Positions 1-64,000 of a DNA stretch of 64,000 nt are shown here, in pieces. The position numbers were made by a program, and so were the translations under genes. This stretch comes from Arthrobacter ipis (GTDB lineage Bacteria; Actinomycetota; Actinomycetes; Actinomycetales; Micrococcaceae): contig NZ_JAAOXD010000003.1 in assembly GCF_014694315.1 (NCBI RefSeq), positions 1,021,741 to 1,085,740 of the forward strand. Direction: 5' to 3'. Every line of letters starts with the position of its first letter. Position 1 is the stretch's first letter. The notes beneath the pieces are model-generated. The model was not told the origin of the DNA. It did not search any database and saw only the letters and a list, made by a program, of their open reading frames with translations.

Positions 1-1136
1 TCACTGCCGGCGTGCGACACCATCGCGGAGTGGTACTTTTCCGCCCCGGCACGCGACTGCCGCCACTGGAAGAAGCAGACCGCATCTGCCCCGTGGGCCA
101 CGTGAGTGAGCGAGTCCCGGGCGAGCGCCCCGGGCTTCTTGGGCGTGTTCACGGGCTGCCAGTTGACGGCGCTGGTGGAGTGCTCCATGAGGAACCAGGG
201 GCTGCCGCCGGCGATGTTGCCGGTCAGGTTCGCGGAGAAGGACAGCTCGTCGTGGTCCTGCGGGCCCGGGACCACGTAGTGGTCATTCGAGACGAAGTCG
301 ACGTCGGCGGCCCAGGCGGCGTAGTCCATTCCCTTCGTCTCCCCCATCACCATGAAATTGGTGGTGACGGGGATGTCCGGGGTGATGCTGTTGAGGATGT
401 CGCGTTCGGCGCGAAGGTAGTCCCGCAGCGAGTCTGAGGAGAAGCGCTTGAAGTCCAGCTGCTGCGTGGGGTTCGGGTACGACGCCGCCTTCCGGGGCGG
501 GAGGATGTGGTTCCAGTCCCCGTAGCGTTGGGACCAGAAGTCGGTCCCCCAGGCGGTGTTCAGCTCCTCAAGGGTGCCGTAGCGGTTCTGCAGCCAGAGG
601 CGGAAGGCGGCCGCGGCGTCGTCGGAATAGTCATAGATGTTGTGGCAGCCGAGTTCGTTGGAAACGTGCCAGGCGCAGACGGCGGGGTGGTCCTTGTACC
701 GCTCCGCCATGGTGCGCACGAGCGCCAGCGCGTGCTCGCGGAAGACCGGGGATGTGGGGCGCCAGTGCTGCCGGCCGCCCGGCCAGAGGGTTTCGCCGTT
801 GTGGGTGACCGGCAGGATTTCCGGGTGTTCGGCGGCCAGCCACGGCGGCGGGGAGGCGGTGGCGGTGGCGAGGTCCACGGCGATGCCATTGGCGTGGAGC
901 AGGTCGATGATGTCGTCGAGCCAGGCAAAGTCCCAAGTGTCCCGCGCGGGCTGGAGCCGGGCCCAGGAGAAGATGGCGAGGGAGACGATGTTGACTCCGG
1001 CCTCCTGCATGAGGCGGACGTCCTCGGCCCAGACCCCGCGGGGCCACTGCTCGGGGTTGTAGTCGGCGCCGAAGGCCAGCCGCTTGGTGTCCGCGGACGG
1101 CCAGCGCAGCCAGCGGTGGTTGGTGGCGAGGGACAT
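1..1136 (-). CDS. GH42 beta-galactosidase, N-terminal 378 residues (runs off the left edge)
   Basis: The enzyme should release terminal beta-galactose from galacto-oligosaccharides in the cytoplasm; no signal peptide is visible at the N-terminus. The reading frame is open from ATG at 1136 to the window edge. The start of the TIM barrel (AFGADYNPEQWP) is typical of GH42. The acid/base glutamate is in WHVSNELGC (about E161) and the nucleophile in FLMEHSTS (about E318). GH42 proteins are usually about 650-700 residues, so roughly 300 are missing outside the window. It is the last visible gene of the importer operon that starts at 4574, as in the Bacillus gan operon. The alternative role, lactose hydrolysis, cannot be excluded. 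Confidence 0.93.
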   Translation of the reverse strand, partial: MSLATNHRWLRWPSADTKRLAFGADYNPEQWPRGVWAEDVRLMQEAGVNIVSLAIFSWARLQPARDTWDFAWLDDIIDLLHANGIAVDLATATASPPPWLAAEHPEILPVTHNGETLWPGGRQHWRPTSPVFREHALALVRTMAERYKDHPAVCAWHVSNELGCHNIYDYSDDAAAAFRLWLQNRYGTLEELNTAWGTDFWSQRYGDWNHILPPRKAASYPNPTQQLDFKRFSSDSLRDYLRAERDILNSITPDIPVTTNFMVMGETKGMDYAAWAADVDFVSNDHYVVPGPQDHDELSFSANLTGNIAGGSPWFLMEHSTSAVNWQPVNTPKKPGALARDSLTHVAHGADAVCFFQWRQSRAGAEKYHSAMVSHAGS

Positions 1137-1233
1137 GGATCTCCTATTTTGGGCGCGGCTGGGGTTGGGCACATTTGGGCGGCAGGGCGAAGCTGGGGTG
1201 GCCGCGTGCTTGATGGCTGTGTGCCGGGATGAC

Positions 1234-1262
1234 GGCGGACGCGCCGGGCTGGCGCGTCCGCC
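1234..1262 (-). other. Intercistronic stem-loop after the solute-binding protein gene
   Basis: A perfect 12-bp inverted repeat (GGCGGACGCGCC and its complement, loop of 5) lies between the binding-protein stop codon and the GH42 start. There is no T-run, so a processing or mRNA-stability role that keeps the binding protein more abundant than the enzyme is more likely than full termination. Confidence 0.6.
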
Positions 1263-1289
1263 GAGGTGGGGCGGTTTAGGTGAGGACTG

Positions 1290-2633
1290 TTACTCCTTGA
1301 CCGTGAAGCCCTGCTCAGTTCCGTACTTGACCGAGGCTTTCTGCCAGGCGGTCAGGCCGTCCTTCAGCTTGGTGCCGGAGACGTAGGCCTGGCCGGCGGT
1401 ATCGTTGAAGATGCTGTTGGCGTAGACCTGGAAGGGCAGGTAGGACCAGCCCGCGGGAACATTCTTCGCTGATTCGGCGAAGATCTTGTTGGCCTTCTGG
1501 CCGCCGAAGTACTTGAACCCGGTGTTCTGGAACTTCTCGGACGCGAGGTCCTTTGAGGTGGCGGGGAACGCCCCACCGTCGATCCGGGTTTGCACGCCTT
1601 CCTCCACATTGGAGTACTTCAGGAAGCCGTAGGCCAGCGCGGCCTGGCTTCCGGCGGCGGGGATGGCCAGGGAGCTGCCGCCGTTTTCGGAGCTGCTGGT
1701 GGCACCCTTTTCCCACTGCGGCAGAGGGGCGACCCGCCATTTGCCGGCCCCGTCGGCGACGCCGGAGACGAGGTTTCCCGGCATCCAGGCGCCGGTGGAC
1801 AGGGTGGCGATGGTTCCGTTGCCGAGGCCCTTGTACCACTCGTCGCTCCAGGAGCTGATGGGGGCCAGGAGGTCCTCGTCGATGAGCTTTTGCCAGGTCT
1901 CGGCGAACTTGGTGGACCCTTCGTCGGAGAAGTTCACCCCGACGTTGGTGCCGTCCACCTGGTAGGGCTTGCCGCCGGCTTGCCAGATCATGCTGGTGGT
2001 GAACCCGGCGTCGCCGGTGTCGTTGGCGATGTAGGCCTTGGGGTCCGCCTTCTTCAGCGCGCGTCCGGCCTCAAGGAATTCATCCCACGTGGTGGGGACT
2101 GCGATGCCGTGCTTGTCGAACAGCTCCTTGTTGTAGAACAGGGCCATGGGGCCCGAGTCCATGGGAAGGCCGTAGACGCCGCCCTGCGCCTGCACCGAGG
2201 ACCACGGACCGGCCGTGAAGGTGCCGTCAAGGTCTGCGGCACCGAACTGGCCAAGGTCTGCCAGTGATTTGCTGAGGGCAAACTGCGGAAGTGCGTAGTA
2301 TTCGATCTGCGCGACGTCCGGCACTCCGGATCCGGCGGAGATCGCGTTCTGCAGGGCGGTGTACTGGTCGTTGCCGGTGCCCGCGTTGACCAGGTTGACG
2401 TCCACGTTGGGGTACTTGGCTTCGAAGCCTTCGGCGACCTTCTTCAGCGACTGGTCCCAGGCCCACACCGTCAGCTTGCCGCCCTTCTGGAGGGCTTGCT
2501 CGACGGCGTCGCTGTTGACCGTTTGCTGCGGCGCCGCGTTGCCGCCGCCTCCGCAGGCGGTGAGCCCCAGGGCGAGCGCGGCGGCGACGGCGGAGCTCTG
2601 CAGCAGGCCGCGGCGGGTCAGGGTCTTGATCAT
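1290..2633 (-). CDS. Sugar ABC transporter solute-binding lipoprotein (GanS/CUT1 type)
   Basis: This 447-residue extracellular binding protein captures an oligosaccharide for the two permeases encoded just upstream. The N-terminus has a twin-arginine (TRRGLLQ) followed by a hydrophobic stretch and a lipobox ending at Cys27 (LGLTAC), so it is a lipoprotein that may use Tat. The body has the SBP_bac_1 pattern: an early LTVWAWDQSLKKVAEGFE segment and the FYNKELFDKHGI / TWDEFLEAGRAL stretch seen in maltose- and galactan-type binding proteins. It is followed by a stem-loop and then GH42, which points to beta-galactoside oligomers as ligand. The ligand is inferred from context. Confidence 0.9.
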   Translation of the reverse strand: MIKTLTRRGLLQSSAVAAALALGLTACGGGGNAAPQQTVNSDAVEQALQKGGKLTVWAWDQSLKKVAEGFEAKYPNVDVNLVNAGTGNDQYTALQNAISAGSGVPDVAQIEYYALPQFALSKSLADLGQFGAADLDGTFTAGPWSSVQAQGGVYGLPMDSGPMALFYNKELFDKHGIAVPTTWDEFLEAGRALKKADPKAYIANDTGDAGFTTSMIWQAGGKPYQVDGTNVGVNFSDEGSTKFAETWQKLIDEDLLAPISSWSDEWYKGLGNGTIATLSTGAWMPGNLVSGVADGAGKWRVAPLPQWEKGATSSSENGGSSLAIPAAGSQAALAYGFLKYSNVEEGVQTRIDGGAFPATSKDLASEKFQNTGFKYFGGQKANKIFAESAKNVPAGWSYLPFQVYANSIFNDTAGQAYVSGTKLKDGLTAWQKASVKYGTEQGFTVKE

Positions 2634-2676
2634 GGTCTTCCTTCTAACTGCGTTGTTGATGAGGATGGACGGGGCG

Positions 2677-3621
2677 TTATTCTTTGACGCTTCCGGCGGA
2701 AAGACCGGACTGCCAGTAGCGCTGGAGCAGCAGGAACGCTGCGATCAGCGGCAGGATGGTGAGCAGGGAACCCGTGATGACGAGGTTGAAGATGGCTTCC
2801 CCGCCGGCGGTGGCGGCCTGCGCGTTCCAGGCGTTCAGGCCCAGGGTGAGGGGGTACCAGTCCGGGTTCTTCAGCATGATCAGCGGCAGGAAGTAGTTGT
2901 TCCAGGTGGCCACCATGGTGAAGAGCAGCACGGTGACGATGCCCGGGGTTAGCAGCGGCAAGCAGACCTGGAAGAACGTGCGGGCCTCGCTGGCGCCGTC
3001 GATCCGGGCGGACTCCATGATTTCGGTGGGTATGGCCTCCGAAGCGAAGGTCCACATGAGGTACAGGCCGAAGGGCGAGATGAGCGAGGGGATGATCACG
3101 GCCCAGGGCGTGTTGGTGAGGCCCATCTGGCTGAACATGAGAAAAGTGGGAACGGCGAGGGCAGTGCCGGGGATGGCCACCGCGCCGATGACGACGGCGA
3201 AAACGGCTTTCCGGCCGGGGAAGTCGAACTTCGCCAGCGCGTAGCCGCCGAGGACGGCCAGGAACGTGGCGCCACCGGCGCCGAGCACGACGTAGAGGAC
3301 CGTGTTGGCGAACCAGCGAAGGAAGATCCCGCCGTCGTACGTTGCTGTCCGGGCGATGTTGTCCCAGAGGGCAAAATCGGCGTCGAACCACAGGCCGAAG
3401 GAGTTGAGGAGGCCGTCCTGGGTTTTTGTGGCGTTGACCAGCAGCCAAAACAGCGGGGCCAGGCTGTAGAGCAGAACGAGGCCCATCAGGAGAGTGAGAG
3501 CCACGCTCCGGCGCGAACGCCGTCCTGTCCGTGGGGACCGCAGACGTGTGGTGCGGAGTTTTGCCGGGGATGAAGTGCCTGTGCCGGCGCTGCGGGGATG
3601 GGAGGCTGTCTGAACGCTCAT
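2677..3621 (-). CDS. Sugar ABC transporter permease, MalG/GanQ type
   Basis: This 314-residue inner-membrane permease pairs with the permease at 3624-4574. The start at 3621 (MSVQTASHPRSAG) is chosen because it follows the upstream stop codon by 2 nt, and the hydrophobic part begins soon after (LTLLMGLVLLYSLAPLFWLL). A longer open frame upstream is only the shadow of the neighbouring permease. The cytoplasmic EAA-like loop reads ESARIDGASEARTFFQV, the ATPase contact of CUT1 systems. No ATPase gene is in the operon, so a shared MsmK/MsiK-type ATPase elsewhere is expected. Confidence 0.92.
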   Translation of the reverse strand: MSVQTASHPRSAGTGTSSPAKLRTTRLRSPRTGRRSRRSVALTLLMGLVLLYSLAPLFWLLVNATKTQDGLLNSFGLWFDADFALWDNIARTATYDGGIFLRWFANTVLYVVLGAGGATFLAVLGGYALAKFDFPGRKAVFAVVIGAVAIPGTALAVPTFLMFSQMGLTNTPWAVIIPSLISPFGLYLMWTFASEAIPTEIMESARIDGASEARTFFQVCLPLLTPGIVTVLLFTMVATWNNYFLPLIMLKNPDWYPLTLGLNAWNAQAATAGGEAIFNLVITGSLLTILPLIAAFLLLQRYWQSGLSAGSVKE

Positions 3622-3623
3622 GG

Positions 3624-4574
3624 TCAGCGCTCCTTTCGCATGCCGCGGACCTGGACGGCATAGGCAATGGCCATGGTGATCAGCCCCATGATGATCGCCA
3701 CCGTGGCGGAGTAGTTGTACTGCTGCCCGGAGAACGACAGGGAGAAGGCGTACAGGTTGGGCGTGAAGTAGGTCGAGATGGTGTTGGGTGAGAGGCTCTT
3801 GAGGATGCTGGGCTCGTTGAAGAGCTGGAAACTGCCGATCACGGAGAAGATGCTGGCCACCACAACGGCGCCGCGGATGGCCGGCAGCTTGATGGCGGTG
3901 ATGACCCTCAGCTGGCCGGCGCCGTCGATCTCGGCCGCCTCGTAGAGGGACTTGGGGATGACGGTCAGCGCGGAGTAGAAGATCAGCATGTTGTAGCCGA
4001 TGAATTCCCAGGTAACGATGTTTCCGATGGAGGCCAGCACCAGTTCCGAGGAGAGCGGGCTGGGCAGGTTGAGGCCGAAGGCCTGGTTGATGTTGCCCAC
4101 CAGGCCGAAGCGGGTGCCGTACATGAAGCCCCACATGAGCGTGGCGACGACGGCCGGCACGGCATAGGGAAGGAAGATCGAGATCCGGAAGAACGACCTT
4201 CCGTAGAGCCGGCCGCTGTCCAGGGCGAGTGCTACAACGAGGGCGATGAACAGCATGACCGGCACCTGGACTGCCAGGAACAGGGAAACCCGTCCCAGCG
4301 CGGACCAGAACTGCGCGTCGCCCAGGGCCCGGGCGTAGTTGTCCAGGCCCACGAACGCGGTGCCGCCGATGAGCTGGTTACGGAAGACGCTCAGGTAGAT
4401 GGAGTAGGCAATCGGGGCCAGGAAAACCAGGGCGAACACGGCCATGAACGGGCCGATGAACCACCAGCCGGCCCAGGAACGGCGGCTGGCGCGGCGGCTT
4501 GCACTGCGGGCTGTCCGGCCAGCCGGCGTAGCCTCTCCGGCTCGCGCCGCGACGTGCGGGGACGTCATTGTCAT
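3624..4574 (-). CDS. Sugar ABC transporter permease, MalF/GanP type
   Basis: First gene of the importer operon, 316 residues. The ATG at 4574 follows an AGAGGA ribosome-binding site; the longer open frame reaching 5318 crosses the divergent regulator and is not real. After a basic N-terminal tail (ARSASRRASRRSWAG) come six or so membrane segments, and the EAA loop is EAAEIDGAGQLRVITA. Its stop is 2 nt before the next permease start, so the two are translationally close. Its promoter region carries two palindromic operators of the divergent LacI regulator. Confidence 0.92.
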   Translation of the reverse strand: MTMTSPHVAARAGEATPAGRTARSASRRASRRSWAGWWFIGPFMAVFALVFLAPIAYSIYLSVFRNQLIGGTAFVGLDNYARALGDAQFWSALGRVSLFLAVQVPVMLFIALVVALALDSGRLYGRSFFRISIFLPYAVPAVVATLMWGFMYGTRFGLVGNINQAFGLNLPSPLSSELVLASIGNIVTWEFIGYNMLIFYSALTVIPKSLYEAAEIDGAGQLRVITAIKLPAIRGAVVVASIFSVIGSFQLFNEPSILKSLSPNTISTYFTPNLYAFSLSFSGQQYNYSATVAIIMGLITMAIAYAVQVRGMRKER

Positions 4575-4595
4575 GAAAGGTCCTCTGTAGGGCTG

Positions 4596-4614
4596 CGTCA
4601 CCCGGCGGGTGACG
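4596..4614. promoter_or_regulatory. 19-bp perfect palindrome in the importer leader
   Basis: CGTCACCCGGCGGGTGACG has 9-bp arms with one central base. The loop is too short for an RNA hairpin, so a protein-binding site is more plausible. It lies 21 bp upstream of the permease start and is unlike the two LacI-type sites next to it. Confidence 0.4.
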
Positions 4615-4624
4615 AAAGGTGTTC

Positions 4625-4638
4625 TGTTTGCGTAAACA
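4625..4638. promoter_or_regulatory. LacI-type operator, galactan locus (site 1)
   Basis: TGTTTGCGTAAACA is a 14-bp palindrome with one mismatched pair. It sits between the divergent importer and regulator genes. LacI-family operators are usually palindromes with a central CG, as here. Confidence 0.7.
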
Positions 4639-4658
4639 TGAATGTGAGCTTTTGTTAG

Positions 4659-4672
4659 TGTTTGCGCAAACA
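4659..4672. promoter_or_regulatory. LacI-type operator, galactan locus (site 2)
   Basis: TGTTTGCGCAAACA is a perfect 14-bp palindrome, 34 bp centre-to-centre from site 1 and 20 bp before the regulator's likely ATG. Two sites at this spacing could allow looping or joint repression of both directions. Confidence 0.72.
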
Positions 4673-4691
4673 TGATTGGTACGATGGTGAC

Positions 4692-5774
4692 ATGGAGCAC
4701 GAACCCGGTCAACCCCCGGTCCACAATCTGTCCGCTGCACAGGGCGCGGCAGGCGCCGCACTTCGGCGCAAGCCGCAGGTGTCCATGGCTGACGTCGCCA
4801 AGCTTGCCGGCGTCTCCTCCCAAACCGTTTCCCGCGTGTCCAACGGGAGCCCCGACGTCATAGAAAGCACGCGGCGCCAGGTCATTGCGGCGATGAACGA
4901 GCTCGGGTACCGGCCGAACAGCGCAGCCCGGGCGCTCAAGCGGGGCAGCTTCCGGACCATCGGCGTGATCACCTTCTCGCTCTCTTCGCTCGGCAACATG
5001 CGCACCTTGGAGGCCATCGCGCTGAACGCTGCCCGGCAGGACTTCGCCATCACCCTGATCCCGGTTACAGCTCCAACCCAGGCCGGGATCCAGGGCGCGT
5101 TCACCCGCATGGGCGAACTCGCCGTCGACGCCGTGATCGCCATCATGGAGGTCCACCTTCTGGATGCAGCGACGGTTACCCTGCCACCGGGAGTGAAGGT
5201 CGTCGTCGTCGATTCCGATGCCGGCGAGCAGTACAGCGTGGTGGACACCGACCAGGCCGACGGCGCCCGGAAGGCCGTCCGCCACCTTTTGGATCTGGGC
5301 CACGAGACGGTCTGGCACGTCGCAGGCCCCGAAGAATCCTTCGCCGCCGAACGGCGCGCCGCCGCCTGGCGCAGCACCCTTACCGCCGCAGGCAAAACAG
5401 TGCCGCCGGTACTCCGGGGCGACTGGTCAGCCGACTCCGGCTACGCAGCGGGCCTCCGGCTCGCCGACGAACGGGACTGCACAGCGGTGTTCGCGGCGAA
5501 CGACCACATGGCTCTGGGCCTCCTGCGGGCCTTCCGGGAAAAGGGAAAATCAGTTCCCGAGGACATCAGCCTGGTCGGGTTCGACGACGTCCCCGAAGCC
5601 TCCTCCTATGCTCCCCCGCTGACCACGGTCCACCAGAACTTCGCCGACGTCGGCAACCGGTGCGTGGACAACGTCCTGCAGCAGATCCGCACCAACACCA
5701 CCGAACCCGGCGTCATCCTGGTGCCCACCGAGCTCGTGATCCGCGCAAGCACCGCGGCGCCGAAGGCGACATAG
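4692..5774 (+). CDS. LacI-family transcriptional regulator of the galactan locus
   Basis: A 360-residue repressor with an N-terminal helix-turn-helix (MADVAKLAGVSSQTVSRVSN, about residues 32-51), hinge (NSAARALKRG) and a periplasmic-binding-like sensor domain ending FDDVPEASSYAPPLTTV. ATG 4692 is preferred; an in-frame TTG at 4662 lies inside an operator and is less likely. The hinge-proximal position that is usually Leu (VSRVLNG) is Ser here. It is transcribed divergently from the importer, with two TGTTTGCG(C/T)AAACA sites between, so it probably represses both the importer/GH42 operon and itself. The inducer is presumably a galactoside, which is inference. Confidence 0.9.
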   Translation: MEHEPGQPPVHNLSAAQGAAGAALRRKPQVSMADVAKLAGVSSQTVSRVSNGSPDVIESTRRQVIAAMNELGYRPNSAARALKRGSFRTIGVITFSLSSLGNMRTLEAIALNAARQDFAITLIPVTAPTQAGIQGAFTRMGELAVDAVIAIMEVHLLDAATVTLPPGVKVVVVDSDAGEQYSVVDTDQADGARKAVRHLLDLGHETVWHVAGPEESFAAERRAAAWRSTLTAAGKTVPPVLRGDWSADSGYAAGLRLADERDCTAVFAANDHMALGLLRAFREKGKSVPEDISLVGFDDVPEASSYAPPLTTVHQNFADVGNRCVDNVLQQIRTNTTEPGVILVPTELVIRASTAAPKAT

Positions 5775-5826
5775 CTCACATTCGCGCAGGCAACGGTTGC
5801 CTCGCGGGCACAGTCGGAGGATGATG

Positions 5827-5854
5827 GTTAGAGAAGCTAATTAGCGTTGCTAAC
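5827..5854. promoter_or_regulatory. MarR operator (28-bp near-palindrome)
   Basis: Two 14-bp halves, GTTAGAGAAGCTAA and TTAGCGTTGCTAAC, are reverse complements apart from a few central bases. The element lies 33 bp upstream of the MarR gene, a standard position for MarR autoregulation of a regulator-exporter operon. Confidence 0.7.
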
Positions 5855-5887
5855 TATCACCCTGACCAACAGGAGCGCACTTCCTCA

Positions 5888-6349
5888 ATGCCTGCGACCG
5901 AAGCGGCACACCAAGAAACCCCACAATCCATCAGGCCGGACATCCTGGCGATCGACCTGCGGACCGCCGTGATGCGGACCTCCCGCCGGCTCCGGGTCGA
6001 AGCGACCGGCGACATCATCACGCCTGGCCAGTACACGGTGCTGGCCCAACTCCACAGCGACGGCCCGCGCACACCCCGCGAACTGGCGGCTCGGGAGCAT
6101 GTGCAGGCGCCTTCGATGACAAGGATCGTGAACGCCCTTGCCGAGCAGGGGTTTGTGTCCCGGTCATCGCATCCGGAGGATGGCCGCCAAATTCAGGTAG
6201 GCATCACGCCTGCCGGCGTGGACGTCCTGGAAGAGGCGCGGGAACAGCGGACGGCTTGGCTGGCCCAGCGGGTCGCCGGCCTGAGCGCGGAGGACCGGCT
6301 CACCCTGAGCCGCGCCGCGCACATCATGCAGGAAATGAGCGGCCGATGA
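5888..6349 (+). CDS. MarR-family transcriptional regulator
   Basis: A 153-residue winged-helix regulator. The DNA-binding part runs from ITPGQYTVLAQL through TPRELAAREHVQAPSMTRIVNALAEQG to the wing SRSSHPEDGRQIQVGITPAG, with dimerisation helices at both ends. AGGAGC lies 11 nt before the ATG. The stop overlaps the exporter start as ATGA, so the two genes form one operon. A 28-bp near-palindrome upstream fits autorepression. The ligand is likely a small phenolic or drug-like compound exported by the partner, by family analogy only. Confidence 0.92.
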   Translation: MPATEAAHQETPQSIRPDILAIDLRTAVMRTSRRLRVEATGDIITPGQYTVLAQLHSDGPRTPRELAAREHVQAPSMTRIVNALAEQGFVSRSSHPEDGRQIQVGITPAGVDVLEEAREQRTAWLAQRVAGLSAEDRLTLSRAAHIMQEMSGR

Positions 6350-7647
6350 GCGCCACCTTCCGGGCACTGCAGAACCCCAACTACCGGTTGTGGGCGGGCG
6401 GCGCCCTCGTGTCCAACATCGGCACCTGGATGCAGAGGGTGGCACAGGACTGGCTGGTCCTGACCGTCCTCACGGACCATTCCGGAACCGCGGTCGGCAT
6501 CACCACGGCCCTGCAGTTCCTTCCCATGCTGCTGCTTGGCCCCTACGCAGGAGTGCTCGCAGACCGGCACAGGAAGCGCGTGATTCTGCTGTGGACGCAG
6601 TCGGCAATGGGGCTGTGCGGGCTGGTCGTCGGCCTCCTGGTGGTGACCGGCGCCGCGCAGCTGTGGCAGGTGTACGCAGCCGCCCTCTGCCTTGGGCTGG
6701 CCAGCGCCATTGACGGGCCGGCACGCCAGTCTTTCGTCTCCGAACTCGTGGGACAGGACCATATTGCCAATGCGGTGTCCCTCAACTCCGCCTCTTTCAA
6801 CACTGCCCGGCTCACAGGTCCGGCGATCGCAGGAGTGCTCATTGCCTGGGTCGGCACCGGCCCCGTTTTCCTGCTCAACGCGGCCAGCTTCGCCGCGGTC
6901 CTGGTCTCGCTGGCCCGGATCCGCGCATCGGAGCTGGTCCCGGCCGCGCCGGCGGTCCGCAGCAAACACCAGGTTGCCGAGGGACTGGGCTATGTCCGCC
7001 GCCGTCCAGATCTGGTGCTGATCCTCGTTCTGGTGGGCATCCTCGGGGCCTTCGGCATGAACTTCCCCATCACCAACGCCCTGATGGCCACGGCGGAATT
7101 CGGAATGGGGCCGGGTGAATTCGGGCTCCTGGGCTCCATCATGGCTGTCGGGACACTGGCCGGAGCGCTGCTCGCAGCACGCAGGTCCCGGCCCCGGCTG
7201 CGTTTCCTGCTCGGCGGAGCGCTGGGGCTGGGCTTCTTTACCCTGATCGGCAGCGTCTCGCCGTCGTTCTGGCTGTATGCCGCCATCCTGGTGCCGGTCG
7301 GACTCGCGTCGATCACCTTCCTTAACAGCTGCAATACCAGCATCCAGCTATCAGTGGAGCCACAGTTCCGGGGACGGGTGCTTGCCCTTTATCTGGCAAC
7401 CCTGCAAGGCGGGACCGCATTGGGGGCCCCGTTCATGGGCTGGCTTGGCAGCACCTTCGGCGCGCGTTGGTCGGTGGCCGCCGGCGGCGCTGTCGTCCTG
7501 CTGACCGGGTTGCTCGCAGTGATCGTGGTGGTCCGGAGCAGCCGGCTGACTCTGCGGCAGCAGCTGCTCGCCTCCTTCCCAAGGAGGCGGGCGCCTCAGG
7601 GGAGCGCCGTCGTCAGCCCTTCCCCGGGAGGGCGTACTCCAAGATGA
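6346..7647 (+). CDS. MFS exporter (EntS/MFS_3-like)
   Basis: A 433-residue inner-membrane transporter of the major facilitator superfamily. It starts SATFRALQNPNYRLWAGG with NIGTWMQRVAQDWLV in the first helix pair, the hallmark of the EntS-like MFS_3 group. The loop 2-3 motif is GVLADRHRKRVIL. ATG 6346 overlaps the MarR stop. The gene runs tail-to-tail into the next one, with a 35-bp overlap. The role is likely efflux of a toxic compound sensed by the MarR protein; the substrate cannot be read from sequence. Confidence 0.92.
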   Translation: MSATFRALQNPNYRLWAGGALVSNIGTWMQRVAQDWLVLTVLTDHSGTAVGITTALQFLPMLLLGPYAGVLADRHRKRVILLWTQSAMGLCGLVVGLLVVTGAAQLWQVYAAALCLGLASAIDGPARQSFVSELVGQDHIANAVSLNSASFNTARLTGPAIAGVLIAWVGTGPVFLLNAASFAAVLVSLARIRASELVPAAPAVRSKHQVAEGLGYVRRRPDLVLILVLVGILGAFGMNFPITNALMATAEFGMGPGEFGLLGSIMAVGTLAGALLAARRSRPRLRFLLGGALGLGFFTLIGSVSPSFWLYAAILVPVGLASITFLNSCNTSIQLSVEPQFRGRVLALYLATLQGGTALGAPFMGWLGSTFGARWSVAAGGAVVLLTGLLAVIVVVRSSRLTLRQQLLASFPRRRAPQGSAVVSPSPGGRTPR

Positions 7648-8146
7648 AGTCGCTCTCCACTGAGTCGCCGAGGTTGAATGACTTCGTCCCCACCTTGGTG
7701 AAGCCTGACTTCTCATAGAAACGGATGGCTTTGGCGTTCTGGCTGTTGACCCCCAGCCAGACGCTTGCCGCTCCCTGCTCCGCGGCCCACTCCAAAGAGG
7801 CCCGCATAAGCGTGGAGGCTGCGCCCCTTCCATGGTGGTCTGGGTGCACGTAGCACTTGCTCAGTTCAACGGACGGCTGCGCACCCAGGGCGCGGAGCAC
7901 GTCGGGGTCCGTTGATTGCCGGTCGACCAGCAGGGTGTACCCGTCAAGCCGGCCGCCTTCCTCAATCACCAGGATGGCGATCTTGCTGTCGGCGAGGTAC
8001 TCCGCGAATTTGTCCTCACTGAGCGTCCGCTTGAGGTGGAGCCGGATGTCCTCCGGAGAGGATCCCGGCGGGCAAGCGAGCGGGAAAGTGGCCGCTGCCA
8101 AGTCAGCCAGGGCTGCGGCGTCGCCGGCAACGGCCTTCCGAATCAT
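7613..8146 (-). CDS. GNAT-family N-acetyltransferase
   Basis: A 177-residue acetyl-CoA-dependent transferase. The core shows the acetyl-CoA loop HPDHHGRGAASTLMRASLEWA (Q/R-x-x-G-x-G/A type), preceded by the ELSKCYV strand and followed by LGVNSQNAKAIRFYEKSGF, a standard GNAT end. The N-terminus (MIRKAVAGDAAALADLAAATFP) is also typical. It is transcribed towards the MFS gene and overlaps its end. The acceptor is unknown; RimI-like protein acetylation or small-amine acetylation are both possible. Confidence 0.9.
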   Translation of the reverse strand: MIRKAVAGDAAALADLAAATFPLACPPGSSPEDIRLHLKRTLSEDKFAEYLADSKIAILVIEEGGRLDGYTLLVDRQSTDPDVLRALGAQPSVELSKCYVHPDHHGRGAASTLMRASLEWAAEQGAASVWLGVNSQNAKAIRFYEKSGFTKVGTKSFNLGDSVESDFILEYALPGKG

Positions 8147-8230
8147 TTAGAACTCCAGGGTGTCGGAGCGGGCAGGAATCATTAGAAGGATTCTAGGCCT
8201 CCGGCCCATTCTCGTCCGCGTCAACTTTCA

Positions 8231-8270
8231 TTGACGCCCTCCATGCCGTCAACTAAAGTTGACGGCATGG
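8231..8270 (+). promoter_or_regulatory. Promoter with 30-bp palindrome overlapping the start codon
   Basis: TTGACG (8231-8236), 17 bp, then TAAAGT (8254-8259) predict transcription starting at or next to the ATG at 8267, which would give a leaderless mRNA. A palindrome with perfect 14-bp arms (CCATGCCGTCAACT and its complement, 8241-8270, centre AA) covers the -10 box, start site and ATG. Its core is GTCAACT-AA-AGTTGAC. A related GTCAAC motif lies just upstream at 8220. Binding of the encoded HTH protein here would shut off its own gene. Confidence 0.6.
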
Positions 8271-8482
8271 AGGTGGACCGGTTGAAAACTTTGGTGGGAT
8301 CCATGGACGGCGACAATCCGGTTAATGGCCTGCAGGCCGTGGCTGAACTGCATCGGGAGATAGGCCGGGCGGAAGCGGCCCTGGTCCGGAGGGCCCGCCT
8401 GGCGGGCTTGTCCTGGGAGGCGATCGCGCACGCGCTCGGCGTCAGCAAGCAGGCGGTCCACAAAAAGTATGGCAAGCGATAA
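8267..8482 (+). CDS. Small helix-turn-helix protein (71 aa)
   Basis: From ATG 8267 the protein is 71 residues: an N-terminal helix, a central helix (AVAELHREIGRAEAALVRRA) and a C-terminal HTH, LSWEAIAHALGVSKQAVHKK. This HTH resembles the sigma-like or XRE-type motif found in small actinobacterial proteins and at the N-terminus of some Clp-linked regulators. In-frame TTG 8231 or ATG 8243 would lengthen it, but both lie in the palindrome or promoter and no ribosome-binding site precedes any start. The most likely mode is leaderless translation. The target is unknown; autoregulation is suggested by the palindrome. Confidence 0.75.
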   Translation: MEVDRLKTLVGSMDGDNPVNGLQAVAELHREIGRAEAALVRRARLAGLSWEAIAHALGVSKQAVHKKYGKR

Positions 8483-8509
8483 AACGTAAAGAAGCGATAA
8501 AACGTAAAG
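8474..8509 (+). repeat. 18-bp perfect tandem duplication across the stop codon
   Basis: AAGCGATAAAACGTAAAG occurs twice in direct succession (8474-8491 and 8492-8509). The first copy contains the last two codons and the TAA stop of the HTH gene, so the gene end has been duplicated without changing the protein. Confidence 0.9.
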
Positions 8510-8511
8510 AA

Positions 8512-8545
8512 CAGGGGGCTCCGCCGGTACTGGCGGAGCCCCCTG
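8512..8545. terminator. Bidirectional terminator between the HTH gene and GH43
   Basis: A 14-bp stem (CAGGGGGCTCCGCC and its complement, loop of 6) lies between two converging genes. GTTTC follows on the plus strand, and a T-rich stretch follows on the minus strand. Confidence 0.8.
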
Positions 8546-8567
8546 GTTTCAGTAATTCAGAGCAGAA

Positions 8568-10805
8568 TCACAGCTGCGAGTGCAGCCGCTCCAGCTCCGT
8601 CTTGGTGACGGGCAGGACCGTGCCGTGGCGCGGAGCCCGCGGCAGCTCATAGTTGGTGGAGAGCTTCCAGTTCGGGTTCTCCAGGCTGGTGCTTTCCAGC
8701 GGGATGTAACCGCGGCCGCCGAATTCGTCGACGAACAGGTAGTACTTCTCCTCGGTGTTCGACTTGAAGATGGTGGGCCCTTCCACCCCGCCCGTTCCGG
8801 CCTTTTTGCCGATGCAGTTGGCCATCAGTGACCAGTTGCGCGGGGTCGTGGTCGGCACGTCGACGGCAAGCAGGTCGCCCGACTTTTCCTGCATGATGTC
8901 CAGGCAGCCCGAGACCTGCCCCTCGTCCTTGGTGAACCGGTAGTAGGCGTCGCCCTCCTTGATGACGGTGGAGTCGATCACCGAGTTGCCGGGATCGTTC
9001 CACACCTTGGCCTCGGTGAAGGTCCTGAAGTCGCGGGTGGTGGAGTACATCATTTTGTTGTGCGTGCCGCCGGTGTGGTTGGGGTCGTTGTCGGCGTAGA
9101 TTTTGGAGGCCCAGTACACGACGTAGGCGCCTATCTTCTCGTCGTAGTGCGCTTCGGGCGCCCAGGTGTTCCCCGCGGTGTCCGGCGAGACCTTCACGTG
9201 CCGCTGTGCGGACCAGTTCACCAAGTCGGTCGACTCCCAGACCTCGATGTACTGGCTGCCCTGGCGCTGCGAGGAGTCCCAGCTGGTGCCGCTGCCAATG
9301 GAGAGGTCCGTGGCGATCATGTAGAACTTGTCGCCCTCCGGGGAGCGGATGATGAACGGATCCCGCAGGCCCTTGGTGCCGAGGCCGGACTTGAGGACGG
9401 GCTTGCCGCCGTTCAGTTCGTCCCACTTGAGTGCGTCGTTGCCGCGGCTGGCGGCCATGTAGATGTTCTCGCCGGCGAGGTCGTTGCCGGTGAAGTACGC
9501 GAAGGCGTAGCCCTCCTTGGCCTCGGCCTTGGGCAGCGGCAGCACCGTGACGCGGAACTTCTTCCTGTCCTTGGTCTTGCCGAGGGACACAGTGGCGTGC
9601 AGGTTGAGCTTCGCTGGAGCACCGCCGTAGGCCGGCCGGGTGACCTCGCCTGTGGCCGCGATCGCTGCGGTGTCGCTCGACTCCCATGCCACCTTGGTGC
9701 CGTACAGCCCCGCCGTCGGCAGGGTGACGTTCCCGCGGATCGCATCCGCGTCCCACACGTTCAGGGCTGCGGCAGCCTCAGAGACCTTCTGGTCGTCGCT
9801 GATGTCCTCCGCCACCGCGACGGTGAAGGATTTCGACGCCGATGCCCTGCCTGAGCTGGCAGTGGCGGTCAGCGTCACCGTCGCATCTCCTGTTCCGTGG
9901 GCCGGCCGGGTCACGGCTCCCTGGGCGGACACGGTGGCCGGATCCGAGGAGGACCAGGCGTAGGCCGAGCCGTTCGGCCCGGTCAGAGGCAGCTTCAAGT
10001 TGGCGGTCACCGCGGAGGTGTCCCCCAGCGACAGATCCTTCAGGTCGAGGGCAACACGCTGCTCCGGGGAAACGTAGCCGAGCTCCCGTACCTCGTCGGC
10101 CGAGAGTGCACGGTTGTAGATCCGGAAGTCGCGGACCTGCCCTTTGAGGTACTTGTCGCCGCTGTAGACCGACCGCCCGAGGTAGTTCGCCGTCGTCGCC
10201 CCTCCCCCGATGCTCCCGGGGGTGATGGTGACACCGGTCTTCCGGGCGACCTCCGTGCCGTCCTCGTAGAGTACGGCGGTGCCGCCGCTGAGCGTGTAGG
10301 TGATGGTCTTCCAGGCCCCGCGCGCCAGGTCGCGGTTGGCGCTGAGGGTCTGTTCCGTCGACCAGTTGCCGCTGGCGATGGAGGTCCGGTACGCGTTGCC
10401 GGTGGTGAAGAGGTAGCCGTTGCCGGTGCCGTTGGTGGTGTTTCCCATCCCCCAGATGAAGTAGGGGGCGCCCTGGTCGGCGGCGATCTTGACGTCCGTG
10501 GAGATGGTGATGGAGCCGAGCCCGCGCATGACGTCGTTCGGGAGGCGGACGTGGCCGTTGGTGCCGCCGAGCTGCAGCCCTTCGCTGCCCAGCGAGGTTG
10601 CGTCGCCGCTGATCACGCCGTTCCGGCCGTTGCCGGAGCTGTCTTCCGCCACGGTCCCGGCGGCTTCGGTGAGGTTGTACTTGAGGACCAGCCCGTCGTC
10701 GACGGCGGCATGGGCCGGTGCTGCGGCGGCCAGCCCGCCGAGCGCCAGCGCCACGGCGGCAATCAATGCCGGGCCCGTGCGGGCCCTTGAGTGTGTAGGG
10801 AGCAT
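8568..10805 (-). CDS. Secreted LamG-aBig-aBig-GH43 arabinan-degrading enzyme
   Basis: A 745-residue extracellular glycoside hydrolase. Order: Sec signal peptide (cleavage near AHA-AV, residue 33), LamG/concanavalin-like domain (about 35-246), two atrophied bacterial Ig domains (about 250-332 and 335-425; each has an AW-SSD or VAWESSD and G-VTRPA signature), and a GH43 five-bladed propeller (about 430-745). Catalytic candidates are D482 (GLRDPFI), D611 (VIDSTV) and E675 (GVEGPTIF). It probably removes arabinose from arabinan or arabinoxylan. It is transcribed with the GH51 gene upstream but separated from it by a terminator. No anchor signal is seen, so it is probably released. Confidence 0.9.
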   Translation of the reverse strand: MLPTHSRARTGPALIAAVALALGGLAAAAPAHAAVDDGLVLKYNLTEAAGTVAEDSSGNGRNGVISGDATSLGSEGLQLGGTNGHVRLPNDVMRGLGSITISTDVKIAADQGAPYFIWGMGNTTNGTGNGYLFTTGNAYRTSIASGNWSTEQTLSANRDLARGAWKTITYTLSGGTAVLYEDGTEVARKTGVTITPGSIGGGATTANYLGRSVYSGDKYLKGQVRDFRIYNRALSADEVRELGYVSPEQRVALDLKDLSLGDTSAVTANLKLPLTGPNGSAYAWSSSDPATVSAQGAVTRPAHGTGDATVTLTATASSGRASASKSFTVAVAEDISDDQKVSEAAAALNVWDADAIRGNVTLPTAGLYGTKVAWESSDTAAIAATGEVTRPAYGGAPAKLNLHATVSLGKTKDRKKFRVTVLPLPKAEAKEGYAFAYFTGNDLAGENIYMAASRGNDALKWDELNGGKPVLKSGLGTKGLRDPFIIRSPEGDKFYMIATDLSIGSGTSWDSSQRQGSQYIEVWESTDLVNWSAQRHVKVSPDTAGNTWAPEAHYDEKIGAYVVYWASKIYADNDPNHTGGTHNKMMYSTTRDFRTFTEAKVWNDPGNSVIDSTVIKEGDAYYRFTKDEGQVSGCLDIMQEKSGDLLAVDVPTTTPRNWSLMANCIGKKAGTGGVEGPTIFKSNTEEKYYLFVDEFGGRGYIPLESTSLENPNWKLSTNYELPRAPRHGTVLPVTKTELERLHSQL

Positions 10806-10903
10806 TGAGACACTTTCGTTCGGGCGGCCCGGCGGCCGCTGTTTGGAATGGTGAGTGTGGAAGCTGTCGGAACGGACGACGTCGGACTGCCGGGCTTAAG
10901 GAG

Positions 10904-10934
10904 AAGGCCCGGCTGTGCAATCCAGCCGGGCCTT
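10904..10934 (-). terminator. Rho-independent-like terminator after GH51
   Basis: A 12-bp stem (AAGGCCCGGCTG and its complement, loop of 7) lies 32 bp past the GH51 stop; TTCTCCTT follows on the minus strand. Confidence 0.75.
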
Positions 10935-10965
10935 CCCGGTCAAAGCCGTGGCTTTGGTGTGCTGC

Positions 10966-13503
10966 CTACTTGCGGGCTGCGGCGAGCCGGATGAAGGTCA
11001 CCGAGTTTGGCTCGAACTCGTAGGTGAATGCCGCGCCGGCCCCGCTGAAGGTGCTCGACGCCGGAGCCAGGTTCTGCCCGTCGGCCGTCTGGGTCAGGGT
11101 GGTCACCGCGGCCGCGGAGCTGATGTTGGCTGCGCCTGCCACCTTGATGTCCACCGGCGTCTTTTCGGCCTTCGTGTTGACCACCTTCACGATGGTGTCG
11201 CCGGACTTGGCGTCCTTGGTGACCACGGAGTAGACGGGGTCGGCCTGGGTATCGTCCACCGTGCCCCACAGGACGTTGTCCAAGTACAGCTTGGCGGTGC
11301 GCCCGGAGACCTCGATGCGGATGTCGTATTCATGCCCGGTCTCGATGGTGGTGTTCTTTTCGATGACGTTCGTCTTGCCGCCGTTGACGGCCTTTTCGAC
11401 GACGGACTTCGTGTTGTTCCAGCCGCCCAGATTCCACCAGAAGTAGTTTCCGGTGTCCTTGACGCCGAAGGAGACGAGGAAGCCTTCCGAGCCGGCGAGC
11501 TTGGTTGCCTTGGTGCTGAGTGTGTAGTTGCTCCAGTCGGCGCTTCCGGCGGTGACCATCGTGTTCTGGGCAGTGGTGCTGGACTGGACGTAGCCGCCGT
11601 CCTGGATGGACCAGGATCCGGTGCCGTTGCCGGTCCAGGCAGCCGCCGTTCCGGAGAAGTCATCGCTAAACAGGGTGGCGCCGTCCGCCCCGGTGACCTT
11701 GACGTCGTCGTACCGGGCCGAGGTGGCCCACGTGGACAGGCCGACCTTGCCGGAAATGGGCACCACGGTGGAGGCCGGGTTCTCCTGCGTGCTCGGAACC
11801 ACCTGCGTGCCCACGTTGTTCATGAACAGCTTCTGGACCTCGTAGTTGGGCGTGGTCCGCACGGACGTTCCGTTGAAGAACATCATGTCCGGGCTCCACT
11901 GCGTGTTGGCCTCGTTCGCGATCAGTGGCGCATAGGACGCCATCTTGACCACGTCAGCGTTCCGCTCCAAGCCGGTCATGTAGGAGGCTTCGGCCAGGGC
12001 GTTCTCCGGTTTGTTGCCCTGCGACGCGTACTCGCCGAGGAAGACCTTGTAGCTGTTGCGGTCGTAGGAGTCGTAGCGGTGGTTGTTGTTCAGGAACCAC
12101 GACGGCGTGTTGTAGTAGTGCTCGTCAACGAGGTCCACGCCCGTGGTGGCGTTGAAGTTGGCGAGGTCCTCGAACTCGGGACCCTGGCTGAACGGGCCCG
12201 TGTTGCCGATGATCTTGATCTCGGGGTGGGCCTTCCGGACGGCTTTGTAGAACTGGGTGAAGTACTGCTTGAACGCCGGCTTGTACTCCTCGTTGCCCAG
12301 GCTGATGCGGTCCAGGTTGTACGGCGCCGGGTGGCCGTAGGCGATGCGCTTGGCGCCCCACTCGGTGCTGGCGTCGCCGTTGGCGAACTCGATCAGGTCC
12401 AGGGTGTCCTGGATGTAGCGGTCAAGGGTTGCCTGGTCCGGGGCCTGGTTGGTGTCGCCGCAGCCGGTCACGCCAACCGGAACGACGGGCACGGGAACGG
12501 CGCCCATGTCCTCGGCCCACTGGAAGTACTCCATGTACCCGAGGCCGTAGGTCTGGTTGTAGCCCCAGAAGTTCCGGTTGGCCGGGCGCTGCTCCACCGG
12601 CCCGATGGTGTCTTTCCACTGGTAGGTGCGGGCCCGTGTGTAGGTGGGGGCCGAGTAGGTGTCATAGCTGCCGGTGTTGACGATGCAGCCGCCGGGGAAG
12701 CGCAGGAATCCGGGGTTCAGGTCGTTGATCTTCTCGGCGAGGTCCTTGCGGAGCCCGTTTTCCCTGCCGTTCCAGGTGTCCTTGGGGAACAGGGACACCA
12801 TGTCGAGGCGGACGGTGCCGGTTCCCTGGACGAGTGTGGTGAGCCGGCCGGCGCCCGTGGAGGACTTGGGCGAGAGGGTCACCTCGTACTTGGCCCAGCT
12901 GTCGCCCTTGACCTTGACGGTGGCGATGTCCAGACGGGCGCCCTCCGGGGTCTCCAGCGTCACCGCGAGCGTGGATCCGGCGGGGTTGGACGTGCGCGCC
13001 CACACCGAATAGTTGTACTTCTTGTGCGCCTCGAGCTTCTGCCCGGCGTTCCAGCCGCTGTTGCGCACGCCCACCCCGGCGCCGCTTCCCGCGCCGGCGG
13101 CGGTGGCGTCGATCTGCAGGTAGTTCCGGTTGTTTTCGTTCAGCCGGTTGCTGTCATTGACGACGGCGACTGTTCCGTCGCTGCCCCGCTTCAGGGTTTC
13201 CCAGGCGGTCATCGGGGTGTAGGTGTGGTTATCCCCGGAGTTGAATTCGAAGGACCGGTTCTGGACAAGTTCCGCGTAGATGCCGCCGTCGGCGCCCTGG
13301 TTGATGTCCTCGTAGAAGGCCCCATACATGGTCGAATCAATCGAAGGCCCGGACCCGGCGGCGTTGATGCTGATGGACCGGTTCTCGCCCGGCTCAGCGT
13401 TGGCGCCCAAGGCCGGCGCGAGGGACAGCAGCGCAGCCGAGAGTGATCCGGCCAGCACCATGGTGCAGGCGCGCCTGGCGGAACTTGGTGGTTTTGATGG
13501 CAT
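10966..13503 (-). CDS. Secreted GH51 alpha-L-arabinofuranosidase with extra beta-sandwich domains
   Basis: An 845-residue exo-enzyme releasing L-arabinofuranose from side chains of arabinan or arabinoxylan. The start is ATG 13503; the longer open frame has no good start. Signal peptide cleaves near ANA-EP (residue 36). Residues about 40-600 form GH51 with an inserted CBM4_9-like sandwich (about 110-240). Acid/base is in GNEEY (E405) and nucleophile in VFLGEYAS (E491). Residues about 605-760 form a further LamG/DUF1080-like sandwich, and the rest is the alpha-L-AF C-terminal sandwich. Most GH51 enzymes are cytoplasmic and about 500 residues, so secretion plus an extra domain is notable. A TTGTGAACGCTAACAA operator lies upstream. 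Confidence 0.93.
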   Translation of the reverse strand: MPSKPPSSARRACTMVLAGSLSAALLSLAPALGANAEPGENRSISINAAGSGPSIDSTMYGAFYEDINQGADGGIYAELVQNRSFEFNSGDNHTYTPMTAWETLKRGSDGTVAVVNDSNRLNENNRNYLQIDATAAGAGSGAGVGVRNSGWNAGQKLEAHKKYNYSVWARTSNPAGSTLAVTLETPEGARLDIATVKVKGDSWAKYEVTLSPKSSTGAGRLTTLVQGTGTVRLDMVSLFPKDTWNGRENGLRKDLAEKINDLNPGFLRFPGGCIVNTGSYDTYSAPTYTRARTYQWKDTIGPVEQRPANRNFWGYNQTYGLGYMEYFQWAEDMGAVPVPVVPVGVTGCGDTNQAPDQATLDRYIQDTLDLIEFANGDASTEWGAKRIAYGHPAPYNLDRISLGNEEYKPAFKQYFTQFYKAVRKAHPEIKIIGNTGPFSQGPEFEDLANFNATTGVDLVDEHYYNTPSWFLNNNHRYDSYDRNSYKVFLGEYASQGNKPENALAEASYMTGLERNADVVKMASYAPLIANEANTQWSPDMMFFNGTSVRTTPNYEVQKLFMNNVGTQVVPSTQENPASTVVPISGKVGLSTWATSARYDDVKVTGADGATLFSDDFSGTAAAWTGNGTGSWSIQDGGYVQSSTTAQNTMVTAGSADWSNYTLSTKATKLAGSEGFLVSFGVKDTGNYFWWNLGGWNNTKSVVEKAVNGGKTNVIEKNTTIETGHEYDIRIEVSGRTAKLYLDNVLWGTVDDTQADPVYSVVTKDAKSGDTIVKVVNTKAEKTPVDIKVAGAANISSAAAVTTLTQTADGQNLAPASSTFSGAGAAFTYEFEPNSVTFIRLAAARK

Positions 13504-13577
13504 TGAAGGGAAGGCCTTTCTCCATTGAACGGTTCGCCGGCACTGGTTTGACCAGGCTGCGGGGTGAAGCAGCCTTC

Positions 13578-13593
13578 TTGTGAACGCTAACAA
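13578..13593. promoter_or_regulatory. Arabinose-regulon operator at GH51
   Basis: TTGTGAACGCTAACAA, 75 bp upstream of the GH51 start. It is the exact reverse complement of the site at 13713-13728 and close to the sites at 35721 and 47400. Confidence 0.75.
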
Positions 13594-13699
13594 ATCGCCG
13601 GCCGGAGTCGAGTATTCGATATCTTTCAGCTCTTGTAAAGGGCGTGGTCAAAAATCAGCAGGCTTTCCATGGGTATCCCAAAATTGTGACACCGGCTAC

Positions 13700-13729
13700 T
13701 TGACGGCCGTAATTGTTAGCGTTCACAAT
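13700..13729 (+). promoter_or_regulatory. ytfQ promoter with embedded operator
   Basis: TTGACG (13700-13705), 18 bp, CACAAT (13724-13729). The operator TTGTTAGCGTTCACAA (13713-13728) fills the spacer and -10 box. The araB promoter has the same layout, base for base in the -35 and -10 boxes, which supports both. Confidence 0.65.
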
Positions 13730-13817
13730 GATCCACAGAGCGCATCAGCTCACTTGCAGCAATGGCGGTGTTTGAAGTCCCCCGCCTGCATGTAACTAAC
13801 GCTTCCGGGAGGATGTT

Positions 13818-14798
13818 GTGTTTAAGAAATCCCTGCTTGCGGTGGCCGCCGCATCAATGCTTACCCTCACTGCGTGCGGCGGAACCGCCGGCGCCGGCAG
13901 TGCTGCCGGCAACTCCGGCGATGACAAGATCACCATGGGCTTCGCCCAGGTCGGCGCCGAAAGCGGCTGGCGCACCGCCAACACCAAGTCTGTCCAGGAT
14001 TCGGCGAAGAAGGCCGGAGTGGACCTGAAGTTCTCCGACGCGCAGCAGAAGCAGGAGAACCAGATCAAGGCAATCCGCTCCTACATCCAGCAGAAGGTGG
14101 ACGTCATCGCCTTCTCCCCCGTGGTGGAATCGGGCTGGGACACGGTGCTGAAAGAAGCCAAGAATGCGAAGATTCCGGTCATCCTGACCGACCGCGCCGT
14201 CGACTCGTCAGACAAGACGCTGTACAAGACCTTCCTCGGCTCTGACTTTGTCGAGGAAGGCAAGAAGGCCGGCGAGTGGCTTGTTGAGCAGTCCAAGGCG
14301 AGCGAACCTGTCAACATCGTCGAGATCCAGGGCACCACCGGATCGGCACCGGCGAACGACCGCAAGGAAGGGTTCGCGGAGGCCATCAAGGCTGACCCGG
14401 ACCTGAAGATCGTCGCCTCGCAGAGCGGCGACTTCACCCGCAGCGGCGGCAAGCAGGTCATGGAGGCCTTCCTGAAGAACAACGCCGACATCGACGTCGT
14501 GTTCGCCCACAACGACGACGAGGGCCTGGGCGCCATCGAGGCGATCGAGGCCGCCGGCAAGGTTCCGGGCAAGGACATCAAGATCATCACGATCGACGCT
14601 GTGAAGGACGGCATGACCGCCCTGAGCACCGGCAAGATCAACTACATCGTCGAGTGCAGCCCCATGCTCGGCGACCAGCTCATGGATCTGGCCAAGAAGG
14701 TCATCGCCGGCGAGAGCGTGCCCGAGCGCGTGGTCACCGAGGAGACCACCTTCACGCAGGAGCAGGCCAAGCAGGTTCTTGCCAGCCGCCCCTACTAA
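13818..14798 (+). CDS. ytfQ: Furanose-type ABC transporter binding lipoprotein (YtfQ-like)
   Basis: A 326-residue periplasmic-binding-protein-like lipoprotein (lipobox LTLTAC, Cys20) of the CUT2 family. The start is GTG 13818 after GGGAGGA. Segments GFAQVGAESGWRTANTKS, VDVIAFSPVVESGWD and VVFAHNDDEGLGAIEAIEAAG are characteristic of YtfQ, which binds galactofuranose in E. coli; related AraU-type proteins serve arabinose. Flanking arabinofuranosidases and the arabinose-type operator make L-arabinose or arabinofuranose the likely ligand (inference). It heads an importer operon ending with a GH43 gene. Confidence 0.92.
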   Translation: MFKKSLLAVAAASMLTLTACGGTAGAGSAAGNSGDDKITMGFAQVGAESGWRTANTKSVQDSAKKAGVDLKFSDAQQKQENQIKAIRSYIQQKVDVIAFSPVVESGWDTVLKEAKNAKIPVILTDRAVDSSDKTLYKTFLGSDFVEEGKKAGEWLVEQSKASEPVNIVEIQGTTGSAPANDRKEGFAEAIKADPDLKIVASQSGDFTRSGGKQVMEAFLKNNADIDVVFAHNDDEGLGAIEAIEAAGKVPGKDIKIITIDAVKDGMTALSTGKINYIVECSPMLGDQLMDLAKKVIAGESVPERVVTEETTFTQEQAKQVLASRPY

Positions 14799-14820
14799 GC
14801 CGCGGCGCACCTGTTCGTCC

Positions 14821-14848
14821 GTGCGGCGGCGGATCACCGCCGCCGCAC
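14821..14848 (+). other. Intercistronic stem-loop after ytfQ
   Basis: Perfect 12-bp arms (GTGCGGCGGCGG and its complement) with an ATCA loop lie between the binding-protein stop and the ATPase start. It probably sets a higher level of binding protein than of ATPase and permeases. Confidence 0.6.
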
Positions 14849-14927
14849 GGCACACCAGCCCGCAGCAGGGCAAGACACAGCCCGGCAGCCAGTTGCATGG
14901 CAGACCCAGCACAGAAAAGACATCAGG

Positions 14928-16454
14928 ATGAACGAAATCGTTCCGGTCGTCGAGATGACCGACATAGCTATTGGATTCCCAGGAGTTAAGGCGCTCGACG
15001 GCGTCGACTTCCGCCTCTTCCAAGGTGAGGTCCACGCCCTGATGGGTGAGAACGGCGCCGGCAAGTCCACGCTGATCAAGGCCCTGACCGGCGTCTACAC
15101 CATTGACTCCGGCACCATCACGGTACTCGGCGAACCGAAGCGGTTCTCGACGCCCGGGGAATCCCAGGCGGCCGGCATCAGCACCGTTTACCAGGAGGTC
15201 AACCTCTGCCCCAACCTCACGGTTGAGGAAAACGTCCTGCTGGGCCGTGAGCCCCGCCGTCGGGGTTCCATCGACTGGAAAGGCGTGCGGTCCCGGACCC
15301 GGGAGGTCCTGGCCGAGCTGCAGCTGGACCACATCGATCCCGGATCGCTGCTGTCCACCCATTCCATCGCCATCCAGCAGCTGATCGCCATCGCCCGCTC
15401 GGTGGAGATCAACGCCAAGGTCCTCATCCTGGACGAGCCGACGTCGAGCCTTGATGCCGACGAGGTCAACCAGCTGTTCCGCGTCATCCGGGACCTGCGT
15501 GACCGCGGCGTCGCCATCCTGTTTGTCTCCCATTTCCTGGAGCAGGTCTACGAGATCTCGGACCGCATGACCGTCCTCCGCAACGGCAAGCTCGTGGGCG
15601 AGTACATGACCCGCGACCTGACCCGGATGAGCCTCATCTCCAAGATGATCGGCAAGGACATGGAAGCCCTCACCGAACTGGACCAGGCTTCCGCCCGGAC
15701 CCGTGCCAGCAACGGCGCCGGCGTCACGCCGTTCGTCGAGGCCAAGGGCCTCGGCCGGAAGGGATCCGTCTCCAACGTGGACCTGTCCATCTACCCGGGC
15801 GAGGTGGTGGGCCTGGCCGGCCTGCTCGGTGCCGGCCGGACCGAAATCGCCCGGCTCTTCTTCGGCGCCGACAGGGCCGACGAAGGCACCATCAAGGTCA
15901 AGGGAGCGGGCCAGAAAATCCGTTCCCCGCGGGCGGCGATCGACAAGCGCATCGGGTTCTGCTCGGAGGACCGCAAGGAGGAAGGCCTCATCGGAGACCT
16001 CACCGTGCGGGACAACTTGGTGCTGGCCATGCAGGCCAGCAAGGGCTGGGCGCGCCGCATCCCCCGCCGCGTCCAGGACGAGCTGGTGGCCGAATACATC
16101 GAAGCCCTCGACATCCGGCCGGCCAACCCCGACGCCCTCATCCGCAACCTCAGCGGCGGAAACCAGCAGAAGGTCCTACTGGCCCGGTGGCTGGTGACCC
16201 ACCCCGAGCTCCTCATCCTCGACGAGCCCACCCGCGGCATCGACATCGGAGCCAAAACCCAGATCCAGAAGCTCGTCAACAAACTCGCGGCCGACGGCAT
16301 GTCCATCCTCTTCATCTCCTCCGAACTCGAGGAAGTGCTGCGCGTGAGCGACCGCGTTGCTGTCATCAAGGACAGGGCAATGGTCGCCGAAATCAACAAC
16401 GACGGCGTCTCCGTCGAAGACGTCATGACGGTCATCGCCGGAGGTGCCCAGTGA
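14928..16454 (+). CDS. ytfR: Sugar ABC transporter ATPase, duplicated (YtfR-like)
   Basis: A 508-residue CUT2 ATPase with two tandem nucleotide-binding halves. The first has Walker [10 protein letters not shown] and Walker B ILDEP. The second has the degenerate P-loop LAGLLGAGRTE, signature LSGGNQQK and Walker [14 protein letters not shown]. Only one half therefore has an intact Walker A, as is usual in this family. It lies 129 bp after ytfQ with a stem-loop between, and its stop overlaps the next permease start (GTGA). Confidence 0.94.
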   Translation: MNEIVPVVEMTDIAIGFPGVKALDGVDFRLFQGEVHALMGENGAGKSTLIKALTGVYTIDSGTITVLGEPKRFSTPGESQAAGISTVYQEVNLCPNLTVEENVLLGREPRRRGSIDWKGVRSRTREVLAELQLDHIDPGSLLSTHSIAIQQLIAIARSVEINAKVLILDEPTSSLDADEVNQLFRVIRDLRDRGVAILFVSHFLEQVYEISDRMTVLRNGKLVGEYMTRDLTRMSLISKMIGKDMEALTELDQASARTRASNGAGVTPFVEAKGLGRKGSVSNVDLSIYPGEVVGLAGLLGAGRTEIARLFFGADRADEGTIKVKGAGQKIRSPRAAIDKRIGFCSEDRKEEGLIGDLTVRDNLVLAMQASKGWARRIPRRVQDELVAEYIEALDIRPANPDALIRNLSGGNQQKVLLARWLVTHPELLILDEPTRGIDIGAKTQIQKLVNKLAADGMSILFISSELEEVLRVSDRVAVIKDRAMVAEINNDGVSVEDVMTVIAGGAQ

Positions 16455-17494
16455 AATCCCTTCTGAAACACCGCCTTGCGTGGCCGGTGATTGCCCTCGC
16501 AGCGCTGCTGCTGCTGAACCAGGTCTTCAGGCCTGACTTCATGAGCCTTCGGATGCAGGACGGGCACCTCTACGGCAGCCTGATCGACATCATGCGCAAC
16601 GGTGCACCCACCATTCTCATCGCCCTCGGCATGACACTGGTCATCGCCACCCGCGGCATCGACCTATCGGTGGGTGCAGTGGTGGCGATCGCCGGCGCGG
16701 CCTCGTGCGCCTACATCGCCGGCTCACCCGACCCCGGATCCCCGGTGACGGCCGCGACGGCGGTCCTCATCGCCGTCGTCGCCGGCCTGGCCTTGGGTGT
16801 CTGGAACGGCTTCCTGGTGTCCACCATCGGCGTCCAGCCGATCATCGCCACCCTGGTGCTCATGACGGCGGGCCGCGGCGTGGCCCAGCTCATCACCGGC
16901 GGCCAGATCGTTTCCGTGTCGAACGACTCCTACAAGTCGATCGGCGCCGGGTACCTGTTTACCCTTCCGATCTCGATTCTAATCACCGCGGCCGTTTTTG
17001 CCCTGGCGGCCGTCCTCACGCGGCGCACCGCGCTGGGAACCCTGATCGAGGCCGTCGGCATCAACCCCGTGGCCAGCCGCCTGGCCGGGCTCCGTGCCCG
17101 GAACATCATCTGGATCGTCTACGTCTTCAGCGCCATCTGCGCCGCGATCGCGGGCCTGATGATCAGCTCCAACGTCACGGCAGCCGACGCCAACAACGCC
17201 GGCCTGTACATCGAGATGGACGCCATCCTGGCCGTGGTCATCGGCGGAACCTCGCTGGCAGGCGGGCGGTACACCCTGGTGGGAACCGTCGTCGGGGCCT
17301 TCATCATCCAGACCCTGACCACCACCGTCTACACGCTGGGCATCCCGCCGGAGGTAACCCTGGTGTTCAAGGCGCTCGTGGTCATTACCGTGTGCCTCCT
17401 GCAGGCACCGAAGGCGCGGAACCTGCTCAGCCGTTTCAAGGCGGCACCCAAGCCCGCCGCCAAGGAAGCCGCAAAGGAAAAGGTCGCCATCTAA
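16451..17494 (+). CDS. ytfT: Sugar ABC transporter permease (YtfT-like)
   Basis: A 347-residue CUT2 permease. GTG 16451 overlaps the ATPase stop; the longer open frame upstream is the ATPase read out of frame. Motifs include ALGMTLVIATRGIDLSVGAVVA and LAVVIGGTSLAGGRYTLVG, the conserved pair of BPD_transp_2 permeases. About eight or more hydrophobic helices are followed by a charged Lys/Ala-rich tail (APKPAAKEAAKEK). It overlaps the second permease as TAATG, so both are coupled and probably form a heterodimer. Confidence 0.93.
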   Translation: MKSLLKHRLAWPVIALAALLLLNQVFRPDFMSLRMQDGHLYGSLIDIMRNGAPTILIALGMTLVIATRGIDLSVGAVVAIAGAASCAYIAGSPDPGSPVTAATAVLIAVVAGLALGVWNGFLVSTIGVQPIIATLVLMTAGRGVAQLITGGQIVSVSNDSYKSIGAGYLFTLPISILITAAVFALAAVLTRRTALGTLIEAVGINPVASRLAGLRARNIIWIVYVFSAICAAIAGLMISSNVTAADANNAGLYIEMDAILAVVIGGTSLAGGRYTLVGTVVGAFIIQTLTTTVYTLGIPPEVTLVFKALVVITVCLLQAPKARNLLSRFKAAPKPAAKEAAKEKVAI

Positions 17495-18510
17495 TGTCCC
17501 CGCTGTCCACGCTTACGCCCCTGACCGTCAAGAAGCCGTCGCCGGCGCGCAACCGCCTGCGAGGGGGTGCCCGCTATGCGCCGACGCTGGCGACGGTGGG
17601 CCTGTTCATCGCCATGTTCGCCGTGGGAGCGGGGATGTACCCGAGCTTCCTCTCCGGCCAGGTGTTCCTGAACCTCTTCATCGACAACACGTTCCTCATC
17701 GTGCTCGCCGTCGGCATGACCTTTGTGATCCTCACGGGCGGGATCGACCTTTCGGTGGGTGCCGTCGTCGCCCTGTCCATGATGGTGAGCGCCACGCTCC
17801 TGCAGCAGGGCTGGAACCCGGGTGCGGTCATCGTCCTGGTGCTGCTGATCGGCGGCGGGCTGGGGCTCCTGATGGGGCTGATCATCCAGTACTTCGACAT
17901 CCAGCCCTTCATCGTCACCCTGGCCGGCATGTTCCTGGCCCGCGGCCTCTGCTACGTCATCAGCCTGGACTCCATCCCGGTCACCGAGGCGTTCTTCACC
18001 GGCATGGCGCAGGCGCAGATCCCGCTGCCCGGGGACCTGTTCGTCTCGCCGGGCGTGCTGCTGGCGCTGGGCATCGTGGCCGTGGCCTTCTTCGTCCTGC
18101 ACCACACGCGATTCGGCCGGACGGTCTACGCGATCGGCGGCAACGAGCACTCCGCCATGCTGATGGGCCTGCCGGTGAAGGCCACCAAGATCCTGGTCTA
18201 CGCCCTGAGCGGCCTCTGCTCCGCGATCGCCGGCATCCTGTTCTCCTTCTACAGCCTCTCCGGCTACAGCCTCGCGGCCCAGGGCATGGAGCTCGACGCC
18301 ATCGCGGCCGTGGTCATCGGCGGCACGCTGCTGACCGGCGGCACCGGCTATGTCCTCGGATCGGTCGTCGGCGTGCTGGTGCTGGGGATTGTCCAGACCT
18401 TCATCGCCTATGACGGCACCCTCAGCTCCTGGTGGACCAAGATCGTCATCGGCGGCCTGCTCCTCGTCTTCATCCTGCTGCAGCGGCTCTTCGCCCGGAA
18501 AGCCGGCTGA
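17494..18510 (+). CDS. yjfF: Sugar ABC transporter permease (YjfF-like)
   Basis: A 338-residue CUT2 permease starting at ATG 17494, which shares bases with the preceding stop. It carries AVGMTFVILTGGIDLSVGAVVALS and IAAVVIGGTLLTGGTGYVLGS. Together with the YtfT-like gene it completes the YtfQRT-YjfF set, which is unusual among CUT2 importers in having two different permeases. The GH43 gene follows after 74 bp, likely in the same transcript. Confidence 0.93.
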   Translation: MSPLSTLTPLTVKKPSPARNRLRGGARYAPTLATVGLFIAMFAVGAGMYPSFLSGQVFLNLFIDNTFLIVLAVGMTFVILTGGIDLSVGAVVALSMMVSATLLQQGWNPGAVIVLVLLIGGGLGLLMGLIIQYFDIQPFIVTLAGMFLARGLCYVISLDSIPVTEAFFTGMAQAQIPLPGDLFVSPGVLLALGIVAVAFFVLHHTRFGRTVYAIGGNEHSAMLMGLPVKATKILVYALSGLCSAIAGILFSFYSLSGYSLAAQGMELDAIAAVVIGGTLLTGGTGYVLGSVVGVLVLGIVQTFIAYDGTLSSWWTKIVIGGLLLVFILLQRLFARKAG

Positions 18511-18584
18511 CTGCCTTACCCTTCCGCCCCTCCCGTACTTCGATCCCGCACGTCCCTCCCGCACGTCGAAAGGACTTTTTCAGC

Positions 18585-20042
18585 ATGAATGATTCCGCCA
18601 ACCGCCAGTTCTCCCGCCGGCTCTTCCTCGGCTCCGGAACCGCCGCAGCCGCCGCCTTCGCTGTGGCGGGCGCGGGAGGCGGGGCCCTGGTGGCTGCGCC
18701 TTCCGCTGCCGCTGCTCCTGCCGGCTCGGCTCCGCTGATCAACCCGGTGGTGCCGCAGCGGGCGGACCCGTGGCTCATGAGGCACACGGACGGCAAGTAC
18801 TACTTCACCGGTTCCGTGCCCGAGTACAACCGCATCGTCGTGCGCTCCTCCCCCACCATCGCCGGGCTGGGCAGCGCCGCGGAGGACGTGGTGTGGACCC
18901 GGCCCGCGTCCGGAACGATGGGCGGCCACATCTGGGCACCGGAACTGCACCACTTCGACGGTAAGTGGCACATTTACTTCGCCGCCGGTGACAGCAACGA
19001 CGTGTTCCGGGTGCGGATCTACGTTATTTCCACGGACGCGGCGGACCCGACCAATGCCGTCTGGGGAGCGCCGGTCCGCGTGTACACCCACGCCGACACG
19101 TTCTCGCTGGATGCCACCACGTTCGAGCACGCCGGCACGCGGTACCTGCTGTGGGCGCAGAGCGACACGGGCGTGAACTCCAGCCTGTATATCGCTTCCA
19201 TGTCTTCGCCGTCGACGCTCTCCAGCACGCCGGTCCGCATTTCCGTGCCGACGCTGGACTGGGAGACCCGGGGCTACAAGGTCAACGAGGGCGCCGCGGT
19301 GATCAAGCGGAACGGCCGCATCTTCGTCACCTTCTCCGCGAGCGCCACGGACGCCAACTACTGCATGGGTCTCCTGACAGCCGACGCCGGTGCCGACCTG
19401 CTCAGCGCGGCATCCTGGACGAAAACCCCCGCTCCGGTGTTCACCACCAACGAGGGCTCGAAGCAGTACGGACCCGGCCACAACTCCTTCACCGTCGATG
19501 AGGCCGGCAACGACGTGCTGGTGTACCACGCACGTTCCTACCGCAACATCGTGGGCGACCCGCTGTACGACCCCAACCGGCACGCCCGGGTTCAGCGGCT
19601 CTACTGGAACGCGGACGGCACGCCGAACTTCGGTGTACCCGTGGGCGACGGCGAACTGCCGATCCACCTGGAACCCGCCTCTGCTTCGGGTACTTTCCTG
19701 GCGCACGACGGCCTCACCGTCACCGCCGCTTCCTCCCCTGCGCTGGGAGCGTCCCAGTTCCGGCTCGCCCCGGGATACGCCAAGAAGAACTCGGTGGTCA
19801 TCGAACCGGTGCTGACCAAGGGCCGTTATCTCCGGGTGCAGGGATCGTCGGTGGCCGTCGCGACGACGGAGGGCTCGTCGTCGGCCTTCCTTCAGCGGGG
19901 CGGTCTCTCGGACGCTAGTGGGGCCTCATTCGAGTCGGTCGACGTCCCGGGCTCCTATCTTGTGCTCCGGGACGGTGCCCTCGTTTTGGCGAAGGTAGGC
20001 AAGAACGAGCGGGCCGCGGCCACTTTCTTCCTGCGCTCCTAA
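18585..20042 (+). CDS. Tat-exported GH43 arabinofuranosidase with C-terminal AbfB/CBM42-like domain
   Basis: A 485-residue secreted enzyme. The N-terminus has a Tat motif (SRRLFLGSG, residues 10-18) and a signal ending near AAPSAAAAPA. The GH43 propeller spans about 50-385, with catalytic candidates D61 (RADPWL), D176 (SLDATTF) and E235 (KVNEGAAV). The last roughly 90 residues (from RLAPGYAKKNSVV) look like an AbfB/CBM42 arabinofuranose-binding beta-trefoil. The same layout is known for exo-1,5-alpha-L-arabinofuranosidases of Streptomyces. ATG 18585 is used; the longer frame starts inside the permease. It would feed arabinose to the importer encoded just upstream. Confidence 0.9.
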   Translation: MNDSANRQFSRRLFLGSGTAAAAAFAVAGAGGGALVAAPSAAAAPAGSAPLINPVVPQRADPWLMRHTDGKYYFTGSVPEYNRIVVRSSPTIAGLGSAAEDVVWTRPASGTMGGHIWAPELHHFDGKWHIYFAAGDSNDVFRVRIYVISTDAADPTNAVWGAPVRVYTHADTFSLDATTFEHAGTRYLLWAQSDTGVNSSLYIASMSSPSTLSSTPVRISVPTLDWETRGYKVNEGAAVIKRNGRIFVTFSASATDANYCMGLLTADAGADLLSAASWTKTPAPVFTTNEGSKQYGPGHNSFTVDEAGNDVLVYHARSYRNIVGDPLYDPNRHARVQRLYWNADGTPNFGVPVGDGELPIHLEPASASGTFLAHDGLTVTAASSPALGASQFRLAPGYAKKNSVVIEPVLTKGRYLRVQGSSVAVATTEGSSSAFLQRGGLSDASGASFESVDVPGSYLVLRDGALVLAKVGKNERAAATFFLRS

Positions 20043-20142
20043 GGACCGCGCTTCCCAAGACTCCGGCACGCTCCGGCTTCGGGGCGCGTTGGTTAGTGTG
20101 ACTCGCTGGTGATGTGGTGATTGCCTAATGCAGGTTGCAATG

Positions 20143-20179
20143 AATGCAGGGCCGGCGGTCTATCCGCCGGCCCTGCATT
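20143..20179. terminator. Strong terminator after the arabinan importer/GH43 operon
   Basis: A 16-bp perfect stem (AATGCAGGGCCGGCGG and its complement, loop TCTAT) followed by TTTG, 100 bp past the GH43 stop. The 20043-20257 stretch holds no gene. Confidence 0.85.
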
Positions 20180-20257
20180 TTTGTGTCCGCAGTCAGAACC
20201 GCCAGGTTCGGGCGCATATTCTGAGCATCAGCCGTACCCCGATCCTGAAGGAAGCCC

Positions 20258-21337
20258 ATGCCCGACACCTCACGTCCCTTACACAAGCTTGGATTCCTTA
20301 CCATTGGCCTGTTCGATCCGGCGGATCCCTCCCCTGGCCATGAATCCACTTTGCAGATCATCCAGCTTGGGGAGCGGCTGGGATTCGACAGCGCCTGGCT
20401 GCGCCACCGCCATCTTCAGTTCGGAATCTCCTCCCCCATCGCAATCATGGCCGCCGCCAGCCAGCGCACCTCCCGGATCGAGCTTGGAACCGCAGTGACC
20501 CCGCTCGGCTGGGAAAACCCGTTGCGCCTGGCCGAGGACCTGGCCACCGTGGATCTGCTCGCCGGGGGACGAATCAATCCAGGGCTGAGCGTGGGGGAAC
20601 CGATGCACTACGACACAGTGAAGCACGAGCTGTACCCGGATTCCGCCGAGCTGGAGGACTTCGGCTACGCCCGCGTGGATCGGCTTGTACGTCTGGTCTC
20701 AGGGGAACCGGTGCGGGACTTTTCCGGCAAGCAGGGTGTGGTCGAGGAGTTCTCCAACCGCGTCGAGCCGCACTCCCCCGGGCTGCGGGATCGCCTTTGG
20801 TATGGGGCGGCCAGCAGGAAGTCGGCAGTCTGGGCCGGGGCAAACCGTTTCAATCTGCTCTCCAGCAGTGTGGTCTTTCCTGAAGCGAATCAGGAACCGG
20901 ACTTTGCCCGCATTCAGCAATCGCAGATTCGTGCCTACCGTGACGCCGCCGCAACGTCAGCCCAAGCGAATGCACCGGCCCGGGTCTCGCAGGGCCTGGT
21001 GGTGATCCCGACCGATTCAGCGTCGCCTGGTCAGCGGGAAAAGTACCAGCGGTACGTTGATGAACGCACTCCCCGCACACGGGCGCCGCAGGGGCCAAAG
21101 GGCATGCTGTTCGCCCCGGATCTGATCGGCACCAGCGGTGAAATCGCCGAGCAGCTGCACGCACATGCAGGATTCCAGGAAGTCGACGAGGTGGCCTTCG
21201 CACTGCCCTTCAGCTTCGACCACGAGGACTACGTCCAGATCCTTACCGACATCGCCGGCAAACTGGGACCCGCCCTTGGATGGAGTCCGCAGACCCGGCC
21301 CACCCCCACCATGGGCGGGCCGGCACCGGCGGTTTAA
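20258..21337 (+). CDS. LLM-class (luciferase-like) flavin-dependent oxidoreductase
   Basis: A 359-residue TIM-barrel protein of the bacterial luciferase superfamily. KLGFLTIGLFDP near the start, IIQLGERLGFDSAWLRHRHLQFG, RIELGTAVTPLGWENPLRLAEDLATVDLL and LAGGRINPGLSVG follow the family pattern for F420- or FMN-dependent monooxygenases. GGAAG precedes the ATG by 5 nt. It stands alone between a strong terminator and the phytase, so the context gives no substrate. It is not closely similar to the two other LLM proteins at the right end of the window. Confidence 0.88.
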   Translation: MPDTSRPLHKLGFLTIGLFDPADPSPGHESTLQIIQLGERLGFDSAWLRHRHLQFGISSPIAIMAAASQRTSRIELGTAVTPLGWENPLRLAEDLATVDLLAGGRINPGLSVGEPMHYDTVKHELYPDSAELEDFGYARVDRLVRLVSGEPVRDFSGKQGVVEEFSNRVEPHSPGLRDRLWYGAASRKSAVWAGANRFNLLSSSVVFPEANQEPDFARIQQSQIRAYRDAAATSAQANAPARVSQGLVVIPTDSASPGQREKYQRYVDERTPRTRAPQGPKGMLFAPDLIGTSGEIAEQLHAHAGFQEVDEVAFALPFSFDHEDYVQILTDIAGKLGPALGWSPQTRPTPTMGGPAPAV

Positions 21338-21506
21338 AGATTTTCTCAAGGTCCGGGGAATAAGCGTTAACCCTTCCGGACGAACAGTTCCATGCGACTC
21401 TCACGCACCATCCTCGCCGGCACGCTGGGCTGCTGACCCAGCTGCACGGTTACCACCCCGCCGTCGTCGCCGCCGAGTTGCGGCATCAAGCTTTGGGAGG
21501 CCAGAG

Positions 21507-23795
21507 GTGACACTCAGATCGAAGTTTGCTGCCGTGCTAACGGCTGCTGGGCTGCTCGCTGGTCTGCTGGTGGGGCTCACCGCTCCGGTGGCGAGTGCAG
21601 CTGTAGTGCCGGTGAGCGCAACGGTCGAAACTGCCCCCATCCACGGATCAGGGGATGCCGCGGACGATCCTGCCATATGGATCCATCCCACCGACCCGTC
21701 GAGAAGCACCATCATCGGTACGGACAAGGGCACGGACGGGCACGGTCTTGTCGTTTACGACCTGTCTGGACGGGAGCTGTTCTACTACCCCGACGGGCGG
21801 ATGAACAATGTCGATGTCCGCTACAACTTCCCCCTCGGCAGCAGCCGCGTCGGTCTGGTCGGTGTCTCGAACCGCGTACGGAGCCTTGACTTTTACAAGG
21901 TCAACGAGTCGGACCGCTCGCTGACGAAGGTCGGCAGCTTCGCACCCACGGCCAACATCGCCACGCCACGGGGGTTCTCCTTCTACCACTCCCCGGATAC
22001 CGGCAAGTACTTCGCTTATGTCACGGATATCGGCAAGGTCGAGCAGTGGGAACTTGACGGTTCCACCGGATCAGTGACCGGCCGGCTTGTACGCAGCTGG
22101 ACGGTGAGCGGTCCGGCCCACACTGAGGGCCTGGTGGCCGATGATGAGATGAAGCGGATCTACATTGCGCAGGAGGACATCGGCGGAATCTGGCGCTACG
22201 TCGCCGAGCCCGGGGACTCGACAGTCGGGACGAAAGTCGTCAGTACGACCGAGGTCGGCGGCGACATTGTCCAGGACATTAAGGGCATCAGCATCTACTA
22301 CGGCAGCGGTGGTGCCGGTTACCTCCTGGCCGCAAGCCAGGGCGGCAATCGATTCCACGCCTACGCCCGCGATGACAACCGGCCGCTGGGAGCCTTCTCC
22401 ATCCCGGCCGCGAACGGGATCGATGCGGTCACCGGCATGGAGGGGATCGACGTCACCAACTTCGGCGTCGGCGGGCCCTTCCCCCAGGGCTTCTTCGTCA
22501 CTCAGGACACCGCAAATGACAACGCGCAGCACCAGAACTTCAAGCTGGTGCCCTGGCAGTCCATCGCTGCCGCCTATGTGCCGGCTTTACTGGTCGACGC
22601 GGCCTATGACCCGCGGAAAATCGGGGCTGGGCCCGTAACGCCCGCTCCGCCTGACACCACGATTACGAGCCAGCCGGCCAACCCGACGGGCTCCACATCG
22701 GCGCAGTTCAGCTTTACCTCGACATCCGCCAGCGCGACGTTCGCCTGCTCGCTCGACTCGGCAGCATTCGTCAGCTGCGCCAGTCCGACGTCGTACACCG
22801 GACTGTCCGCCGGCTCACACACGTTCAGGGTCCGTGCCTCTGACCAGAACGGGGTTGACCCGACCCCCGCCAGCTATACATGGACCGTGGACACGACGCC
22901 TCCGGGGGCCGACACCACGCCTCCGGACACGACAATCACGTCGGGGCCCCCTACGACATCGACGTCGACCAGCGCCTCGTTCGCCTTCACCTCAAATGAA
23001 GCCAATTCGACGTTCGAGTGCAGCCTGGATGGTGCGCCGCGCACCGCGTGCAGCTCGCCCCAGACCTACACCGGGTTGTCGATCGGATCGCACACATTTG
23101 GTGTCTGGGCCACGGACGCGGCCGGCAACACCGATGCGACAGCATCGACGCAGACCTGGAGCGTGGGCCCCAGCGACCCGGGCGGCGGCAAAATCGTCCG
23201 CGAGTCAGTGAGTCAAGCTACGAACACCGCAGCGAGCACCACGCTCACGGTCCCCAAGCCGGCCAACGTCGCCCAAGGCGATCTGCTCGTCAGCTGCCTC
23301 TCCCTGAACGGCGGCAGCGTCGCCACAACAGGTGTCCCGGCCGGGTGGACGCGGCTAGCAGCGGTGACCGCCATCGCAAACCCGAAAGTCTACGGCTACT
23401 ACAAGGTGGCCACTGGGTCCGAGCCGGCGAGCTACGCCTGGGCGACAACTTCGACGGCGAGCGGGGGTGGTATCGCGAGGTACTCCGGCGCTTCAGGGCT
23501 GGACACCGCCGCCACGTCCGCGTCGGGCGCGGCAGCATCCTCGGGAACCGTCCCAGCGGTAACGAGCACCACCGCGAACGCGATGCTCGTTGGATGCATG
23601 AGCGTCAATTCCAGCTCGGTCACCCTCACTCCGCCGGCCGGGATGGCCCAGGCAGTCGAGACTGGTGCACGCCGCTTCGAGGTTGCCGACGGCATTCAGG
23701 CGAGCCCGGGACCAAGCGGGGCAAAGACGTGGCGGTTCAGCAGCGCCCGCGAGTGGGTAGGTTGGCTGGTTGCGCTTCGACCGAAGACGCCGTAA
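21507..23795 (+). CDS. Secreted beta-propeller 3-phytase with two Ig-like repeats and an unknown C-terminal domain
   Basis: A 762-residue extracellular phytase releasing phosphate from phytate in a calcium-dependent way (family knowledge). GTG 21507 follows GGGAGG. Signal peptide residues 1-31 (ASA-AV). The propeller (about 32-370) shows DAADDPAIWIHPTDP, GTDKGTDGHGLVVYD and EGLVADDEMKRIYIAQED. Two similar 80-residue modules follow (about 377-457 and 474-555), each beginning DTTITS and ending SAGSHTFRV or SIGSHTFGV with a Cys pair. The last roughly 200 residues, from KIVRESVSQATNTA, form a beta-rich domain I do not recognise. No cell-wall anchor is visible. Confidence 0.88.
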   Translation: MTLRSKFAAVLTAAGLLAGLLVGLTAPVASAAVVPVSATVETAPIHGSGDAADDPAIWIHPTDPSRSTIIGTDKGTDGHGLVVYDLSGRELFYYPDGRMNNVDVRYNFPLGSSRVGLVGVSNRVRSLDFYKVNESDRSLTKVGSFAPTANIATPRGFSFYHSPDTGKYFAYVTDIGKVEQWELDGSTGSVTGRLVRSWTVSGPAHTEGLVADDEMKRIYIAQEDIGGIWRYVAEPGDSTVGTKVVSTTEVGGDIVQDIKGISIYYGSGGAGYLLAASQGGNRFHAYARDDNRPLGAFSIPAANGIDAVTGMEGIDVTNFGVGGPFPQGFFVTQDTANDNAQHQNFKLVPWQSIAAAYVPALLVDAAYDPRKIGAGPVTPAPPDTTITSQPANPTGSTSAQFSFTSTSASATFACSLDSAAFVSCASPTSYTGLSAGSHTFRVRASDQNGVDPTPASYTWTVDTTPPGADTTPPDTTITSGPPTTSTSTSASFAFTSNEANSTFECSLDGAPRTACSSPQTYTGLSIGSHTFGVWATDAAGNTDATASTQTWSVGPSDPGGGKIVRESVSQATNTAASTTLTVPKPANVAQGDLLVSCLSLNGGSVATTGVPAGWTRLAAVTAIANPKVYGYYKVATGSEPASYAWATTSTASGGGIARYSGASGLDTAATSASGAAASSGTVPAVTSTTANAMLVGCMSVNSSSVTLTPPAGMAQAVETGARRFEVADGIQASPGPSGAKTWRFSSAREWVGWLVALRPKTP

Positions 23796-24155
23796 CCCCC
23801 TTCGCCCCGGCTCTCAGGGCCAAGGAAGGAACGTGCGGCACCTCCGCCCTGGGCTCCCGCCGTATGGGAAACATTCGTTCGTGGATCGGGTGGGATTTCA
23901 AGGCTGTTCGGAAGCGTGTACAGGCTCTGGGCTTTTGGCTCGCCAACCCGCTCCAGGAGGCTCTTGGGCGCAGCGCTGATCAGTTGGATCGAGGTGTTCA
24001 GCCCCGTCATGGTCATTGCCGGAGGCGTCATCCTGTGGCGGGCAGTACGCCCGGTTCCCGGATGTACTTCTCGCGTTCGTGCTACCCATTGCCGCGGAGT
24101 CAGGAAGGGTCCAGCATGGTTGCACCCGCGCTTAACATCATCCAGAGGAGCAGCT
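23796..24155 (+). other. 360-bp stretch without a convincing gene
   Basis: No ORF has both a good start and a recognisable product. One plus-strand frame that continues into the next gene encodes a membrane-like segment (ISWIEVFSPVMVIAGGVILW, around 23980-24040), but it lacks a ribosome-binding site and a proper N-terminus. This may be the remnant of a lost membrane-protein gene or chance. Confidence 0.4.
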
Positions 24156-24452
24156 ATGGACGCCACCGCATACGGAATTGTGCATTTCTTTGCACAGGGC
24201 ACTAAGGAGCAGTACGAGGCCTCTATTGCCGCTGTCCATCCAGGGGAAGGGCGCTTGCCGGCGGGGCAGATCTTTCATGCCGCGGGTCCTTCGACGGGCG
24301 GGTGGACAATTCTGGCTGTCCACGATTCGAAGGCGAGCTGGGAACAGTTCCGGGACAATACGCTTCTTCCTCGGTTCCAGCAGGGTATCGAGGGTGGTTT
24401 TGCATCCATGCCTGAGGAAACTGTCATCGACGTATACAAAATCATGCCCTAG
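24156..24452 (+). CDS. Conserved-looking 98-aa protein, dimeric alpha-beta barrel type
   Basis: ATG 24156 has a good ribosome-binding site (AGAGGAG, 5 nt spacing), which decides the start against a longer open frame. The protein has the rhythm of a small ferredoxin-like or ABM fold: a strand (YGIVHFFAQG), a helix (TKEQYEASIAAVHP), a strand (GQIFHAAGPSTGGWTILAVHDS) and a helix (SWEQFRDNTLLPRFQQGI). ABM-type proteins are often small monooxygenases or stress proteins, but no catalytic residue can be assigned. There is no operon partner. Confidence 0.75.
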   Translation: MDATAYGIVHFFAQGTKEQYEASIAAVHPGEGRLPAGQIFHAAGPSTGGWTILAVHDSKASWEQFRDNTLLPRFQQGIEGGFASMPEETVIDVYKIMP

Positions 24453-24573
24453 GGACAGGCCCCTGCTGCCGGTTGAATCGGAAGGCACTAACACTGACTG
24501 TTGCCCCTTGGCCGATCACTGAATCGTCGATCAACCGCCATTTGGGCACCTGCCACAGTGCCGCGGCTGGCAG

Positions 24574-24607
24574 GACCGGAGGTCACGCTTCCGGCTGACC
24601 TCCGGTC
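24574..24607. promoter_or_regulatory. Inverted repeat upstream of TetR
   Basis: GACCGGAGGTCA and TGACCTCCGGTC are perfect 12-bp arms with a 10-bp centre, ending 24 bp before the TetR ATG. It may be the TetR operator or the terminator of the preceding gene; there is no T-run, which favours an operator. Confidence 0.5.
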
Positions 24608-24631
24608 TCGCCGAAGTGTAGACTGCCGCTC

Positions 24632-25282
24632 ATGGGAGCAGGCGAAGATCCGCACGGTACTTCGCTTCCGGGCCCGCCCTCGGTGGCCACGGCCGGTACC
24701 GAGGATCGTATCCTCAGTACCGCCTACGATTTGTTCTCCCGGCGGGGTCTCCGTGATGTCGGCGTCAACGAATTGATCGAGTCATCAGGGGTTGCCAAGT
24801 CGACGTTCTACCGTCACTTCCCATCAAAGGACGATCTCGTCCTGGCAGTCCTGGCTCGCCGGGACCAGATCTGGTTCGCGGAGGTCGTGGCTGAAGCTCA
24901 GAGCCGCAGTGCGAACCCGGAGGAAGAGCTGCTTATCATCTTTGACGTGTTCGCGGACTGGCTCGGGGACGGCGGATACGAGTCCAACGTGTTTATCAAG
25001 ATCCTGATGGAAATGGGGCCGGACCATCCCTTGGGCAGGGCCTGCGTGGGCTACATGGCAAGGATCCGGGGACACGCGCAGACCTTGGCCGAGGAAGCCG
25101 GGCTGGAGCGCTCTGTTGATTTCGCCCGGGCGTGGCACCTCTTGCTGAAGGGCACCGTCGTCACCGCCATGGAAGGCGACCCGCAGGCGGCCGAACTGGC
25201 CCGGTCGATGGCCAGGTCCCTCATCGAGCGCCACCGCCACCCGACCGCAGTTTCGCTTCCAACCTCGCCGCCTCAATCTTAA
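24632..25282 (+). CDS. TetR-family transcriptional regulator
   Basis: A 216-residue regulator. The N-terminal TetR HTH is RILSTAYDLFSRRGLRDVGV followed by SSGVAKSTFYRHFPSKDDLVLAVL (about residues 25-70). The C-terminal ligand domain includes EMGPDHPLGRACVGYMARIRGHAQTLAEEAG, as in TetR_C group proteins of the AcrR type. No target gene is adjacent: the gene before it encodes a small barrel protein and the one after is an unknown 98-residue protein. A 12-bp inverted repeat upstream suggests autoregulation. Confidence 0.9.
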   Translation: MGAGEDPHGTSLPGPPSVATAGTEDRILSTAYDLFSRRGLRDVGVNELIESSGVAKSTFYRHFPSKDDLVLAVLARRDQIWFAEVVAEAQSRSANPEEELLIIFDVFADWLGDGGYESNVFIKILMEMGPDHPLGRACVGYMARIRGHAQTLAEEAGLERSVDFARAWHLLLKGTVVTAMEGDPQAAELARSMARSLIERHRHPTAVSLPTSPPQS

Positions 25283-25540
25283 GGCCCGCTGCGAACGGCC
25301 TCCGCCGGAGAGCACTGCTGTTGGCACTGAGCCGTGAAGCGTGTTTCACAACCGCTTCCAGGATGCTTAAAAATACGCTGACAATGGGACGTGCCTTCTG
25401 TCATGGGTGGTGCCGGTCCGGGCGGCATCCCGCCAACGTTACTAGCGGGTAGGGCTTATGTTCGGCAGATGCGGGGGCTAATCTTTCGATGGTGTCCCGG
25501 GGCAACGATCTCGGGCAGGGAACTTGCGGAGGTCGGATTT

Positions 25541-25837
25541 ATGGCAACGGCAGTGACGTTTTCCGTGACGGCTATACCCAGAAACGATGCGCAGGGCAGC
25601 TTCCGCAACTCCGTTTTGAGCCTGCGGACAGATGACCTGCAGGATTGCATCCTGTCCGTGTTCCATATCAGCGACTCGTACGCCCTGTTCAGCGGCGAAG
25701 CCCTCCCTGCCCCGCACACGACCAGCAACGCCGCGCTTCGGGCGTACCTGCTGCGCCGGCTCGCCGGGGACGGCACCGGCTTGGACTTCGAGGTGAAGAT
25801 CGCTCGGGTTTCCGAATCTGTCCGCTCTTGTTCGTGA
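25541..25837 (+). CDS. Hypothetical protein, 98 aa
   Basis: ATG 25541 is preceded by GGAGG at 8 nt, better than any upstream start of the longer open frame. The protein (starting MATAVTFSVTAIPRNDAQGSF) has an alternating strand pattern, one LLRRLAG helix and no membrane segment or signal peptide. I do not recognise a family. Flanks 25283-25540 and 25838-25940 hold no other gene. Confidence 0.55.
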   Translation: MATAVTFSVTAIPRNDAQGSFRNSVLSLRTDDLQDCILSVFHISDSYALFSGEALPAPHTTSNAALRAYLLRRLAGDGTGLDFEVKIARVSESVRSCS

Positions 25838-25941
25838 TCCACACTACCGGCGCTGTGTCGGGAATATTGCGGCTCCTGGGGCGGAAGCTGCGACGCGGTT
25901 AAAGTCAGGCATCCGGTAGGGCACGCCGTCATGCCGACACA

Positions 25942-25974
25942 CGAAAGGGTGCACCGACACGGTGCACCCTTTCG
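25942..25974. terminator. Terminator downstream of the CsbD-like gene
   Basis: Perfect 14-bp arms (CGAAAGGGTGCACC and its complement) with a 5-nt loop, 12 bp beyond the stop of the minus-strand gene. It may also serve the plus-strand gene ending at 25837. Confidence 0.75.
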
Positions 25975-25986
25975 CTGGTGTTCGGG

Positions 25987-26163
25987 TCAGTCCTTCTTGA
26001 AGGCGTCTTTGACCTTCTCGCCGGCCTGCTTCAAATCGCCCTTGGCCTGATCGGCCTGGCCTTCGGCGCGCAGGCTTTCATCGCCGGATGCGGCGCCCGC
26101 TGCTTCCTTACCCTTGCCGCCGGCCTTCTCAGCGGCGTTCTCGATCTTGTCGCCTAGTCCCAT
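25987..26163 (-). CDS. CsbD-like general stress protein (58 aa)
   Basis: A short, charged, mostly helical protein: MGLGDKIENAAEKAGGKGKE at the start and EGQADQAKGDLKQAGEKVKD near the end, the typical CsbD-family repeat of Ala/Gly/Lys/Glu. AGGAGG lies 7 nt before the ATG. CsbD in Bacillus is part of the sigma-B general stress response; the biochemical role is unknown. It stands alone, with its own terminator. Confidence 0.9.
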   Translation of the reverse strand: MGLGDKIENAAEKAGGKGKEAAGAASGDESLRAEGQADQAKGDLKQAGEKVKDAFKKD

Positions 26164-26742
26164 GGTGTTTCCTCCTCTGGTTGGCGGCCGTTCGATGCGG
26201 CCATACGAACAACCTAAGCATGCTTAGCATTATGTTTCAAACTTTGGGGCGTATTCGTGGCAGGAAGATGGGCCCACCGCTGCCTGCGCTCGTGGCAGGC
26301 TGAACCCGGGAGCCGCACTGCCTCTGCGGTCCGTTCCCAAGGAAGCACAGCACTCCTCCAATGAATGACGCGGATACTGGTGCCGGGTCGGCGGCCGTGG
26401 ACCTGGCTCCCCCTCCGGGATCGGATTGGTTACCCAGACCGCCGTCGACTCCCAAGATCTGCTGACGTCGCTACCGTAACAGCGGCCAGTGCATGTAGAA
26501 CGCCCTGACAGCAGAGGTGCTTCTGGATCTCCCTCATCTTCCACGGGATCTATTTTCTTGGCGAGGTCATGCGCTCCGCCTACGGGAGCCGATGAAGCAC
26601 GACCCACAGTTTCTGACTGATGGACAAGGGGCGGAATCCTTCACATCGGAAAAAGTCGGAGGCACCGCCCGCAGCGGGTGCGGGCGGCGCCTCCTGATGC
26701 TGCAACTTCTATTCGGCTGCTATTTCATCGCACCTTTCAAGC
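26164..26742. other. 580-bp intergenic stretch; palindrome at 26214-26227
   Basis: No supported gene. CTAAGCATGCTTAG (26214-26227) is a perfect 14-bp palindrome about 50 bp upstream of the CsbD-like gene and could be its control site. The part from about 26260 to 26640 has only short frames without ribosome-binding sites and looks like decayed or non-coding sequence. Confidence 0.45.
26658..26694 (-). terminator. Rho-independent terminator of the Ig-repeat surface protein
   Basis: A 15-bp stem with one mismatch (GGAGGCACCGCCCGC paired with GCGGGCGGCGCCTCC), followed on the minus strand by GACTTTTTCC. Confidence 0.85.
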
Positions 26743-28803
26743 TCAGCGGGTGCCGGTGGTGAAGCTCCAGGCCGTGCTGGCCATGGGAGTGCCGGCTACA
26801 TCCCGTACTGCGGTGGGGCCGCCCGTGATGGTGGCGGTGTATCTGGTGCTGGCTGCAAGGGTGGCTGCAGGGTTGAGGATCCACTGGTTGGTGGTCCCGT
26901 TGCGGGTGGCCGTGGCTGCAACGGCAGCGCCGGTGGCGGCATTCTTCAGCGTGAAGGTGGACGTGCTGACGCCGTTGACGGGCTTGCTGAACGTTGCCGT
27001 GACGTTGGCCGTCCGCAGCACGCCGGTGGAGTTGATGCCGGGAGCCCGGGAGGTGACCGTGGGAGCCGAGCTTGTGCTGAACAGCCAGCTGGTCGTTGCG
27101 AGCGGCCGGTTGGTCAGGTCCCGGATGGCGGACGTCCCGCCGGTCAGGGTGGCCGTGTAGGAGGTGCTCGGGGTAAGCAGGGACGTGGGATTGAGCGTTG
27201 CACGACGGGTCGCCTGGTCGTAGGTCACCGTCGCCGGGATGGTGGTCCCGGCAGCGTTCTTCAAGGTGAACGTGCTGCCGGAGACTCCCTGGACGAACTC
27301 ACTGAAGGTGGCGGTGATGTCCGTGCCGGTACCGGCTCCGGTGGTGCCGGTGGCGGGTGCCCGGCCCGTGACGGTGGGAGCCACCGTGTCAGCAGGGCCG
27401 ATCTGTACTGTCCGGCTGGCTACGGCGCTGATGTTGCCAGCGGCGTCCGTTGCCCTCACGTTGAACACGTAGGTCCCGTTGCCCTGGGCGTCCCACGTTT
27501 TGGGTGAAGCGCAGGTCGGGTCCCAGTCAGTGTTGGTGGGCAGCAGCTGGCATTCGAACCTGGCGCCGGCTTCGCTGCTGAAGTTCAGTGTCGGGGTGGT
27601 GTCCAGGGTCGGGGTTGACGGGAACGGGGCGATGACCGAGGCCACCGGCGCAACACTGTCCACGGTGAACGTGAGCGTCGGTGAGGTCAGGAACTGCGGA
27701 ACGCCTGCCGGGACAACACCGGTCAGCGGGTCCGGGACGTAGGCGGGGTTCGCGGTGCGGGACTGTATTTTGTGGACGCCCTGGCCCAGGGGGGCGAGCC
27801 GTGCGGAGTAGTTCCCGCCGGCGAGGGTGGTGGCGACGGGGGTTGCCGCCCCGTCCACGATCAGCTGAACCGGTGCGGTGCTTCCTGCCGGCAGAGCGCC
27901 CGTGACGGCGGGTGCCGTGACGTTGGTGATGTTGTCCGTGGCGGACCGTCCGCTGTCACTGGCTGCCGCCAGATCCGGTGTGGAGGGGGCGCCGTCGGCC
28001 CCTTCCGCTATCAGTCCCTGGACGGTAAAGGTGTTGACGGTGAGGGTGTTGATCCCGGGACCGCCGGCATTGGGGCCGGTGATGACGACGGCGTTCGTGC
28101 CGGAGGGTGCGCCGGTGACCGTCCCTGCCGTGTTGATGTCGCCCAATGTGCCAGGGGCGGCGCCCACCTGGCGGAGGAAGGTCGCGGTGCTGCCAGCCTT
28201 GTAGTCACCCAGGAACGCTGCACCGACGCCTGCCCAGTCGCAAGGCACGGTCGGGCTGGGCGCGCAGACGCCGGAGTCGATGGTGGTTTTGATCCTGCCC
28301 AGGGAGGCGTTCTTGGGATCCGCCGCGGCCGTGATGACGTTTACCCCGTACGGGTGCGTGATGGTGTACGAAGCGTTGGGGACGAGGTTGTCCACGAGGA
28401 ACCGCAGCCTGGCGAATCCCATCTGCTGCCCGGGCTCCACCACCCCATTGGTGTGGGCGCCTTCCAGTCCGGCTTCATAGAGTCGGAGGTTGCCGCCGGT
28501 GGCGGACGCGTTGAACCAGAACGCCTCCTCCGGGAAGTTGTCCGGATACGACGCCGGAGCGGCGGGGTCGGGCGGTTCGGAGAGGCACCCGGCGCCTGCC
28601 ATGTAGCAGAGCTGCAGCTTGACCGTGCCGTCGGAAAACCAGGTGGGAAAACCGTTGGACTGATCCACGGGTCCCACCCCGGCAGTCGAGGCACTGGCCG
28701 GGACCGCAGCAAGCGGCGACAAGGCCGCTGCTAGCAGTGCAACGGCGGCAGCAGAGGCAAGGCCTCCTTTTGCTGATGCGCGGTTGCTGAGTTTGGTGAA
28801 CAT
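26743..28803 (-). CDS. Secreted protein with SbsA/Big_5 Ig-like repeats
   Basis: A 686-residue exported protein. The Sec signal ends near PASAS (about residue 39). Residues about 45-250 form a Cys-containing N-terminal domain (LQLCYMAGAGCLSEPPD, CAPSPTVPCDW) that I cannot name. Then comes a linker, an Ig-like module with DSVAPVASVIAPFPSTPTLD and NVRATDAAGNISAVASRT, and two tandem Big_5 modules (APTVTGRAPATGTTG onwards and APTVTSRAPGINSTG onwards), each with NVTATFSKPVNGVSTSTFTL or equivalent. There is no sortase motif or terminal membrane helix. Such proteins often mediate adhesion or surface-layer binding; the function here is unknown. Confidence 0.8.
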   Translation of the reverse strand: MFTKLSNRASAKGGLASAAAVALLAAALSPLAAVPASASTAGVGPVDQSNGFPTWFSDGTVKLQLCYMAGAGCLSEPPDPAAPASYPDNFPEEAFWFNASATGGNLRLYEAGLEGAHTNGVVEPGQQMGFARLRFLVDNLVPNASYTITHPYGVNVITAAADPKNASLGRIKTTIDSGVCAPSPTVPCDWAGVGAAFLGDYKAGSTATFLRQVGAAPGTLGDINTAGTVTGAPSGTNAVVITGPNAGGPGINTLTVNTFTVQGLIAEGADGAPSTPDLAAASDSGRSATDNITNVTAPAVTGALPAGSTAPVQLIVDGAATPVATTLAGGNYSARLAPLGQGVHKIQSRTANPAYVPDPLTGVVPAGVPQFLTSPTLTFTVDSVAPVASVIAPFPSTPTLDTTPTLNFSSEAGARFECQLLPTNTDWDPTCASPKTWDAQGNGTYVFNVRATDAAGNISAVASRTVQIGPADTVAPTVTGRAPATGTTGAGTGTDITATFSEFVQGVSGSTFTLKNAAGTTIPATVTYDQATRRATLNPTSLLTPSTSYTATLTGGTSAIRDLTNRPLATTSWLFSTSSAPTVTSRAPGINSTGVLRTANVTATFSKPVNGVSTSTFTLKNAATGAAVAATATRNGTTNQWILNPAATLAASTRYTATITGGPTAVRDVAGTPMASTAWSFTTGTR

Positions 28804-29307
28804 TCTGACTCCTTCGGTCTTAAGATGGCCCCCAGAACCTTCCAGGCCAGGTCAGGAAGTCGGTCCCAACCACGGCAATCTTCAAATAAAGACCTTGGAT
28901 GCAGGCCGGGCGACCCTACCCACAAAAGGGCCCCCAGCCCCCACTGAGAGGGGCCCTCACCGGGACGAAGGTGGTGAAGAGACCCCCGATGAGGGCCGAC
29001 GACGATTCGACGCCGGATCGGGCGGGGTCGCCGTTGGCTCGGATCAGCTCGCCGTGCCGACCGGCTGCCGAGCTGTCGTTAGTAGGGGGACCCCTAGGCC
29101 TGCTAATCCGATACCACTCCCCCAGATAAGTCCCGCCTCGCGGCGACAAACCAGAGCGCTCCAAGGTTCCCCGGGCAAACCCCACCAACCATGGGCAGAC
29201 TCTAGACCGGTGGAGGAAAGACATTTTCCTCCACCGGACAGGACCGGCCACCTCGATCGCGGGGCTGGCCGCACGGTCTTCGCGGCTCAGGCGAAAGGGC
29301 AGTACTT
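28804..29307. other. 500-bp intergenic stretch without a supported gene
   Basis: Open frames here lack ribosome-binding sites and recognisable products. The stretch contains several short GC-rich inverted repeats and one strong stem-loop, given separately at 29207-29237. Confidence 0.5.
29207..29237. other. Strong stem-loop
   Basis: CCGGTGGAGGAAA and its exact complement flank the 5-nt loop GACAT. It lies 70 bp before the small gene at 29308. It could be a terminator on either strand, but no long T-run follows. Confidence 0.5.
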
Positions 29308-29607
29308 ATGACGATTCTCCAGCTTTCCACTTCCGCTGGACAGCAGCGGAAGACTCCGCCGACCACCGCACCACGGCTGGATCGGCCAGCAACGCCGGTC
29401 GGTGTCTCATCGGACGGGCTTCTGCAGTTTCAACTGCAACGCCTGATAGGCAAAATCCTCGCCGACCCGGACCTCGATCCTGACGTGTACATGTCCCTGA
29501 CCGGGCACTTGGCCGCGAATCCGGGGCATCCGGAAATGGCTCTGCTCGCCCACCTCCACGACGTCCAGGACCCGGATGACCTGCCACCGTACAAGGTGTA
29601 CCGATAG
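29308..29607 (+). CDS. Hypothetical protein, 99 aa
   Basis: Starts at ATG 29308 with only a weak AAAGGG upstream. The N-terminal 35 residues are Ser/Thr/Pro-rich and probably disordered; the C-terminal part is helical (LLQFQLQRLIGKILADPDLD, then MSLTGHLAANPGHPEMALLAHLHDV). Not recognised. It precedes the recombinase remnant by 155 bp and could belong to the same imported fragment. Confidence 0.5.
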   Translation: MTILQLSTSAGQQRKTPPTTAPRLDRPATPVGVSSDGLLQFQLQRLIGKILADPDLDPDVYMSLTGHLAANPGHPEMALLAHLHDVQDPDDLPPYKVYR

Positions 29608-29762
29608 CCGGGAAAACGCTGACGGACTGACGCACGGGATCCTTGCCACCTGCTCCCTCAGCTGCTATCCATTACCCATGCCATGCCCCTGCCCATCATG
29701 GGTCCCTCGTGCGGCCACTGACGGCCGTAAACGGCGTACCGATGTTGTTCCCCTGCCGGGAC

Positions 29763-30099
29763 AGTGAGCGTGGCGCTGTCCAGGCCGAAGACCTCTGCGG
29801 CCAGCTCAATATCAGTGGATCCATTCATGATCCCTCGGGTCCGGTCAGCCGGTTGCAGTTCAACGTCCTTGCGATGGTCGCAGAATTCGAAGCCGACCTC
29901 ATCCGGGTCCGGACCCGTGAAGGCATGCAGCTCGCGAAAGCCAAAAGCCGGTGCCGTGGCAAACAGCCCAAACTCAGCAAGAGCCAGGAAGCCCTCGTCG
30001 TAGCCCCCTACGGTGGAGAGCAACACTCCCGTCGGGATTGCTGACATGTTCAAGGTCGCGCCAAGCCCGGTGTATCGACGCTTTACGCGGACAGCGTGA
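29763..30099 (+). pseudogene. Decayed serine recombinase (Tn3-type resolvase/invertase), C-terminal half
   Basis: The frame from about 29763 reads HDPSGPVSRLQFNVLAMV, then EFEADLIRVRTREGMQLAKA and RGKQPKLSKSQEA, the end of the catalytic domain and linker of Pin/Tn3-like serine recombinases. About 30020 the match moves by one base: NTPVGIADMFKVAPSPVYRR, the C-terminal helix-turn-helix, continues to TGA at 30097-30099. The N-terminal part with the catalytic serine is absent. The gene is therefore truncated and frameshifted, a footprint of an old transposon or invertase. Confidence 0.85.
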
Positions 30100-30719
30100 G
30101 CCTCTGCCGGTTTCGGAGCAAAGGTTTCCGCCGCGCCGGCTGTAGCGGGGGAGCATTTGCCGGACCCGGCGGCCTGGCCCGCAGGGCGCTTCGTTGGCCA
30201 GCTACCAGGATCGGGTCACCGGAACCCTGAGGAAACCCAACGAACCCATACCACTCACTCAGAAATGACGGCCGGGTGAGGCGGGTGCTTTCGGTCGGCC
30301 GGCGGTATGAGGATGGGCCCCCACAACGGTCCAAGGTTTGCCGGGAAGGGACCATGGTGTCGGGGCAGGCTGAAAGTAGGGCAAATGAATGGTTCGCCCG
30401 GCGGAAGCCAGCGACGCCGCCGGTTGAACCATAACCTCCCGTCCGCCGTGGCGCCCCCCCAGCGCCAATCGTCGGTAAGACCGCCTCCTACCATGTATCG
30501 GCGTAAAGTTGTAACCGGCCGGCGGCGGACAGCCGTCTGGTGTCCCCCACGCCAGCGGTCCCCAGCTCCGTCGTCGGTCCTTGCTCCCGTCGCCTTTACA
30601 AATGAGTTCGGCCGGGTTCCATGGGCCCGTGCGAGTCAGATAATCGGAAGTATCTCAAAAATGGAAGTGCGGGCGGATTGCTTTGTGCGTCAATCCTTCG
30701 GCCCGCCAGCTGCAGGACT
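30100..30719. other. 620-bp stretch without a supported gene
   Basis: Several open frames exist on both strands but none has a plausible start with a ribosome-binding site or a recognisable product. Together with the recombinase remnant it looks like decayed mobile or accessory DNA. Confidence 0.5.
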
Positions 30720-30968
30720 CTACGACAGTCCGGTAGTTCCATACTGTTTCCAGGTTGGCTCCCGTCCGGGGATGTTGCGGCTGAGCAGTTCCAACAGTTC
30801 GCCCTGATTCAAGCCGGCCGCCTCGCTGACCTCGGCCAGGGTTGCTTCCCCGTTGCGCAGCAGTGCCGCGGCGCACTCCCGCAGCGTCACGTATGCGGTG
30901 TCCAAGGCGGTTTCGGCCGTTGCAATGACTGCCGCCAGCGCCCTGATTCTCTGGAGTTCGGGGTTCAT
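30720..30968 (-). CDS. Small helical protein, 82 aa
   Basis: AGGAGG lies 10 nt before ATG 30968. The protein is helical throughout: NPELQRIRALAAVIATAETA, then TLRECAAALLRNGEATLAEV and a possible helix-turn-helix (EATLAEVSEAAGLNQGELLELLSR, about residues 41-64). It may be a small DNA-binding protein. It lies just downstream of tRNA-Lys on the same strand, 66 bp away. Confidence 0.65.
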   Translation of the reverse strand: MNPELQRIRALAAVIATAETALDTAYVTLRECAAALLRNGEATLAEVSEAAGLNQGELLELLSRNIPGREPTWKQYGTTGLS

Positions 30969-31034
30969 GTCCTAAGCACCTCCTTGCGTCCGATCTACGC
31001 CGGGATCACTCCCGCTGAGCGTTCCGGCCGGGCG

Positions 31035-31107
31035 TGCACCCGGTGGGGCTCGAACCCACGACCCGAGGATTAAAAGTCCTCTGCTCTTCCAGCTGAGCTA
31101 CGGGTGC
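31035..31107 (-). tRNA. tRNA-Lys (anticodon UUU)
   Basis: The minus strand folds as a full cloverleaf: acceptor GCACCCG/CGGGTGC, D-arm GCTCAGCTGGAAGAGC, anticodon arm GAGGA-CTTTTAA-TCCTC (anticodon TTT) and T-arm GTGGG-TTCGAGC-CCCAC, with discriminator A. The CCA end is not encoded (CGC follows). A promoter lies 75-103 bp upstream. Confidence 0.97.
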
Positions 31108-31181
31108 ATGTTGCCTGACCAGCACCTTGCCGTTGTTCAGTTTTTGCTCCCATACTCGGATCTATATCAGCCACGACAGAT

Positions 31182-31210
31182 TTATTAGCACCCGACGCGG
31201 CCGGACGCAA
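31182..31210 (-). promoter_or_regulatory. tRNA-Lys promoter
   Basis: On the minus strand: TTGCGT (31210-31205), 17 bp, TAATAA (31187-31182). It points at tRNA-Lys, whose 5' end would be about 68 nt downstream of the start site. Confidence 0.6.
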
Positions 31211-31312
31211 TAGCCCTTTCCCGTTATTCCGCGCGCCAAACGCGACCAGAGGGAACCCCTCGCGGCCGGGGGATGGCTCGAAAAAATCCACCCATCGGAT
31301 TGCTAAAAACTC

Positions 31313-31341
31313 TTGCACGGAGCAACTCGCGGTGCTATTAA
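31313..31341 (+). promoter_or_regulatory. hsp20 promoter
   Basis: TTGCAC (31313-31318), 17 bp, TATTAA (31336-31341), a good housekeeping-type promoter about 50 bp before the hsp20 start. No perfect CIRCE or HAIR element is visible. The conserved GATATAGATCCG follows at 31355. Confidence 0.6.
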
Positions 31342-31393
31342 ATCTATGTCAGCGGATATAGATCCGGTCAAACGGCGATCAAGGAGGTATGTG

Positions 31394-31816
31394 ATGTTGA
31401 TGCTCGATCCGTTCCGTCACCTGGACCGCCTCGCCGAGCAGGTTTTGGGCACGGTGGCCCACCCGGCGGCGATGCCAATGGATGCGTGGCGGGAAGGCGA
31501 TGACTACGTTATTGCGCTTGACCTGCCTGGCATGGACAGCGACGCGATCGATCTGGGCGTGGAGAAGAACGTGCTGACCGTGCGCGCCGAACGGAAGGCC
31601 CCCTACGGTGAGGACACCGAACTCGCGGCCGCCGAGCGGCCCCGCGGCGTCTTCAGCCGCCAGATCATCCTCGGTGACGCCATGGAGGCAGATAAGGTCA
31701 AGGCGAGCTACGACGCTGGCGTGCTGACGTTGCGGATCCCGGTCGCGGCCCAGGCCGCCCCGCGCAAGATTGAAATCGAAACCAAGGGAGGCCAGCAACA
31801 AATCAGCGCAGCCTAA
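31394..31816 (+). CDS. Hsp20/alpha-crystallin small heat-shock protein
   Basis: A 140-residue ATP-independent holdase that binds unfolding proteins in the cytoplasm. The alpha-crystallin domain spans about 28-130: MDAWREGDDYVIALDLPGMD, then VEKNVLTVRAERKAP, GVFSRQIILGD and the closing motif ASYDAGVLTLRIPVA. ATG 31394 lies 6 nt from AAGGAGG, better than the longer frame. It has its own promoter and terminator. The length is normal for actinobacterial Hsp20. Confidence 0.95.
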   Translation: MLMLDPFRHLDRLAEQVLGTVAHPAAMPMDAWREGDDYVIALDLPGMDSDAIDLGVEKNVLTVRAERKAPYGEDTELAAAERPRGVFSRQIILGDAMEADKVKASYDAGVLTLRIPVAAQAAPRKIEIETKGGQQQISAA

Positions 31817-31936
31817 TAGACCGGGACGGGATGCCCGTTACACGCAAACGCTGCCTCTTCGGGCGTCAGGCATTCACAGAACGCCACCGCGCCTTGTAGC
31901 GCACATGCAGCAGCTGCGCACGGCCGTCCCTCCCGG

Positions 31937-31966
31937 CGGTCCCCGGCCATAGACGGCCGGGGACCG
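31937..31966 (+). terminator. Putative hsp20 terminator
   Basis: A perfect 12-bp stem (CGGTCCCCGGCC and its complement, 6-nt loop), 120 bp after the hsp20 stop, without a T-run. The rest of 31817-32117 holds no gene. Confidence 0.55.
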
Positions 31967-32117
31967 TCCCACATCCAGCCGAGGGCCGTTCATCCGCGGC
32001 GGCTGGTGCCTTGGCGTACCGTGCCTCCGGAGCGGTGGATTTTGCCTGAGAACGCGGGGCCGGACGACGTGTCCATGCATAGGTCCTGTGCGTTGGTGTC
32101 TTGTAGGGGGTGGTGCA

Positions 32118-32429
32118 GTGAACGACGAGGGCCGGCCCGTTGCGTACACAGCATTGGTAAAGGGGACGCCGGTCGTGTCCGGGGCCGGGTCAAGGTTTGG
32201 AACGCTCGAGCGGGTGTTGGACGACCATGGGCATATCCTTCACGGAATCACGGTCTCCACGGCTGCCGGCCTGCGCTTTGTGGCACGGGACAACATCGAG
32301 CGGATGACAACCACTCAGATCCGCTGCTCCCTCACCGACGAGCAAATCAAGGAACTGCCCCCGCCCCCGCCCGCGCTGCAGCTGCGGACCAGGCCGTGGT
32401 TCACACGTCCGCGGGGCAAGGCACGATAA
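32118..32429 (+). CDS. PRC-barrel-like small protein (103 aa)
   Basis: GTG 32118 follows GGGGGTGG at 5 nt. The protein has a short beta-rich core: YTALVKGTPVVSGAGSRFGT, then RVLDDHGHILHGITVSTAAG and RFVARDNIERM, the rhythm of a PRC-barrel or DUF2171-type domain (a stored-parameter motif GTPV-x-S-x-x-G). The C-terminus is Pro-rich (LPPPPPALQL). PRC-barrel proteins often bind RNA or partner proteins; the role here is unknown. Confidence 0.65.
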   Translation: MNDEGRPVAYTALVKGTPVVSGAGSRFGTLERVLDDHGHILHGITVSTAAGLRFVARDNIERMTTTQIRCSLTDEQIKELPPPPPALQLRTRPWFTRPRGKAR

Positions 32430-32526
32430 TCCTTCTCGCTCGGGTGCGAGCGATACCGAGATAGTCGGTACCTTTCGTGGGGGACCCACCATCCCGACGA
32501 GTCGGCCCTGCGCTGGGAGCGGAGGA

Positions 32527-32667
32527 TTAGGGCGCACCGACCGTCTCGGCGAAGGACATCTCTGGGGCAGTCTCATCCGCGGCTTCCAGCCAGGTGGTGA
32601 AGTCTGAGTACGACATGAACGAGTAGTAGTCACAGAACTTCAGAGCCGCTTTTTCATTCCTGATCAC
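32527..32667 (-). CDS. Possible 46-aa small protein
   Basis: GTG 32667 is preceded by AAAGGAGG, but at 13 nt, which is long. The product is acidic and aromatic-rich (FCDYYSFMSYSDFTTWLEA). It may be real because of the strong ribosome-binding site and unusual composition, but no family is recognised. An imperfect inverted repeat (CCTCCGTAGATATAACCCGGAGG region, 32697-32719) lies upstream. Confidence 0.3.
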   Translation of the reverse strand: MIRNEKAALKFCDYYSFMSYSDFTTWLEAADETAPEMSFAETVGAP

Positions 32668-32835
32668 CTGGGTGACGCATCCTCCTTTTGTTTTAGCCTC
32701 CGTAGATATAACCCGGAGGATGGATTGCGCATTCCAAGCCCCTGCGAACATAAGCGGGGCACCGCGGCCGGGGCTTCTGGTCTGCGCTCCCCCTACCGGA
32801 GATACTTATGAGGACCTGCTGCGTTAGGAAAGCAC

Positions 32836-33940
32836 ATGGGATTCAGGCCAGCTTCACGACCATGCCGCGGCCACCTCCGGGCCACGGCGTTGACGGCCGT
32901 CCTCATCTTTGCAATGACCGGGTGCACGGGGAACCAGCAAACCCCGGCCACATCTCCCGGCGCCGACTCCCCCACCGTACAGGGCAGCCAGAACACCCCA
33001 ACGCAGACCACCCAGGGCACCCGGCCGCCCGGGTCCGCAGCCGATATACCCGCAGTCATCCAGAACGTCCAACCATCAGTGGTCACCGTCTTCACGCAGG
33101 ACGGACTCGGAAGCGGCGTGGTGTACGCCGCGGACGGGCTGATCCTGACCAATGAGCACGTCGTGCGGGGCAACACCAATGTGGAGGTAGCTTTCGCTGA
33201 CGGGCGACGGGTGCCGGGCAAAAGTGCGGGCCACAGACGCAATTTCAGACCTGGCGCTCGTGGAAGCGCAACGCAAAGACCTCCCGGCCGCCAAGTTCCA
33301 GAAAGACCTGCCCCGCATCGGGGAACTGGCGATCGTCATTGGGTCCCCGCTGGGCTTTGAAAACACTGCCACGTCCGGGATCATTTCCGGGCTGCACCGC
33401 CAGATTCCGGGTTCAGCGGCGAGTAGCCAATCACTCGTGGACCTGATTCAGACCGACGCTGCCATCAGCCCAGGCAATTCCGGGGGCGCGGTTGTGAACT
33501 CCCGCGGTGAGATCGTCGGCATCAGCGAAGCCTACATTCCACCCCAGTCCGGCGCTGTGGCCCTGGGCTTCGCCATTCCGGCAGCGACAGCTGTTCAAGT
33601 GGCAGAACAGTTACTGAAAGACGGAAAGGCCGACCATTCCTTCATCGGCCTGTCCCCCACCGATATCACTTCGCAAATTGCCGAGCAGCTTCATCTGCCC
33701 GACACCGAGGGCGTCCTGGTCCTTTCAGTGGTAAGGAACGGTCCCGCTGACCGTTCAGGGCTCAGACCTGGGGACGTGCTGCTGTCCCTCGAAGGTCAAA
33801 AACTCAACGCACCCGAGGACCTGTTGGCAGCGCTCCGAAGCAAGGCCCCTGGGCAGGCCGTGAGCGTCCAGTACCGCAGGGGCGCCGACGTCGGAGACAC
33901 CAAAGTGACACTGTCAGAGCGGCCGACCGCCGAAGGCTAA
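32836..33940 (+). pseudogene. HtrA/DegP-like trypsin-type protease lipoprotein, frameshifted
   Basis: The first frame (32836 to about 33220) encodes a lipoprotein signal (lipobox AMTGC, Cys30), a Pro/Thr-rich linker and the first protease lobe with the catalytic His in ILTNEHVV (H108). The second frame (from about 33224 to 33940) resumes with RATDAISDLALV (catalytic Asp), SPGNSGGAVVN (catalytic Ser, oxyanion loop) and a C-terminal PDZ domain (GVLVLSVVRNGPADRSGLRP). A run of four A at 33220-33223, where three would keep the frame, separates them. All three triad residues are thus present, but split over two frames. It is either a recent inactivation or an error in the run. Confidence 0.85.
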
Positions 33941-34047
33941 GCGCAGGCCCCGGGCCGAGCAAATGATCCACCTTTATGGGTTTTCTTATTGGCGCTTTGC
34001 CGCGGCGCCCTTTTGTGCCCCGCGAAGGCAGTAGTCCTCTGCCCCAA

Positions 34048-34971
34048 CTATGCTCGGGCGGGCTCGCGGGGCGTCAGGACGAACAAACTCCCCAGCACCA
34101 GAACTACGCCGAGCCATCCCAGCGCCGGCAACCGCTCCCCCACGACCACAACTGCCAGCACGGCGGCGACGACGGTCTCCATGAGGGAAAGAGCCGTTGC
34201 CGTGCTGGCACGGACTCGGGCCAACCCCCAACCGAACAAGACATAGCCTGCGAACATCGGGACAAGCGCCATATACGCACCGACAGTAAAATTGGTCCAC
34301 GACTCAAGGAGCGGCCGGCCGGTCATGGCGAGCACGGGCATCAGCAGCAGTCCGCCCAGCCCGAACACTGCACCCATGGCTGCACGGGACGACACTCCCC
34401 CGCAGATCAGGCGGTGAGCTGCCCACGAGTACAGCGCATAGGTCACGCCCGCAACCAGCCCCAAAACGACCCCCGCCGGCACGGCCCAGGATTCCGCAAA
34501 GGCGCCAGGGCGTTCCGCACAATTACCGGCAAAACTCAGGAGTCCGGCGCCCGCCACCCCGATCAGCGCCCCGAGCATCCAGCGGCGGGTCAGCACCTTC
34601 TTTTCCGCCAACCGCTCGATGACCGCCGACGCCAGAGGAGCCGAGCCGATCGAGACCACCGTTCCGAGCGCCACGCCCGCAAGGCGCATGGAACTGTAAA
34701 AGGCAAGAGGGTAAACCGCGACGGCGGCCGCCCCCATTGCGACGAGCAGCCACCGGCCGCGGAGGCTGATCCAGTGGCTCGCTATCGGCTGCACCGCGCA
34801 CAGCGCCTGGAGCAGCCCGCCCACACCCATTGCCACGGCACCGATGGCAAGTGGACTCACGGACGGCGCGAACGTGGCAGCCGTTCCCGTCGTCCCCCAA
34901 AGCGCCGACGCGCCCACAACAAAGATGGCGCCCAGGAGGGGCCCGTTCATACGGCCAAGCACCGCCTTCAC
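34048..34971 (-). CDS. EamA/DMT-family transporter
   Basis: A 307-residue inner-membrane protein with about ten helices in two EamA repeats. It begins LGAIFVVGASALWGTTGTAA, the usual EamA start, and the second half ends LSLMETVVAAVLAVVVVGERLPALGWLGVVLVL. GTG 34971 overlaps the TetR stop (GTGA) after GGAGGAGCT, so the two genes are translationally coupled. It is probably an exporter of a metabolite or drug controlled by the TetR protein. Confidence 0.92.
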   Translation of the reverse strand: MKAVLGRMNGPLLGAIFVVGASALWGTTGTAATFAPSVSPLAIGAVAMGVGGLLQALCAVQPIASHWISLRGRWLLVAMGAAAVAVYPLAFYSSMRLAGVALGTVVSIGSAPLASAVIERLAEKKVLTRRWMLGALIGVAGAGLLSFAGNCAERPGAFAESWAVPAGVVLGLVAGVTYALYSWAAHRLICGGVSSRAAMGAVFGLGGLLLMPVLAMTGRPLLESWTNFTVGAYMALVPMFAGYVLFGWGLARVRASTATALSLMETVVAAVLAVVVVGERLPALGWLGVVLVLGSLFVLTPREPARA

Positions 34972-35564
34972 AGCTCCTCCAACATCTGAGCAGCGATCGT
35001 CCGGGCCTCCTGCAGGCAACCGTCTTCGCCTTCAAGACCTGCCCTGGCCATGGAACCCTCGAGCAGGAAGGCCAGATGCCGGGCCACCCTGGCCGCTGCC
35101 TCATTGCGTCCTGGCAGCAGCTCCCCGACATGCTCAAGCAGGAGGCCCTCGACCTCTTCCTTGTGCTGCCGCACGGCCAGTCTTCCGGGAGCGCCCGCAG
35201 GCAGTTCCGCGGCGGCATTCAGCAGGCCGCAGCCCCTGAAGCCGTGTTCGTAGGATAAGTTCGCGTGGTCCATGTAGGCATCGAACACTGCCAGGACACG
35301 TTCCCGCGAAGTGGCCGCCACGGCAACGCGGGCCCGGTACAGGCCGAGCCATTCCTCATGGCGGTCGGCGAGGTAGGCCGCCACCAGGTCCGCCTTGGAA
35401 GCGAAGTTGTTGTAGAGGCTTTTCTTGGCCACACCGGCCGCCGCAGTGATGGAGTCGATGCCGGTGGCCGCAACGCCGTCCGCATAGAAGAGGCGCGCCG
35501 CGGCCTCAAGGAGGGATGCGCGGGCTGGCCGCTTCGTTGCGGGTTGGCCTTCAAACGAAGCCAC
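34968..35564 (-). CDS. TetR-family regulator of the EamA transporter
   Basis: A 198-residue regulator with HTH SLLEAAARLFYADGVAATGI followed by AAGVAKKSLYNNFASKADLVAAYL (about residues 17-65). The C-terminal half has the short GCGLLNAAAELPAG ligand-domain motif common in this TetR group. GTG 35564 is the start. A perfect palindrome, TAGGTAGAC-CA-GTCTACCTA, lies 26 bp upstream and is almost certainly its operator. The regulator and the transporter form one self-controlled operon. Confidence 0.93.
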   Translation of the reverse strand: MASFEGQPATKRPARASLLEAAARLFYADGVAATGIDSITAAAGVAKKSLYNNFASKADLVAAYLADRHEEWLGLYRARVAVAATSRERVLAVFDAYMDHANLSYEHGFRGCGLLNAAAELPAGAPGRLAVRQHKEEVEGLLLEHVGELLPGRNEAAARVARHLAFLLEGSMARAGLEGEDGCLQEARTIAAQMLEEL

Positions 35565-35589
35565 GGTATACCACCAACAATCAGTTTTG

Positions 35590-35609
35590 TAGGTAGACCA
35601 GTCTACCTA
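35590..35609. promoter_or_regulatory. TetR operator
   Basis: TAGGTAGACCAGTCTACCTA, 9-bp arms around CA, a typical TetR site 26 bp upstream of the regulator's start codon. Confidence 0.85.
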
Positions 35610-35681
35610 TTCTCTTTTCACCCACAAGGGGCGAGGAAGAGCGCGCCGGGCCGGAGGCCGCCGTCGTCACCAATTTGTGTC

Positions 35682-35734
35682 TTGCTTCACAGCCCTACCG
35701 CGGATAATATGGTCCAAGATTGTTAGCGCTAACA
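35682..35734 (+). promoter_or_regulatory. chvE promoter and arabinose-regulon operator
   Basis: TTGCTT (35682-35687), 17 bp, TAATAT (35705-35710). The perfect palindrome TGTTAGCGCTAACA (35721-35734) follows just past the expected start site, a standard repressor position. The leader to the gene is about 190 nt. Confidence 0.7.
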
Positions 35735-35904
35735 GAAATGTTGGGGCAGCCGGGGTTCCCGCTCCGGCATGACAGCCCTCCGGCGCCGGTCCTGCGGAAC
35801 GGCCTCGGTACGCCGGACACAAGTGGCCGGCGCCGGCGGAAAGTACATACGCTTTCCGCTCAAGCACCGATTCGCGGCCCAACCAGCCGCGGAAGGAGAA
35901 TAAC

Positions 35905-37029
35905 GTGAGAATCAAGAAACTGCTGGGCGCCGTCGCCGTCGTTCTGGCCGTTACGGCGGGGGCCACCGGCTGCGGCAGCCGCCCCGGCGCCACCACCGGT
36001 ACCAGCAGCGCCGACGCTGCCGGAGCCCTGGTGGGAATTTCCATGCCGACCCAGACGTCGGAACGCTGGATCGCTGACGGCAAGAATGTCTCGGACTCCC
36101 TGACCAAGCTCGGGTACAAGACGGACCTTCAGTACGCCAATGACGACATCCCCACCCAGGTTTCCCAGATCGAGAACATGCTGACCAAGGGCGCGAAGTC
36201 CCTGATCGTCGCGGCCATCGACGGCACCACGCTGACGGACGTCCTGGCGAAGGCCAAGGAACAGAACGTCAAGGTCATCGCCTACGACCGGCTCATCAAC
36301 GGCACCCCGAACGTTGACTTCTACACCACCTTCGACAACTACGAGGTGGGCGTCCAGCAGGCAACGTCCCTGCTGACCGGACTGGGCCTGGTGGATGCCT
36401 CCGGCAAGAAGGTCGAGGGCAAGGGCCCGTTCAACGTGGAGCTCTTCGCCGGCAGCCCGGACGACAACAACGCCAACTTCTTCTGGTCCGGCGCCATGGA
36501 CACGCTGAAGCCGTACCTGGATGCCGGCACCCTGAAGGTCCCCAGCGGCCAGACCAAGTTTGAGCAGGCAGCCATCCTGCGCTGGCAGGCGGCAACCGCC
36601 CAGAAGAGGATGGAAGACATCCTCACCGCCGCTTACGGCTCGGGCAAGAAGCTCGACGGCGTGCTGTCGCCTTACGATGGCCTTTCCATCGGCATCATCT
36701 CGGCGCTGACCAGCACCGGTGGCTACTCCAAGGGCGCACTCCCGGTAGTGACCGGCCAGGACGCGGAAAAGGGCTCGGTGAAGTCCATCGTCGCCGGCGA
36801 GCAGTACTCCACGATCTTCAAGGACACCCGCAAGCTCGGCGAGCAGGCCGTGAAGATGGTGGACGCTGTCCTCAAGGGCCAGCAGCCGGAGACGAACGAC
36901 ACCAAGACCTACAACAACAAGGTCAAGGTTGTCCCGGCCTTCCTGCTGAAGTCCGTGATCGTTACGAAGGACAACTACAAGCAGGAACTGATCGACTCCG
37001 GTTACTACACGGACGCCGACATCAAGTAG
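35905..37029 (+). CDS. chvE: Multiple-sugar binding lipoprotein (ChvE-like)
   Basis: A 374-residue CUT2 solute-binding protein with a lipobox at Cys23 (TAGATGC). GTG 35905 follows AAGGAG. The mature part begins [14 protein letters not shown] and has [20 protein letters not shown] and [20 protein letters not shown], the ChvE signature. ChvE-type proteins bind arabinose, galactose, fucose or xylose. The arabinose-type operator upstream indicates arabinose import here. It is followed by a stem-loop and the ATPase gene. Confidence 0.94.
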
Positions 37030-37050
37030 CAGCACGGCACCAAACACGGC

Positions 37051-37078
37051 GGGGGCGCCTGCAGCCGCAGGCGCCCCC
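37051..37078 (+). other. Intercistronic stem-loop after chvE
   Basis: Perfect 12-bp arms (GGGGGCGCCTGC and its complement) with loop AGCC, 21 bp after the binding-protein stop. Like the stem-loops at 1234 and 14821, it probably protects or enriches the binding-protein mRNA. Confidence 0.65.
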
Positions 37079-37143
37079 GCACCCCAAAAGATCGACCCAC
37101 CGAAACAGATCAGCTCATCGAACAGATCAGCGGGAAATAACCA

Positions 37144-38673
37144 ATGAACGTACCCATTCTTCAGATGCGCGGGATCACCAAGACCTTCCCCGGCGTCAAG
37201 GCCCTCCAGGATGTCACCCTGGATGTGAACCGCGGCGAGGTCCACGCGATCTGCGGCGAAAACGGGGCAGGCAAGTCCACCCTGATGAAGGTGCTCTCCG
37301 GCGTCTACGCCCACAACACCTTCGAAGGGGACATCCTCTTCGAGAACGAACCGTGCGACTTCGCGTCCATCAGCGACAGCGAGAAGCGCGGCATCGTGAT
37401 CATCCACCAGGAGCTGGCACTGAGCCCGTACCTGTCCATCGCGGAGAACATCTTCCTGGGCAACGAGCTGGCCTCCCGCGGCTGGGTGGACTGGCGCAGG
37501 ACCAACCTGGAAGCGGCAAAGCTGTTGGCCCGGGTTGGGCTTAGCGAAAACCCGGTCACCCCCATCCAGCACATCAGCGTGGGCAAGCAGCAGCTCGTCG
37601 AAATCGCCAAGGCACTGTCCAAGGAAGTGAAGCTGCTGATCCTGGACGAGCCCACCGCAGCCCTGAACGACGAGGACTCCGACCATCTGCTGGACCTGAT
37701 CCTGCACCTGAAGGGCCAGGGCGTCACCAGCATCATCATCAGCCACAAACTCAACGAAATCCGCAAGGTCGCGGACGCCGTCACCATCATCCGGGACGGC
37801 AAGTCCATCGAGACCCTCCGCGTGGACCAGGGCCAGATCACCCAGGAACGCATCATCCGCGGCATGGTGGGCCGCGACCTGGACAGCCTCTACCCCGAAC
37901 GTGAACCGCAGATCGGCGAGGAAGTCCTGCGCATCGAAGACTGGACGGTCCAGCACCCCCAGGACCACACGCGCACCGTGGTCCACAACGCCAGCCTCAA
38001 CGTCCGCAAGGGCGAAGTGGTGGGACTCGCCGGCCTCATGGGCGCCGGCCGCACCGAACTGGCCATGAGCGTCTTTGGCCGGACGTACGGCCGCGCCGTC
38101 TCCGGAAAGGTGTTCAAGCACGGCGAGGAAATCAACACCTCCACAGTCCCGGAGGCCATCCGCCACGGCATCGCCTACGCCACCGAGGACCGCAAGCACT
38201 ACGGCCTGAACCTCATCGAGGACATCAAGCGCAACATCTCCATGGCGGCCCTGCCGAAGCTCTCCAAACGCGGCTGGGTGGACGGCAACCAGGAAACCAC
38301 GGTGGCCAACAGCTACCGGAAGAGCATGAACATCAAAGCCCCGTCCGTGGCGGCCATCACCGGCAAGCTCTCCGGCGGCAACCAGCAAAAAGTGGTCCTG
38401 AGCAAATGGATGTTCTCCGACCCTGACGTGCTGATCCTGGACGAGCCCACCCGGGGCATCGACGTCGGCGCCAAGTTCGAGATCTACACGATCATCGCCG
38501 AGCTCGCCGCCCAGGGCAAAGCCGTCATTGTGATCTCCTCCGAGCTCCCCGAGCTCCTGGGCATCTGCGACCGGATCTACACCCTGTCCGCCGGCCACGT
38601 CACGGGTGAAGTCCCCATCGCCGAGGCCTCCCAGGAAACCCTTATGCACTACATGACAAAAGAGAAGGAATAA
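37144..38673 (+). CDS. gguA: Sugar ABC transporter ATPase (GguA/XylG-like)
   Basis: A 509-residue ATPase with two nucleotide-binding halves. The N-terminal half has Walker [10 protein letters not shown] and Walker [14 protein letters not shown]. The C-terminal half has the altered P-loop [11 protein letters not shown], signature LSGGNQQK and Walker [15 protein letters not shown]. This is the standard CUT2 arrangement. The gene ends 5 nt before the permease start, so they are co-translated. It supplies energy for ChvE-dependent sugar import. Confidence 0.95.
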
Positions 38674-38678
38674 CGGAC

Positions 38679-39992
38679 ATGTCCGCCCTACGAGAATCCC
38701 TCGGCTTCCTGGCAAGCCGCCTCCGCCAGGTCGGCATCTTCGTCGCCCTGATCCTGATCGTCCTGCTGTTCCAGGTCCTCACCGACGGGATCCTGCTCCA
38801 GCCGCAGAACGTCAGCAACCTCGTCGTCCAGAACAGCTACATCCTCATCCTGGCCATCGGCATGGTCATGGTCATCATCGCCGGGCACATCGACCTCTCC
38901 GTCGGTTCCATCGCCGGGTTCATCGGCGCCGTCGCGGGCGTCATGATCGTCCACTGGGGCTGGGCCTGGTGGGCTGCGATCCCGGCCTGCCTCCTGGTCG
39001 GCGCCCTCGTCGGTGCCTGGCAGGGATACTGGATCGCCTACGTGGGCATCCCCGCGTTCATCGTCACCCTCGCCGGGATGCTCATCTTCCGCGGCCTGAC
39101 CCTGATCACCCTGAAGAACCAGCAGATCACCCCCTTCCCGGACGAACTCCGCGCCCTCGGCGGCGGCTTCCTCCCGGACATCTCCGGCGGCACGTCGGTG
39201 CTCGAATGGCTCACTGTGATCCTCGGCGTCGGCGGCACCGCGGCCCTGCTGTTCCAGTCCATCAAGGAACGCCGCGTCCGCCGCAAGTTCAACCTCGAAA
39301 ACGAACCCATGGCCTGGTTCGCCACCAAGACCGCGTTCATCGCCGTGCTGATGCTCATCATCACGTTCCTCCTGGCCAGCTACCGCGGCACCCCCATCGT
39401 GCTGCTCGTCCTCGCGGCCCTGGTCATCGCCTACTCGGCACTGATGAACAACAGCATCTTCGGCCGGCACACCTACGCCATCGGCGGCAACCTGCACGCC
39501 GCCGAGCTCTCCGGCATCAAGACCAAGGCTGTGACCTTCCGGCTCTTCGTGAACATGGGCGTCCTCGCCGCCCTGGCCGGCCTGATCTTCACGGCCCGCC
39601 TGAACTCCGCGCAGCCCGCCGGCGGCACCGGCTTCGAACTGGACTCCATCGCGGCCGCCTTCATCGGCGGCGCGGCGGTCCAGGGCGGCATCGGGACCGT
39701 GGCCGGGGCCATGATCGGCGGCCTCATCATGGGCGTGCTCAACAACGGCATGTCCATCCTCGGCCTCGGCACCGACTACCAGCAGCTCATCAAGGGCCTG
39801 GTGCTCCTGCTCGCCGTCGGCTTCGACATCTTCAACAAGAACCGCGCCGGCGGCGGATCCTCCATCGCCAAGCGCTTCAAGCTCAGGACCACCCCGCCCG
39901 CCACCGAAACCAAGGCACCGGCAGCAACCGCGGCACCGGCCGAACCGGCCACGCCGGTGGCAGCCGGCAGCCGCGAATCAGAGAACGCCTGA
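38679..39992 (+). CDS. gguB: Sugar ABC transporter permease (GguB/XylH-like)
   Basis: A 437-residue CUT2 permease that should form a homodimer, as no second permease is encoded. Motifs include LAIGMVMVIIAGHIDLSVGSIAG and IAAAFIGGAAVQGGIGTVAGAM. The length above 400 with an extra cytoplasmic loop (SIKERRVRRKFNLENEP) is typical of GguB/XylH. The C-terminus is a long Ala/Pro/Thr tail. Its stop overlaps the possible start of the small protein that follows. Confidence 0.95.
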   Translation: MSALRESLGFLASRLRQVGIFVALILIVLLFQVLTDGILLQPQNVSNLVVQNSYILILAIGMVMVIIAGHIDLSVGSIAGFIGAVAGVMIVHWGWAWWAAIPACLLVGALVGAWQGYWIAYVGIPAFIVTLAGMLIFRGLTLITLKNQQITPFPDELRALGGGFLPDISGGTSVLEWLTVILGVGGTAALLFQSIKERRVRRKFNLENEPMAWFATKTAFIAVLMLIITFLLASYRGTPIVLLVLAALVIAYSALMNNSIFGRHTYAIGGNLHAAELSGIKTKAVTFRLFVNMGVLAALAGLIFTARLNSAQPAGGTGFELDSIAAAFIGGAAVQGGIGTVAGAMIGGLIMGVLNNGMSILGLGTDYQQLIKGLVLLLAVGFDIFNKNRAGGGSSIAKRFKLRTTPPATETKAPAATAAPAEPATPVAAGSRESENA

Positions 39993-40168
39993 CGACCAGC
40001 CGGCACGCCCTGGACGAGCACCTCGAAGCAGCCGTGAAGGAGCTCCAGGACCTGGCGATGCTCACGGGCACCCACGGCATCCTGGTCACGCGCCACCGGC
40101 CCGGAAACTACACGGCCGCGCTTTCCGAGCAGGTCCCGTTCGGCATGACGCGCGAAGTCATCCACTGA
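39989..40168 (+). CDS. Small protein downstream of gguB (44-59 aa)
   Basis: The frame after the permease stop encodes HALDEHLEAAVKELQDLAML then GTHGILVTRHRPGNYTAALS and ends MTREVIH. It has the look of a genuine small protein: an amphipathic helix followed by a strand pair. The start is uncertain. A CTG at 39989 would overlap the permease stop; a GTG at 40034 gives 44 residues but has a poor ribosome-binding site. A terminator follows directly, so it is the last gene of the importer operon. Function unknown. Confidence 0.5.
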   Translation: MTTSRHALDEHLEAAVKELQDLAMLTGTHGILVTRHRPGNYTAALSEQVPFGMTREVIH

Positions 40169-40183
40169 CGCGTTAGCAAACCA

Positions 40184-40225
40184 GCCGAGTCCCTCCCCCG
40201 GTTTTTACCGCGGGAGGGACTCGGC
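40184..40225. terminator. Terminator between converging arabinose operons
   Basis: A 14-bp perfect stem (GCCGAGTCCCTCCC and its complement) with a loop containing TTTTT. It can serve the importer operon from the left and the ara operon from the right. Confidence 0.8.
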
Positions 40226-40254
40226 GTTTAGAAGCAGTGACGGCCGACGGCGGT

Positions 40255-41247
40255 TCAGCCAGCCAGGGCGCCCAGCGGACGGGCGACGCGGAGCTGGTCA
40301 TGTTCGATGAGCCAGTTCACGGATTCGAGCACGGCCTGTTCGGGCTCGTACCGCGGCGCGTAGCCGAGGACAGACTTGGCCTTTTCGATGGTGAAGCAAT
40401 GGCTGCGGTGCAGGTGGCCCCAGCTCGACTCGGCATACTCTGCAGTGGTGGACCGGCGGAACTCGTCCCAGGTGACTGTTTCCAGCCTTGCCGGCTGCCC
40501 GAACCAGGCGGCGGCGATCTCGGCATAACCGCGGACACTGAGCGCGGTGGGCGCGACGATGTTGAAATCCTCGCCGGCGGCCGCGTCCCGGTGCCCGATG
40601 GCCTTCTCGAACGCCTGGGCGACGTCGGCGGCGTGCACGTGGTGCATCAGTTCGGCACCGCTTCCCGGAACCTGCAGCCGCTCACCGGCTGAAAGCGTGT
40701 ACCAGACGGCCGGGTCGAGGTTCCCGAGCGGACCCGTGGGGTGCCAGCCGGGACCGACGATGTGGCCGGGGTGCAGGGACGTGGTGACCAGTCCGCCGTC
40801 GGCCGTCTCTTCCTTCAGCATCCGCGCGATCCGGTCCTTCTGGATGCCGTACTCGTCGAACGGTGCGGCGGCCGAATCGGAACCCTCGGCGATCGGGAGC
40901 TTGAGGCTCTTGCCGTAACGCCAGATGGAGCCGCAGTGCAGCAAATGCCCGATCTCGCCGCGGAGGCGGCCGACCAGCGAGGTCGCGGACTCGAGCGTGA
41001 AGCACACCAGGTCAACCACGACGTCGGGCTGCAGTCCCGCAACCCGGTCACCGAAAGTGCCGTCCCGGTCTTCCTGTTGCCGATCGGCAACGACCTGGCG
41101 GACCTGCTGCCATTCCGGTGCGTCTGCGTAGGTCTTGGAGGTCCCGCGGCTGATGTTGATGACCTCGTGGCCGCCGCGGACCAGCCTCGGGACGAGGAAG
41201 GTGCCGATGTGGCCGCTTCCGCCGACGACGATGATTTTCAAACCCAT
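40255..41247 (-). CDS. NAD-dependent epimerase/dehydratase-like protein
   Basis: A 330-residue extended-SDR protein with N-terminal Rossmann motif LKIIVVGGSGHIGTFLVPRL (GxxGxxG). The usual YxxxK appears as YGIQKDRIARML, and IVGPGWHPTGPLGNLDP and HVHAADVAQAFEKAI are typical of NAD epimerase/dehydratases. ATG 41247 is preferred; GTG 41256 is possible. It is the last gene of the ara operon, 72 bp after the LacI gene. Its substrate is unknown, but the context suggests a sugar, sugar lactone or sugar nucleotide. Confidence 0.88.
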   Translation of the reverse strand: MGLKIIVVGGSGHIGTFLVPRLVRGGHEVINISRGTSKTYADAPEWQQVRQVVADRQQEDRDGTFGDRVAGLQPDVVVDLVCFTLESATSLVGRLRGEIGHLLHCGSIWRYGKSLKLPIAEGSDSAAAPFDEYGIQKDRIARMLKEETADGGLVTTSLHPGHIVGPGWHPTGPLGNLDPAVWYTLSAGERLQVPGSGAELMHHVHAADVAQAFEKAIGHRDAAAGEDFNIVAPTALSVRGYAEIAAAWFGQPARLETVTWDEFRRSTTAEYAESSWGHLHRSHCFTIEKAKSVLGYAPRYEPEQAVLESVNWLIEHDQLRVARPLGALAG

Positions 41248-41319
41248 GGCATCCACACTAGGGGCCGGACCGGGCCAAAGGGAGGCCCTGCCGGGGCCAC
41301 CCGCGCAGCCGCTGCAGCG

Positions 41320-42336
41320 TTAGTGTGCCGGCGGCGCCGTGGAGCCCCGCACCACGAGCTTCGGGTTGAGGACGGAAGCCGCTGCCGAGGGGCCGTGGGC
41401 CATGTCGGACAGCAGCATCCGGATGCAGCGCGCGCCGAGTTCCTTGAAGCCCTGGTTCACTGTGGTCAGCGGCGGGACGAAATAGGCGGCCTCCGGCTGG
41501 TCGTCGAAACCCACCACGCTGATGTCCTCCGGCAAGCGCAGGCCAGCCTCGCTGAACGCGCGCAGTGCCCCCAGGGCCATCTGGTCATTGGCCGCGAACA
41601 GGGCGGTGACGTTGCCTGCCGCTGCCAGTTCCAGGCCGGCGCGGTAGCCGCTTTCGGCGCTCCAGTCCCCCTGGATCAGCACGCCCTCCGGCAAGCCGGC
41701 CTGGTCCAGCGTGCGCCGCCAGCCTTCGGTCCGGGCCGCGGCGTCAATCCAGTCCTGCGGCCCCGAAACGTGGGCGATCGCGGTGTGGCCGAGGTTCACC
41801 AGGTGCTGCACGGCAAGGCCCGCGCCGACGCGCTGGTTCACGGCCGCGACCGTCAGGTGCTCATCCGCGCCGAACCCCACGGCAACCAGCGGGACGGACA
41901 GTGCAATGGTGTGCAGCGATTTCAGCATCGTCTCGTGCGGAACGATCACCACGATCCCGTCCACGGACTGCAGCAGGAAGTGTTCGAGGGCATCGTGGAT
42001 GCCGGCGGTGGTCACCTCGCTGAGGCTGGCCATACTGACGGCATAGCCCTCATTCCGCGCTGCCTGCTGGACGCCCAGCAGCGTGTTGGCCGGGCCGTAG
42101 TGGGCCGTGCCGGCACCCAGGACGCCGATGGCCTGGGAACGCCGGGTGACCAGGCTGCGCGCTGCGGTGTTGCGGCGGTATCCCAGCTCGGCGATGGCGC
42201 GTTCCACGCGCCTGCGGGTCTGGGCACTGACGTTCGGATGGGTGTTGAGGACCCGCGAGACGGTCTGGTGGGACACGCCCGCGAGGCGCGCCACGTCCTC
42301 CATGACGGGAGGACGTGGCGTTGCCCGGGCGCTCAC
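41320..42336 (-). CDS. LacI-family regulator inside the ara operon
   Basis: A 338-residue LacI protein: HTH VMEDVARLAGVSHQTVSRVL (about residues 11-30), hinge NTAARSLVTRRSQ, effector domain ending GFDDQPEAAYFVPPLTTVNQ. It is a close paralogue of the regulator at 47462, with the same recognition helix (SHQTVSRV) and the same YGPANTLLGV segment. Both may therefore bind TTAGCGCTAA-type operators but answer to different inducers. Its GTG overlaps the stop of the aldose epimerase gene (GTGA), so it is cotranscribed with araBDA. Confidence 0.93.
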   Translation of the reverse strand: MSARATPRPPVMEDVARLAGVSHQTVSRVLNTHPNVSAQTRRRVERAIAELGYRRNTAARSLVTRRSQAIGVLGAGTAHYGPANTLLGVQQAARNEGYAVSMASLSEVTTAGIHDALEHFLLQSVDGIVVIVPHETMLKSLHTIALSVPLVAVGFGADEHLTVAAVNQRVGAGLAVQHLVNLGHTAIAHVSGPQDWIDAAARTEGWRRTLDQAGLPEGVLIQGDWSAESGYRAGLELAAAGNVTALFAANDQMALGALRAFSEAGLRLPEDISVVGFDDQPEAAYFVPPLTTVNQGFKELGARCIRMLLSDMAHGPSAAASVLNPKLVVRGSTAPPAH

Positions 42337-43307
42337 GTGGCGAAGATGCTCCAGGATGCCTCGTGCGTGGCGCCCGGCTCCAGCCGGATCAGGTCCACGC
42401 CGCTGTTGAAGGCATCAGGAGGGCAGGTCATGGGTTCCACGGCAAGGCCCAGCCGGTTGGGGGCCGGGGGTTGCTTGTCCGCGGTGTGGATCTGGAACCA
42501 CTGGCAGGTGCGGTCCCAGGCCATTCCGACGCCGGTCCCGCCCGGGTCCCGGACCAGCACGCGGGCCAGCCCGCCGCCGTCGAACGCGCCGCCGTCGGAC
42601 GCGCCGCCGTCGGCCGTACCGCCGTCGGCCGTACCGCCGTCGAACGCTATGTCAGTAAACGCATGGTCGATCTCCGTGGCGCCGATGGCGCGCGGCGTGC
42701 GGAAGTCGAACTCGTGCCCCTCCACGGAGCGCGTTTCCTTCGGCAGCAGCCGGTCCGGGGTGACCTCGAGGAACTGCCTAGCGGGGATTTCGAGGGTCCA
42801 CTCATCGAGCGGCGCCGGCCCAGCCACCAGGTACGGGTGCGGGCAGACACCGTAGGGCGCCGCGGTACCGCCGAGGTTCGACGCCGTGACCCGGCTGTGC
42901 AGGCCGTCCTCCGCAAGCCGGTACTCGACGACGACACGCACCTCGTGCGGGTATCCCGCCGTCGGCTGTGGCGTGCAGGACAGCGTCACCGACGACCCGT
43001 CATGTGACTCCAGGTCCCAGTCCAGGGGAAACGCCAGCCCGTGCAGGGCGCAGCCGCGGTCAGTCTCGTTGACCGGCACCTCGTACTCGGTACCGTCGAA
43101 GGTGTACCGGCCATCGGCGATACGGTTGGGCCAGGGCGCCGCAACGATGCCGCGGTAGTCGGGAATGGGTCCGCCCTCCGGGAACGGAACGACTAGGTCC
43201 CGGCCCCGGTGGCGCAGCTCCCGCAGCGCACCGGCCTGTGCCGTAATGGTGGCGGTGTACTCGCCCGCCTGGATTTTGTATTCGGTCACAGCCCTATTTT
43301 GGGTCAC
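42333..43307 (-). CDS. Aldose 1-epimerase (mutarotase)
   Basis: This GalM-like beta-sandwich enzyme interconverts alpha and beta anomers of an aldose, here presumably arabinose, before isomerisation. Key parts are [16 protein letters not shown], the catalytic His in [16 protein letters not shown] with the second His, and the [13 protein letters not shown] end with the catalytic Glu. GTG 43307 overlaps the araA stop (GTGA); GTG 43289 is an alternative start. A loop between about residues 225 and 250 is filled with repeats of DGG-T/A-A/S (see the 15-bp tandem repeat), which is not a usual part of the family. Confidence 0.92.
42573..42647 (-). repeat. Five 15-bp tandem repeats inside the aldose 1-epimerase gene
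   Basis: Units such as GCCGCCGTCGGACGC and ACCGCCGTCGGCCGT follow each other in frame and encode [24 protein letters not shown]. Changes in copy number would add or remove five residues without a frameshift. Confidence 0.9.
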
Positions 43308-44824
43308 AGCCTGCCGGCCAGCCGGTAGTAGGCGGCGTTCCATGCGAGTTCCTTCTTGAACTGCTTGAGGGTGGTGCCTTCGTCGATGGTGAGCAGTTCG
43401 GTCTGCGCGATCTCAGCAAAGTCCTCAAACACGTCCACGCCCACCTGGGTGGACAGGACGGTGTGGTGCGCGGCCCCGGCCGTCAGCCACGCCGCGGCGG
43501 AGGTGGCGAAGTCAGGCTTCGGTTCCCACAGGGCCCGTGCCACCGGCAGGTTGGGCAGCGGCTCGTCGAGGTCGACGACGTCGACGGCGTTCGCCACGAG
43601 GCGGAACCGGTCGCGCATGTCGGACAGGGCGACGACGACGCCGGGGCCGGCGTCGGTGTCGAAGACCATGCGGACCGGGTCTTCCTTGCCGCCGATGCCC
43701 AGCGGGTGGATCTCGACGCGCGGCTTGGCGGTGGTCAGCGAGGGGCACACCTCGAGCATGTGTGCGCCGAGGATCTTCTCCTGGCCGGGCACCAGGTGGT
43801 AGGTGTAGTCCTCCATAAGTGAGGCGCCGCCGGGCAGTCCGGCGCCCATGACCTTGGCCGCGCGGATCAGGATGGCGGTCTTCCAGTCGCCCTCGGCGCC
43901 GAAGCCGTAGCCGTCGGCCATGAGCCGCTGGACGGCCATGCCCGGCAGCTGCCGCAGTTCGCCGAGGTCCTCAAAGGACGTGGTGAAGGCGGCGGAGCCG
44001 TTGGCTTCGAGGAAGCTGCGGAGCCCGAGCTCGATGCGGGCGCTGTAGCGGAGGGATTCATGGCGGGCTCCATCGGAGCGGAGCTCCGGCGCCACGTCGT
44101 AAAGGCGCTCGTACTCGGCCACCAGGGTGTCAACGTCGGACTCCGCGGCGCCATGCACGGCGTCGGCGAGTTCGTTGACGGACCAGGTGTTGACCGAGAC
44201 GCCGAAGCGCAGCTCCGCCTCGGTCTTGTCGCCTTCGGTGACGGCAACGTTGCGCATGTTGTCCCCGAAGCGGGTCAGCTTCAGGTTCCGGACGGCGGCC
44301 CAGCCGGCGGAGGCCCGCTGCCAGACGCCTACCTGGCGGGCCACCTCCGGGTTGGACACGTGGCCCACGACGGTCTTGCGCGGTACGCCCAGCCGGGACT
44401 GGATGTAGCCGAACTCGCGGTCGCCGTGCGCGGCCTGGTTCAGGTTCATGAAATCGAAGTCGATGTCCGCCCACGGCAGTTCCACGTTGGCCTGGGTGTG
44501 CAGGTGCAGCAGGGGCTTGCGGAGCAGGTCGAGGCCCTGGATCCACATCTTGGCCGGGGAGAACGTGTGCATCCACGCCGTCACGCCGATCACGGAATCG
44601 TCCGAGTTGGCTTCCAGCGCGGTCCGGCGGATCGCGTCCGAGTCCGTCAGCACGGGCTTCCAGACGAGCTTGACCGGGACCTCCGAGGATTCGTTCAGGG
44701 CGGCGGCGATCTCCTGCGACTGGGCCGCCACCTGCTTCAGGACGTCCTCGCCGTAGAGGTGCTGGCTGCCGGTGAGGAACCAGACCTCGTAGTGCTCGAG
44801 GGATGTGTTGTTGGCGCTGGGCAT
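43304..44824 (-). CDS. araA: L-arabinose isomerase
   Basis: A 506-residue manganese-dependent isomerase converting L-arabinose to L-ribulose. It begins [20 protein letters not shown], the family's N-terminal signature. Active-site candidates are E311 (GAEGDWKTA), E338 (SLMEDYTYH), H355 (GAHMLEVCP) and the GAAHHTV histidine near 454. The length equals that of E. coli AraA. AAAGGAG lies before the ATG. It is the third gene of araB-araD-araA and its stop overlaps the mutarotase start. Confidence 0.98.
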
Positions 44825-44894
44825 TGGTGTCTCCTTTGAAAGTCTTTGGGTGTCCGTGGCCGCGGTGTGCGGGGCCGCTATGTGGGGACCGGAA

Positions 44895-45605
44895 CTAGCG
44901 GCCGTAAACGTTCTGGTACCGGTCGTACAGCGACTCGATCTGGGCCGGGTCGATGGCCAGCGGTTCGCCGAGCTGCCGGGATACGTGGACCGTGCGGGCC
45001 ACTTCCTCGCACATGACGGCGGCCTTGACTGCGGAGCGGGCGTCCTTGCCGATGGTGAAGGGGCCGTGGTTCTGCATGAGCACCGCCGGGGAGTTGGACC
45101 CGCGCAGCGTTTCCACGATGCCGCGGCCGATCGAATCGTCGCCGATCAGCGCGAACGGGCCCACCGGGATGGGGCCGCCGAACTCATCGCCCATCATGGT
45201 CAGCACGCACGGGATCTCCTCGCCCCGCGCGGCCCAGGCTGTGGCGTAGGTGGAGTGGGTGTGGACCACGCCGCCGACGTCGGGCATATTCCGGTAGACG
45301 TACGCGTGCGCGGCAGTGTCCGACGACGCCGTGAGGTCCGGATTCTCCCATTGGGCCGGAACGCCGTCGGCGTCCGCGCTCAGGCTGCTGACGGGGGTGC
45401 CGTAGAGGTCGGTGACCACCATAAGTTCCGGGGTCAGGTCGTCGTAGGAGACGCCGGAGGGCTTGATGACCATGAGGTCGTAGCCGGGGATCCGGCCGGA
45501 CACGTTACCGGCAGTCCAGACCACCAGGTCGTACCGGGTGAGCTCGGCATGCAGTTCGCAGACCTCGCGGCGGATACGGGCAATGGTTTCCAGCAGTGCG
45601 CTCAC
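44895..45605 (-). CDS. araD: L-ribulose-5-phosphate 4-epimerase
   Basis: A 236-residue zinc-dependent class II aldolase-family enzyme converting L-ribulose-5-phosphate to D-xylulose-5-phosphate. Signature parts are [20 protein letters not shown], the zinc ligands in [14 protein letters not shown] and the third His in [14 protein letters not shown] 45605 overlaps the araB stop (GTGA). It is the middle gene of araBDA, 70 bp before araA. Confidence 0.97.
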
Positions 45606-47356
45606 GCCGAAACCTCCTCAGCGGTCAGGGAGTCAGCGTGCATGGACTGGGAGTTAAGAGACTGGGCTGCGTTGCGCTGTATGGCCTTGAGCCGGTGCAT
45701 GACCTCGTTGGTTCCCCTGCCGAAGTAGTCGTGCAGGGTCCGGTACTCGCGGAACAGTTCGTCGTACGCCGCGACGTTCTCCGGGATGGGCGTGTAGACG
45801 GCGCCCGGTGCGGCGCCCATCGCCTCGGACGCTGCCCTGACATCGGCGTACTTCCCGGCCGCAACGGCCGCGTGGATGGCCGAGCCCAGGGCCGGGCCCT
45901 GCGTGGAGCCGATGGTGGAGAGCTGGAGGCCGGTCACGTCGGAGTAGATCTGCATGAGGAGCTTGTTCTTCAGCAGGCCGCCGGCCACTATGAATTCCTT
46001 CACCGGAACGCCGGAATCCCGGAAGGCGTCCACGATGGTGCGGGTGCCGAAGGCGGTGGCCTCGAGCAGCGCCCGGTAGATGTCCTCGGGCCGGGTGGCG
46101 AGGGTCTGGCCGACAACCACGCCGGAAAGCTCGTGGTCCACCAGCACGGAGCGGTTACCTGAGTGCCAGTCGAGGGCGATGAGGCCGTGCTGGCCGATCG
46201 CCTGCCCGGAGGCCAGGTCCGTCAGGTATTCGTGGATGCCCTGCCCGGCCTCGGCCGCAGCCTGGTGGTATTCGGGCGGAACGCCGTACTTGGTGAACCA
46301 GCCGAAGATGTCGCCCACGCCGGACTGTCCGGCCTCATAGCCCCAGAGCCCGTCGACGATGCCACCGTCCACCACGCCGCACATGCCGGGCACCTCGTGA
46401 AGCTCGGCGCCGTTCATGACGTGGCAGGTGGAGGTGCCCATGATGGCCACGAGCTGGCCCGGCTCCACGGCCTTCGCAGCCGGGGCGGTGACGTGCGCGT
46501 CCACGTTGCCCACGGCGACGGCGATGCCCTCCGGCAGCCCGGTCCAGGCGGCGGCCTCCGCGGTCAGGTAACCCGCAGCGTCGCCCAGGCGGCCGATGGT
46601 GTGGTCCAGTTTGCTGCTGACGAAGTCCTTGAACTGCGGATTCAGCGCGGCGAGGAAGTCATCGGACGGGTAGTGCCCGTCCTGGTAGATGCCCTTGTAG
46701 CCGGCGGTGCAGGCGTTGCGGACGTAGTTGCCGCAGAGCTGCCAGACGATCCAGTCCGCGGCCTCCACCCAGTGGTCCATTTCGGCGTAGGCCTCGGGAT
46801 CCTCCTCCAGCTGCTGCAGCCCTTTGGCAAACTCCCACTCGGACGAGATCAGCCCGCCGTACCGCGGCAGCCAGGACTCGCCGGGATCGGCGGCCAGCGC
46901 GTTGATCCGGTCGGCCTGGCCCTGGGCCGCGTGGTGCCGCCAGAGCTTGACGTATGCATGCGGCCGGTTGGCGTATCCCGGCAGTTCGTTGAGCGGGGTA
47001 CCGTCGGCTTTGACGGGAACCATGGTGCAGGCGGTGAAGTCCGTGGCAATTCCGACGACGGCGGCCGGGTCGATCCCGGCGTCCGCGATTGCGGCGGGGA
47101 CAGCGTGCCGCAGCACGTCCCGGTAGTCGTTGGGCACCTGCAGGGCCCATTCCCCGGGCAGCCGGGCGGTTGCTCCATCGGCAGCGCCAGCCACGTCCGC
47201 CGGAAGCACATCAGTGACTACCGCGTGCGGGTAGTCGAACACTCCGCTGCCGAGCTCCTTGCCGTCCCGGACCCGCACAACCACGGCCCGGCCGGACAGG
47301 GTGCCATAGTCCACCCCGATGACATAGTTTTCGCTGCCGTCTGCTGTGACGTCCAT
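45602..47356 (-). CDS. araB: L-ribulokinase
   Basis: A 584-residue FGGY-family kinase phosphorylating L-ribulose. The start is ATG 47356 with GGAGG just upstream; the longer frame has no support. Motifs are YVIGVDYGTLSGRAVVV (phosphate 1), IATDFTACTMVPV, GNVDAHVTAPAA, IMGTSTCHVM and EFIVAGGLLKNKLLMQIY. It is the first gene of the ara operon. Its promoter has an embedded arabinose-type operator. Confidence 0.98.
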   Translation of the reverse strand: MDVTADGSENYVIGVDYGTLSGRAVVVRVRDGKELGSGVFDYPHAVVTDVLPADVAGAADGATARLPGEWALQVPNDYRDVLRHAVPAAIADAGIDPAAVVGIATDFTACTMVPVKADGTPLNELPGYANRPHAYVKLWRHHAAQGQADRINALAADPGESWLPRYGGLISSEWEFAKGLQQLEEDPEAYAEMDHWVEAADWIVWQLCGNYVRNACTAGYKGIYQDGHYPSDDFLAALNPQFKDFVSSKLDHTIGRLGDAAGYLTAEAAAWTGLPEGIAVAVGNVDAHVTAPAAKAVEPGQLVAIMGTSTCHVMNGAELHEVPGMCGVVDGGIVDGLWGYEAGQSGVGDIFGWFTKYGVPPEYHQAAAEAGQGIHEYLTDLASGQAIGQHGLIALDWHSGNRSVLVDHELSGVVVGQTLATRPEDIYRALLEATAFGTRTIVDAFRDSGVPVKEFIVAGGLLKNKLLMQIYSDVTGLQLSTIGSTQGPALGSAIHAAVAAGKYADVRAASEAMGAAPGAVYTPIPENVAAYDELFREYRTLHDYFGRGTNEVMHRLKAIQRNAAQSLNSQSMHADSLTAEEVSA

Positions 47357-47398
47357 GAATCCTCCAGATAAAGGCCCGTTGCGTTCCGGGCTGAAACT

Positions 47399-47428
47399 AT
47401 TGTGAGCGCTAACAACTTGGTCCGTCAA
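47399..47428 (-). promoter_or_regulatory. araB promoter with embedded operator
   Basis: On the minus strand: TTGACG (47428-47423), 18 bp, CACAAT (47404-47399). The operator TTGTTAGCGCTCACAA (47415-47400) fills the spacer and -10 box, as at ytfQ. Confidence 0.75.
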
Positions 47429-47461
47429 GTGCCTTGGATCACCGATTGGGGATCAACGCCC

Positions 47462-48472
47462 TCAGGCGGGGGCGGAGGTACTCCCGCGGACCACGAGTTC
47501 GGGCTCCACCACTGTGGTGCTCACTGTGTCCCCCTTCTCGATGGCGCTCAGCATCAGGTCCATGCAGCGCCGGCCGAGTTCCTCGAAGTCCTGCCGCACG
47601 GTGGTGAGGGGCGGCGTGAAATAGCCCGACTCCGGCTGGTCGTCGAAGCCCACCACGGAGACGTCCTCGGGCACGCGGACGCCCGCCTCGCTGAAGGCGC
47701 GGAGCAAGCCCAGGGACATCTGGTCATTGCCAACGAACAGCGCCGTTGCGGTCCGCTCCGCAGCCAGCTTCCGCCCGATCTCATAGCCGCTTCCGGCGCT
47801 CCAGTCGCCCTCGACCACAAGGTTGTCATCCAGGCCGGCCGCGCGCAGGGCCGCGCTCCAGCCCTCGGCGCGCGCTACGGCGTCGATCCAGTCCTGGGGG
47901 CCGGCGATGTGGCCGATCCGGCGGTGGCCCTGCTCAATCAAATGCCCGACGGCGAGCTCGGCCCCCCGCTTCTGGTCCACCATGGCGCCGCTCACCGACT
48001 CGCTGCCCAGCGATCCCACGGCCACCACCGGCACCCCGGGTTTCAGTTCCTCGAGGGCAAGGAGCGTCTCGGAATGCGGCACGATCACCACAATGCCGTC
48101 CACCGACTGGTCCAGGAAATGCCGGATGGCATCGAAGATCGCCTCGCGGCTCACCGCTCGCAGGGCCGCGATGCTGACGAAGTAGCCGGCATCGCGCGCG
48201 GCATGCTCAACGCCCAGCAAGGTGTTGGCCGGACCGTACTGCGACAGCTCACTGCCGAGCACGCCGATGGTCTGCGACTTCCGGGTCACCAGGCTCCGCG
48301 CCGCGGTGTTGCGCCGGTACCCCAGCTCCGCAATGGCTGCCTCGACGCGCTCACGGGTGGCCTTGCTGACGTTGGGGTGATTGTTGATCACCCGGGACAC
48401 GGTCTGGTGCGAGACTCCCGCGCGCTCCGCCACATCCTCAAGCCGGGGCATCCGGGCACTGGTTTTTGCCAT
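47462..48472 (-). CDS. LacI-family regulator upstream of araB
   Basis: A 336-residue LacI protein: HTH RLEDVAERAGVSHQTVSRVI (about residues 10-29), hinge NTAARSLVTRKSQ, effector domain ending GFDDQPESGYFTPPLTTVRQ. It lies directly upstream of araB in the same direction, with the TTGTTAGCGCTCACAA operator between. It is the best candidate for the main arabinose repressor. The close paralogue at 41320 shares the recognition helix. Confidence 0.93.
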   Translation of the reverse strand: MAKTSARMPRLEDVAERAGVSHQTVSRVINNHPNVSKATRERVEAAIAELGYRRNTAARSLVTRKSQTIGVLGSELSQYGPANTLLGVEHAARDAGYFVSIAALRAVSREAIFDAIRHFLDQSVDGIVVIVPHSETLLALEELKPGVPVVAVGSLGSESVSGAMVDQKRGAELAVGHLIEQGHRRIGHIAGPQDWIDAVARAEGWSAALRAAGLDDNLVVEGDWSAGSGYEIGRKLAAERTATALFVGNDQMSLGLLRAFSEAGVRVPEDVSVVGFDDQPESGYFTPPLTTVRQDFEELGRRCMDLMLSAIEKGDTVSTTVVEPELVVRGSTSAPA

Positions 48473-48554
48473 GGGGTAATTGTGCGCGACCTAAGCCGGA
48501 AGCACGAATAGACGCGGCGGGACGTAAACTGGTGGAAGCAAAGGAGCGCTGGCG

Positions 48555-50168
48555 ATGGACGGAAAAGTTCATCATTCTGGGGCCGGATCTTCCGCACGGC
48601 ACATGCTGACGGGCCTCCTGCTCCTGCTCGCCCTCCTCCTTGGATACCTGCCCGGCGCCGCTCCGGCACGCGCCGTTTCACTCAACGGCCATGACATCTC
48701 CTGGCCCCAGTGCCCGACGGCGGTGGGCGGCTTTGGCCTGCCCCTCCCGCCGGCGGCGTCCCAGTTCGTGGTGATCGGCCTGACGAAGGGACTGCCCTTC
48801 ACGGAGAATCCGTGCCTGGCCAGCCAGGTTGCCTGGGCGTCCAGCAACCGGAAGCCGGCCCAGGCCTACACCATGGCCGCCTTCCCCACAGCCGCCCAGC
48901 TCACCACCTACCGGGCGCAGGGACCGTGGTCGGCGGCCACCCGGGCGGGGCAGCTTTCCAACGTCGGCTACGCGGAAGCGCGGTTCGCGGTTGCAAGCCT
49001 TGCGCGGGTCCGGTTCGCGCCGCGCGTTGTGTGGATCGACGTCGAACCCCGCCCGGCCCAGCCTTGGCCCACCGCGAGCGCGGCGCAGCAGCGCGAAAAC
49101 CGGTACATCATCGAGGGCCTCATGCGCGGGCTGCGGGATTCCGGCTATTCCTATGGCCTGTACTCGTTCGCTTCGGGCTGGGCCAGCATCACCGGATCTT
49201 GGCGGCTCTCCGGCGTTCCGGTGTGGGCCACCGCCGGGCGGCTGGATTTCCCCGGTGAAGCCCTGAATCTCTGCCGCACACCCAGCTTCTCCGGCGGCCG
49301 CGTGTACCTCTCGCAGTGGTACGACGACGTAAGGGATTACGACCTGACCTGCGACCCCTACACCTTCACCCCGCTGCCCATTCCGGCCTCCACCCTGTCC
49401 CGCTCGACGGCCGACTTCAACGGCGACTGGAACACGGACATCCTCGCCCGGGTCACGGCGACGGCCGAACTGCGGCTGTACCGGGGGAACGGCCGCGGCA
49501 GTCCGCTCTCCGGCGTGTTAATCGGTAACGGCTGGCGGGGCTATAGCGCCCTTGAGACGCCTGGCGACTTCAACGGCGACGGCCCCCTGGACGTCCTCGC
49601 CCGGGAGGACACCACCGGCACCCTCTGGCTGTACCGCGGCAACGGCACCGGCGGGTTCCTTCCCCGGAGCAGGATCGGCTCCGGCTGGAATGCCATGAGC
49701 GCCATCATCGGTCCCGGTGATTTCAACGGTGACCAGCGCGTGGACGTCCTTGCCCGAGAGTCTGCCACCGGCTTCCTGTGGCTGTACCGCGGCAACGGCA
49801 CGGGCGGGTTCCTGCCGCGGATCCGCGTGGGCTCCGGCTGGAACGCCTTCAACGCCCTGGCTGGTCCGGGCGACATGAACGGCGACGGCAGTGTCGACGT
49901 CCTTGCCCGCGAGCGCGCCACCGGCGTCCTGTGGCTCTACCGCAGCAACGGCACGGGCGGCTGGCTCCCCCGCATCCGGGTGGGTGCCGGCTGGAACGTC
50001 ATGACCGCCGTCGTATGTCCCGGCGACTTCAACGGCGACCGCAACCCGGACCTGCTGGCGCGCGACGCCGCCGGCGTCCTGTGGCTCTACCCCGGGCTCG
50101 GCACAGGCCTGTTTGCCTCCCGGGTGCGCATCAGCGCGGGGTGGAACGGGCTCGCCCCGCTGTTCTAG
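48555..50168 (+). CDS. Secreted DUF1906/GH25-like protein with FG-GAP (VCBS) repeats
   Basis: A 537-residue exported protein. Signal peptide cleaves after about residue 41 (ARAVS). Residues about 43-275 form a TIM-barrel-like domain with GHDISWPQCP at its start, WIDVEPRP and SQWYDDVRDYDLTCD, as in the DUF1906/glycoside-hydrolase-like family related to lysozyme-type GH25. The second half has five FG-GAP-type repeats of about 48 residues, each with DFNGDxxxDVLARE and LWLYRGNGTGGF, resembling calcium-binding propeller blades. It may act on cell-wall material. The start has GGAG at about 9 nt. No anchor is seen. Confidence 0.85.
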   Translation: MDGKVHHSGAGSSARHMLTGLLLLLALLLGYLPGAAPARAVSLNGHDISWPQCPTAVGGFGLPLPPAASQFVVIGLTKGLPFTENPCLASQVAWASSNRKPAQAYTMAAFPTAAQLTTYRAQGPWSAATRAGQLSNVGYAEARFAVASLARVRFAPRVVWIDVEPRPAQPWPTASAAQQRENRYIIEGLMRGLRDSGYSYGLYSFASGWASITGSWRLSGVPVWATAGRLDFPGEALNLCRTPSFSGGRVYLSQWYDDVRDYDLTCDPYTFTPLPIPASTLSRSTADFNGDWNTDILARVTATAELRLYRGNGRGSPLSGVLIGNGWRGYSALETPGDFNGDGPLDVLAREDTTGTLWLYRGNGTGGFLPRSRIGSGWNAMSAIIGPGDFNGDQRVDVLARESATGFLWLYRGNGTGGFLPRIRVGSGWNAFNALAGPGDMNGDGSVDVLARERATGVLWLYRSNGTGGWLPRIRVGAGWNVMTAVVCPGDFNGDRNPDLLARDAAGVLWLYPGLGTGLFASRVRISAGWNGLAPLF

Positions 50169-50169
50169 C

Positions 50170-50218
50170 GCGGACTTCTGATTGATCGTTTAAGCGGACT
50201 TCTTGATTGATCGATTAA
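50170..50218. repeat. Imperfect 24/25-bp tandem repeat
   Basis: GCGGACTTCTGATTGATCG-TTTAA is followed by GCGGACTTCTTGATTGATCG-ATTAA, directly after a stop codon. It may be the remnant of an insertion-sequence end, or a local duplication. Confidence 0.8.
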
Positions 50219-50279
50219 CCAGCACCCCCGCTTTTCCGGCGCGTTCCTTTTATTACTCGGCCGTAGCCTTGGAACGGCC

Positions 50280-50311
50280 ACCCCCTTATACCCGTCTCAT
50301 TGAGGGGGTAT
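50280..50311. promoter_or_regulatory. Possible metal-responsive operator upstream of the multicopper oxidase
   Basis: ACCCCC (50280-50285) pairs with GGGGGT (50304-50309), and ATACCC (50288-50293) pairs with GGGTAT (50306-50311). GC-rich palindromes flanked by TA, such as TACCCC-GGGGTA, are typical of CsoR copper-sensor sites. It lies about 190 bp before the oxidase start. The remainder of 50219-50497 holds no gene. Confidence 0.35.
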
Positions 50312-50497
50312 GCACCGCATACGTCCAATGTTTTCCCAAGCCCCGGCCCGCACAGTAGTTGCGCGGGGCAACGACAAGCGCAGCCGGCTTCCGCAAGGCC
50401 AGGATTTCCGGTGATGAAACGCCGGAAAGCCCTGAGAGCTAAACATACCGGGGCCGGCAGGCCATTCTTTTTTGCCCCGTTAAGGAGGCGTATTCCC

Positions 50498-50563
50498 ATG
50501 TCCGAAGAAACCGCAATCACTACAAACGACATGTCCGAAGAAACCGCGACCACTACAAACGAA
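50498..50563 (+). repeat. 33-bp tandem duplication at the start of the oxidase gene
   Basis: Two units of 33 bp (30 of 33 identical) encode MSEETAITTND and MSEETATTTNE. The second unit has an in-frame ATG at 50531, but only the first is next to the ribosome-binding site. Confidence 0.9.
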
Positions 50564-52744
50564 GTGTCCCGCCGCAATCTCCTGCGGCTGGGTGCGGCCG
50601 GAGGTGCCGGCGCAGCCGTGGTCGCCGCCCAGGGCTGGGCAGGACCGCTGCTCGCACAGAAAGGACTCCTTTCCCCTGACGGCGCGTTCGCCGCATCGTC
50701 CACCGCCCTCGGCGATCTGCTGTTCTACATCGAGGCATTCCCCACCAGCCCGTTGATCCTGACGCCGTTCAAGGACCAGCTGCCCATTCCCAAGGCCCTG
50801 GCCCCCACTCCGGCCGTGGGCGACGGCTTCACCAAGGGCTATACCGAGTGGAGCGATCCGCCCGGCCCCGGCCAGGGCCAGCAGAGTTCCTTCAAGAATG
50901 AGCGGCACCAGATCTGGCCGAACACGATCGGTTCCCCGGATCCCCTGGTGTACAAGATCGACATCCTGCTGCGGCAGCACGCGTTCACCACCTCGCAGGT
51001 GCTGCCCATCGACGCGAACGGCCGGCCCACGATCTCCTTCGATGACAAGCGCAAGACCTACCCGGCAGGGACCAAGCGGACTCTGCCGCTGAGCACCATC
51101 TACGGCTTCAACGGGACCTTCCCCGGCCCGATGATCAACGCCGAGTACGGCAAGCCGGCGCTGGTGCGGTTCGAGAACCACCTGGACGAGAACCCGCTGA
51201 ACCTGGACCGCCAGGACTTCGGATCCCCCGACTGGTCCTTCCTGACCCACCTCCACAACGGGCACACGGCACCCGAGAGCGACGGCAACCCGCACTACTC
51301 GATGGTTTCGGGGCCGAAGTACGAGGGCTACCTGCCCAAGACGTTCTGCGACAACCTCTACCTGAACTGGCCGGCGGGCAACGATGACCGCGAGAAGCAA
51401 AGTTTCTTCTGGTTCCACGACCACCGCATGGACCACACCGGATCCAATGTCTACAAGGGCATGGTGGGCCTCTACCCGATCTATGACCCCAAGAACGGCA
51501 TGGACATGGGCGACGAGCGCCGGGGCCTGCGGCTTCCGGGCGTCCGCAAGAACAACCCCGACGGATCCTTCGACGTCGACTACGACGTCCCGCTGGCCTT
51601 CTACGACTGCCGGCTGGACGACGGCGTCACCATGCACAAGGACATCCACGACGTGCAGAAGGAGTTCCCGGACGCCAAGAACCCGGCCAAGCACCCCGAG
51701 TGGTGGGGCAAAACCTTCTACAAGCACTTCCCCAACCACGGGTTCGTGGGCGACATCTTCACCGTGAACGGCACCGCCTACCCCGTCATGGAGGTCAAGC
51801 GCCGCAAGTACCGCTTCCGGTTCCTGGACGCCTCCATCGCCCGGATCTACGAGTTCAAGCTGATGAGCTCCACGAAGGGGCCGAAGACCGCTGTCTCGCT
51901 CGGCTACAAGGGCGACGAACTCGAGGGGCAGTACCGCATCCCGGATGGCCAGCAGTGCATGCAGTTCACGCAGATCGCGTCCGACGGCGGCCTGCTGCCG
52001 TTCCCGATCCAGCGCGATTCCTTTGAGCTGTGGCCGGCCAAGCGACGCGAAATGGTCATCGACTTCACCCGTTACGCAGACGGCACGCCCACCACCAAGG
52101 GCGATGTCATCTACCTCACCGACGTGATGAAGATGCCCAACGGCCGGATGTGGAGCAACTCATCCCGGTTCTCGCCGGACCCGAATTACAAGGTCCCGGT
52201 GCTCAAGTTCGTGATCGGCGACGATGCTCCGGACGACAGCGTCATCCCGACCGGGATGATGCGTGAGCTCCCGCCGCTGCCGAGCAACTGGCAGACCATG
52301 CTGGACAACCGGCTGATCTTCGAGGTGGAGCGCGGCTCTGGCGGCGGCGAAACTGAGTGGCTCATCAACGGCAAGCCGTTCACTCCGAACACCGTTGCCA
52401 CCAGCCTGAAGAACCGCGCGGGCCGGTCACCACTGGCCCAGCAGAAGAAGGGCAGCTACAACCTGTGGGAGATCCGCAACGGCGGCGGTGGCTGGGTCCA
52501 TCCGTTCCACCTGCACATGGAGGAACACCGGGTGGTCATGAGGAACGGCCGGGACGTCACGCGCGGCGGCGACAAGGGCCATCCCGATGATGTCTCACGT
52601 GAGGATCTGGTGGCCTTGGATCCCGGCGAGTCGACAATTATCTACCGCGGGTTCCGTGACTTCGTTGGACCGTACGTGGCCCACTGCCACAACCTGGCCC
52701 ATGAGGACCACGCCATGATGTTCGGCTGGGAGATCACGCCATGA
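50498..52744 (+). CDS. Tat-exported multicopper oxidase (phenoxazinone synthase/CotA-like)
   Basis: A 748-residue copper oxidase that would act outside the membrane. ATG 50498 has AAGGAGG at 9 nt. Tat motif SRRNLLRLG (residues 24-32). Copper ligands are present: HLHNGH (H251, H253), FHDH (H307, H309), HPFHLH (H668, H671, H673) and HCHNLAHEDHAMM (H729, C730, H731, H735, M740). The axial Met points to a laccase/CotA-like potential. The layout resembles phenoxazinone synthase and CotA rather than CueO. Substrate unknown: phenols, bilirubin-like pigments or Mn(II)/Fe(II) are possible. It overlaps the next gene as ATGA. Confidence 0.92.
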   Translation: MSEETAITTNDMSEETATTTNEVSRRNLLRLGAAGGAGAAVVAAQGWAGPLLAQKGLLSPDGAFAASSTALGDLLFYIEAFPTSPLILTPFKDQLPIPKALAPTPAVGDGFTKGYTEWSDPPGPGQGQQSSFKNERHQIWPNTIGSPDPLVYKIDILLRQHAFTTSQVLPIDANGRPTISFDDKRKTYPAGTKRTLPLSTIYGFNGTFPGPMINAEYGKPALVRFENHLDENPLNLDRQDFGSPDWSFLTHLHNGHTAPESDGNPHYSMVSGPKYEGYLPKTFCDNLYLNWPAGNDDREKQSFFWFHDHRMDHTGSNVYKGMVGLYPIYDPKNGMDMGDERRGLRLPGVRKNNPDGSFDVDYDVPLAFYDCRLDDGVTMHKDIHDVQKEFPDAKNPAKHPEWWGKTFYKHFPNHGFVGDIFTVNGTAYPVMEVKRRKYRFRFLDASIARIYEFKLMSSTKGPKTAVSLGYKGDELEGQYRIPDGQQCMQFTQIASDGGLLPFPIQRDSFELWPAKRREMVIDFTRYADGTPTTKGDVIYLTDVMKMPNGRMWSNSSRFSPDPNYKVPVLKFVIGDDAPDDSVIPTGMMRELPPLPSNWQTMLDNRLIFEVERGSGGGETEWLINGKPFTPNTVATSLKNRAGRSPLAQQKKGSYNLWEIRNGGGGWVHPFHLHMEEHRVVMRNGRDVTRGGDKGHPDDVSREDLVALDPGESTIIYRGFRDFVGPYVAHCHNLAHEDHAMMFGWEITP

Positions 52745-53913
52745 CAACGGTACCCGCGGGCACCGCGAACTGGAGCAGCAGCGGGACCGGCGCCTCGGCG
52801 CCGGGCCGCCCCGCGGTCCCCTGGCGAACGGTCATCCCGCTGGCCGCGATGATGGCCTACGCCGACGGATTCTGGATGGTCTCGCTCCGTGGCGCCGTGG
52901 GCGCCATCGAACGCACCCAGGAGCCATTTGCCAGCTGGCTTCGGGAGTCCACCGTGCTGCTGCCGGCATTTGTCCTGGCCGTGGTTGCGGCGGTGACCCT
53001 GGCACTGCGCTGGTTCGGGCCCGTGTTGTCCGGCAAGAAGGCCTTCCTGACCACGGCACTCCTGGTTGCCGGGGCCGGGACGGTGGCAGGGACCGCCATA
53101 CTGGCCGCCAGTGAAGCCTGGGACTATGCCCTGCAGCACGATCTCATGAGCCATCTGCACCACTCGACCTCGGTCCAGTCGGTGGACCAGCTGGACCAGT
53201 CGTCGCTGGGACTGCAGCTGGCTGCCTTTGGCTACGGCGTCGGCCTGCTCGTGGTCACCAACGTCGCGGTGACCGGGTGGACGGTGGCAATCCGGGGCGG
53301 ACGGCTGGACGTCAGCCGGACGCAGCAGTCCACCCCGAAGCGCACCCCCCGCCGTGCCGCGGCCGGTCGAGCCCGCATGTCCGCCACGGACCTTCGGCAG
53401 ACGGTGGCGGCGGTGGCTCTGTTCGGCTGCGCCGCCATCCATCTTGCGGTCATACCTGACCACTTCGACCACTGGGTGGTCGCCAGCGTCTTCTTCCTTG
53501 CCCTGGCGCTGGCGGAGGTGGCCGGCGGCGTACTGCTGCTGGGCCGGCCCGGCCTGAACGTCCTCGTTGCCGTCGCGGTTGCCTCCGCGGTGCCGCTGGT
53601 TTTGTGGGCGTGGTCCCGCACGTCAGGGCTCCCCTTCGGCCCCAACTCCAATGTGCCCGAGCCTGTTGGCCTCGCCGATGTCGCCGCCTGCCTCCTCGAA
53701 CTGGGCACCCTGGCGATCGCCGTCGCCCTGCTCCGCGCGAGGCGCAGGGAAACCGGCGAGCCGGAGAGGCAGACGAGGGCGTCCGCCCACCTCCGCGCAC
53801 TGGCCGTGGTGGGGGCAATCGCCATTGGATCCCTGGGCGTGGCAGGCGCCGTGCCCGGCTGGCTGGGCGACGTGGATACTTCGGGGGACACCACCCACAG
53901 CGTCACGCATTAG
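52741..53913 (+). CDS. Membrane protein coupled to the multicopper oxidase
   Basis: A 390-residue protein of about eight or nine membrane helices in two halves. The first half (from TVIPLAAMMAYADGFWMVSL) ends with a His-rich loop, HDLMSHLHHSTSVQ. A basic linker (TPKRTPRRAAAGRARM) precedes the second half, which carries AAIHLAVIPDHFDHWVVASV, a motif of an unnamed actinobacterial membrane family. ATG 52741 overlaps the oxidase stop, so the two are translationally coupled. It might anchor the oxidase, carry electrons or deliver copper; none of these is proven. Confidence 0.8.
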   Translation: MTTVPAGTANWSSSGTGASAPGRPAVPWRTVIPLAAMMAYADGFWMVSLRGAVGAIERTQEPFASWLRESTVLLPAFVLAVVAAVTLALRWFGPVLSGKKAFLTTALLVAGAGTVAGTAILAASEAWDYALQHDLMSHLHHSTSVQSVDQLDQSSLGLQLAAFGYGVGLLVVTNVAVTGWTVAIRGGRLDVSRTQQSTPKRTPRRAAAGRARMSATDLRQTVAAVALFGCAAIHLAVIPDHFDHWVVASVFFLALALAEVAGGVLLLGRPGLNVLVAVAVASAVPLVLWAWSRTSGLPFGPNSNVPEPVGLADVAACLLELGTLAIAVALLRARRRETGEPERQTRASAHLRALAVVGAIAIGSLGVAGAVPGWLGDVDTSGDTTHSVTH

Positions 53914-53950
53914 GAGCGCTTTTCTGCACAATGTGACACAACACAGATGC

Positions 53951-53986
53951 GACGGCGGCGGGCCCTGACGGGGGCCCGCCGCCGTC
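53951..53986 (+). terminator. Terminator after the oxidase operon
   Basis: A perfect 15-bp stem (GACGGCGGCGGGCCC and its complement, 6-nt loop) followed by CATTTAAC, 37 bp past the stop. Confidence 0.8.
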
Positions 53987-54021
53987 CATTTAACGAGCAA
54001 AAGCGGTAAGCGCCAACAGTG

Positions 54022-54048
54022 GTAACAAGCAATTTACATGCCCGAAAC
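54022..54048 (+). promoter_or_regulatory. GlnR-like box upstream of amt
   Basis: GTAAC-N6-TTTAC-N6-GAAAC matches the spacing and most bases of the actinobacterial GlnR consensus (gTnAc-n6-GaAAc arrays). It lies about 100 bp upstream of the transporter start. Nitrogen-limited induction would be expected. Confidence 0.4.
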
Positions 54049-54144
54049 CTACCGCGGATTCCGGAGTCCTATGTTGTGGGGACAAACGGCATTCGTCCGG
54101 TCTCAGCAAAATGCCACCCACCGATTTCCTGAGTGGAGTTCGAA

Positions 54145-55434
54145 ATGAACGCTGGAGATGTTGCCTGGATCCTCGCAAGTTCCGCATTGGTGTGCATGAT
54201 GATTCCCGCCCTGGCCCTCTTCTACGGGGGCATGGTGGGATCTCGCCGGATCCTGAACATGATGATGATGTGCTTTGGCGGGGCGAGCCTGGTGGCCGTG
54301 CTGTGGGCGCTGTTCGGCTACTCGATGGCCTTTGGCAATTCCGTGAACGGCTTGGGCCTGATCGGAGACGTCACGCAGTACGCAGGCCTCGAGCCGATGC
54401 TGAAGGATAATCCCGATGCCGCCCTGCCGGCAGCGCTGTTCACGTCCTTCCAGCTGTTCTTCGCCTGCGTCACCACCGCCCTGGTGGCCGGTGCCGCCGC
54501 CGGGCGGATGAAGTTCGGCGCCTGGATGGTGTTTGCCGGCGTCTGGGCCACGCTGGTCTACTTCCCCATCGCGCACTGGGTCTTTGCGTTTAACTCCGCG
54601 GACGGTTCGGTGACGGGTGGTTGGATCGCCAACGGCATCAAGGCCATCGACTACGCCGGCGGAACAGCAGTGCACATGAACGCCGGCGCCGCAGCCCTCG
54701 CCCTCGCCCTGGTCCTGGGCCGCAGCTCCGGCTGGCCCAAGATGGAACACTCCAAGCCGCACAGCCGGCCGCTGGTGCTGGTGGGCGCGGGCCTGCTCTG
54801 GATTGGCTGGTTCGGCTTCAACGCCGGCTCTGCGCTGGCCGCCGGGCACGCTGCGTCCGTGGTGTTCCTCAACACCGCGGTGGCCGCCGCGGCGGGGCTG
54901 CTCGCCTGGGCACTCGTTGAACGGATCAGGCACGGGGCCACCACCAGCATGGGTGCCGCCTCAGGCCTGATCGCCGCGCTTGTGGCCATCACCCCTGCCT
55001 GCGGCGCGGTCAGTCCGCTGGGCGCCGTGGCCATCGGCGCGATCGCCGGTGCTGTCTGCTCGCTGGCGATCGAATGGAAGTTCCGCCTCGGCTTCGACGA
55101 CTCACTGGACGTGGTGGGCGTGCACCTCGTGGGCGGCATCATCGGCACGCTCCTCATCGGCATCTTCGCCACCAGCAGCGCGCCCAATGGCGTCAGCGGC
55201 CTGCTGTACGGCGGCGGTCTGCAGCAGCTGGGCATTCAGTCAGTCGCGACCGTTGCTGTGCTGGCCTACTCCTTCGGCATGACCTGGGTGATTGCCAAGG
55301 TGGTCGACATGGCCATGGGGCTGCGCATTCACGAAGAGGACGAAATTCGAGGCATCGACCTCGCGGCCCACGCGGAATTCGCCTACCTGACAGACGAAGA
55401 CCCCGTGAACCTGGGCGCCGCACCCCGGTCCTGA
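54145..55434 (+). CDS. amt: Ammonium transporter
   Basis: A 429-residue Amt/Rh channel protein of about eleven helices. ATG 54145 has GTGGAG at 7 nt; the GTG at 54133 is less likely. Conserved parts: ALALFYGGMVGSRRILNMMM, DYAGGTAVHMNAGAAAL (twin-His H177) and GVHLVGGIIGTLLIG (twin-His H327). It ends with a C-terminal tail, EEDEIRGIDLAAHAEFAY, the region that contacts PII. No glnK is linked within the window. The gene overlaps the end of the converging FAD gene by 52 bp. Confidence 0.96.
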   Translation: MNAGDVAWILASSALVCMMIPALALFYGGMVGSRRILNMMMMCFGGASLVAVLWALFGYSMAFGNSVNGLGLIGDVTQYAGLEPMLKDNPDAALPAALFTSFQLFFACVTTALVAGAAAGRMKFGAWMVFAGVWATLVYFPIAHWVFAFNSADGSVTGGWIANGIKAIDYAGGTAVHMNAGAAALALALVLGRSSGWPKMEHSKPHSRPLVLVGAGLLWIGWFGFNAGSALAAGHAASVVFLNTAVAAAAGLLAWALVERIRHGATTSMGAASGLIAALVAITPACGAVSPLGAVAIGAIAGAVCSLAIEWKFRLGFDDSLDVVGVHLVGGIIGTLLIGIFATSSAPNGVSGLLYGGGLQQLGIQSVATVAVLAYSFGMTWVIAKVVDMAMGLRIHEEDEIRGIDLAAHAEFAYLTDEDPVNLGAAPRS

Positions 55435-57860
55435 GCCTGCTCCTCGGCAGGGACAGCCAGATCCTTTGTGAACGCCAGCGGCCCGATGGTCTCGGGGTCG
55501 GCGGCGAGGTCAAATTGCGCGGCGTACCCGGTGTTCAGGTACAGGTACTTGGCCTCCGGCTGGCGCGGGCCCGTGGTGAGGTAGACGCCGCGGTACCCGC
55601 GCCCGGCCGCCAACCGCTCCAGTTCCTCGAGTACCCGCCGGGCCAGTCCCCGCCGCCGGTGCGCCGAGTGGGTCCAGATCCGCTTAAATTCAGCGGTTTC
55701 GGCGTCGTACCGGCGGAAGGCGCCGCCGGCCACGGACTCGCCGTTCTCCTGAATGATCAGCAGCGCGCCGTGCGGCGCCTCGAACTCCTCGGCCGGGTAC
55801 CTGTTCAGTTCCTCCGCGGCCGCGCCCCGGCCGAACAGGTCGCCGTAGCGGGAGTCGTACTCCGCTGCAAGCTCGTCCAGGAGGGGCCGGACCCGGGGAT
55901 CGTGCATGGGCAGTTCGAGGACGGTGAGCGGAGAGTGTGACACTGCCGTGAGGATCCTTCGCGCCAGGGCGTCGTTCTCCCGGAACGGCGCCGCGTTGGT
56001 GCCGGGCCGGGCGAACGCGCCCGCACCCCAGCCGGAGGTCCCGGGGCCGATTCCGAACAGACCGCTGCGGGTTTCGCCGGTCCGGCCCACAATCTGGTGG
56101 CCCGAAGTGACCAGGAGCCGGCCGGTGGAGTGGCCGCCGTCGGACGTGAGCAGGTGCTGCTCAGCGCCCAGGCCCGTGCCGTGCAGCGAGCGGAGCAGCG
56201 GGTTGGCGGAACGGGCCACGGCGGGGCCGGGGAGCCGCGCCTCGATGAAGGCCTTCGCCCGGACGGTCACCGGTGACTGCGCCGTCGTCGCCACGAACTC
56301 GCCCGTGGCGTCGTCGGCGGCAACAGCAAGGCCCGGGCCCAGGAACTGCAGCAGTCCGGCACGGTGGACGGCCAGCATTTCGCGCAGGCGGCGGGGCGGC
56401 GGACCGGAATCCACAAAGCTAAAGAACCCGTGCCACCAGCCGTGGACGTCCTCCTGGGAGCGCGCGTTCAGCCGTTCCGGCGGGACGATCCTGCCCAGCT
56501 CCATGTACACCTTCAGCAGGGCCATGAACAGCGCGAGCGTTTCCGGGTGGTCGGGTCCCGTGCGCAGCTCGAGGTCATGTTCGATGTAGCCGACCACCGC
56601 CGCCTGCACGTCACCGTGGGCGGCAAAGAGCCGGCGGCCGAACGGCTTGTCCAACTGTTCGAGGTCCAGGTGCAGGTCCGCGTCCGGCACGGCTGTGTCG
56701 ACGAGTTCGTGGCGCGCGCTGCCATACCAGTCGAGCGCGGCAAAGCGCTCGGCAAATTCGTCCCAGCCCATCGCAACGCGCTCCGGACTGCCCGTGAACA
56801 GCTCCCGGTAGTAGCCGTAGCCGGCATCCTTCGCGATCAGGGGCCAGAGGTGCGTACGGAAATCCAGTTCGGCGTGCTCCGACAGGAGCGCGCCCACGGC
56901 GTCGGCGGTGAAGAACCGGGGCGCCGCCGCCGGTTCGCCGCGCAGGGCAACGGAGATCTTGGAGTGGAACGGCACGCCCCGCCGGGACCCGGCCCACAGC
57001 CTGGGTTCGGCTCCGGACGGAAGGTAGCGCAGCCCGCCGTCGGCCGTCTCCTCGAAACGGCCGCCGCGGCCTTCGGTGAGCAGCACCAGCAGGTCCACGA
57101 AGGCGAGGCCCATGCCAGAGACAATGACGTCCTGGCCGGGGGCGATCGGGGAATAGTCGACGTCGGTGGTGTAGCTGGGTGCCGCATGGAACCCGCCGTG
57201 CCTGGCCGCGAACGCGGACCAGCCGGCCGAGCGGGCATCCGGTTCCGCGTCCGTGTGCCCCAGCGCGGTAATCACGACGTCGGCGTGCAGCGTGCCGCCG
57301 CTGGCCAGCCGCACGCTGTACCCGCCGTCGTCGGGCTGCTGTTCGCCGGGTTCGCCGTCACGGGGTTCGCCCAGCGGTTCGATGCTGACAGCGGTGTCGC
57401 CGTGGACGGTGACCCGGACGTCGCTGCCGAGGGCGCGGACGGCGCGGCGGAAGAACCACTCGAGGTACTTGCTTTGCATCTGGCGGGTGGCAAAGGAACC
57501 GCCCTTCAGGGAGCGCAGCTGTTCCTGCAGGTGCGGCGAAAAAGCCGGTGCGTCGGTGATGGAACCGTCCAGGATCCCAGCGGCCCAGGCGGCGAGGCCC
57601 GGCCCGTCGATGGCGGGCCCGTCGCAGACCACCGAGGAATCGGTGAACATGGTGACGTCCGCCGCCGTGGAATTCATCATGAGGCCAGGCTCCTGGTCAT
57701 AACGCCAGATCCTGCCGGAACCGGGTTCATGCGGCTCCACGACGTGGATCTGCAGCGGCCCGTCCGCGAGCCCTCGCCGGTTGGCCGCGAGCCGCTCGAG
57801 GATGCCGGCCGTGCGCGGGCCACCGCCAATGAAAACCACGGATGGGTGCTGCGCTGGCAT
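55383..57860 (-). CDS. FAD/NAD(P)-binding protein fused to a GNAT acetyltransferase
   Basis: An 825-residue fusion. Residues 1 to about 640 form an FAD/NAD(P)-binding domain of the PF13454 type: VVFIGGGPRTAGILERL (GxGxxG), HADVVITALGHTD, GQDVIVSGMGLAFVDLLVLL, and a closing FGIGPGTSGWGAGAFARP. Residues about 645-795 form a GNAT domain with FKRIWTHSAHRRRGLARRVL (acetyl-CoA loop) and RQPEAKYLYLNTGY. Both parts look complete. The gene is divergent from an amino-acid-type importer with flavin monooxygenases. In Bacillus yxe/ytm operons the equivalent acetyltransferase is a separate protein that N-acetylates modified cysteines. Confidence 0.88.
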   Translation of the reverse strand: MPAQHPSVVFIGGGPRTAGILERLAANRRGLADGPLQIHVVEPHEPGSGRIWRYDQEPGLMMNSTAADVTMFTDSSVVCDGPAIDGPGLAAWAAGILDGSITDAPAFSPHLQEQLRSLKGGSFATRQMQSKYLEWFFRRAVRALGSDVRVTVHGDTAVSIEPLGEPRDGEPGEQQPDDGGYSVRLASGGTLHADVVITALGHTDAEPDARSAGWSAFAARHGGFHAAPSYTTDVDYSPIAPGQDVIVSGMGLAFVDLLVLLTEGRGGRFEETADGGLRYLPSGAEPRLWAGSRRGVPFHSKISVALRGEPAAAPRFFTADAVGALLSEHAELDFRTHLWPLIAKDAGYGYYRELFTGSPERVAMGWDEFAERFAALDWYGSARHELVDTAVPDADLHLDLEQLDKPFGRRLFAAHGDVQAAVVGYIEHDLELRTGPDHPETLALFMALLKVYMELGRIVPPERLNARSQEDVHGWWHGFFSFVDSGPPPRRLREMLAVHRAGLLQFLGPGLAVAADDATGEFVATTAQSPVTVRAKAFIEARLPGPAVARSANPLLRSLHGTGLGAEQHLLTSDGGHSTGRLLVTSGHQIVGRTGETRSGLFGIGPGTSGWGAGAFARPGTNAAPFRENDALARRILTAVSHSPLTVLELPMHDPRVRPLLDELAAEYDSRYGDLFGRGAAAEELNRYPAEEFEAPHGALLIIQENGESVAGGAFRRYDAETAEFKRIWTHSAHRRRGLARRVLEELERLAAGRGYRGVYLTTGPRQPEAKYLYLNTGYAAQFDLAADPETIGPLAFTKDLAVPAEEQAQDRGAAPRFTGSSSVR

Positions 57861-57961
57861 CGGAAACTCCTGGTGAGAAAGGGCCCCTTGAAAACGGGTT
57901 GGGCCCTCAATCTAGGGTCTGGACAAACCACCGGTCGAGGGCCCTGTCACGGCCGTTCACC

Positions 57962-57979
57962 CCGCGTAACACCGCGTAA
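57962..57979. repeat. Direct repeat CCGCGTAA, 10-bp period
   Basis: CCGCGTAA at 57962-57969 and again at 57972-57979, one helical turn apart, in the divergent promoter region. A possible activator site upstream of the importer operon. Confidence 0.35.
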
Positions 57980-58043
57980 ATCCACGCAAGAATTCGACTC
58001 ATGACGCCCCGCTAAGCCACGTGAACGATTGCAACGGACCGCT

Positions 58044-58072
58044 TTGCCGGACCTTCCGGGCGCACCTAGATT
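58044..58072 (+). promoter_or_regulatory. Promoter of the amino-acid importer operon
   Basis: TTGCCG (58044-58049), 17 bp, TAGATT (58067-58072), about 40 bp before the permease ATG. Confidence 0.5.
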
Positions 58073-58111
58073 TGCAGCCAACTACCCCAGCCGGAAGAAG
58101 CGAGATGGCGC

Positions 58112-59215
58112 ATGAGTTCAGCAGCAACCAGGACGGCCCAGTCCCCCGCGGAGAAACCGGCCCCCACCGAGACACCATCTCCCACTGAGGCGCAGGCCCC
58201 GGAGAGCCAGGCCGCGGCGGCCCAAACCGGGGAGACCCAAGCCGCGGCAGTGCCGGCCGGCCCCGCGGACCTTCGTGCCGCCGTCGACTATGCCGACTAC
58301 CGCCTGGTTCCTGCCCGCCGCCCGTGGCGCTGGGTGGGCACCGTGCTGGTGGCGCTCGGAGTAGCGGCCGTGGCGTGGTCCCTGGCCACGAACCCGCGCT
58401 GGGAGTGGGGCGTGGTGGCCCAGTGGTTCACCGCCAAGTCCGTGGTGAACGGCCTGGTGGAAACCCTCAAGCTCACGGCCATCTCCGGAGTGCTCGGCTT
58501 CATCCTGGGCTTCATCCTTGCCCTCATGCGGCTTTCCGCTTCACCGCTGCTGGTCTCCGTGTCCTGGACGTTTTCGTGGATCTTCCGCTCCACGCCGCTG
58601 CTGGTCCAGATGCTCCTCTGGTACAACCTGGGCTACCTCTACGAGAAGATCAGCCTGGGCATTCCGTTCACGGACATCCGCTTCTTCGAGGCGCAGACCA
58701 CCACCCTGATCAGCCAGTTCGCTGCCGCCGTGCTCGGCCTGACGCTGAACCAGGCCGCCTACTCGGCCGAGATCATCCGCGGCGGCATCCTGTCCGTGGA
58801 CCAGGGCCAGCTCGAGGCAGCCGCCGCCCTGGGTATTCCCGCCTGGCGCAGGTCCACCCGGATCGTGCTCCCCCAGGCCATGCGCGCCATCCTGCCCACG
58901 GCCTTCAACGAGATCATCGGCCTGGTCAAGGGCACCTCCATCGTCTACGTCCTGGCCTACTCGGAGCTCTTCTACACGGTCCAGGTGATTTACAACCGCA
59001 CCCAGCAGGTCCTGCCGCTGCTGCTCGTGGCCACGCTCTGGTACGTGGTGATCACCTCCGTGCTCAGCGTGTTCCAGTACTACATCGAACGCCACTACTC
59101 CAAGGGAGCCGTGCGCACCCTGCCCCTCACACCGCTGCAGAAGGCCCGGAAGTTCTTCGCCACCCATGCCCCGGCCAGCACCACCGGCCCCGCCAACACC
59201 GCCGGAAGGAAATGA
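58112..59215 (+). CDS. Polar amino-acid ABC transporter permease (HisM type)
   Basis: A 367-residue permease. The first 80 residues are a Pro/Glu/Ala-rich cytoplasmic extension, unusual for the family (about 220-250 residues). The core begins GLVETLKLTAISGVLGFILG; the family loop is EAAAALGIPAWRRSTRIVLP, preceded by WIFRSTPLLVQMLLWYN, the classical HisM/GlnP hallmark. It starts the operon. A single permease suggests a homodimer. By context the substrate is probably a modified cysteine or similar amino acid. Confidence 0.93.
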   Translation: MSSAATRTAQSPAEKPAPTETPSPTEAQAPESQAAAAQTGETQAAAVPAGPADLRAAVDYADYRLVPARRPWRWVGTVLVALGVAAVAWSLATNPRWEWGVVAQWFTAKSVVNGLVETLKLTAISGVLGFILGFILALMRLSASPLLVSVSWTFSWIFRSTPLLVQMLLWYNLGYLYEKISLGIPFTDIRFFEAQTTTLISQFAAAVLGLTLNQAAYSAEIIRGGILSVDQGQLEAAAALGIPAWRRSTRIVLPQAMRAILPTAFNEIIGLVKGTSIVYVLAYSELFYTVQVIYNRTQQVLPLLLVATLWYVVITSVLSVFQYYIERHYSKGAVRTLPLTPLQKARKFFATHAPASTTGPANTAGRK

Positions 59216-59220
59216 TCCCG

Positions 59221-60045
59221 ATGAGCACAACTCTTGAAGCCCCCGCCTCCACCCGCGGACTGGTGGAAATCACCAAGGTCCGGAAGTCATTTGGCACCAC
59301 CGAGGTCCTGAAGGGCATCTCCCTGACGGTGGAGCCCGGCGGCGTGGCCGTGATCGTCGGCCCGTCCGGATCCGGAAAGTCCACATTGCTGCGGACCATC
59401 AACCACCTGGAAAAGGTGGATGCCGGGTTCATCGCCATCGACGGCCAGCTGGTGGGCTACCGGGTCAAGGGCAACAAGCTGCACGAGCTGCCGGAACGGG
59501 ACATCCTGAAGCAGCGCACCGAAATCGGCATGGTGTTCCAGAACTTCAACCTGTTCCCGCACCTGACGGCGCTGGAGAACGTGACCGAGGCACCCGTCGT
59601 CGCGCCCCGTCCTGAAAAAGCTCGCCTGTCCCAGGCGGAGGCCCGCGAGCGCGGCCTGGAACTCCTGGGCCGGGTTGGCCTGCGGGAGCGCGCCGGTGCC
59701 TACCCCCGCCAGCTCTCCGGCGGCCAGCAGCAACGCGTCGCCATTGCCCGCGCGCTGGCCCTCGACCCCAAGATCCTGCTCTTCGACGAGCCCACCTCCG
59801 CCCTCGACCCCGAACTGGTCAACGAGGTGCTGGACGTGATCCGCGAGCTGGCCAAGTCCGGCACCACGCTGATCATCGTCACCCATGAGATGGGTTTTGC
59901 CCGCGACGTGGCGGACACCGTGGTGTTCATGGACCAGGGCCAGATCGTCGAACAGGGCAAACCGCAGGACATTTTCACGAACCCGCAGGAAGAACGCACC
60001 CGGAGTTTCTTCTCCAAGGTGATCGAACCCGCCTTCAACATCTAA
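59221..60045 (+). CDS. Polar amino-acid ABC transporter ATPase
   Basis: A 274-residue GlnQ/TcyN-type ATPase: Walker [11 protein letters not shown]-loop [13 protein letters not shown], signature [15 protein letters not shown], Walker [18 protein letters not shown]-loop [16 protein letters not shown] 59221 is chosen because GGAAGG lies 12 nt upstream; ATG 59212 is too close. It follows the permease by 5 nt and is 8 nt before the binding-protein gene. Confidence 0.95.
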
Positions 60046-60053
60046 GGACCCCC

Positions 60054-61106
60054 ATGCCACTCTTCTCCAGCCAGCCCCGCAACGGCGCGTTGCCCGCCGT
60101 CATGCTTCTCGGCACGCTGCTTAGCACCGCGGCCCTGTCCGCCTGCACCGATCCCGGCGCCGCCGCCTCCGGCGGTTCAACCGGCAGTTCCGCATCAGGT
60201 GCGGCGACGACGGCGGCCCGCAACGGCGTCGTCTACAACACCTCCCCCGACCAGCAGCGGATCCGGGCCGAAAAGGACGCCGCGTTGGCTGCGGAGGTGC
60301 CTGCGCTGATCGGCAAGGACGGCAAGCTCACCGTGGCCACCACCGCCGGTTCCATCCCGCTGTCCTTCCACGCCACGGACGACAAGACGCCCATCGGCTC
60401 CGAGCTGGACATCGCCCAACTCGTGGCGGACAAGTTGGGCCTGGAGCTGGACATCCAGGTCACGTCCTGGGAGAACTGGCCCCTGAAAACCCAGTCGGGC
60501 GACTTCGAGGCCGTGTTCTCCAATGTGGGCATCAACAAGGACCGGGTGAAGCTGTTCGACTTCGCCAGCTACCGCGCCGCGTACATGGGCTTCGAGGCGA
60601 AAAAGTCCTCGTCCTACAACGTCCAGGGGGCCGACGACATCTCCGGCCTCAAGGTCTCCGTCGGCTCCGGTACGAACCAGGAGAAGATCCTGCTGGCCTG
60701 GAACAAGGAGCTCGAGGCCAAGGGCAAGGCGCCGGCTGCGCTCCAGTACTACTCGTCCGACGCCGACACCATCCTTGCGCTGTCCTCCGGCCGGACCGAT
60801 CTCAACATCGCGCCGTACCCCTCCACGGTGTACCGGGAGAACACCCGGGATGACCTGAAGGTCGTCGGCAAGGTCAACGCCGGCTGGCCGTCGGAGTCTC
60901 TGGTGTCCGCCACCACGCTCAAGGGCAACGGCCTGGCGCCGGTGATCACGGAGGCACTGAATTCAGCCATCAAGGACGGCTCCTACGCCAAGGTGCTGGA
61001 CCGCTGGGGACTGTCCGAAGAAGCCCTGCCGGAATCCAAGACGGTGACCGAGGCCAACTTTGCTTCCACCCAGACGGGGACAACACAGACGGGGGCATCT
61101 AAGTGA
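60054..61106 (+). CDS. Amino-acid binding lipoprotein (SBP_bac_3)
   Basis: A 350-residue substrate-binding lipoprotein (lipobox ALSAC, Cys31). After a Ser/Gly linker the fold begins LTVATTAGSIPLSFHATDDK, has GSELDIAQLVADKLGLELDI and VTSWENWPLKTQSGDFEAVF, and ends EALNSAIKDGSYAKVLDRWG, all typical of family-3 amino-acid receptors. It ends in a Thr/Gln/Gly tail (TQTGTTQTGASK). Its stop overlaps the DUF1684 start (GTGA), which ties that gene to transport. Confidence 0.93.
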   Translation: MPLFSSQPRNGALPAVMLLGTLLSTAALSACTDPGAAASGGSTGSSASGAATTAARNGVVYNTSPDQQRIRAEKDAALAAEVPALIGKDGKLTVATTAGSIPLSFHATDDKTPIGSELDIAQLVADKLGLELDIQVTSWENWPLKTQSGDFEAVFSNVGINKDRVKLFDFASYRAAYMGFEAKKSSSYNVQGADDISGLKVSVGSGTNQEKILLAWNKELEAKGKAPAALQYYSSDADTILALSSGRTDLNIAPYPSTVYRENTRDDLKVVGKVNAGWPSESLVSATTLKGNGLAPVITEALNSAIKDGSYAKVLDRWGLSEEALPESKTVTEANFASTQTGTTQTGASK

Positions 61107-61984
61107 CGTCCCAGCCGTCACCACCGACCACCGCTGAAACGGAATCCCGCTGGTCGAGCACCGCCGCCTTCGCCGCGGAATGGGAGCAGTGGCATGCCGC
61201 GCATGAGCGCCGCCGTACCGATCCGCACGGCTTCCTCGCCGTCACCCATTTGCACTGGCTGGGTGCGGAACCCTCCCGGCTCGAGGGCGTTCCGGGCATC
61301 TGGAGCGTGCAGGACGACGCCGTCACCGTGGTTCTCGAGGCCGGCGAAAGCCTGCTGCGGGACGGCCGGGAGCTGAACGGCAGCTCGGCTAAGGGAGGAA
61401 CTACCGCCGTTGTCTTCGACCCGATCGCCGAGCGGGAGGGGATCAACCTCACGGCGGGTCCCGCCGTCGTCGAACTCGCCAAACGCGGCGGGGAATACAT
61501 CGTTCGCCCCCGGCACCCGGAGAACGCGCTGCTCAACGGGTACCGCGGCACGCCGGCCTACGCGCCGGACCCGCGCTTCACCGTCGAGGGCGTGTACGTG
61601 GCCTTCGAGTCGCCCCGGCCGACCACTGTCGGGGCCGCCGTCGAGGGCATCGTGCACGTGTACGAAGCGCCCGGCGAGATCCGGTTCACGCTGGACGGCC
61701 AGGACCTCACGCTCACGGCCTTCAACGGCCACGCGCCGGGCACGCTGTCCGTGCTGTTCACGGATGCGACGTCCGGCAAGACCACCTATGGGGCGAACCG
61801 GACGCTAACGGTGGGCGCACCCGACGCCGACGGCCGCGTAACCCTGGACTTCAACCGCGCGGTGAACCTGCCGTGCGCCTACACCGACCTCGCCACCTGC
61901 CCGCTGCCGCCGGCCGAAAACCGACTGACGGTGGCCGTCGAAGCTGGCGAACAGAACCCCCACGAAAGGCAGGCCGGACAGTGA
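61103..61984 (+). CDS. DUF1684 family protein
   Basis: A 293-residue cytoplasmic protein without a signal peptide. It begins ETESRWSSTAAFAAEWEQWH and has the family marks FLAVTHLHWLG, YRGTPAYAPDPRFTVEG and LDFNRAVNLPCAYTDLATCPLPPAENRL. The conserved NxPCAY/CPLPPxxN end is diagnostic for DUF1684; no catalytic activity is established. GTG 61103 overlaps the binding-protein stop, and its own stop overlaps the next monooxygenase. The tight coupling suggests a step in the same pathway. Confidence 0.88.
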   Translation: MTSQPSPPTTAETESRWSSTAAFAAEWEQWHAAHERRRTDPHGFLAVTHLHWLGAEPSRLEGVPGIWSVQDDAVTVVLEAGESLLRDGRELNGSSAKGGTTAVVFDPIAEREGINLTAGPAVVELAKRGGEYIVRPRHPENALLNGYRGTPAYAPDPRFTVEGVYVAFESPRPTTVGAAVEGIVHVYEAPGEIRFTLDGQDLTLTAFNGHAPGTLSVLFTDATSGKTTYGANRTLTVGAPDADGRVTLDFNRAVNLPCAYTDLATCPLPPAENRLTVAVEAGEQNPHERQAGQ

Positions 61985-63174
61985 GCACTGCAGCAGCCAA
62001 AGGTTTCCTCGCCCTCGAACTGGACGGCGACGGAGCGCACCCCGCCGCCTGGCGCAAGGCGCGGCACGCTCCCGCCGAACTGCTCGACGGAACGCGCGTC
62101 CGTGCCACGGTGCTGGCCGCGGAATCGGCCGGGTTCCATGTGGCCACGTTCGCGGACGGATCGCTGACGCCTGCGTCTTCCGAGCCCGGCGGCCGCGATA
62201 TCCCGGGCCGGCTGAACGCCCTCCAGCGTGCAGCCTTTGCCGGGCCTGTCACCGGTTCCATCGTGCTGGTCCCCGAGGTTGACACCGTCTACACGGAGCC
62301 GTTCCACATCTCCACCCAGCTCGCCAGCCTGGACTACGTGTCGGGCGGCCGCGCCGGCTGGCTGGTGGCGGCGTCAGACAACGCAGCGGATGCCGCCGCC
62401 GTCGGACGTTCGTTTGTTTCTGCTGACGGTCTGGCCCGGGAGGCCGCCGATTCGATCGAGGTCAGCCGCCGGCTCTGGGACTCCTGGGAGGACGACGCCG
62501 TGATCCGCGACGTCGCCACCGGGCGGTACCTCGACGTCGACAAGCTGCACTACGTCGATTTTGAAAGCGGCGTTGAGTCCGGCGGCGCCGGCTACTCCGT
62601 CAAGGGGCCGTCCATCATTCCCCGGCCTCTGCAGGGACAGCTGCCGGTCCTCGCGCCGGCCGGCCTGCTGAGTACAGACCAGCTGTCCGCCGGGACGGCG
62701 GACGCCGTGACGGCGGACGCCGTGCTCGTCTCCGCGCCCACGCCCGAGCTGCTGGCCGGCGAGATCGCCGAAGCCCGCGCAGCCGCTCCCGCGGCGGCCA
62801 TCATCGCCGAGCTCGACGTCGTCCTCGACGCCCGCGGACAAAGCGCCGCCGGGCGCCTCGCCGAACTCGACGCGCACACGCCCTGGCAGAGCAGCCGCGC
62901 CCGTTTCGTCGGCACCGCGGCCGAGCTCACCGGGCGGCTGGCCTCCATTCTGGAGACTGCCGACGGCGTGCGCCTCCACCCGGCGGTTCTGGACGTGGAC
63001 TTGGAGGAGCTGGCCCAGCTGGTGCTTCCTGCCCTCCGGCGCCGGGGTGTGCTCGCCCCGCAGCAGCCGGGTTCCACCTTCCGGGACCTGCTGGGGCTGC
63101 AGCGGCCGGCCAGCCGGTACGCCGCTGCCACTGCAACCGCACCCTTGACCGCAAGTTCCGCGGCCGAGAACTAG
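61981..63174 (+). CDS. LLM-class flavin monooxygenase (YtmO-like)
   Basis: A 397-residue luciferase-fold protein. GTG 61981 overlaps the previous stop. Characteristic parts: GSIVLVPEVDTVYTEPFHIS, TQLASLDYVSGGRAGWLVA and SRRLWDSWEDDAVIRDVATG, then HYVDFESGVESGG and IPRPLQGQLPVLAPA. A stretch from about residue 300 on departs from the barrel and ends in a Ser/Ala-rich tail. With the next gene it forms a monooxygenase pair as in the Bacillus ytm operon (ytmO and ytnJ). Confidence 0.9.
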   Translation: MSTAAAKGFLALELDGDGAHPAAWRKARHAPAELLDGTRVRATVLAAESAGFHVATFADGSLTPASSEPGGRDIPGRLNALQRAAFAGPVTGSIVLVPEVDTVYTEPFHISTQLASLDYVSGGRAGWLVAASDNAADAAAVGRSFVSADGLAREAADSIEVSRRLWDSWEDDAVIRDVATGRYLDVDKLHYVDFESGVESGGAGYSVKGPSIIPRPLQGQLPVLAPAGLLSTDQLSAGTADAVTADAVLVSAPTPELLAGEIAEARAAAPAAAIIAELDVVLDARGQSAAGRLAELDAHTPWQSSRARFVGTAAELTGRLASILETADGVRLHPAVLDVDLEELAQLVLPALRRRGVLAPQQPGSTFRDLLGLQRPASRYAAATATAPLTASSAAEN

Positions 63175-63184
63175 GGAGAAACCC

Positions 63185-64000
63185 ATGACAGACACACATA
63201 TCGGCAACGGCTTCGTGCCCTCCGGCCAGCTGCAGCTCGGCATCTTCTTCCAGGGCGTGAACTCGGGTACCGTCTGGAAGTCGCCGGAATCCGGATCACA
63301 GACGGACTTCGAGTCCTTCCGCCGCATCGCCCAGACCGCGGAGCGGGGTCTGTTCGCGGCGTTCTTCCTTGGCGAAGGGCTGCGGCTCCGCGAGCACCTC
63401 GGCCGCCCGCACGCGCTGGACGTCGCCGGCCGGCCGGACGCGCAGACCATGCTGGCCGCGTTGGCGTCCGTGACCAGCCGCATCGGCCTGGTGGCCACCC
63501 AGAACACCACGTACAACGACCCCGCCGACCTGGCGCACCGGCTGTCCAGCCTGGACCTCCTCTCCGGCGGCCGCGCGGCCTGGAACGTGGTCACCACGGA
63601 CAACGCCTGGACCGGGGCGAACTTCCGCCGCGGCGGCTACCTGGACCACGCCGACCGGTACGTCCACGCCGAAGCATTCGTGAACACGGCCAAGCGGATC
63701 TGGGACTCCTGGGAGGACGGCGCCATTGCTTCGAGCCCTGGTGCGACTGCCTGGGCCACACCCGGTTCTGCCCGGCCCGTCCACCACGAAGGCAAGCACT
63801 ACACCGTGGACTACGTGCCCCGGCTGCCGCGCAGCGCCCAGTACCGGCCGGTGCTGTTCCAGGCCGGCGACTCGCCGGAGGGCCGCGACTTCGCTGCCCG
63901 GCAGGCCGACGTCATCTTCTCTGCCCACCCGAAGCTCGACGACGCCCTCGACTTCCGGCGCGACATCGTCGAACGCACGGTCAAGGCAGGCCGCGGCACG
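63185..64000 (+). CDS. NtaA/SnaA/DszA-type FMN-dependent monooxygenase (cut by the right edge)
   Basis: The first 272 residues are in the window; family members have about 440-470. AGGGA precedes ATG 63185. It has LQLGIFFQGVNSGTVWKSPE, ATQNTTYNDPADLAHRLSSL and GRAAWNVVTTDNAWTGANFR, then RIWDSWEDGA and VLFQAGDSPEGRDFAARQAD, all hallmarks of NtaA-type monooxygenases. These use reduced FMN from a partner reductase. It likely oxidises a carbon next to sulfur or nitrogen in the imported compound. The C-terminus and any deacetylase gene lie outside the window. Confidence 0.93.
   Translation, partial: MTDTHIGNGFVPSGQLQLGIFFQGVNSGTVWKSPESGSQTDFESFRRIAQTAERGLFAAFFLGEGLRLREHLGRPHALDVAGRPDAQTMLAALASVTSRIGLVATQNTTYNDPADLAHRLSSLDLLSGGRAAWNVVTTDNAWTGANFRRGGYLDHADRYVHAEAFVNTAKRIWDSWEDGAIASSPGATAWATPGSARPVHHEGKHYTVDYVPRLPRSAQYRPVLFQAGDSPEGRDFAARQADVIFSAHPKLDDALDFRRDIVERTVKAGRGT

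Follow-up and report, generated by a model that had tools for sequence, protein, structure and literature searches.

An Arthrobacter multicopper oxidase coupled to an unnamed membrane protein: a candidate membrane-held metal oxidase

In Arthrobacter ipis, a long-form multicopper oxidase (MCO) is encoded together with a polytopic membrane protein from an unnamed family. We found that the N-terminal four-helix module of this partner also occurs fused to proteins of the MnxG (manganese oxidase) type. We give about an even chance to the reading that the pair works as a membrane-held extracytoplasmic metal oxidase, docked on the partner and acting on Mn(II) in the first place, then on Fe(II) or Cu(I). 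The partner itself is best read as an anchor or dock that holds an extracytoplasmic metal oxidase at the membrane of single-membrane bacteria. The features of the pair, located in the 64,000-nucleotide stretch of DNA that was analysed (hereafter, the window), are as follows.

50288..50311 (no strand): palindrome ATACCC-N12-GGGTAT upstream of the oxidase, a possible operator (sequence, genome scan)
50482..50488 (+): Shine-Dalgarno sequence AAGGAGG (sequence)
50498..50563 (+): 33-bp unit repeated in tandem where the oxidase gene begins (30 of 33 positions identical; single in 12 aligned relatives)
50498..52744 (+): long-form multicopper oxidase of 748 aa with the CotA/bilirubin-oxidase/CueO fold (Pfam, PDB sequence, ligand conservation, AF2 model, structure search)
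50567..50659 (+): putative twin-arginine signal region, aa 24-54, with RR at 25-26 (Pfam TAT_signal, R25 conservation)
51605..51754 (+): family-specific His/Asp loop, aa 370-419, with D375, H380, D382, H384, HPEWWG and H410 (alignment)
52741..52744 (+): ATGA stop/start overlap from the MCO to the partner (sequence)
52741..53913 (+): membrane partner of 390 aa with nine long predicted membrane helices, 4+4+1 (AF2 model)
52810..53310 (+): N-terminal four-helix module, MCO-associated and also fused to MnxG-type proteins (sequence comparison)
53383..53769 (+): C-terminal four-helix domain with invariant H234, H241, E307 and E320 (23 C-domains); a common domain, mostly not adjoining MCOs

The start of the oxidase gene was set at 50498 because of the Shine-Dalgarno sequence at 50482-50488, in place of the TTG at 50300 given in the mechanical list of open reading frames (ORFs). 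The duplicated 33-bp unit reported there in a preliminary description of this DNA is present, its copies lying head to tail at 50498-50530 and 50531-50563, and it looks private to the strain since the unit is single in the 12 other aligned sequences. In the protein, both Pfam Cu-oxidase_2 (4.5e-14) and Cu-oxidase_3 (2.5e-7) exceeded their cut-offs; with these domains and a complete T1/T2/T3 ligand set (H251, H253, H307, H309, H668, H671, H673, H729, C730, H731, H735 and M740), it belongs to the multicopper oxidase superfamily. The preliminary description had credited the oxidase with all copper ligands, which the alignment bears out, as no ligand column shows a substitution in 78 aligned sequences including that of the window (76 to 78 reaching each column). 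These relatives were gathered with the peptides F[FY]WFHDH or HPEWWGK, so that genes with neither peptide were missed and the invariance of H307, H309 and HPEWWG is partly an artefact of the bait. The AF2 model of the oxidase had a pLDDT of 79.2 and a pTM of 0.83. The MnxG manganese oxidase model (NF041487) was absent from the matches listed up to E = 1, and the scores fell short of the equivalog cut-offs for CueO (NCBIfam NF008205, 104.1 bits against 525) and for the o-aminophenol oxidase PhsA (NF045554, 97.2 bits against 950). Both genes of the pair are under purifying selection, with dN/dS of 0.07-0.11 for the oxidase and 0.23-0.35 for the partner (4 comparisons).

Could the oxidase act on a metal outside the cytoplasm? 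Its twin-arginine region scored 19.6 bits with Pfam TAT_signal, slightly below the cut-off of 22.7, and R25 is kept in at least 97% of the 78 aligned sequences. Judging from this signal, the Tat route would export the folded oxidase, which would then be retained at the outer face of the cytoplasmic membrane, docked on its co-translated polytopic partner. The residues of the His/Asp loop are present in 77 or 78 of the 78 aligned MCOs and, apart from HPEWWGK, itself used as a search peptide, lie outside both peptides. The loop immediately precedes the segment aligned with CotA PAFCGE, the position of LPR1 motif 1, and we infer that the region holding it forms the substrate pocket. It is a candidate metal-substrate site, at which a metal ion may be bound near the type 1 copper.

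The overlap of the two genes is as first described, the oxidase ending at 52744 and the partner starting at 52741. The assignment of the partner to an unnamed multi-helix family also holds: the AF2 model (pLDDT 81.7, pTM 0.72) has nine predicted helices, and no Pfam or NCBIfam family exceeded its cut-off. Searches of the PDB gave no match with E < 0.1, Foldseek gave no match to the fold at E ≤ 0.001, and no partner was found in the plasmids searched. Among aligned members of the N-terminal module, no His, Met or Cys is universally conserved, which favours a structural role; a Cys pair occurs in 30 of 40 modules and is lost in the window's clade. Two sequences that the preliminary description had offered as clues, HDLMSHLHHSTS and IPDHFDHW, both occur in the partner, but HDLMSHLHHSTS is not conserved, and a His-rich loop as metal relay was rejected on that ground. 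The only invariant His residues of the C-terminal half are H234 and H241 (23 C-domains).

How widely is the pair conserved? The N-terminal module lies directly downstream of the oxidase in 44 of 48 actinobacterial long-form MCO loci and in 6 of 10 loci of the Chloroflexota, where the contig of L069 stops ~0.6 kb past the oxidase frame (phyla were assigned by hand). The pair is, therefore, conserved as neighbours, one of the points on which the preliminary description had made its proposal depend. The partner gene overlaps the oxidase by four bases in 19 of 45 cases and by one base in 5 of 45, the first start codon being counted from 12 bases ahead of the oxidase end (46 partners excluding L082, less L054, whose gap was unmeasured). 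Furthermore, pairwise distances among oxidases and among partners were correlated (r = 0.65 over 43 loci, excluding L082 and L054; 0 of 2000 permutations), shared ancestry not being removed from this figure. L001, L002 and L033, repeats of the window or of L015, were dropped from the alignments, with L033 still among the 48. The coupling is nevertheless not strict: three close MCO paralogues in the window's genome (77-83% identical) have no partner adjoining, and L021, L022, L025 and L036 carry a long-form MCO without a partner beside it, so that the oxidase may work without a dock of its own. In Arthrobacter globiformis NBRC 12137, the pair (L017) and one such partnerless paralogue (L022) occur in one genome. 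In diderm phyla, the module was found in 0 of 17 MCO loci (15 judgeable, as the contigs of L081 and L085 break off within the oxidase), an absence that is expected if the module takes the place of an outer membrane in keeping hold of the enzyme.

The link to manganese comes from the module itself. At E ≤ 1e-5, it was found at 4 places in 3 of 296 genomes sampled from the window's class and at 7 places in 5 of 301 genomes sampled from the phylum of locus L082. Two of these 11 matches adjoin a long-form MCO, and nine places (8 ORFs) are N-terminal in MnxG-type proteins. The scans scored 10 or 11 first-look candidates per genome, few enough that absences are no proof. In the actinobacterial MnxG-type ORFs, the module matches are weak (1e-5 to 1e-8), and the N-terminal multi-helix stretch is missing in 4 of 17 MnxG-like ORFs inspected. 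The gene order at L112 is MCO, small membrane ORF and a giant protein with two modules and MnxG domains; a stretch of this protein (L082) scored 1024 bits with the MnxG profile and 8e-70 with the MnxG of PDB entry 9bxa. Together with L105, L114, L117, L120, L121 and L128, it matched NF041487 at 45 to 1024 bits (L082 and L128 being partial), and every MnxG-type match lay under the equivalog cut-off of 3100 bits; by their sequences, these proteins are MnxG relatives and not equivalogs. The N-terminal module would then be a multicopper-oxidase module, present either as a separate coupled protein beside the long-form MCO or, in other monoderm bacteria, in one chain with MnxG-type proteins.

MnxG-type ORFs of at least 1500 aa were also found in 9 of 37 actinobacterial genomes with a long-form MCO compared with 2 of 294 sampled genomes without one (Fisher 5e-8), at scoring depths of up to 7 candidates per genome in the test set and at most 2 in the control (3 in another scan). 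The test search took 50 of the 75 loci plus the window's genome; in the control, 41 of 296 genomes matched at E ≤ 1e-3, 38 of them solely in frames shorter than 1500 aa, which were excluded. Because NF041487 had 0 matches in the window's genome, and 28 of the 37 actinobacterial genomes with a long-form MCO had no MnxG match, the link to manganese is indirect. Mn(II) is the leading candidate substrate.

In the window's partner, the C-terminal half is an optional addition, which short partners of 189-251 aa lack. Its domain is present in 46 of 296 genomes (14 first-look candidates scored per genome). The domain follows a cupredoxin/nitrite-reductase-like MCO at L003 and a third MCO at L044, which was the origin of the idea of a second MCO-specific module. 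That idea was rejected, as the domain stands away from oxidases in most cases but not in all: a first, narrower look (~1.5 kb) found an MCO-like ORF beside it in 0 of 29 other loci, and a wider look (~8 kb to either side, or as far as the contig reached) found an MCO near it in 4 of 29, with none detectable in 25. The four are L189, L190 and L191, from one genus, and L120 (genome G214), where an MnxG-type gene lies 1.1 kb upstream of the C-domain ORF. A resemblance of the domain to copper storage proteins (Z 11) was discarded, being inside the chance range for helical bundles. For electron or copper roles, it is only this optional half of the partner that offers two invariant His.

Which of the three roles first proposed for the partner, namely anchoring the oxidase, feeding it electrons or supplying it with copper, fits best? 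Anchoring is the best supported, because of the fusion in cis to MnxG-type proteins and because the partner was not found in diderm loci; for the other two, the N-terminal module has no His, Met or Cys that is kept in all members. The neighbouring genes bear on the substrate. Animal haem peroxidase genes flank the pair on both sides at L031, and one lies upstream at L053; CusB/CusA-type efflux genes adjoin the MCO in 11 of 17 diderm loci, and an SCO1 gene is near it in 5 of 10 Chloroflexota loci (the last two counts are from gene clusters, one member of each being identified by Pfam). Together with the MnxG-type fusions, these neighbours support the "metal system" of the preliminary description, whereas no support was found for its "respiratory" reading. 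The CusB/CusA and SCO1 neighbours also fit copper handling, and the diderm neighbourhoods, which suggest efflux of heavy metals of the copper type, speak against Mn. Copper detoxification, in which the partner merely holds a CueO-like cuprous oxidase at the membrane or moves copper, also agrees with the tie between CueO and CotA as closest folds among the matches listed and with the G-tract palindrome upstream of the oxidase. This palindrome had been taken for a possible copper-type operator, and it is present, but its spacing is TAC-X16-GTA, not the TAC-X9-GTA with G tracts given for CsoR type-2 operators in the available text of PMC3902906, and it is the sole exact occurrence of ATACCC-N10..14-GGGTAT in the 4.5-Mb genome; a CsoR-type operator was, therefore, rejected. 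Variants, none identical, occur at five close Arthrobacter loci (L016-L019 and L072), and the palindrome is possibly a site for another regulator. The genome also holds three TACCC-N5-GGGTA sites, all away from 50288-50311, which are hardly informative because a reversed control pattern yielded an equal number. Considering further that the CueO score is far beneath its cut-off, that the module is fused to MnxG-type proteins, and that neither a copper ATPase nor a CsoR gene was spotted near the window pair on inspection by eye, we regard copper detoxification as somewhat unlikely.

A partner that helps to load the oxidase with copper or to export it, and does not hold it once finished, would make sense of the invariant H234 and H241 and the two invariant Glu of the C-domain, of the Cys pair in many N-terminal modules and of SCO1 near some loci. 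However, short partners do without the C-domain, most other C-domain loci have no detectable MCO within reach, the window's clade has lost the Cys pair, and fusion in cis to MnxG-type proteins implies lasting attachment; such a maturation factor is unlikely. The chances are slightly lower again for a laccase that oxidises phenolic or aromatic compounds, with metals incidental, which would suit the presence of CotA and bilirubin oxidase among the nearest folds listed and of PhsA among the model matches, but not the several metal- or peroxidase-related neighbours across phyla or the conserved His/Asp loop in the region taken as the substrate pocket. Finally, the partner could link the quinone pool and the oxidase, making metal or quinol oxidation energy-linked, as might be expected of a polytopic membrane protein fixedly associated with a redox enzyme and bearing two invariant His in its C-domain. 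However, no His, Met or Cys of the N-terminal module is kept in all members, no respiratory family was matched by more than 2 of 46 partners (two weak matches, to cytochrome bd subunit II), a fold search of the PDB gave nothing significant, and the C-domain is optional; we consider this electron conduit very improbable.

Beyond the window, a metal oxidase docked on its membrane partner may represent a class. It is possible, though on balance doubtful, that monoderm bacteria share a group of metal oxidases held at the membrane by one unnamed four-helix module, as a coupled partner of a CotA-fold oxidase or in one to two copies fused to MnxG-type proteins, and that they oxidise Mn(II) at the cytoplasmic membrane, possibly with energy coupling. 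Earlier reports, in the text available, describe the physiological function of bacterial Mn oxidation as unclear and locate the activity at the outer cell surface (PMC6396730, PMC8533519). The module, which has so far turned up solely in company with multicopper oxidases and as a fusion to MnxG relatives, provides a genetic handle on Mn oxidation and a means of searching the Actinomycetota and Chloroflexota for metal oxidases, and a function is proposed here for an unnamed membrane family. The titles and abstract beginnings listed by term searches of open-licence PMC papers contained no description of the pair or of a membrane-module MnxG fusion.

Compared with known systems, the window MCO is like CotA, bilirubin oxidase and CueO in its copper-ligand motifs and three-domain fold (VIA Z 34-36 over 414-454 residues, among 50 matches listed), and its identity with CotA is 23% (Foldseek) to 33% (VIA). 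Unlike these three, it has the family-specific His/Asp loop, a putative twin-arginine signal and a coupled membrane partner, and it exceeds CotA or bilirubin oxidase in length by more than 200 residues. LPR1-type bacterial ferroxidases are CotA-like, metal-ion-oxidising MCOs of soil bacteria and plants (PMC9168544); assignment to this type was rejected, as the window MCO has 0 of the 3 published acidic-triad motifs, and 77 of the 78 aligned MCOs have none, the remaining one having motif 1 only. The MnxG complex of Bacillus (MnxEFG) resembles the window pair in having one or more accessory proteins devoted to a multicopper oxidase: according to the available text of PMC5622069, overexpression of MnxG requires MnxE and MnxF, which resemble no characterised protein. 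The window MCO itself is not MnxG, and the MnxG chain of PDB 9bxa (1227 aa) aligns as oxidase from residue 7, which leaves no space for the module. On the other hand, the MnxG-type proteins of Chloroflexota and Actinomycetota carry an N-terminal module of the same kind as that of the window's partner.

The oxidase and its membrane partner occupy the following positions in the window:

50498–52744, + strand: oxidase gene, with AAGGAGG at 50482–50488
52741–53913, + strand: membrane partner gene, nine long predicted membrane helices

The ATGA overlap described for the two genes in the preliminary description is indeed seen, as the partner start at 52741 lies inside the oxidase end at 52744, and the two are conserved as neighbors. 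One scan of 84,980 species genomes, seeded with two peptides, located at least 75 loci (a lower bound) of the long-form subfamily to which the oxidase belongs: going by the titles of their records, 48 in Actinomycetota, 10 in Chloroflexota, and 17 in diderm phyla, the first two phyla being taken as monoderm. The N-module, the partner's N-terminal four-helix part, was counted where a profile covering about aa 24–190 matched within 900 bases downstream of the oxidase (E < 0.01). It stands 3′ of the oxidase at 44 of 48 Actinomycetota and 6 of 10 Chloroflexota loci, and the profile search found it downstream at none of the 17 diderm loci, two of whose contigs stop inside the oxidase frame. Of 45 partner genes, 19 overlap the oxidase by exactly 4 bases and five by a single base, and in 38 the start is no more than 31 bases away, the start being the first start codon from 12 bases before the oxidase end, a rule biased to short gaps. 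Within the genus, the partner is present in 18 of 198 genomes.

An FG-GAP repeat protein is encoded immediately upstream of the oxidase (48555–50168), a position kept in five loci (neighbor cluster 14). Farther out lie a gene whose 825-aa product joins an FAD/NAD(P)-binding domain to a GNAT acetyltransferase at the C-terminus (55383–57860, −) and what we take to be an arabinose operon (43304–48472, −; isomerase, epimerase, kinase, and LacI-type regulator).

In the profile search of the 48 actinobacterial loci, the N-module was missing at four (L021, L022, L025, and L036), whose strains (Bi83, A. globiformis NBRC 12137, and AFG20), as judged from record titles, own a partnered copy too (L019, L017, and L018). 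The 4.5 Mb window genome, G000, resembles them in holding partnered and partnerless copies together. It has at least eight multicopper oxidase genes, namely four long-form ones (the window gene and three partnerless paralogues 77–83% identical to it) and four more distant:

C11:629994–632183: long-form paralogue L008
C15:50249–52432: long-form paralogue L009
C10:87987–90119: long-form paralogue L010
C15:158182, C11:880588, C10:301300, and C12:127797: distant multicopper oxidase genes

L010 is without the usual oxidase end and twin-arginine signal and may be decaying. The paralogue of L008, L021, L022, and L025 sits in a neighborhood conserved in four Arthrobacter-type genomes, which, by eye, includes a TetR-like regulator gene and a phenylacetate-degradation-like gene; this copy may serve aromatic metabolism. 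Tandem arrays were also seen: an actinobacterial MAG (L044:4253–11039) has three consecutive multicopper oxidases, the second of which is followed by an N-module protein and the third by a C-domain protein standing alone, and an Acidimicrobiaceae MAG (L058:2506–10180) has three long-form oxidases, the third leaving the contig.

The partner was said to belong to an unnamed family, and it matched no Pfam or NCBIfam family at cut-off; among 46 aligned members searched against Pfam at E up to 0.1, no family matched more than two. Partners of Arthrobacter, Terrabacter, and relatives combine the N-module with a C-terminal four-helix C-domain, and other actinobacterial partners, of 189–251 aa, are N-module only. 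In G896, of the window's genus, the two parts are split over two overlapping frames, possibly by a frameshift instead. G54 and P75 are invariant in the N-module, and W28, F44, A52, R58, W66, S70, D128, N174, W180, G186, and G187 nearly so; no His, Met, or Cys besides the start Met is conserved throughout the aligned N-modules. A Cys pair precedes the last helix in 30 of 40 N-modules, the window partner being without it. The C-domain (invariant H234, H241, E307, and E320; n = 23) is common (46 of 296 genomes) and mostly away from oxidases; at 4 of 29 loci, an MCO-like gene lies no farther off than about 8 kb. At L120 (G214 C1:636000–650000), an MnxG-type gene, a relative of the manganese oxidase gene, ends 1.1 kb upstream of the C-domain gene; at L189, L190, and L191 (one genus, three genomes), an MCO-like gene lies no more than about 1–2 kb downstream.

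The N-module also occurs in cis with MnxG relatives. In Chloroflexota L054 and L082, it opens proteins matching the MnxG profile NF041487 (L082: E = 0, 1024 bits, against a cut-off of 3100), and L082, the one compared, matches PDB MnxG 9bxa at 8e-70. The full region of L082, taken as L112, reads oxidase, small membrane ORF (N-module match at E = 0.008 only), and a 2664-aa protein that carries two modules ahead of its MnxG domains. N-module matches open the MnxG-type ORFs L111 and L116 (2677 and 2501 aa) in the Anaerolineales MAG of L042, and weaker ones (1e-5 to 1e-8) open ORFs of 1905, 1748, and 1960 aa and L128 (a 1741-aa frame) in the window's class. Of the 17 MnxG-type ORFs examined for hydropathy, 13 show several N-terminal membrane segments. 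The N-module profile, scored on the 10 or 11 top candidates in each genome, found 4 places in 3 of 296 genomes of the window's class and 7 places in 5 of 301 genomes of L082's phylum; two adjoin long-form oxidases and nine (8 ORFs) start MnxG-type ORFs, so classed by NF041487 or by similarity to loci L105, L112, and L114.

Co-occurrence was examined in 51 test genomes (50 of the 75 loci plus the window genome), 16 of which had MnxG profile matches at E up to 1e-3. MnxG-type ORFs no shorter than 1500 aa occur in 9 of 37 actinobacterial genomes with a long-form oxidase and in 3 of 296 class-sample genomes, one of which (G237, identified from its coordinates as the genome of L059) holds a long-form oxidase. 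The contrast of 9/37 with 2/294 genomes without that oxidase gives Fisher 5e-8, with kinship ignored, other classes included among the 37, and at most 2 candidates scored per control genome vs 7 per test genome. Among the best candidates in the window genome, none was an MnxG-type ORF. Terrabacter sp. Root85 has the pair (L023) and an MnxG-type gene (L114); it is a different strain from the Terrabacter isolate that PMC6396730 reports to oxidize Mn(II) well.

Translational coupling, conservation of the pair, module specificity within the samples, and cis fusion are shown at the level of sequence. Export of the oxidase, its orientation, its docking on the membrane partner, and its substrate are inferences. 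We consider it rather probable that the partner is an anchor; the monoderm/diderm split of the N-module fits retention of the enzyme at the membrane. The substrate reading is separate from the anchor reading; Mn(II) is a plausible but tentative candidate. Animal heme peroxidase genes, one of two Mn oxidase families according to a passage of PMC9224936, flank the pair on both sides in L031, and one lies upstream of it in L053. MauG-family di-heme peroxidases occur at L056, L073, L075, L080, L084, L086, and L087. Copper detoxification accounts for the diderm neighborhoods better than manganese does. CusB or CusA-type genes occur at 11 of the 17 diderm loci. Five of the 10 Chloroflexota loci have SCO1, both counts being taken from neighbor-protein clusters with one member each named by Pfam. 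Chloroflexota oxidases L047, L052, L053, L056, and L060 bear a C-terminal extension whose tail, by eye, is like the end of large cluster-5 proteins (e.g., L063:153–2687), whose genes stand close to that of the oxidase at 12 loci and which have PKD domains in the single one scanned.

The window oxidase carries Cu-oxidase_2 and Cu-oxidase_3 (Pfam search) and a twin-arginine motif at residues 25–26; its nearest kin in the peptide-seeded scan are from Arthrobacter (identity up to 94%). The claim that all copper ligands are present is borne out by an alignment of 78 sequences, with no substitutions at ligand positions. Its predicted AF2 model (pLDDT 79.2, pTM 0.83) matched the three-domain oxidases CotA, bilirubin oxidase, and CueO in a structure search. 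A family loop (aa 370–419) has D375, H380, D382, H384, H399, E401, W402, W403, and H410 in 77 or 78 of 78 aligned sequences, with the conservation of its HPEWWGK part biased, as this was a search peptide. The oxidase differs from the ferroxidase LPR1 in not having its motifs; the loop stands just ahead of a segment matching the one that, according to an excerpt of PMC9168544, bears the Fe(II)-binding Glu in LPR1, and because of this position it may, by analogy, hold a metal substrate.
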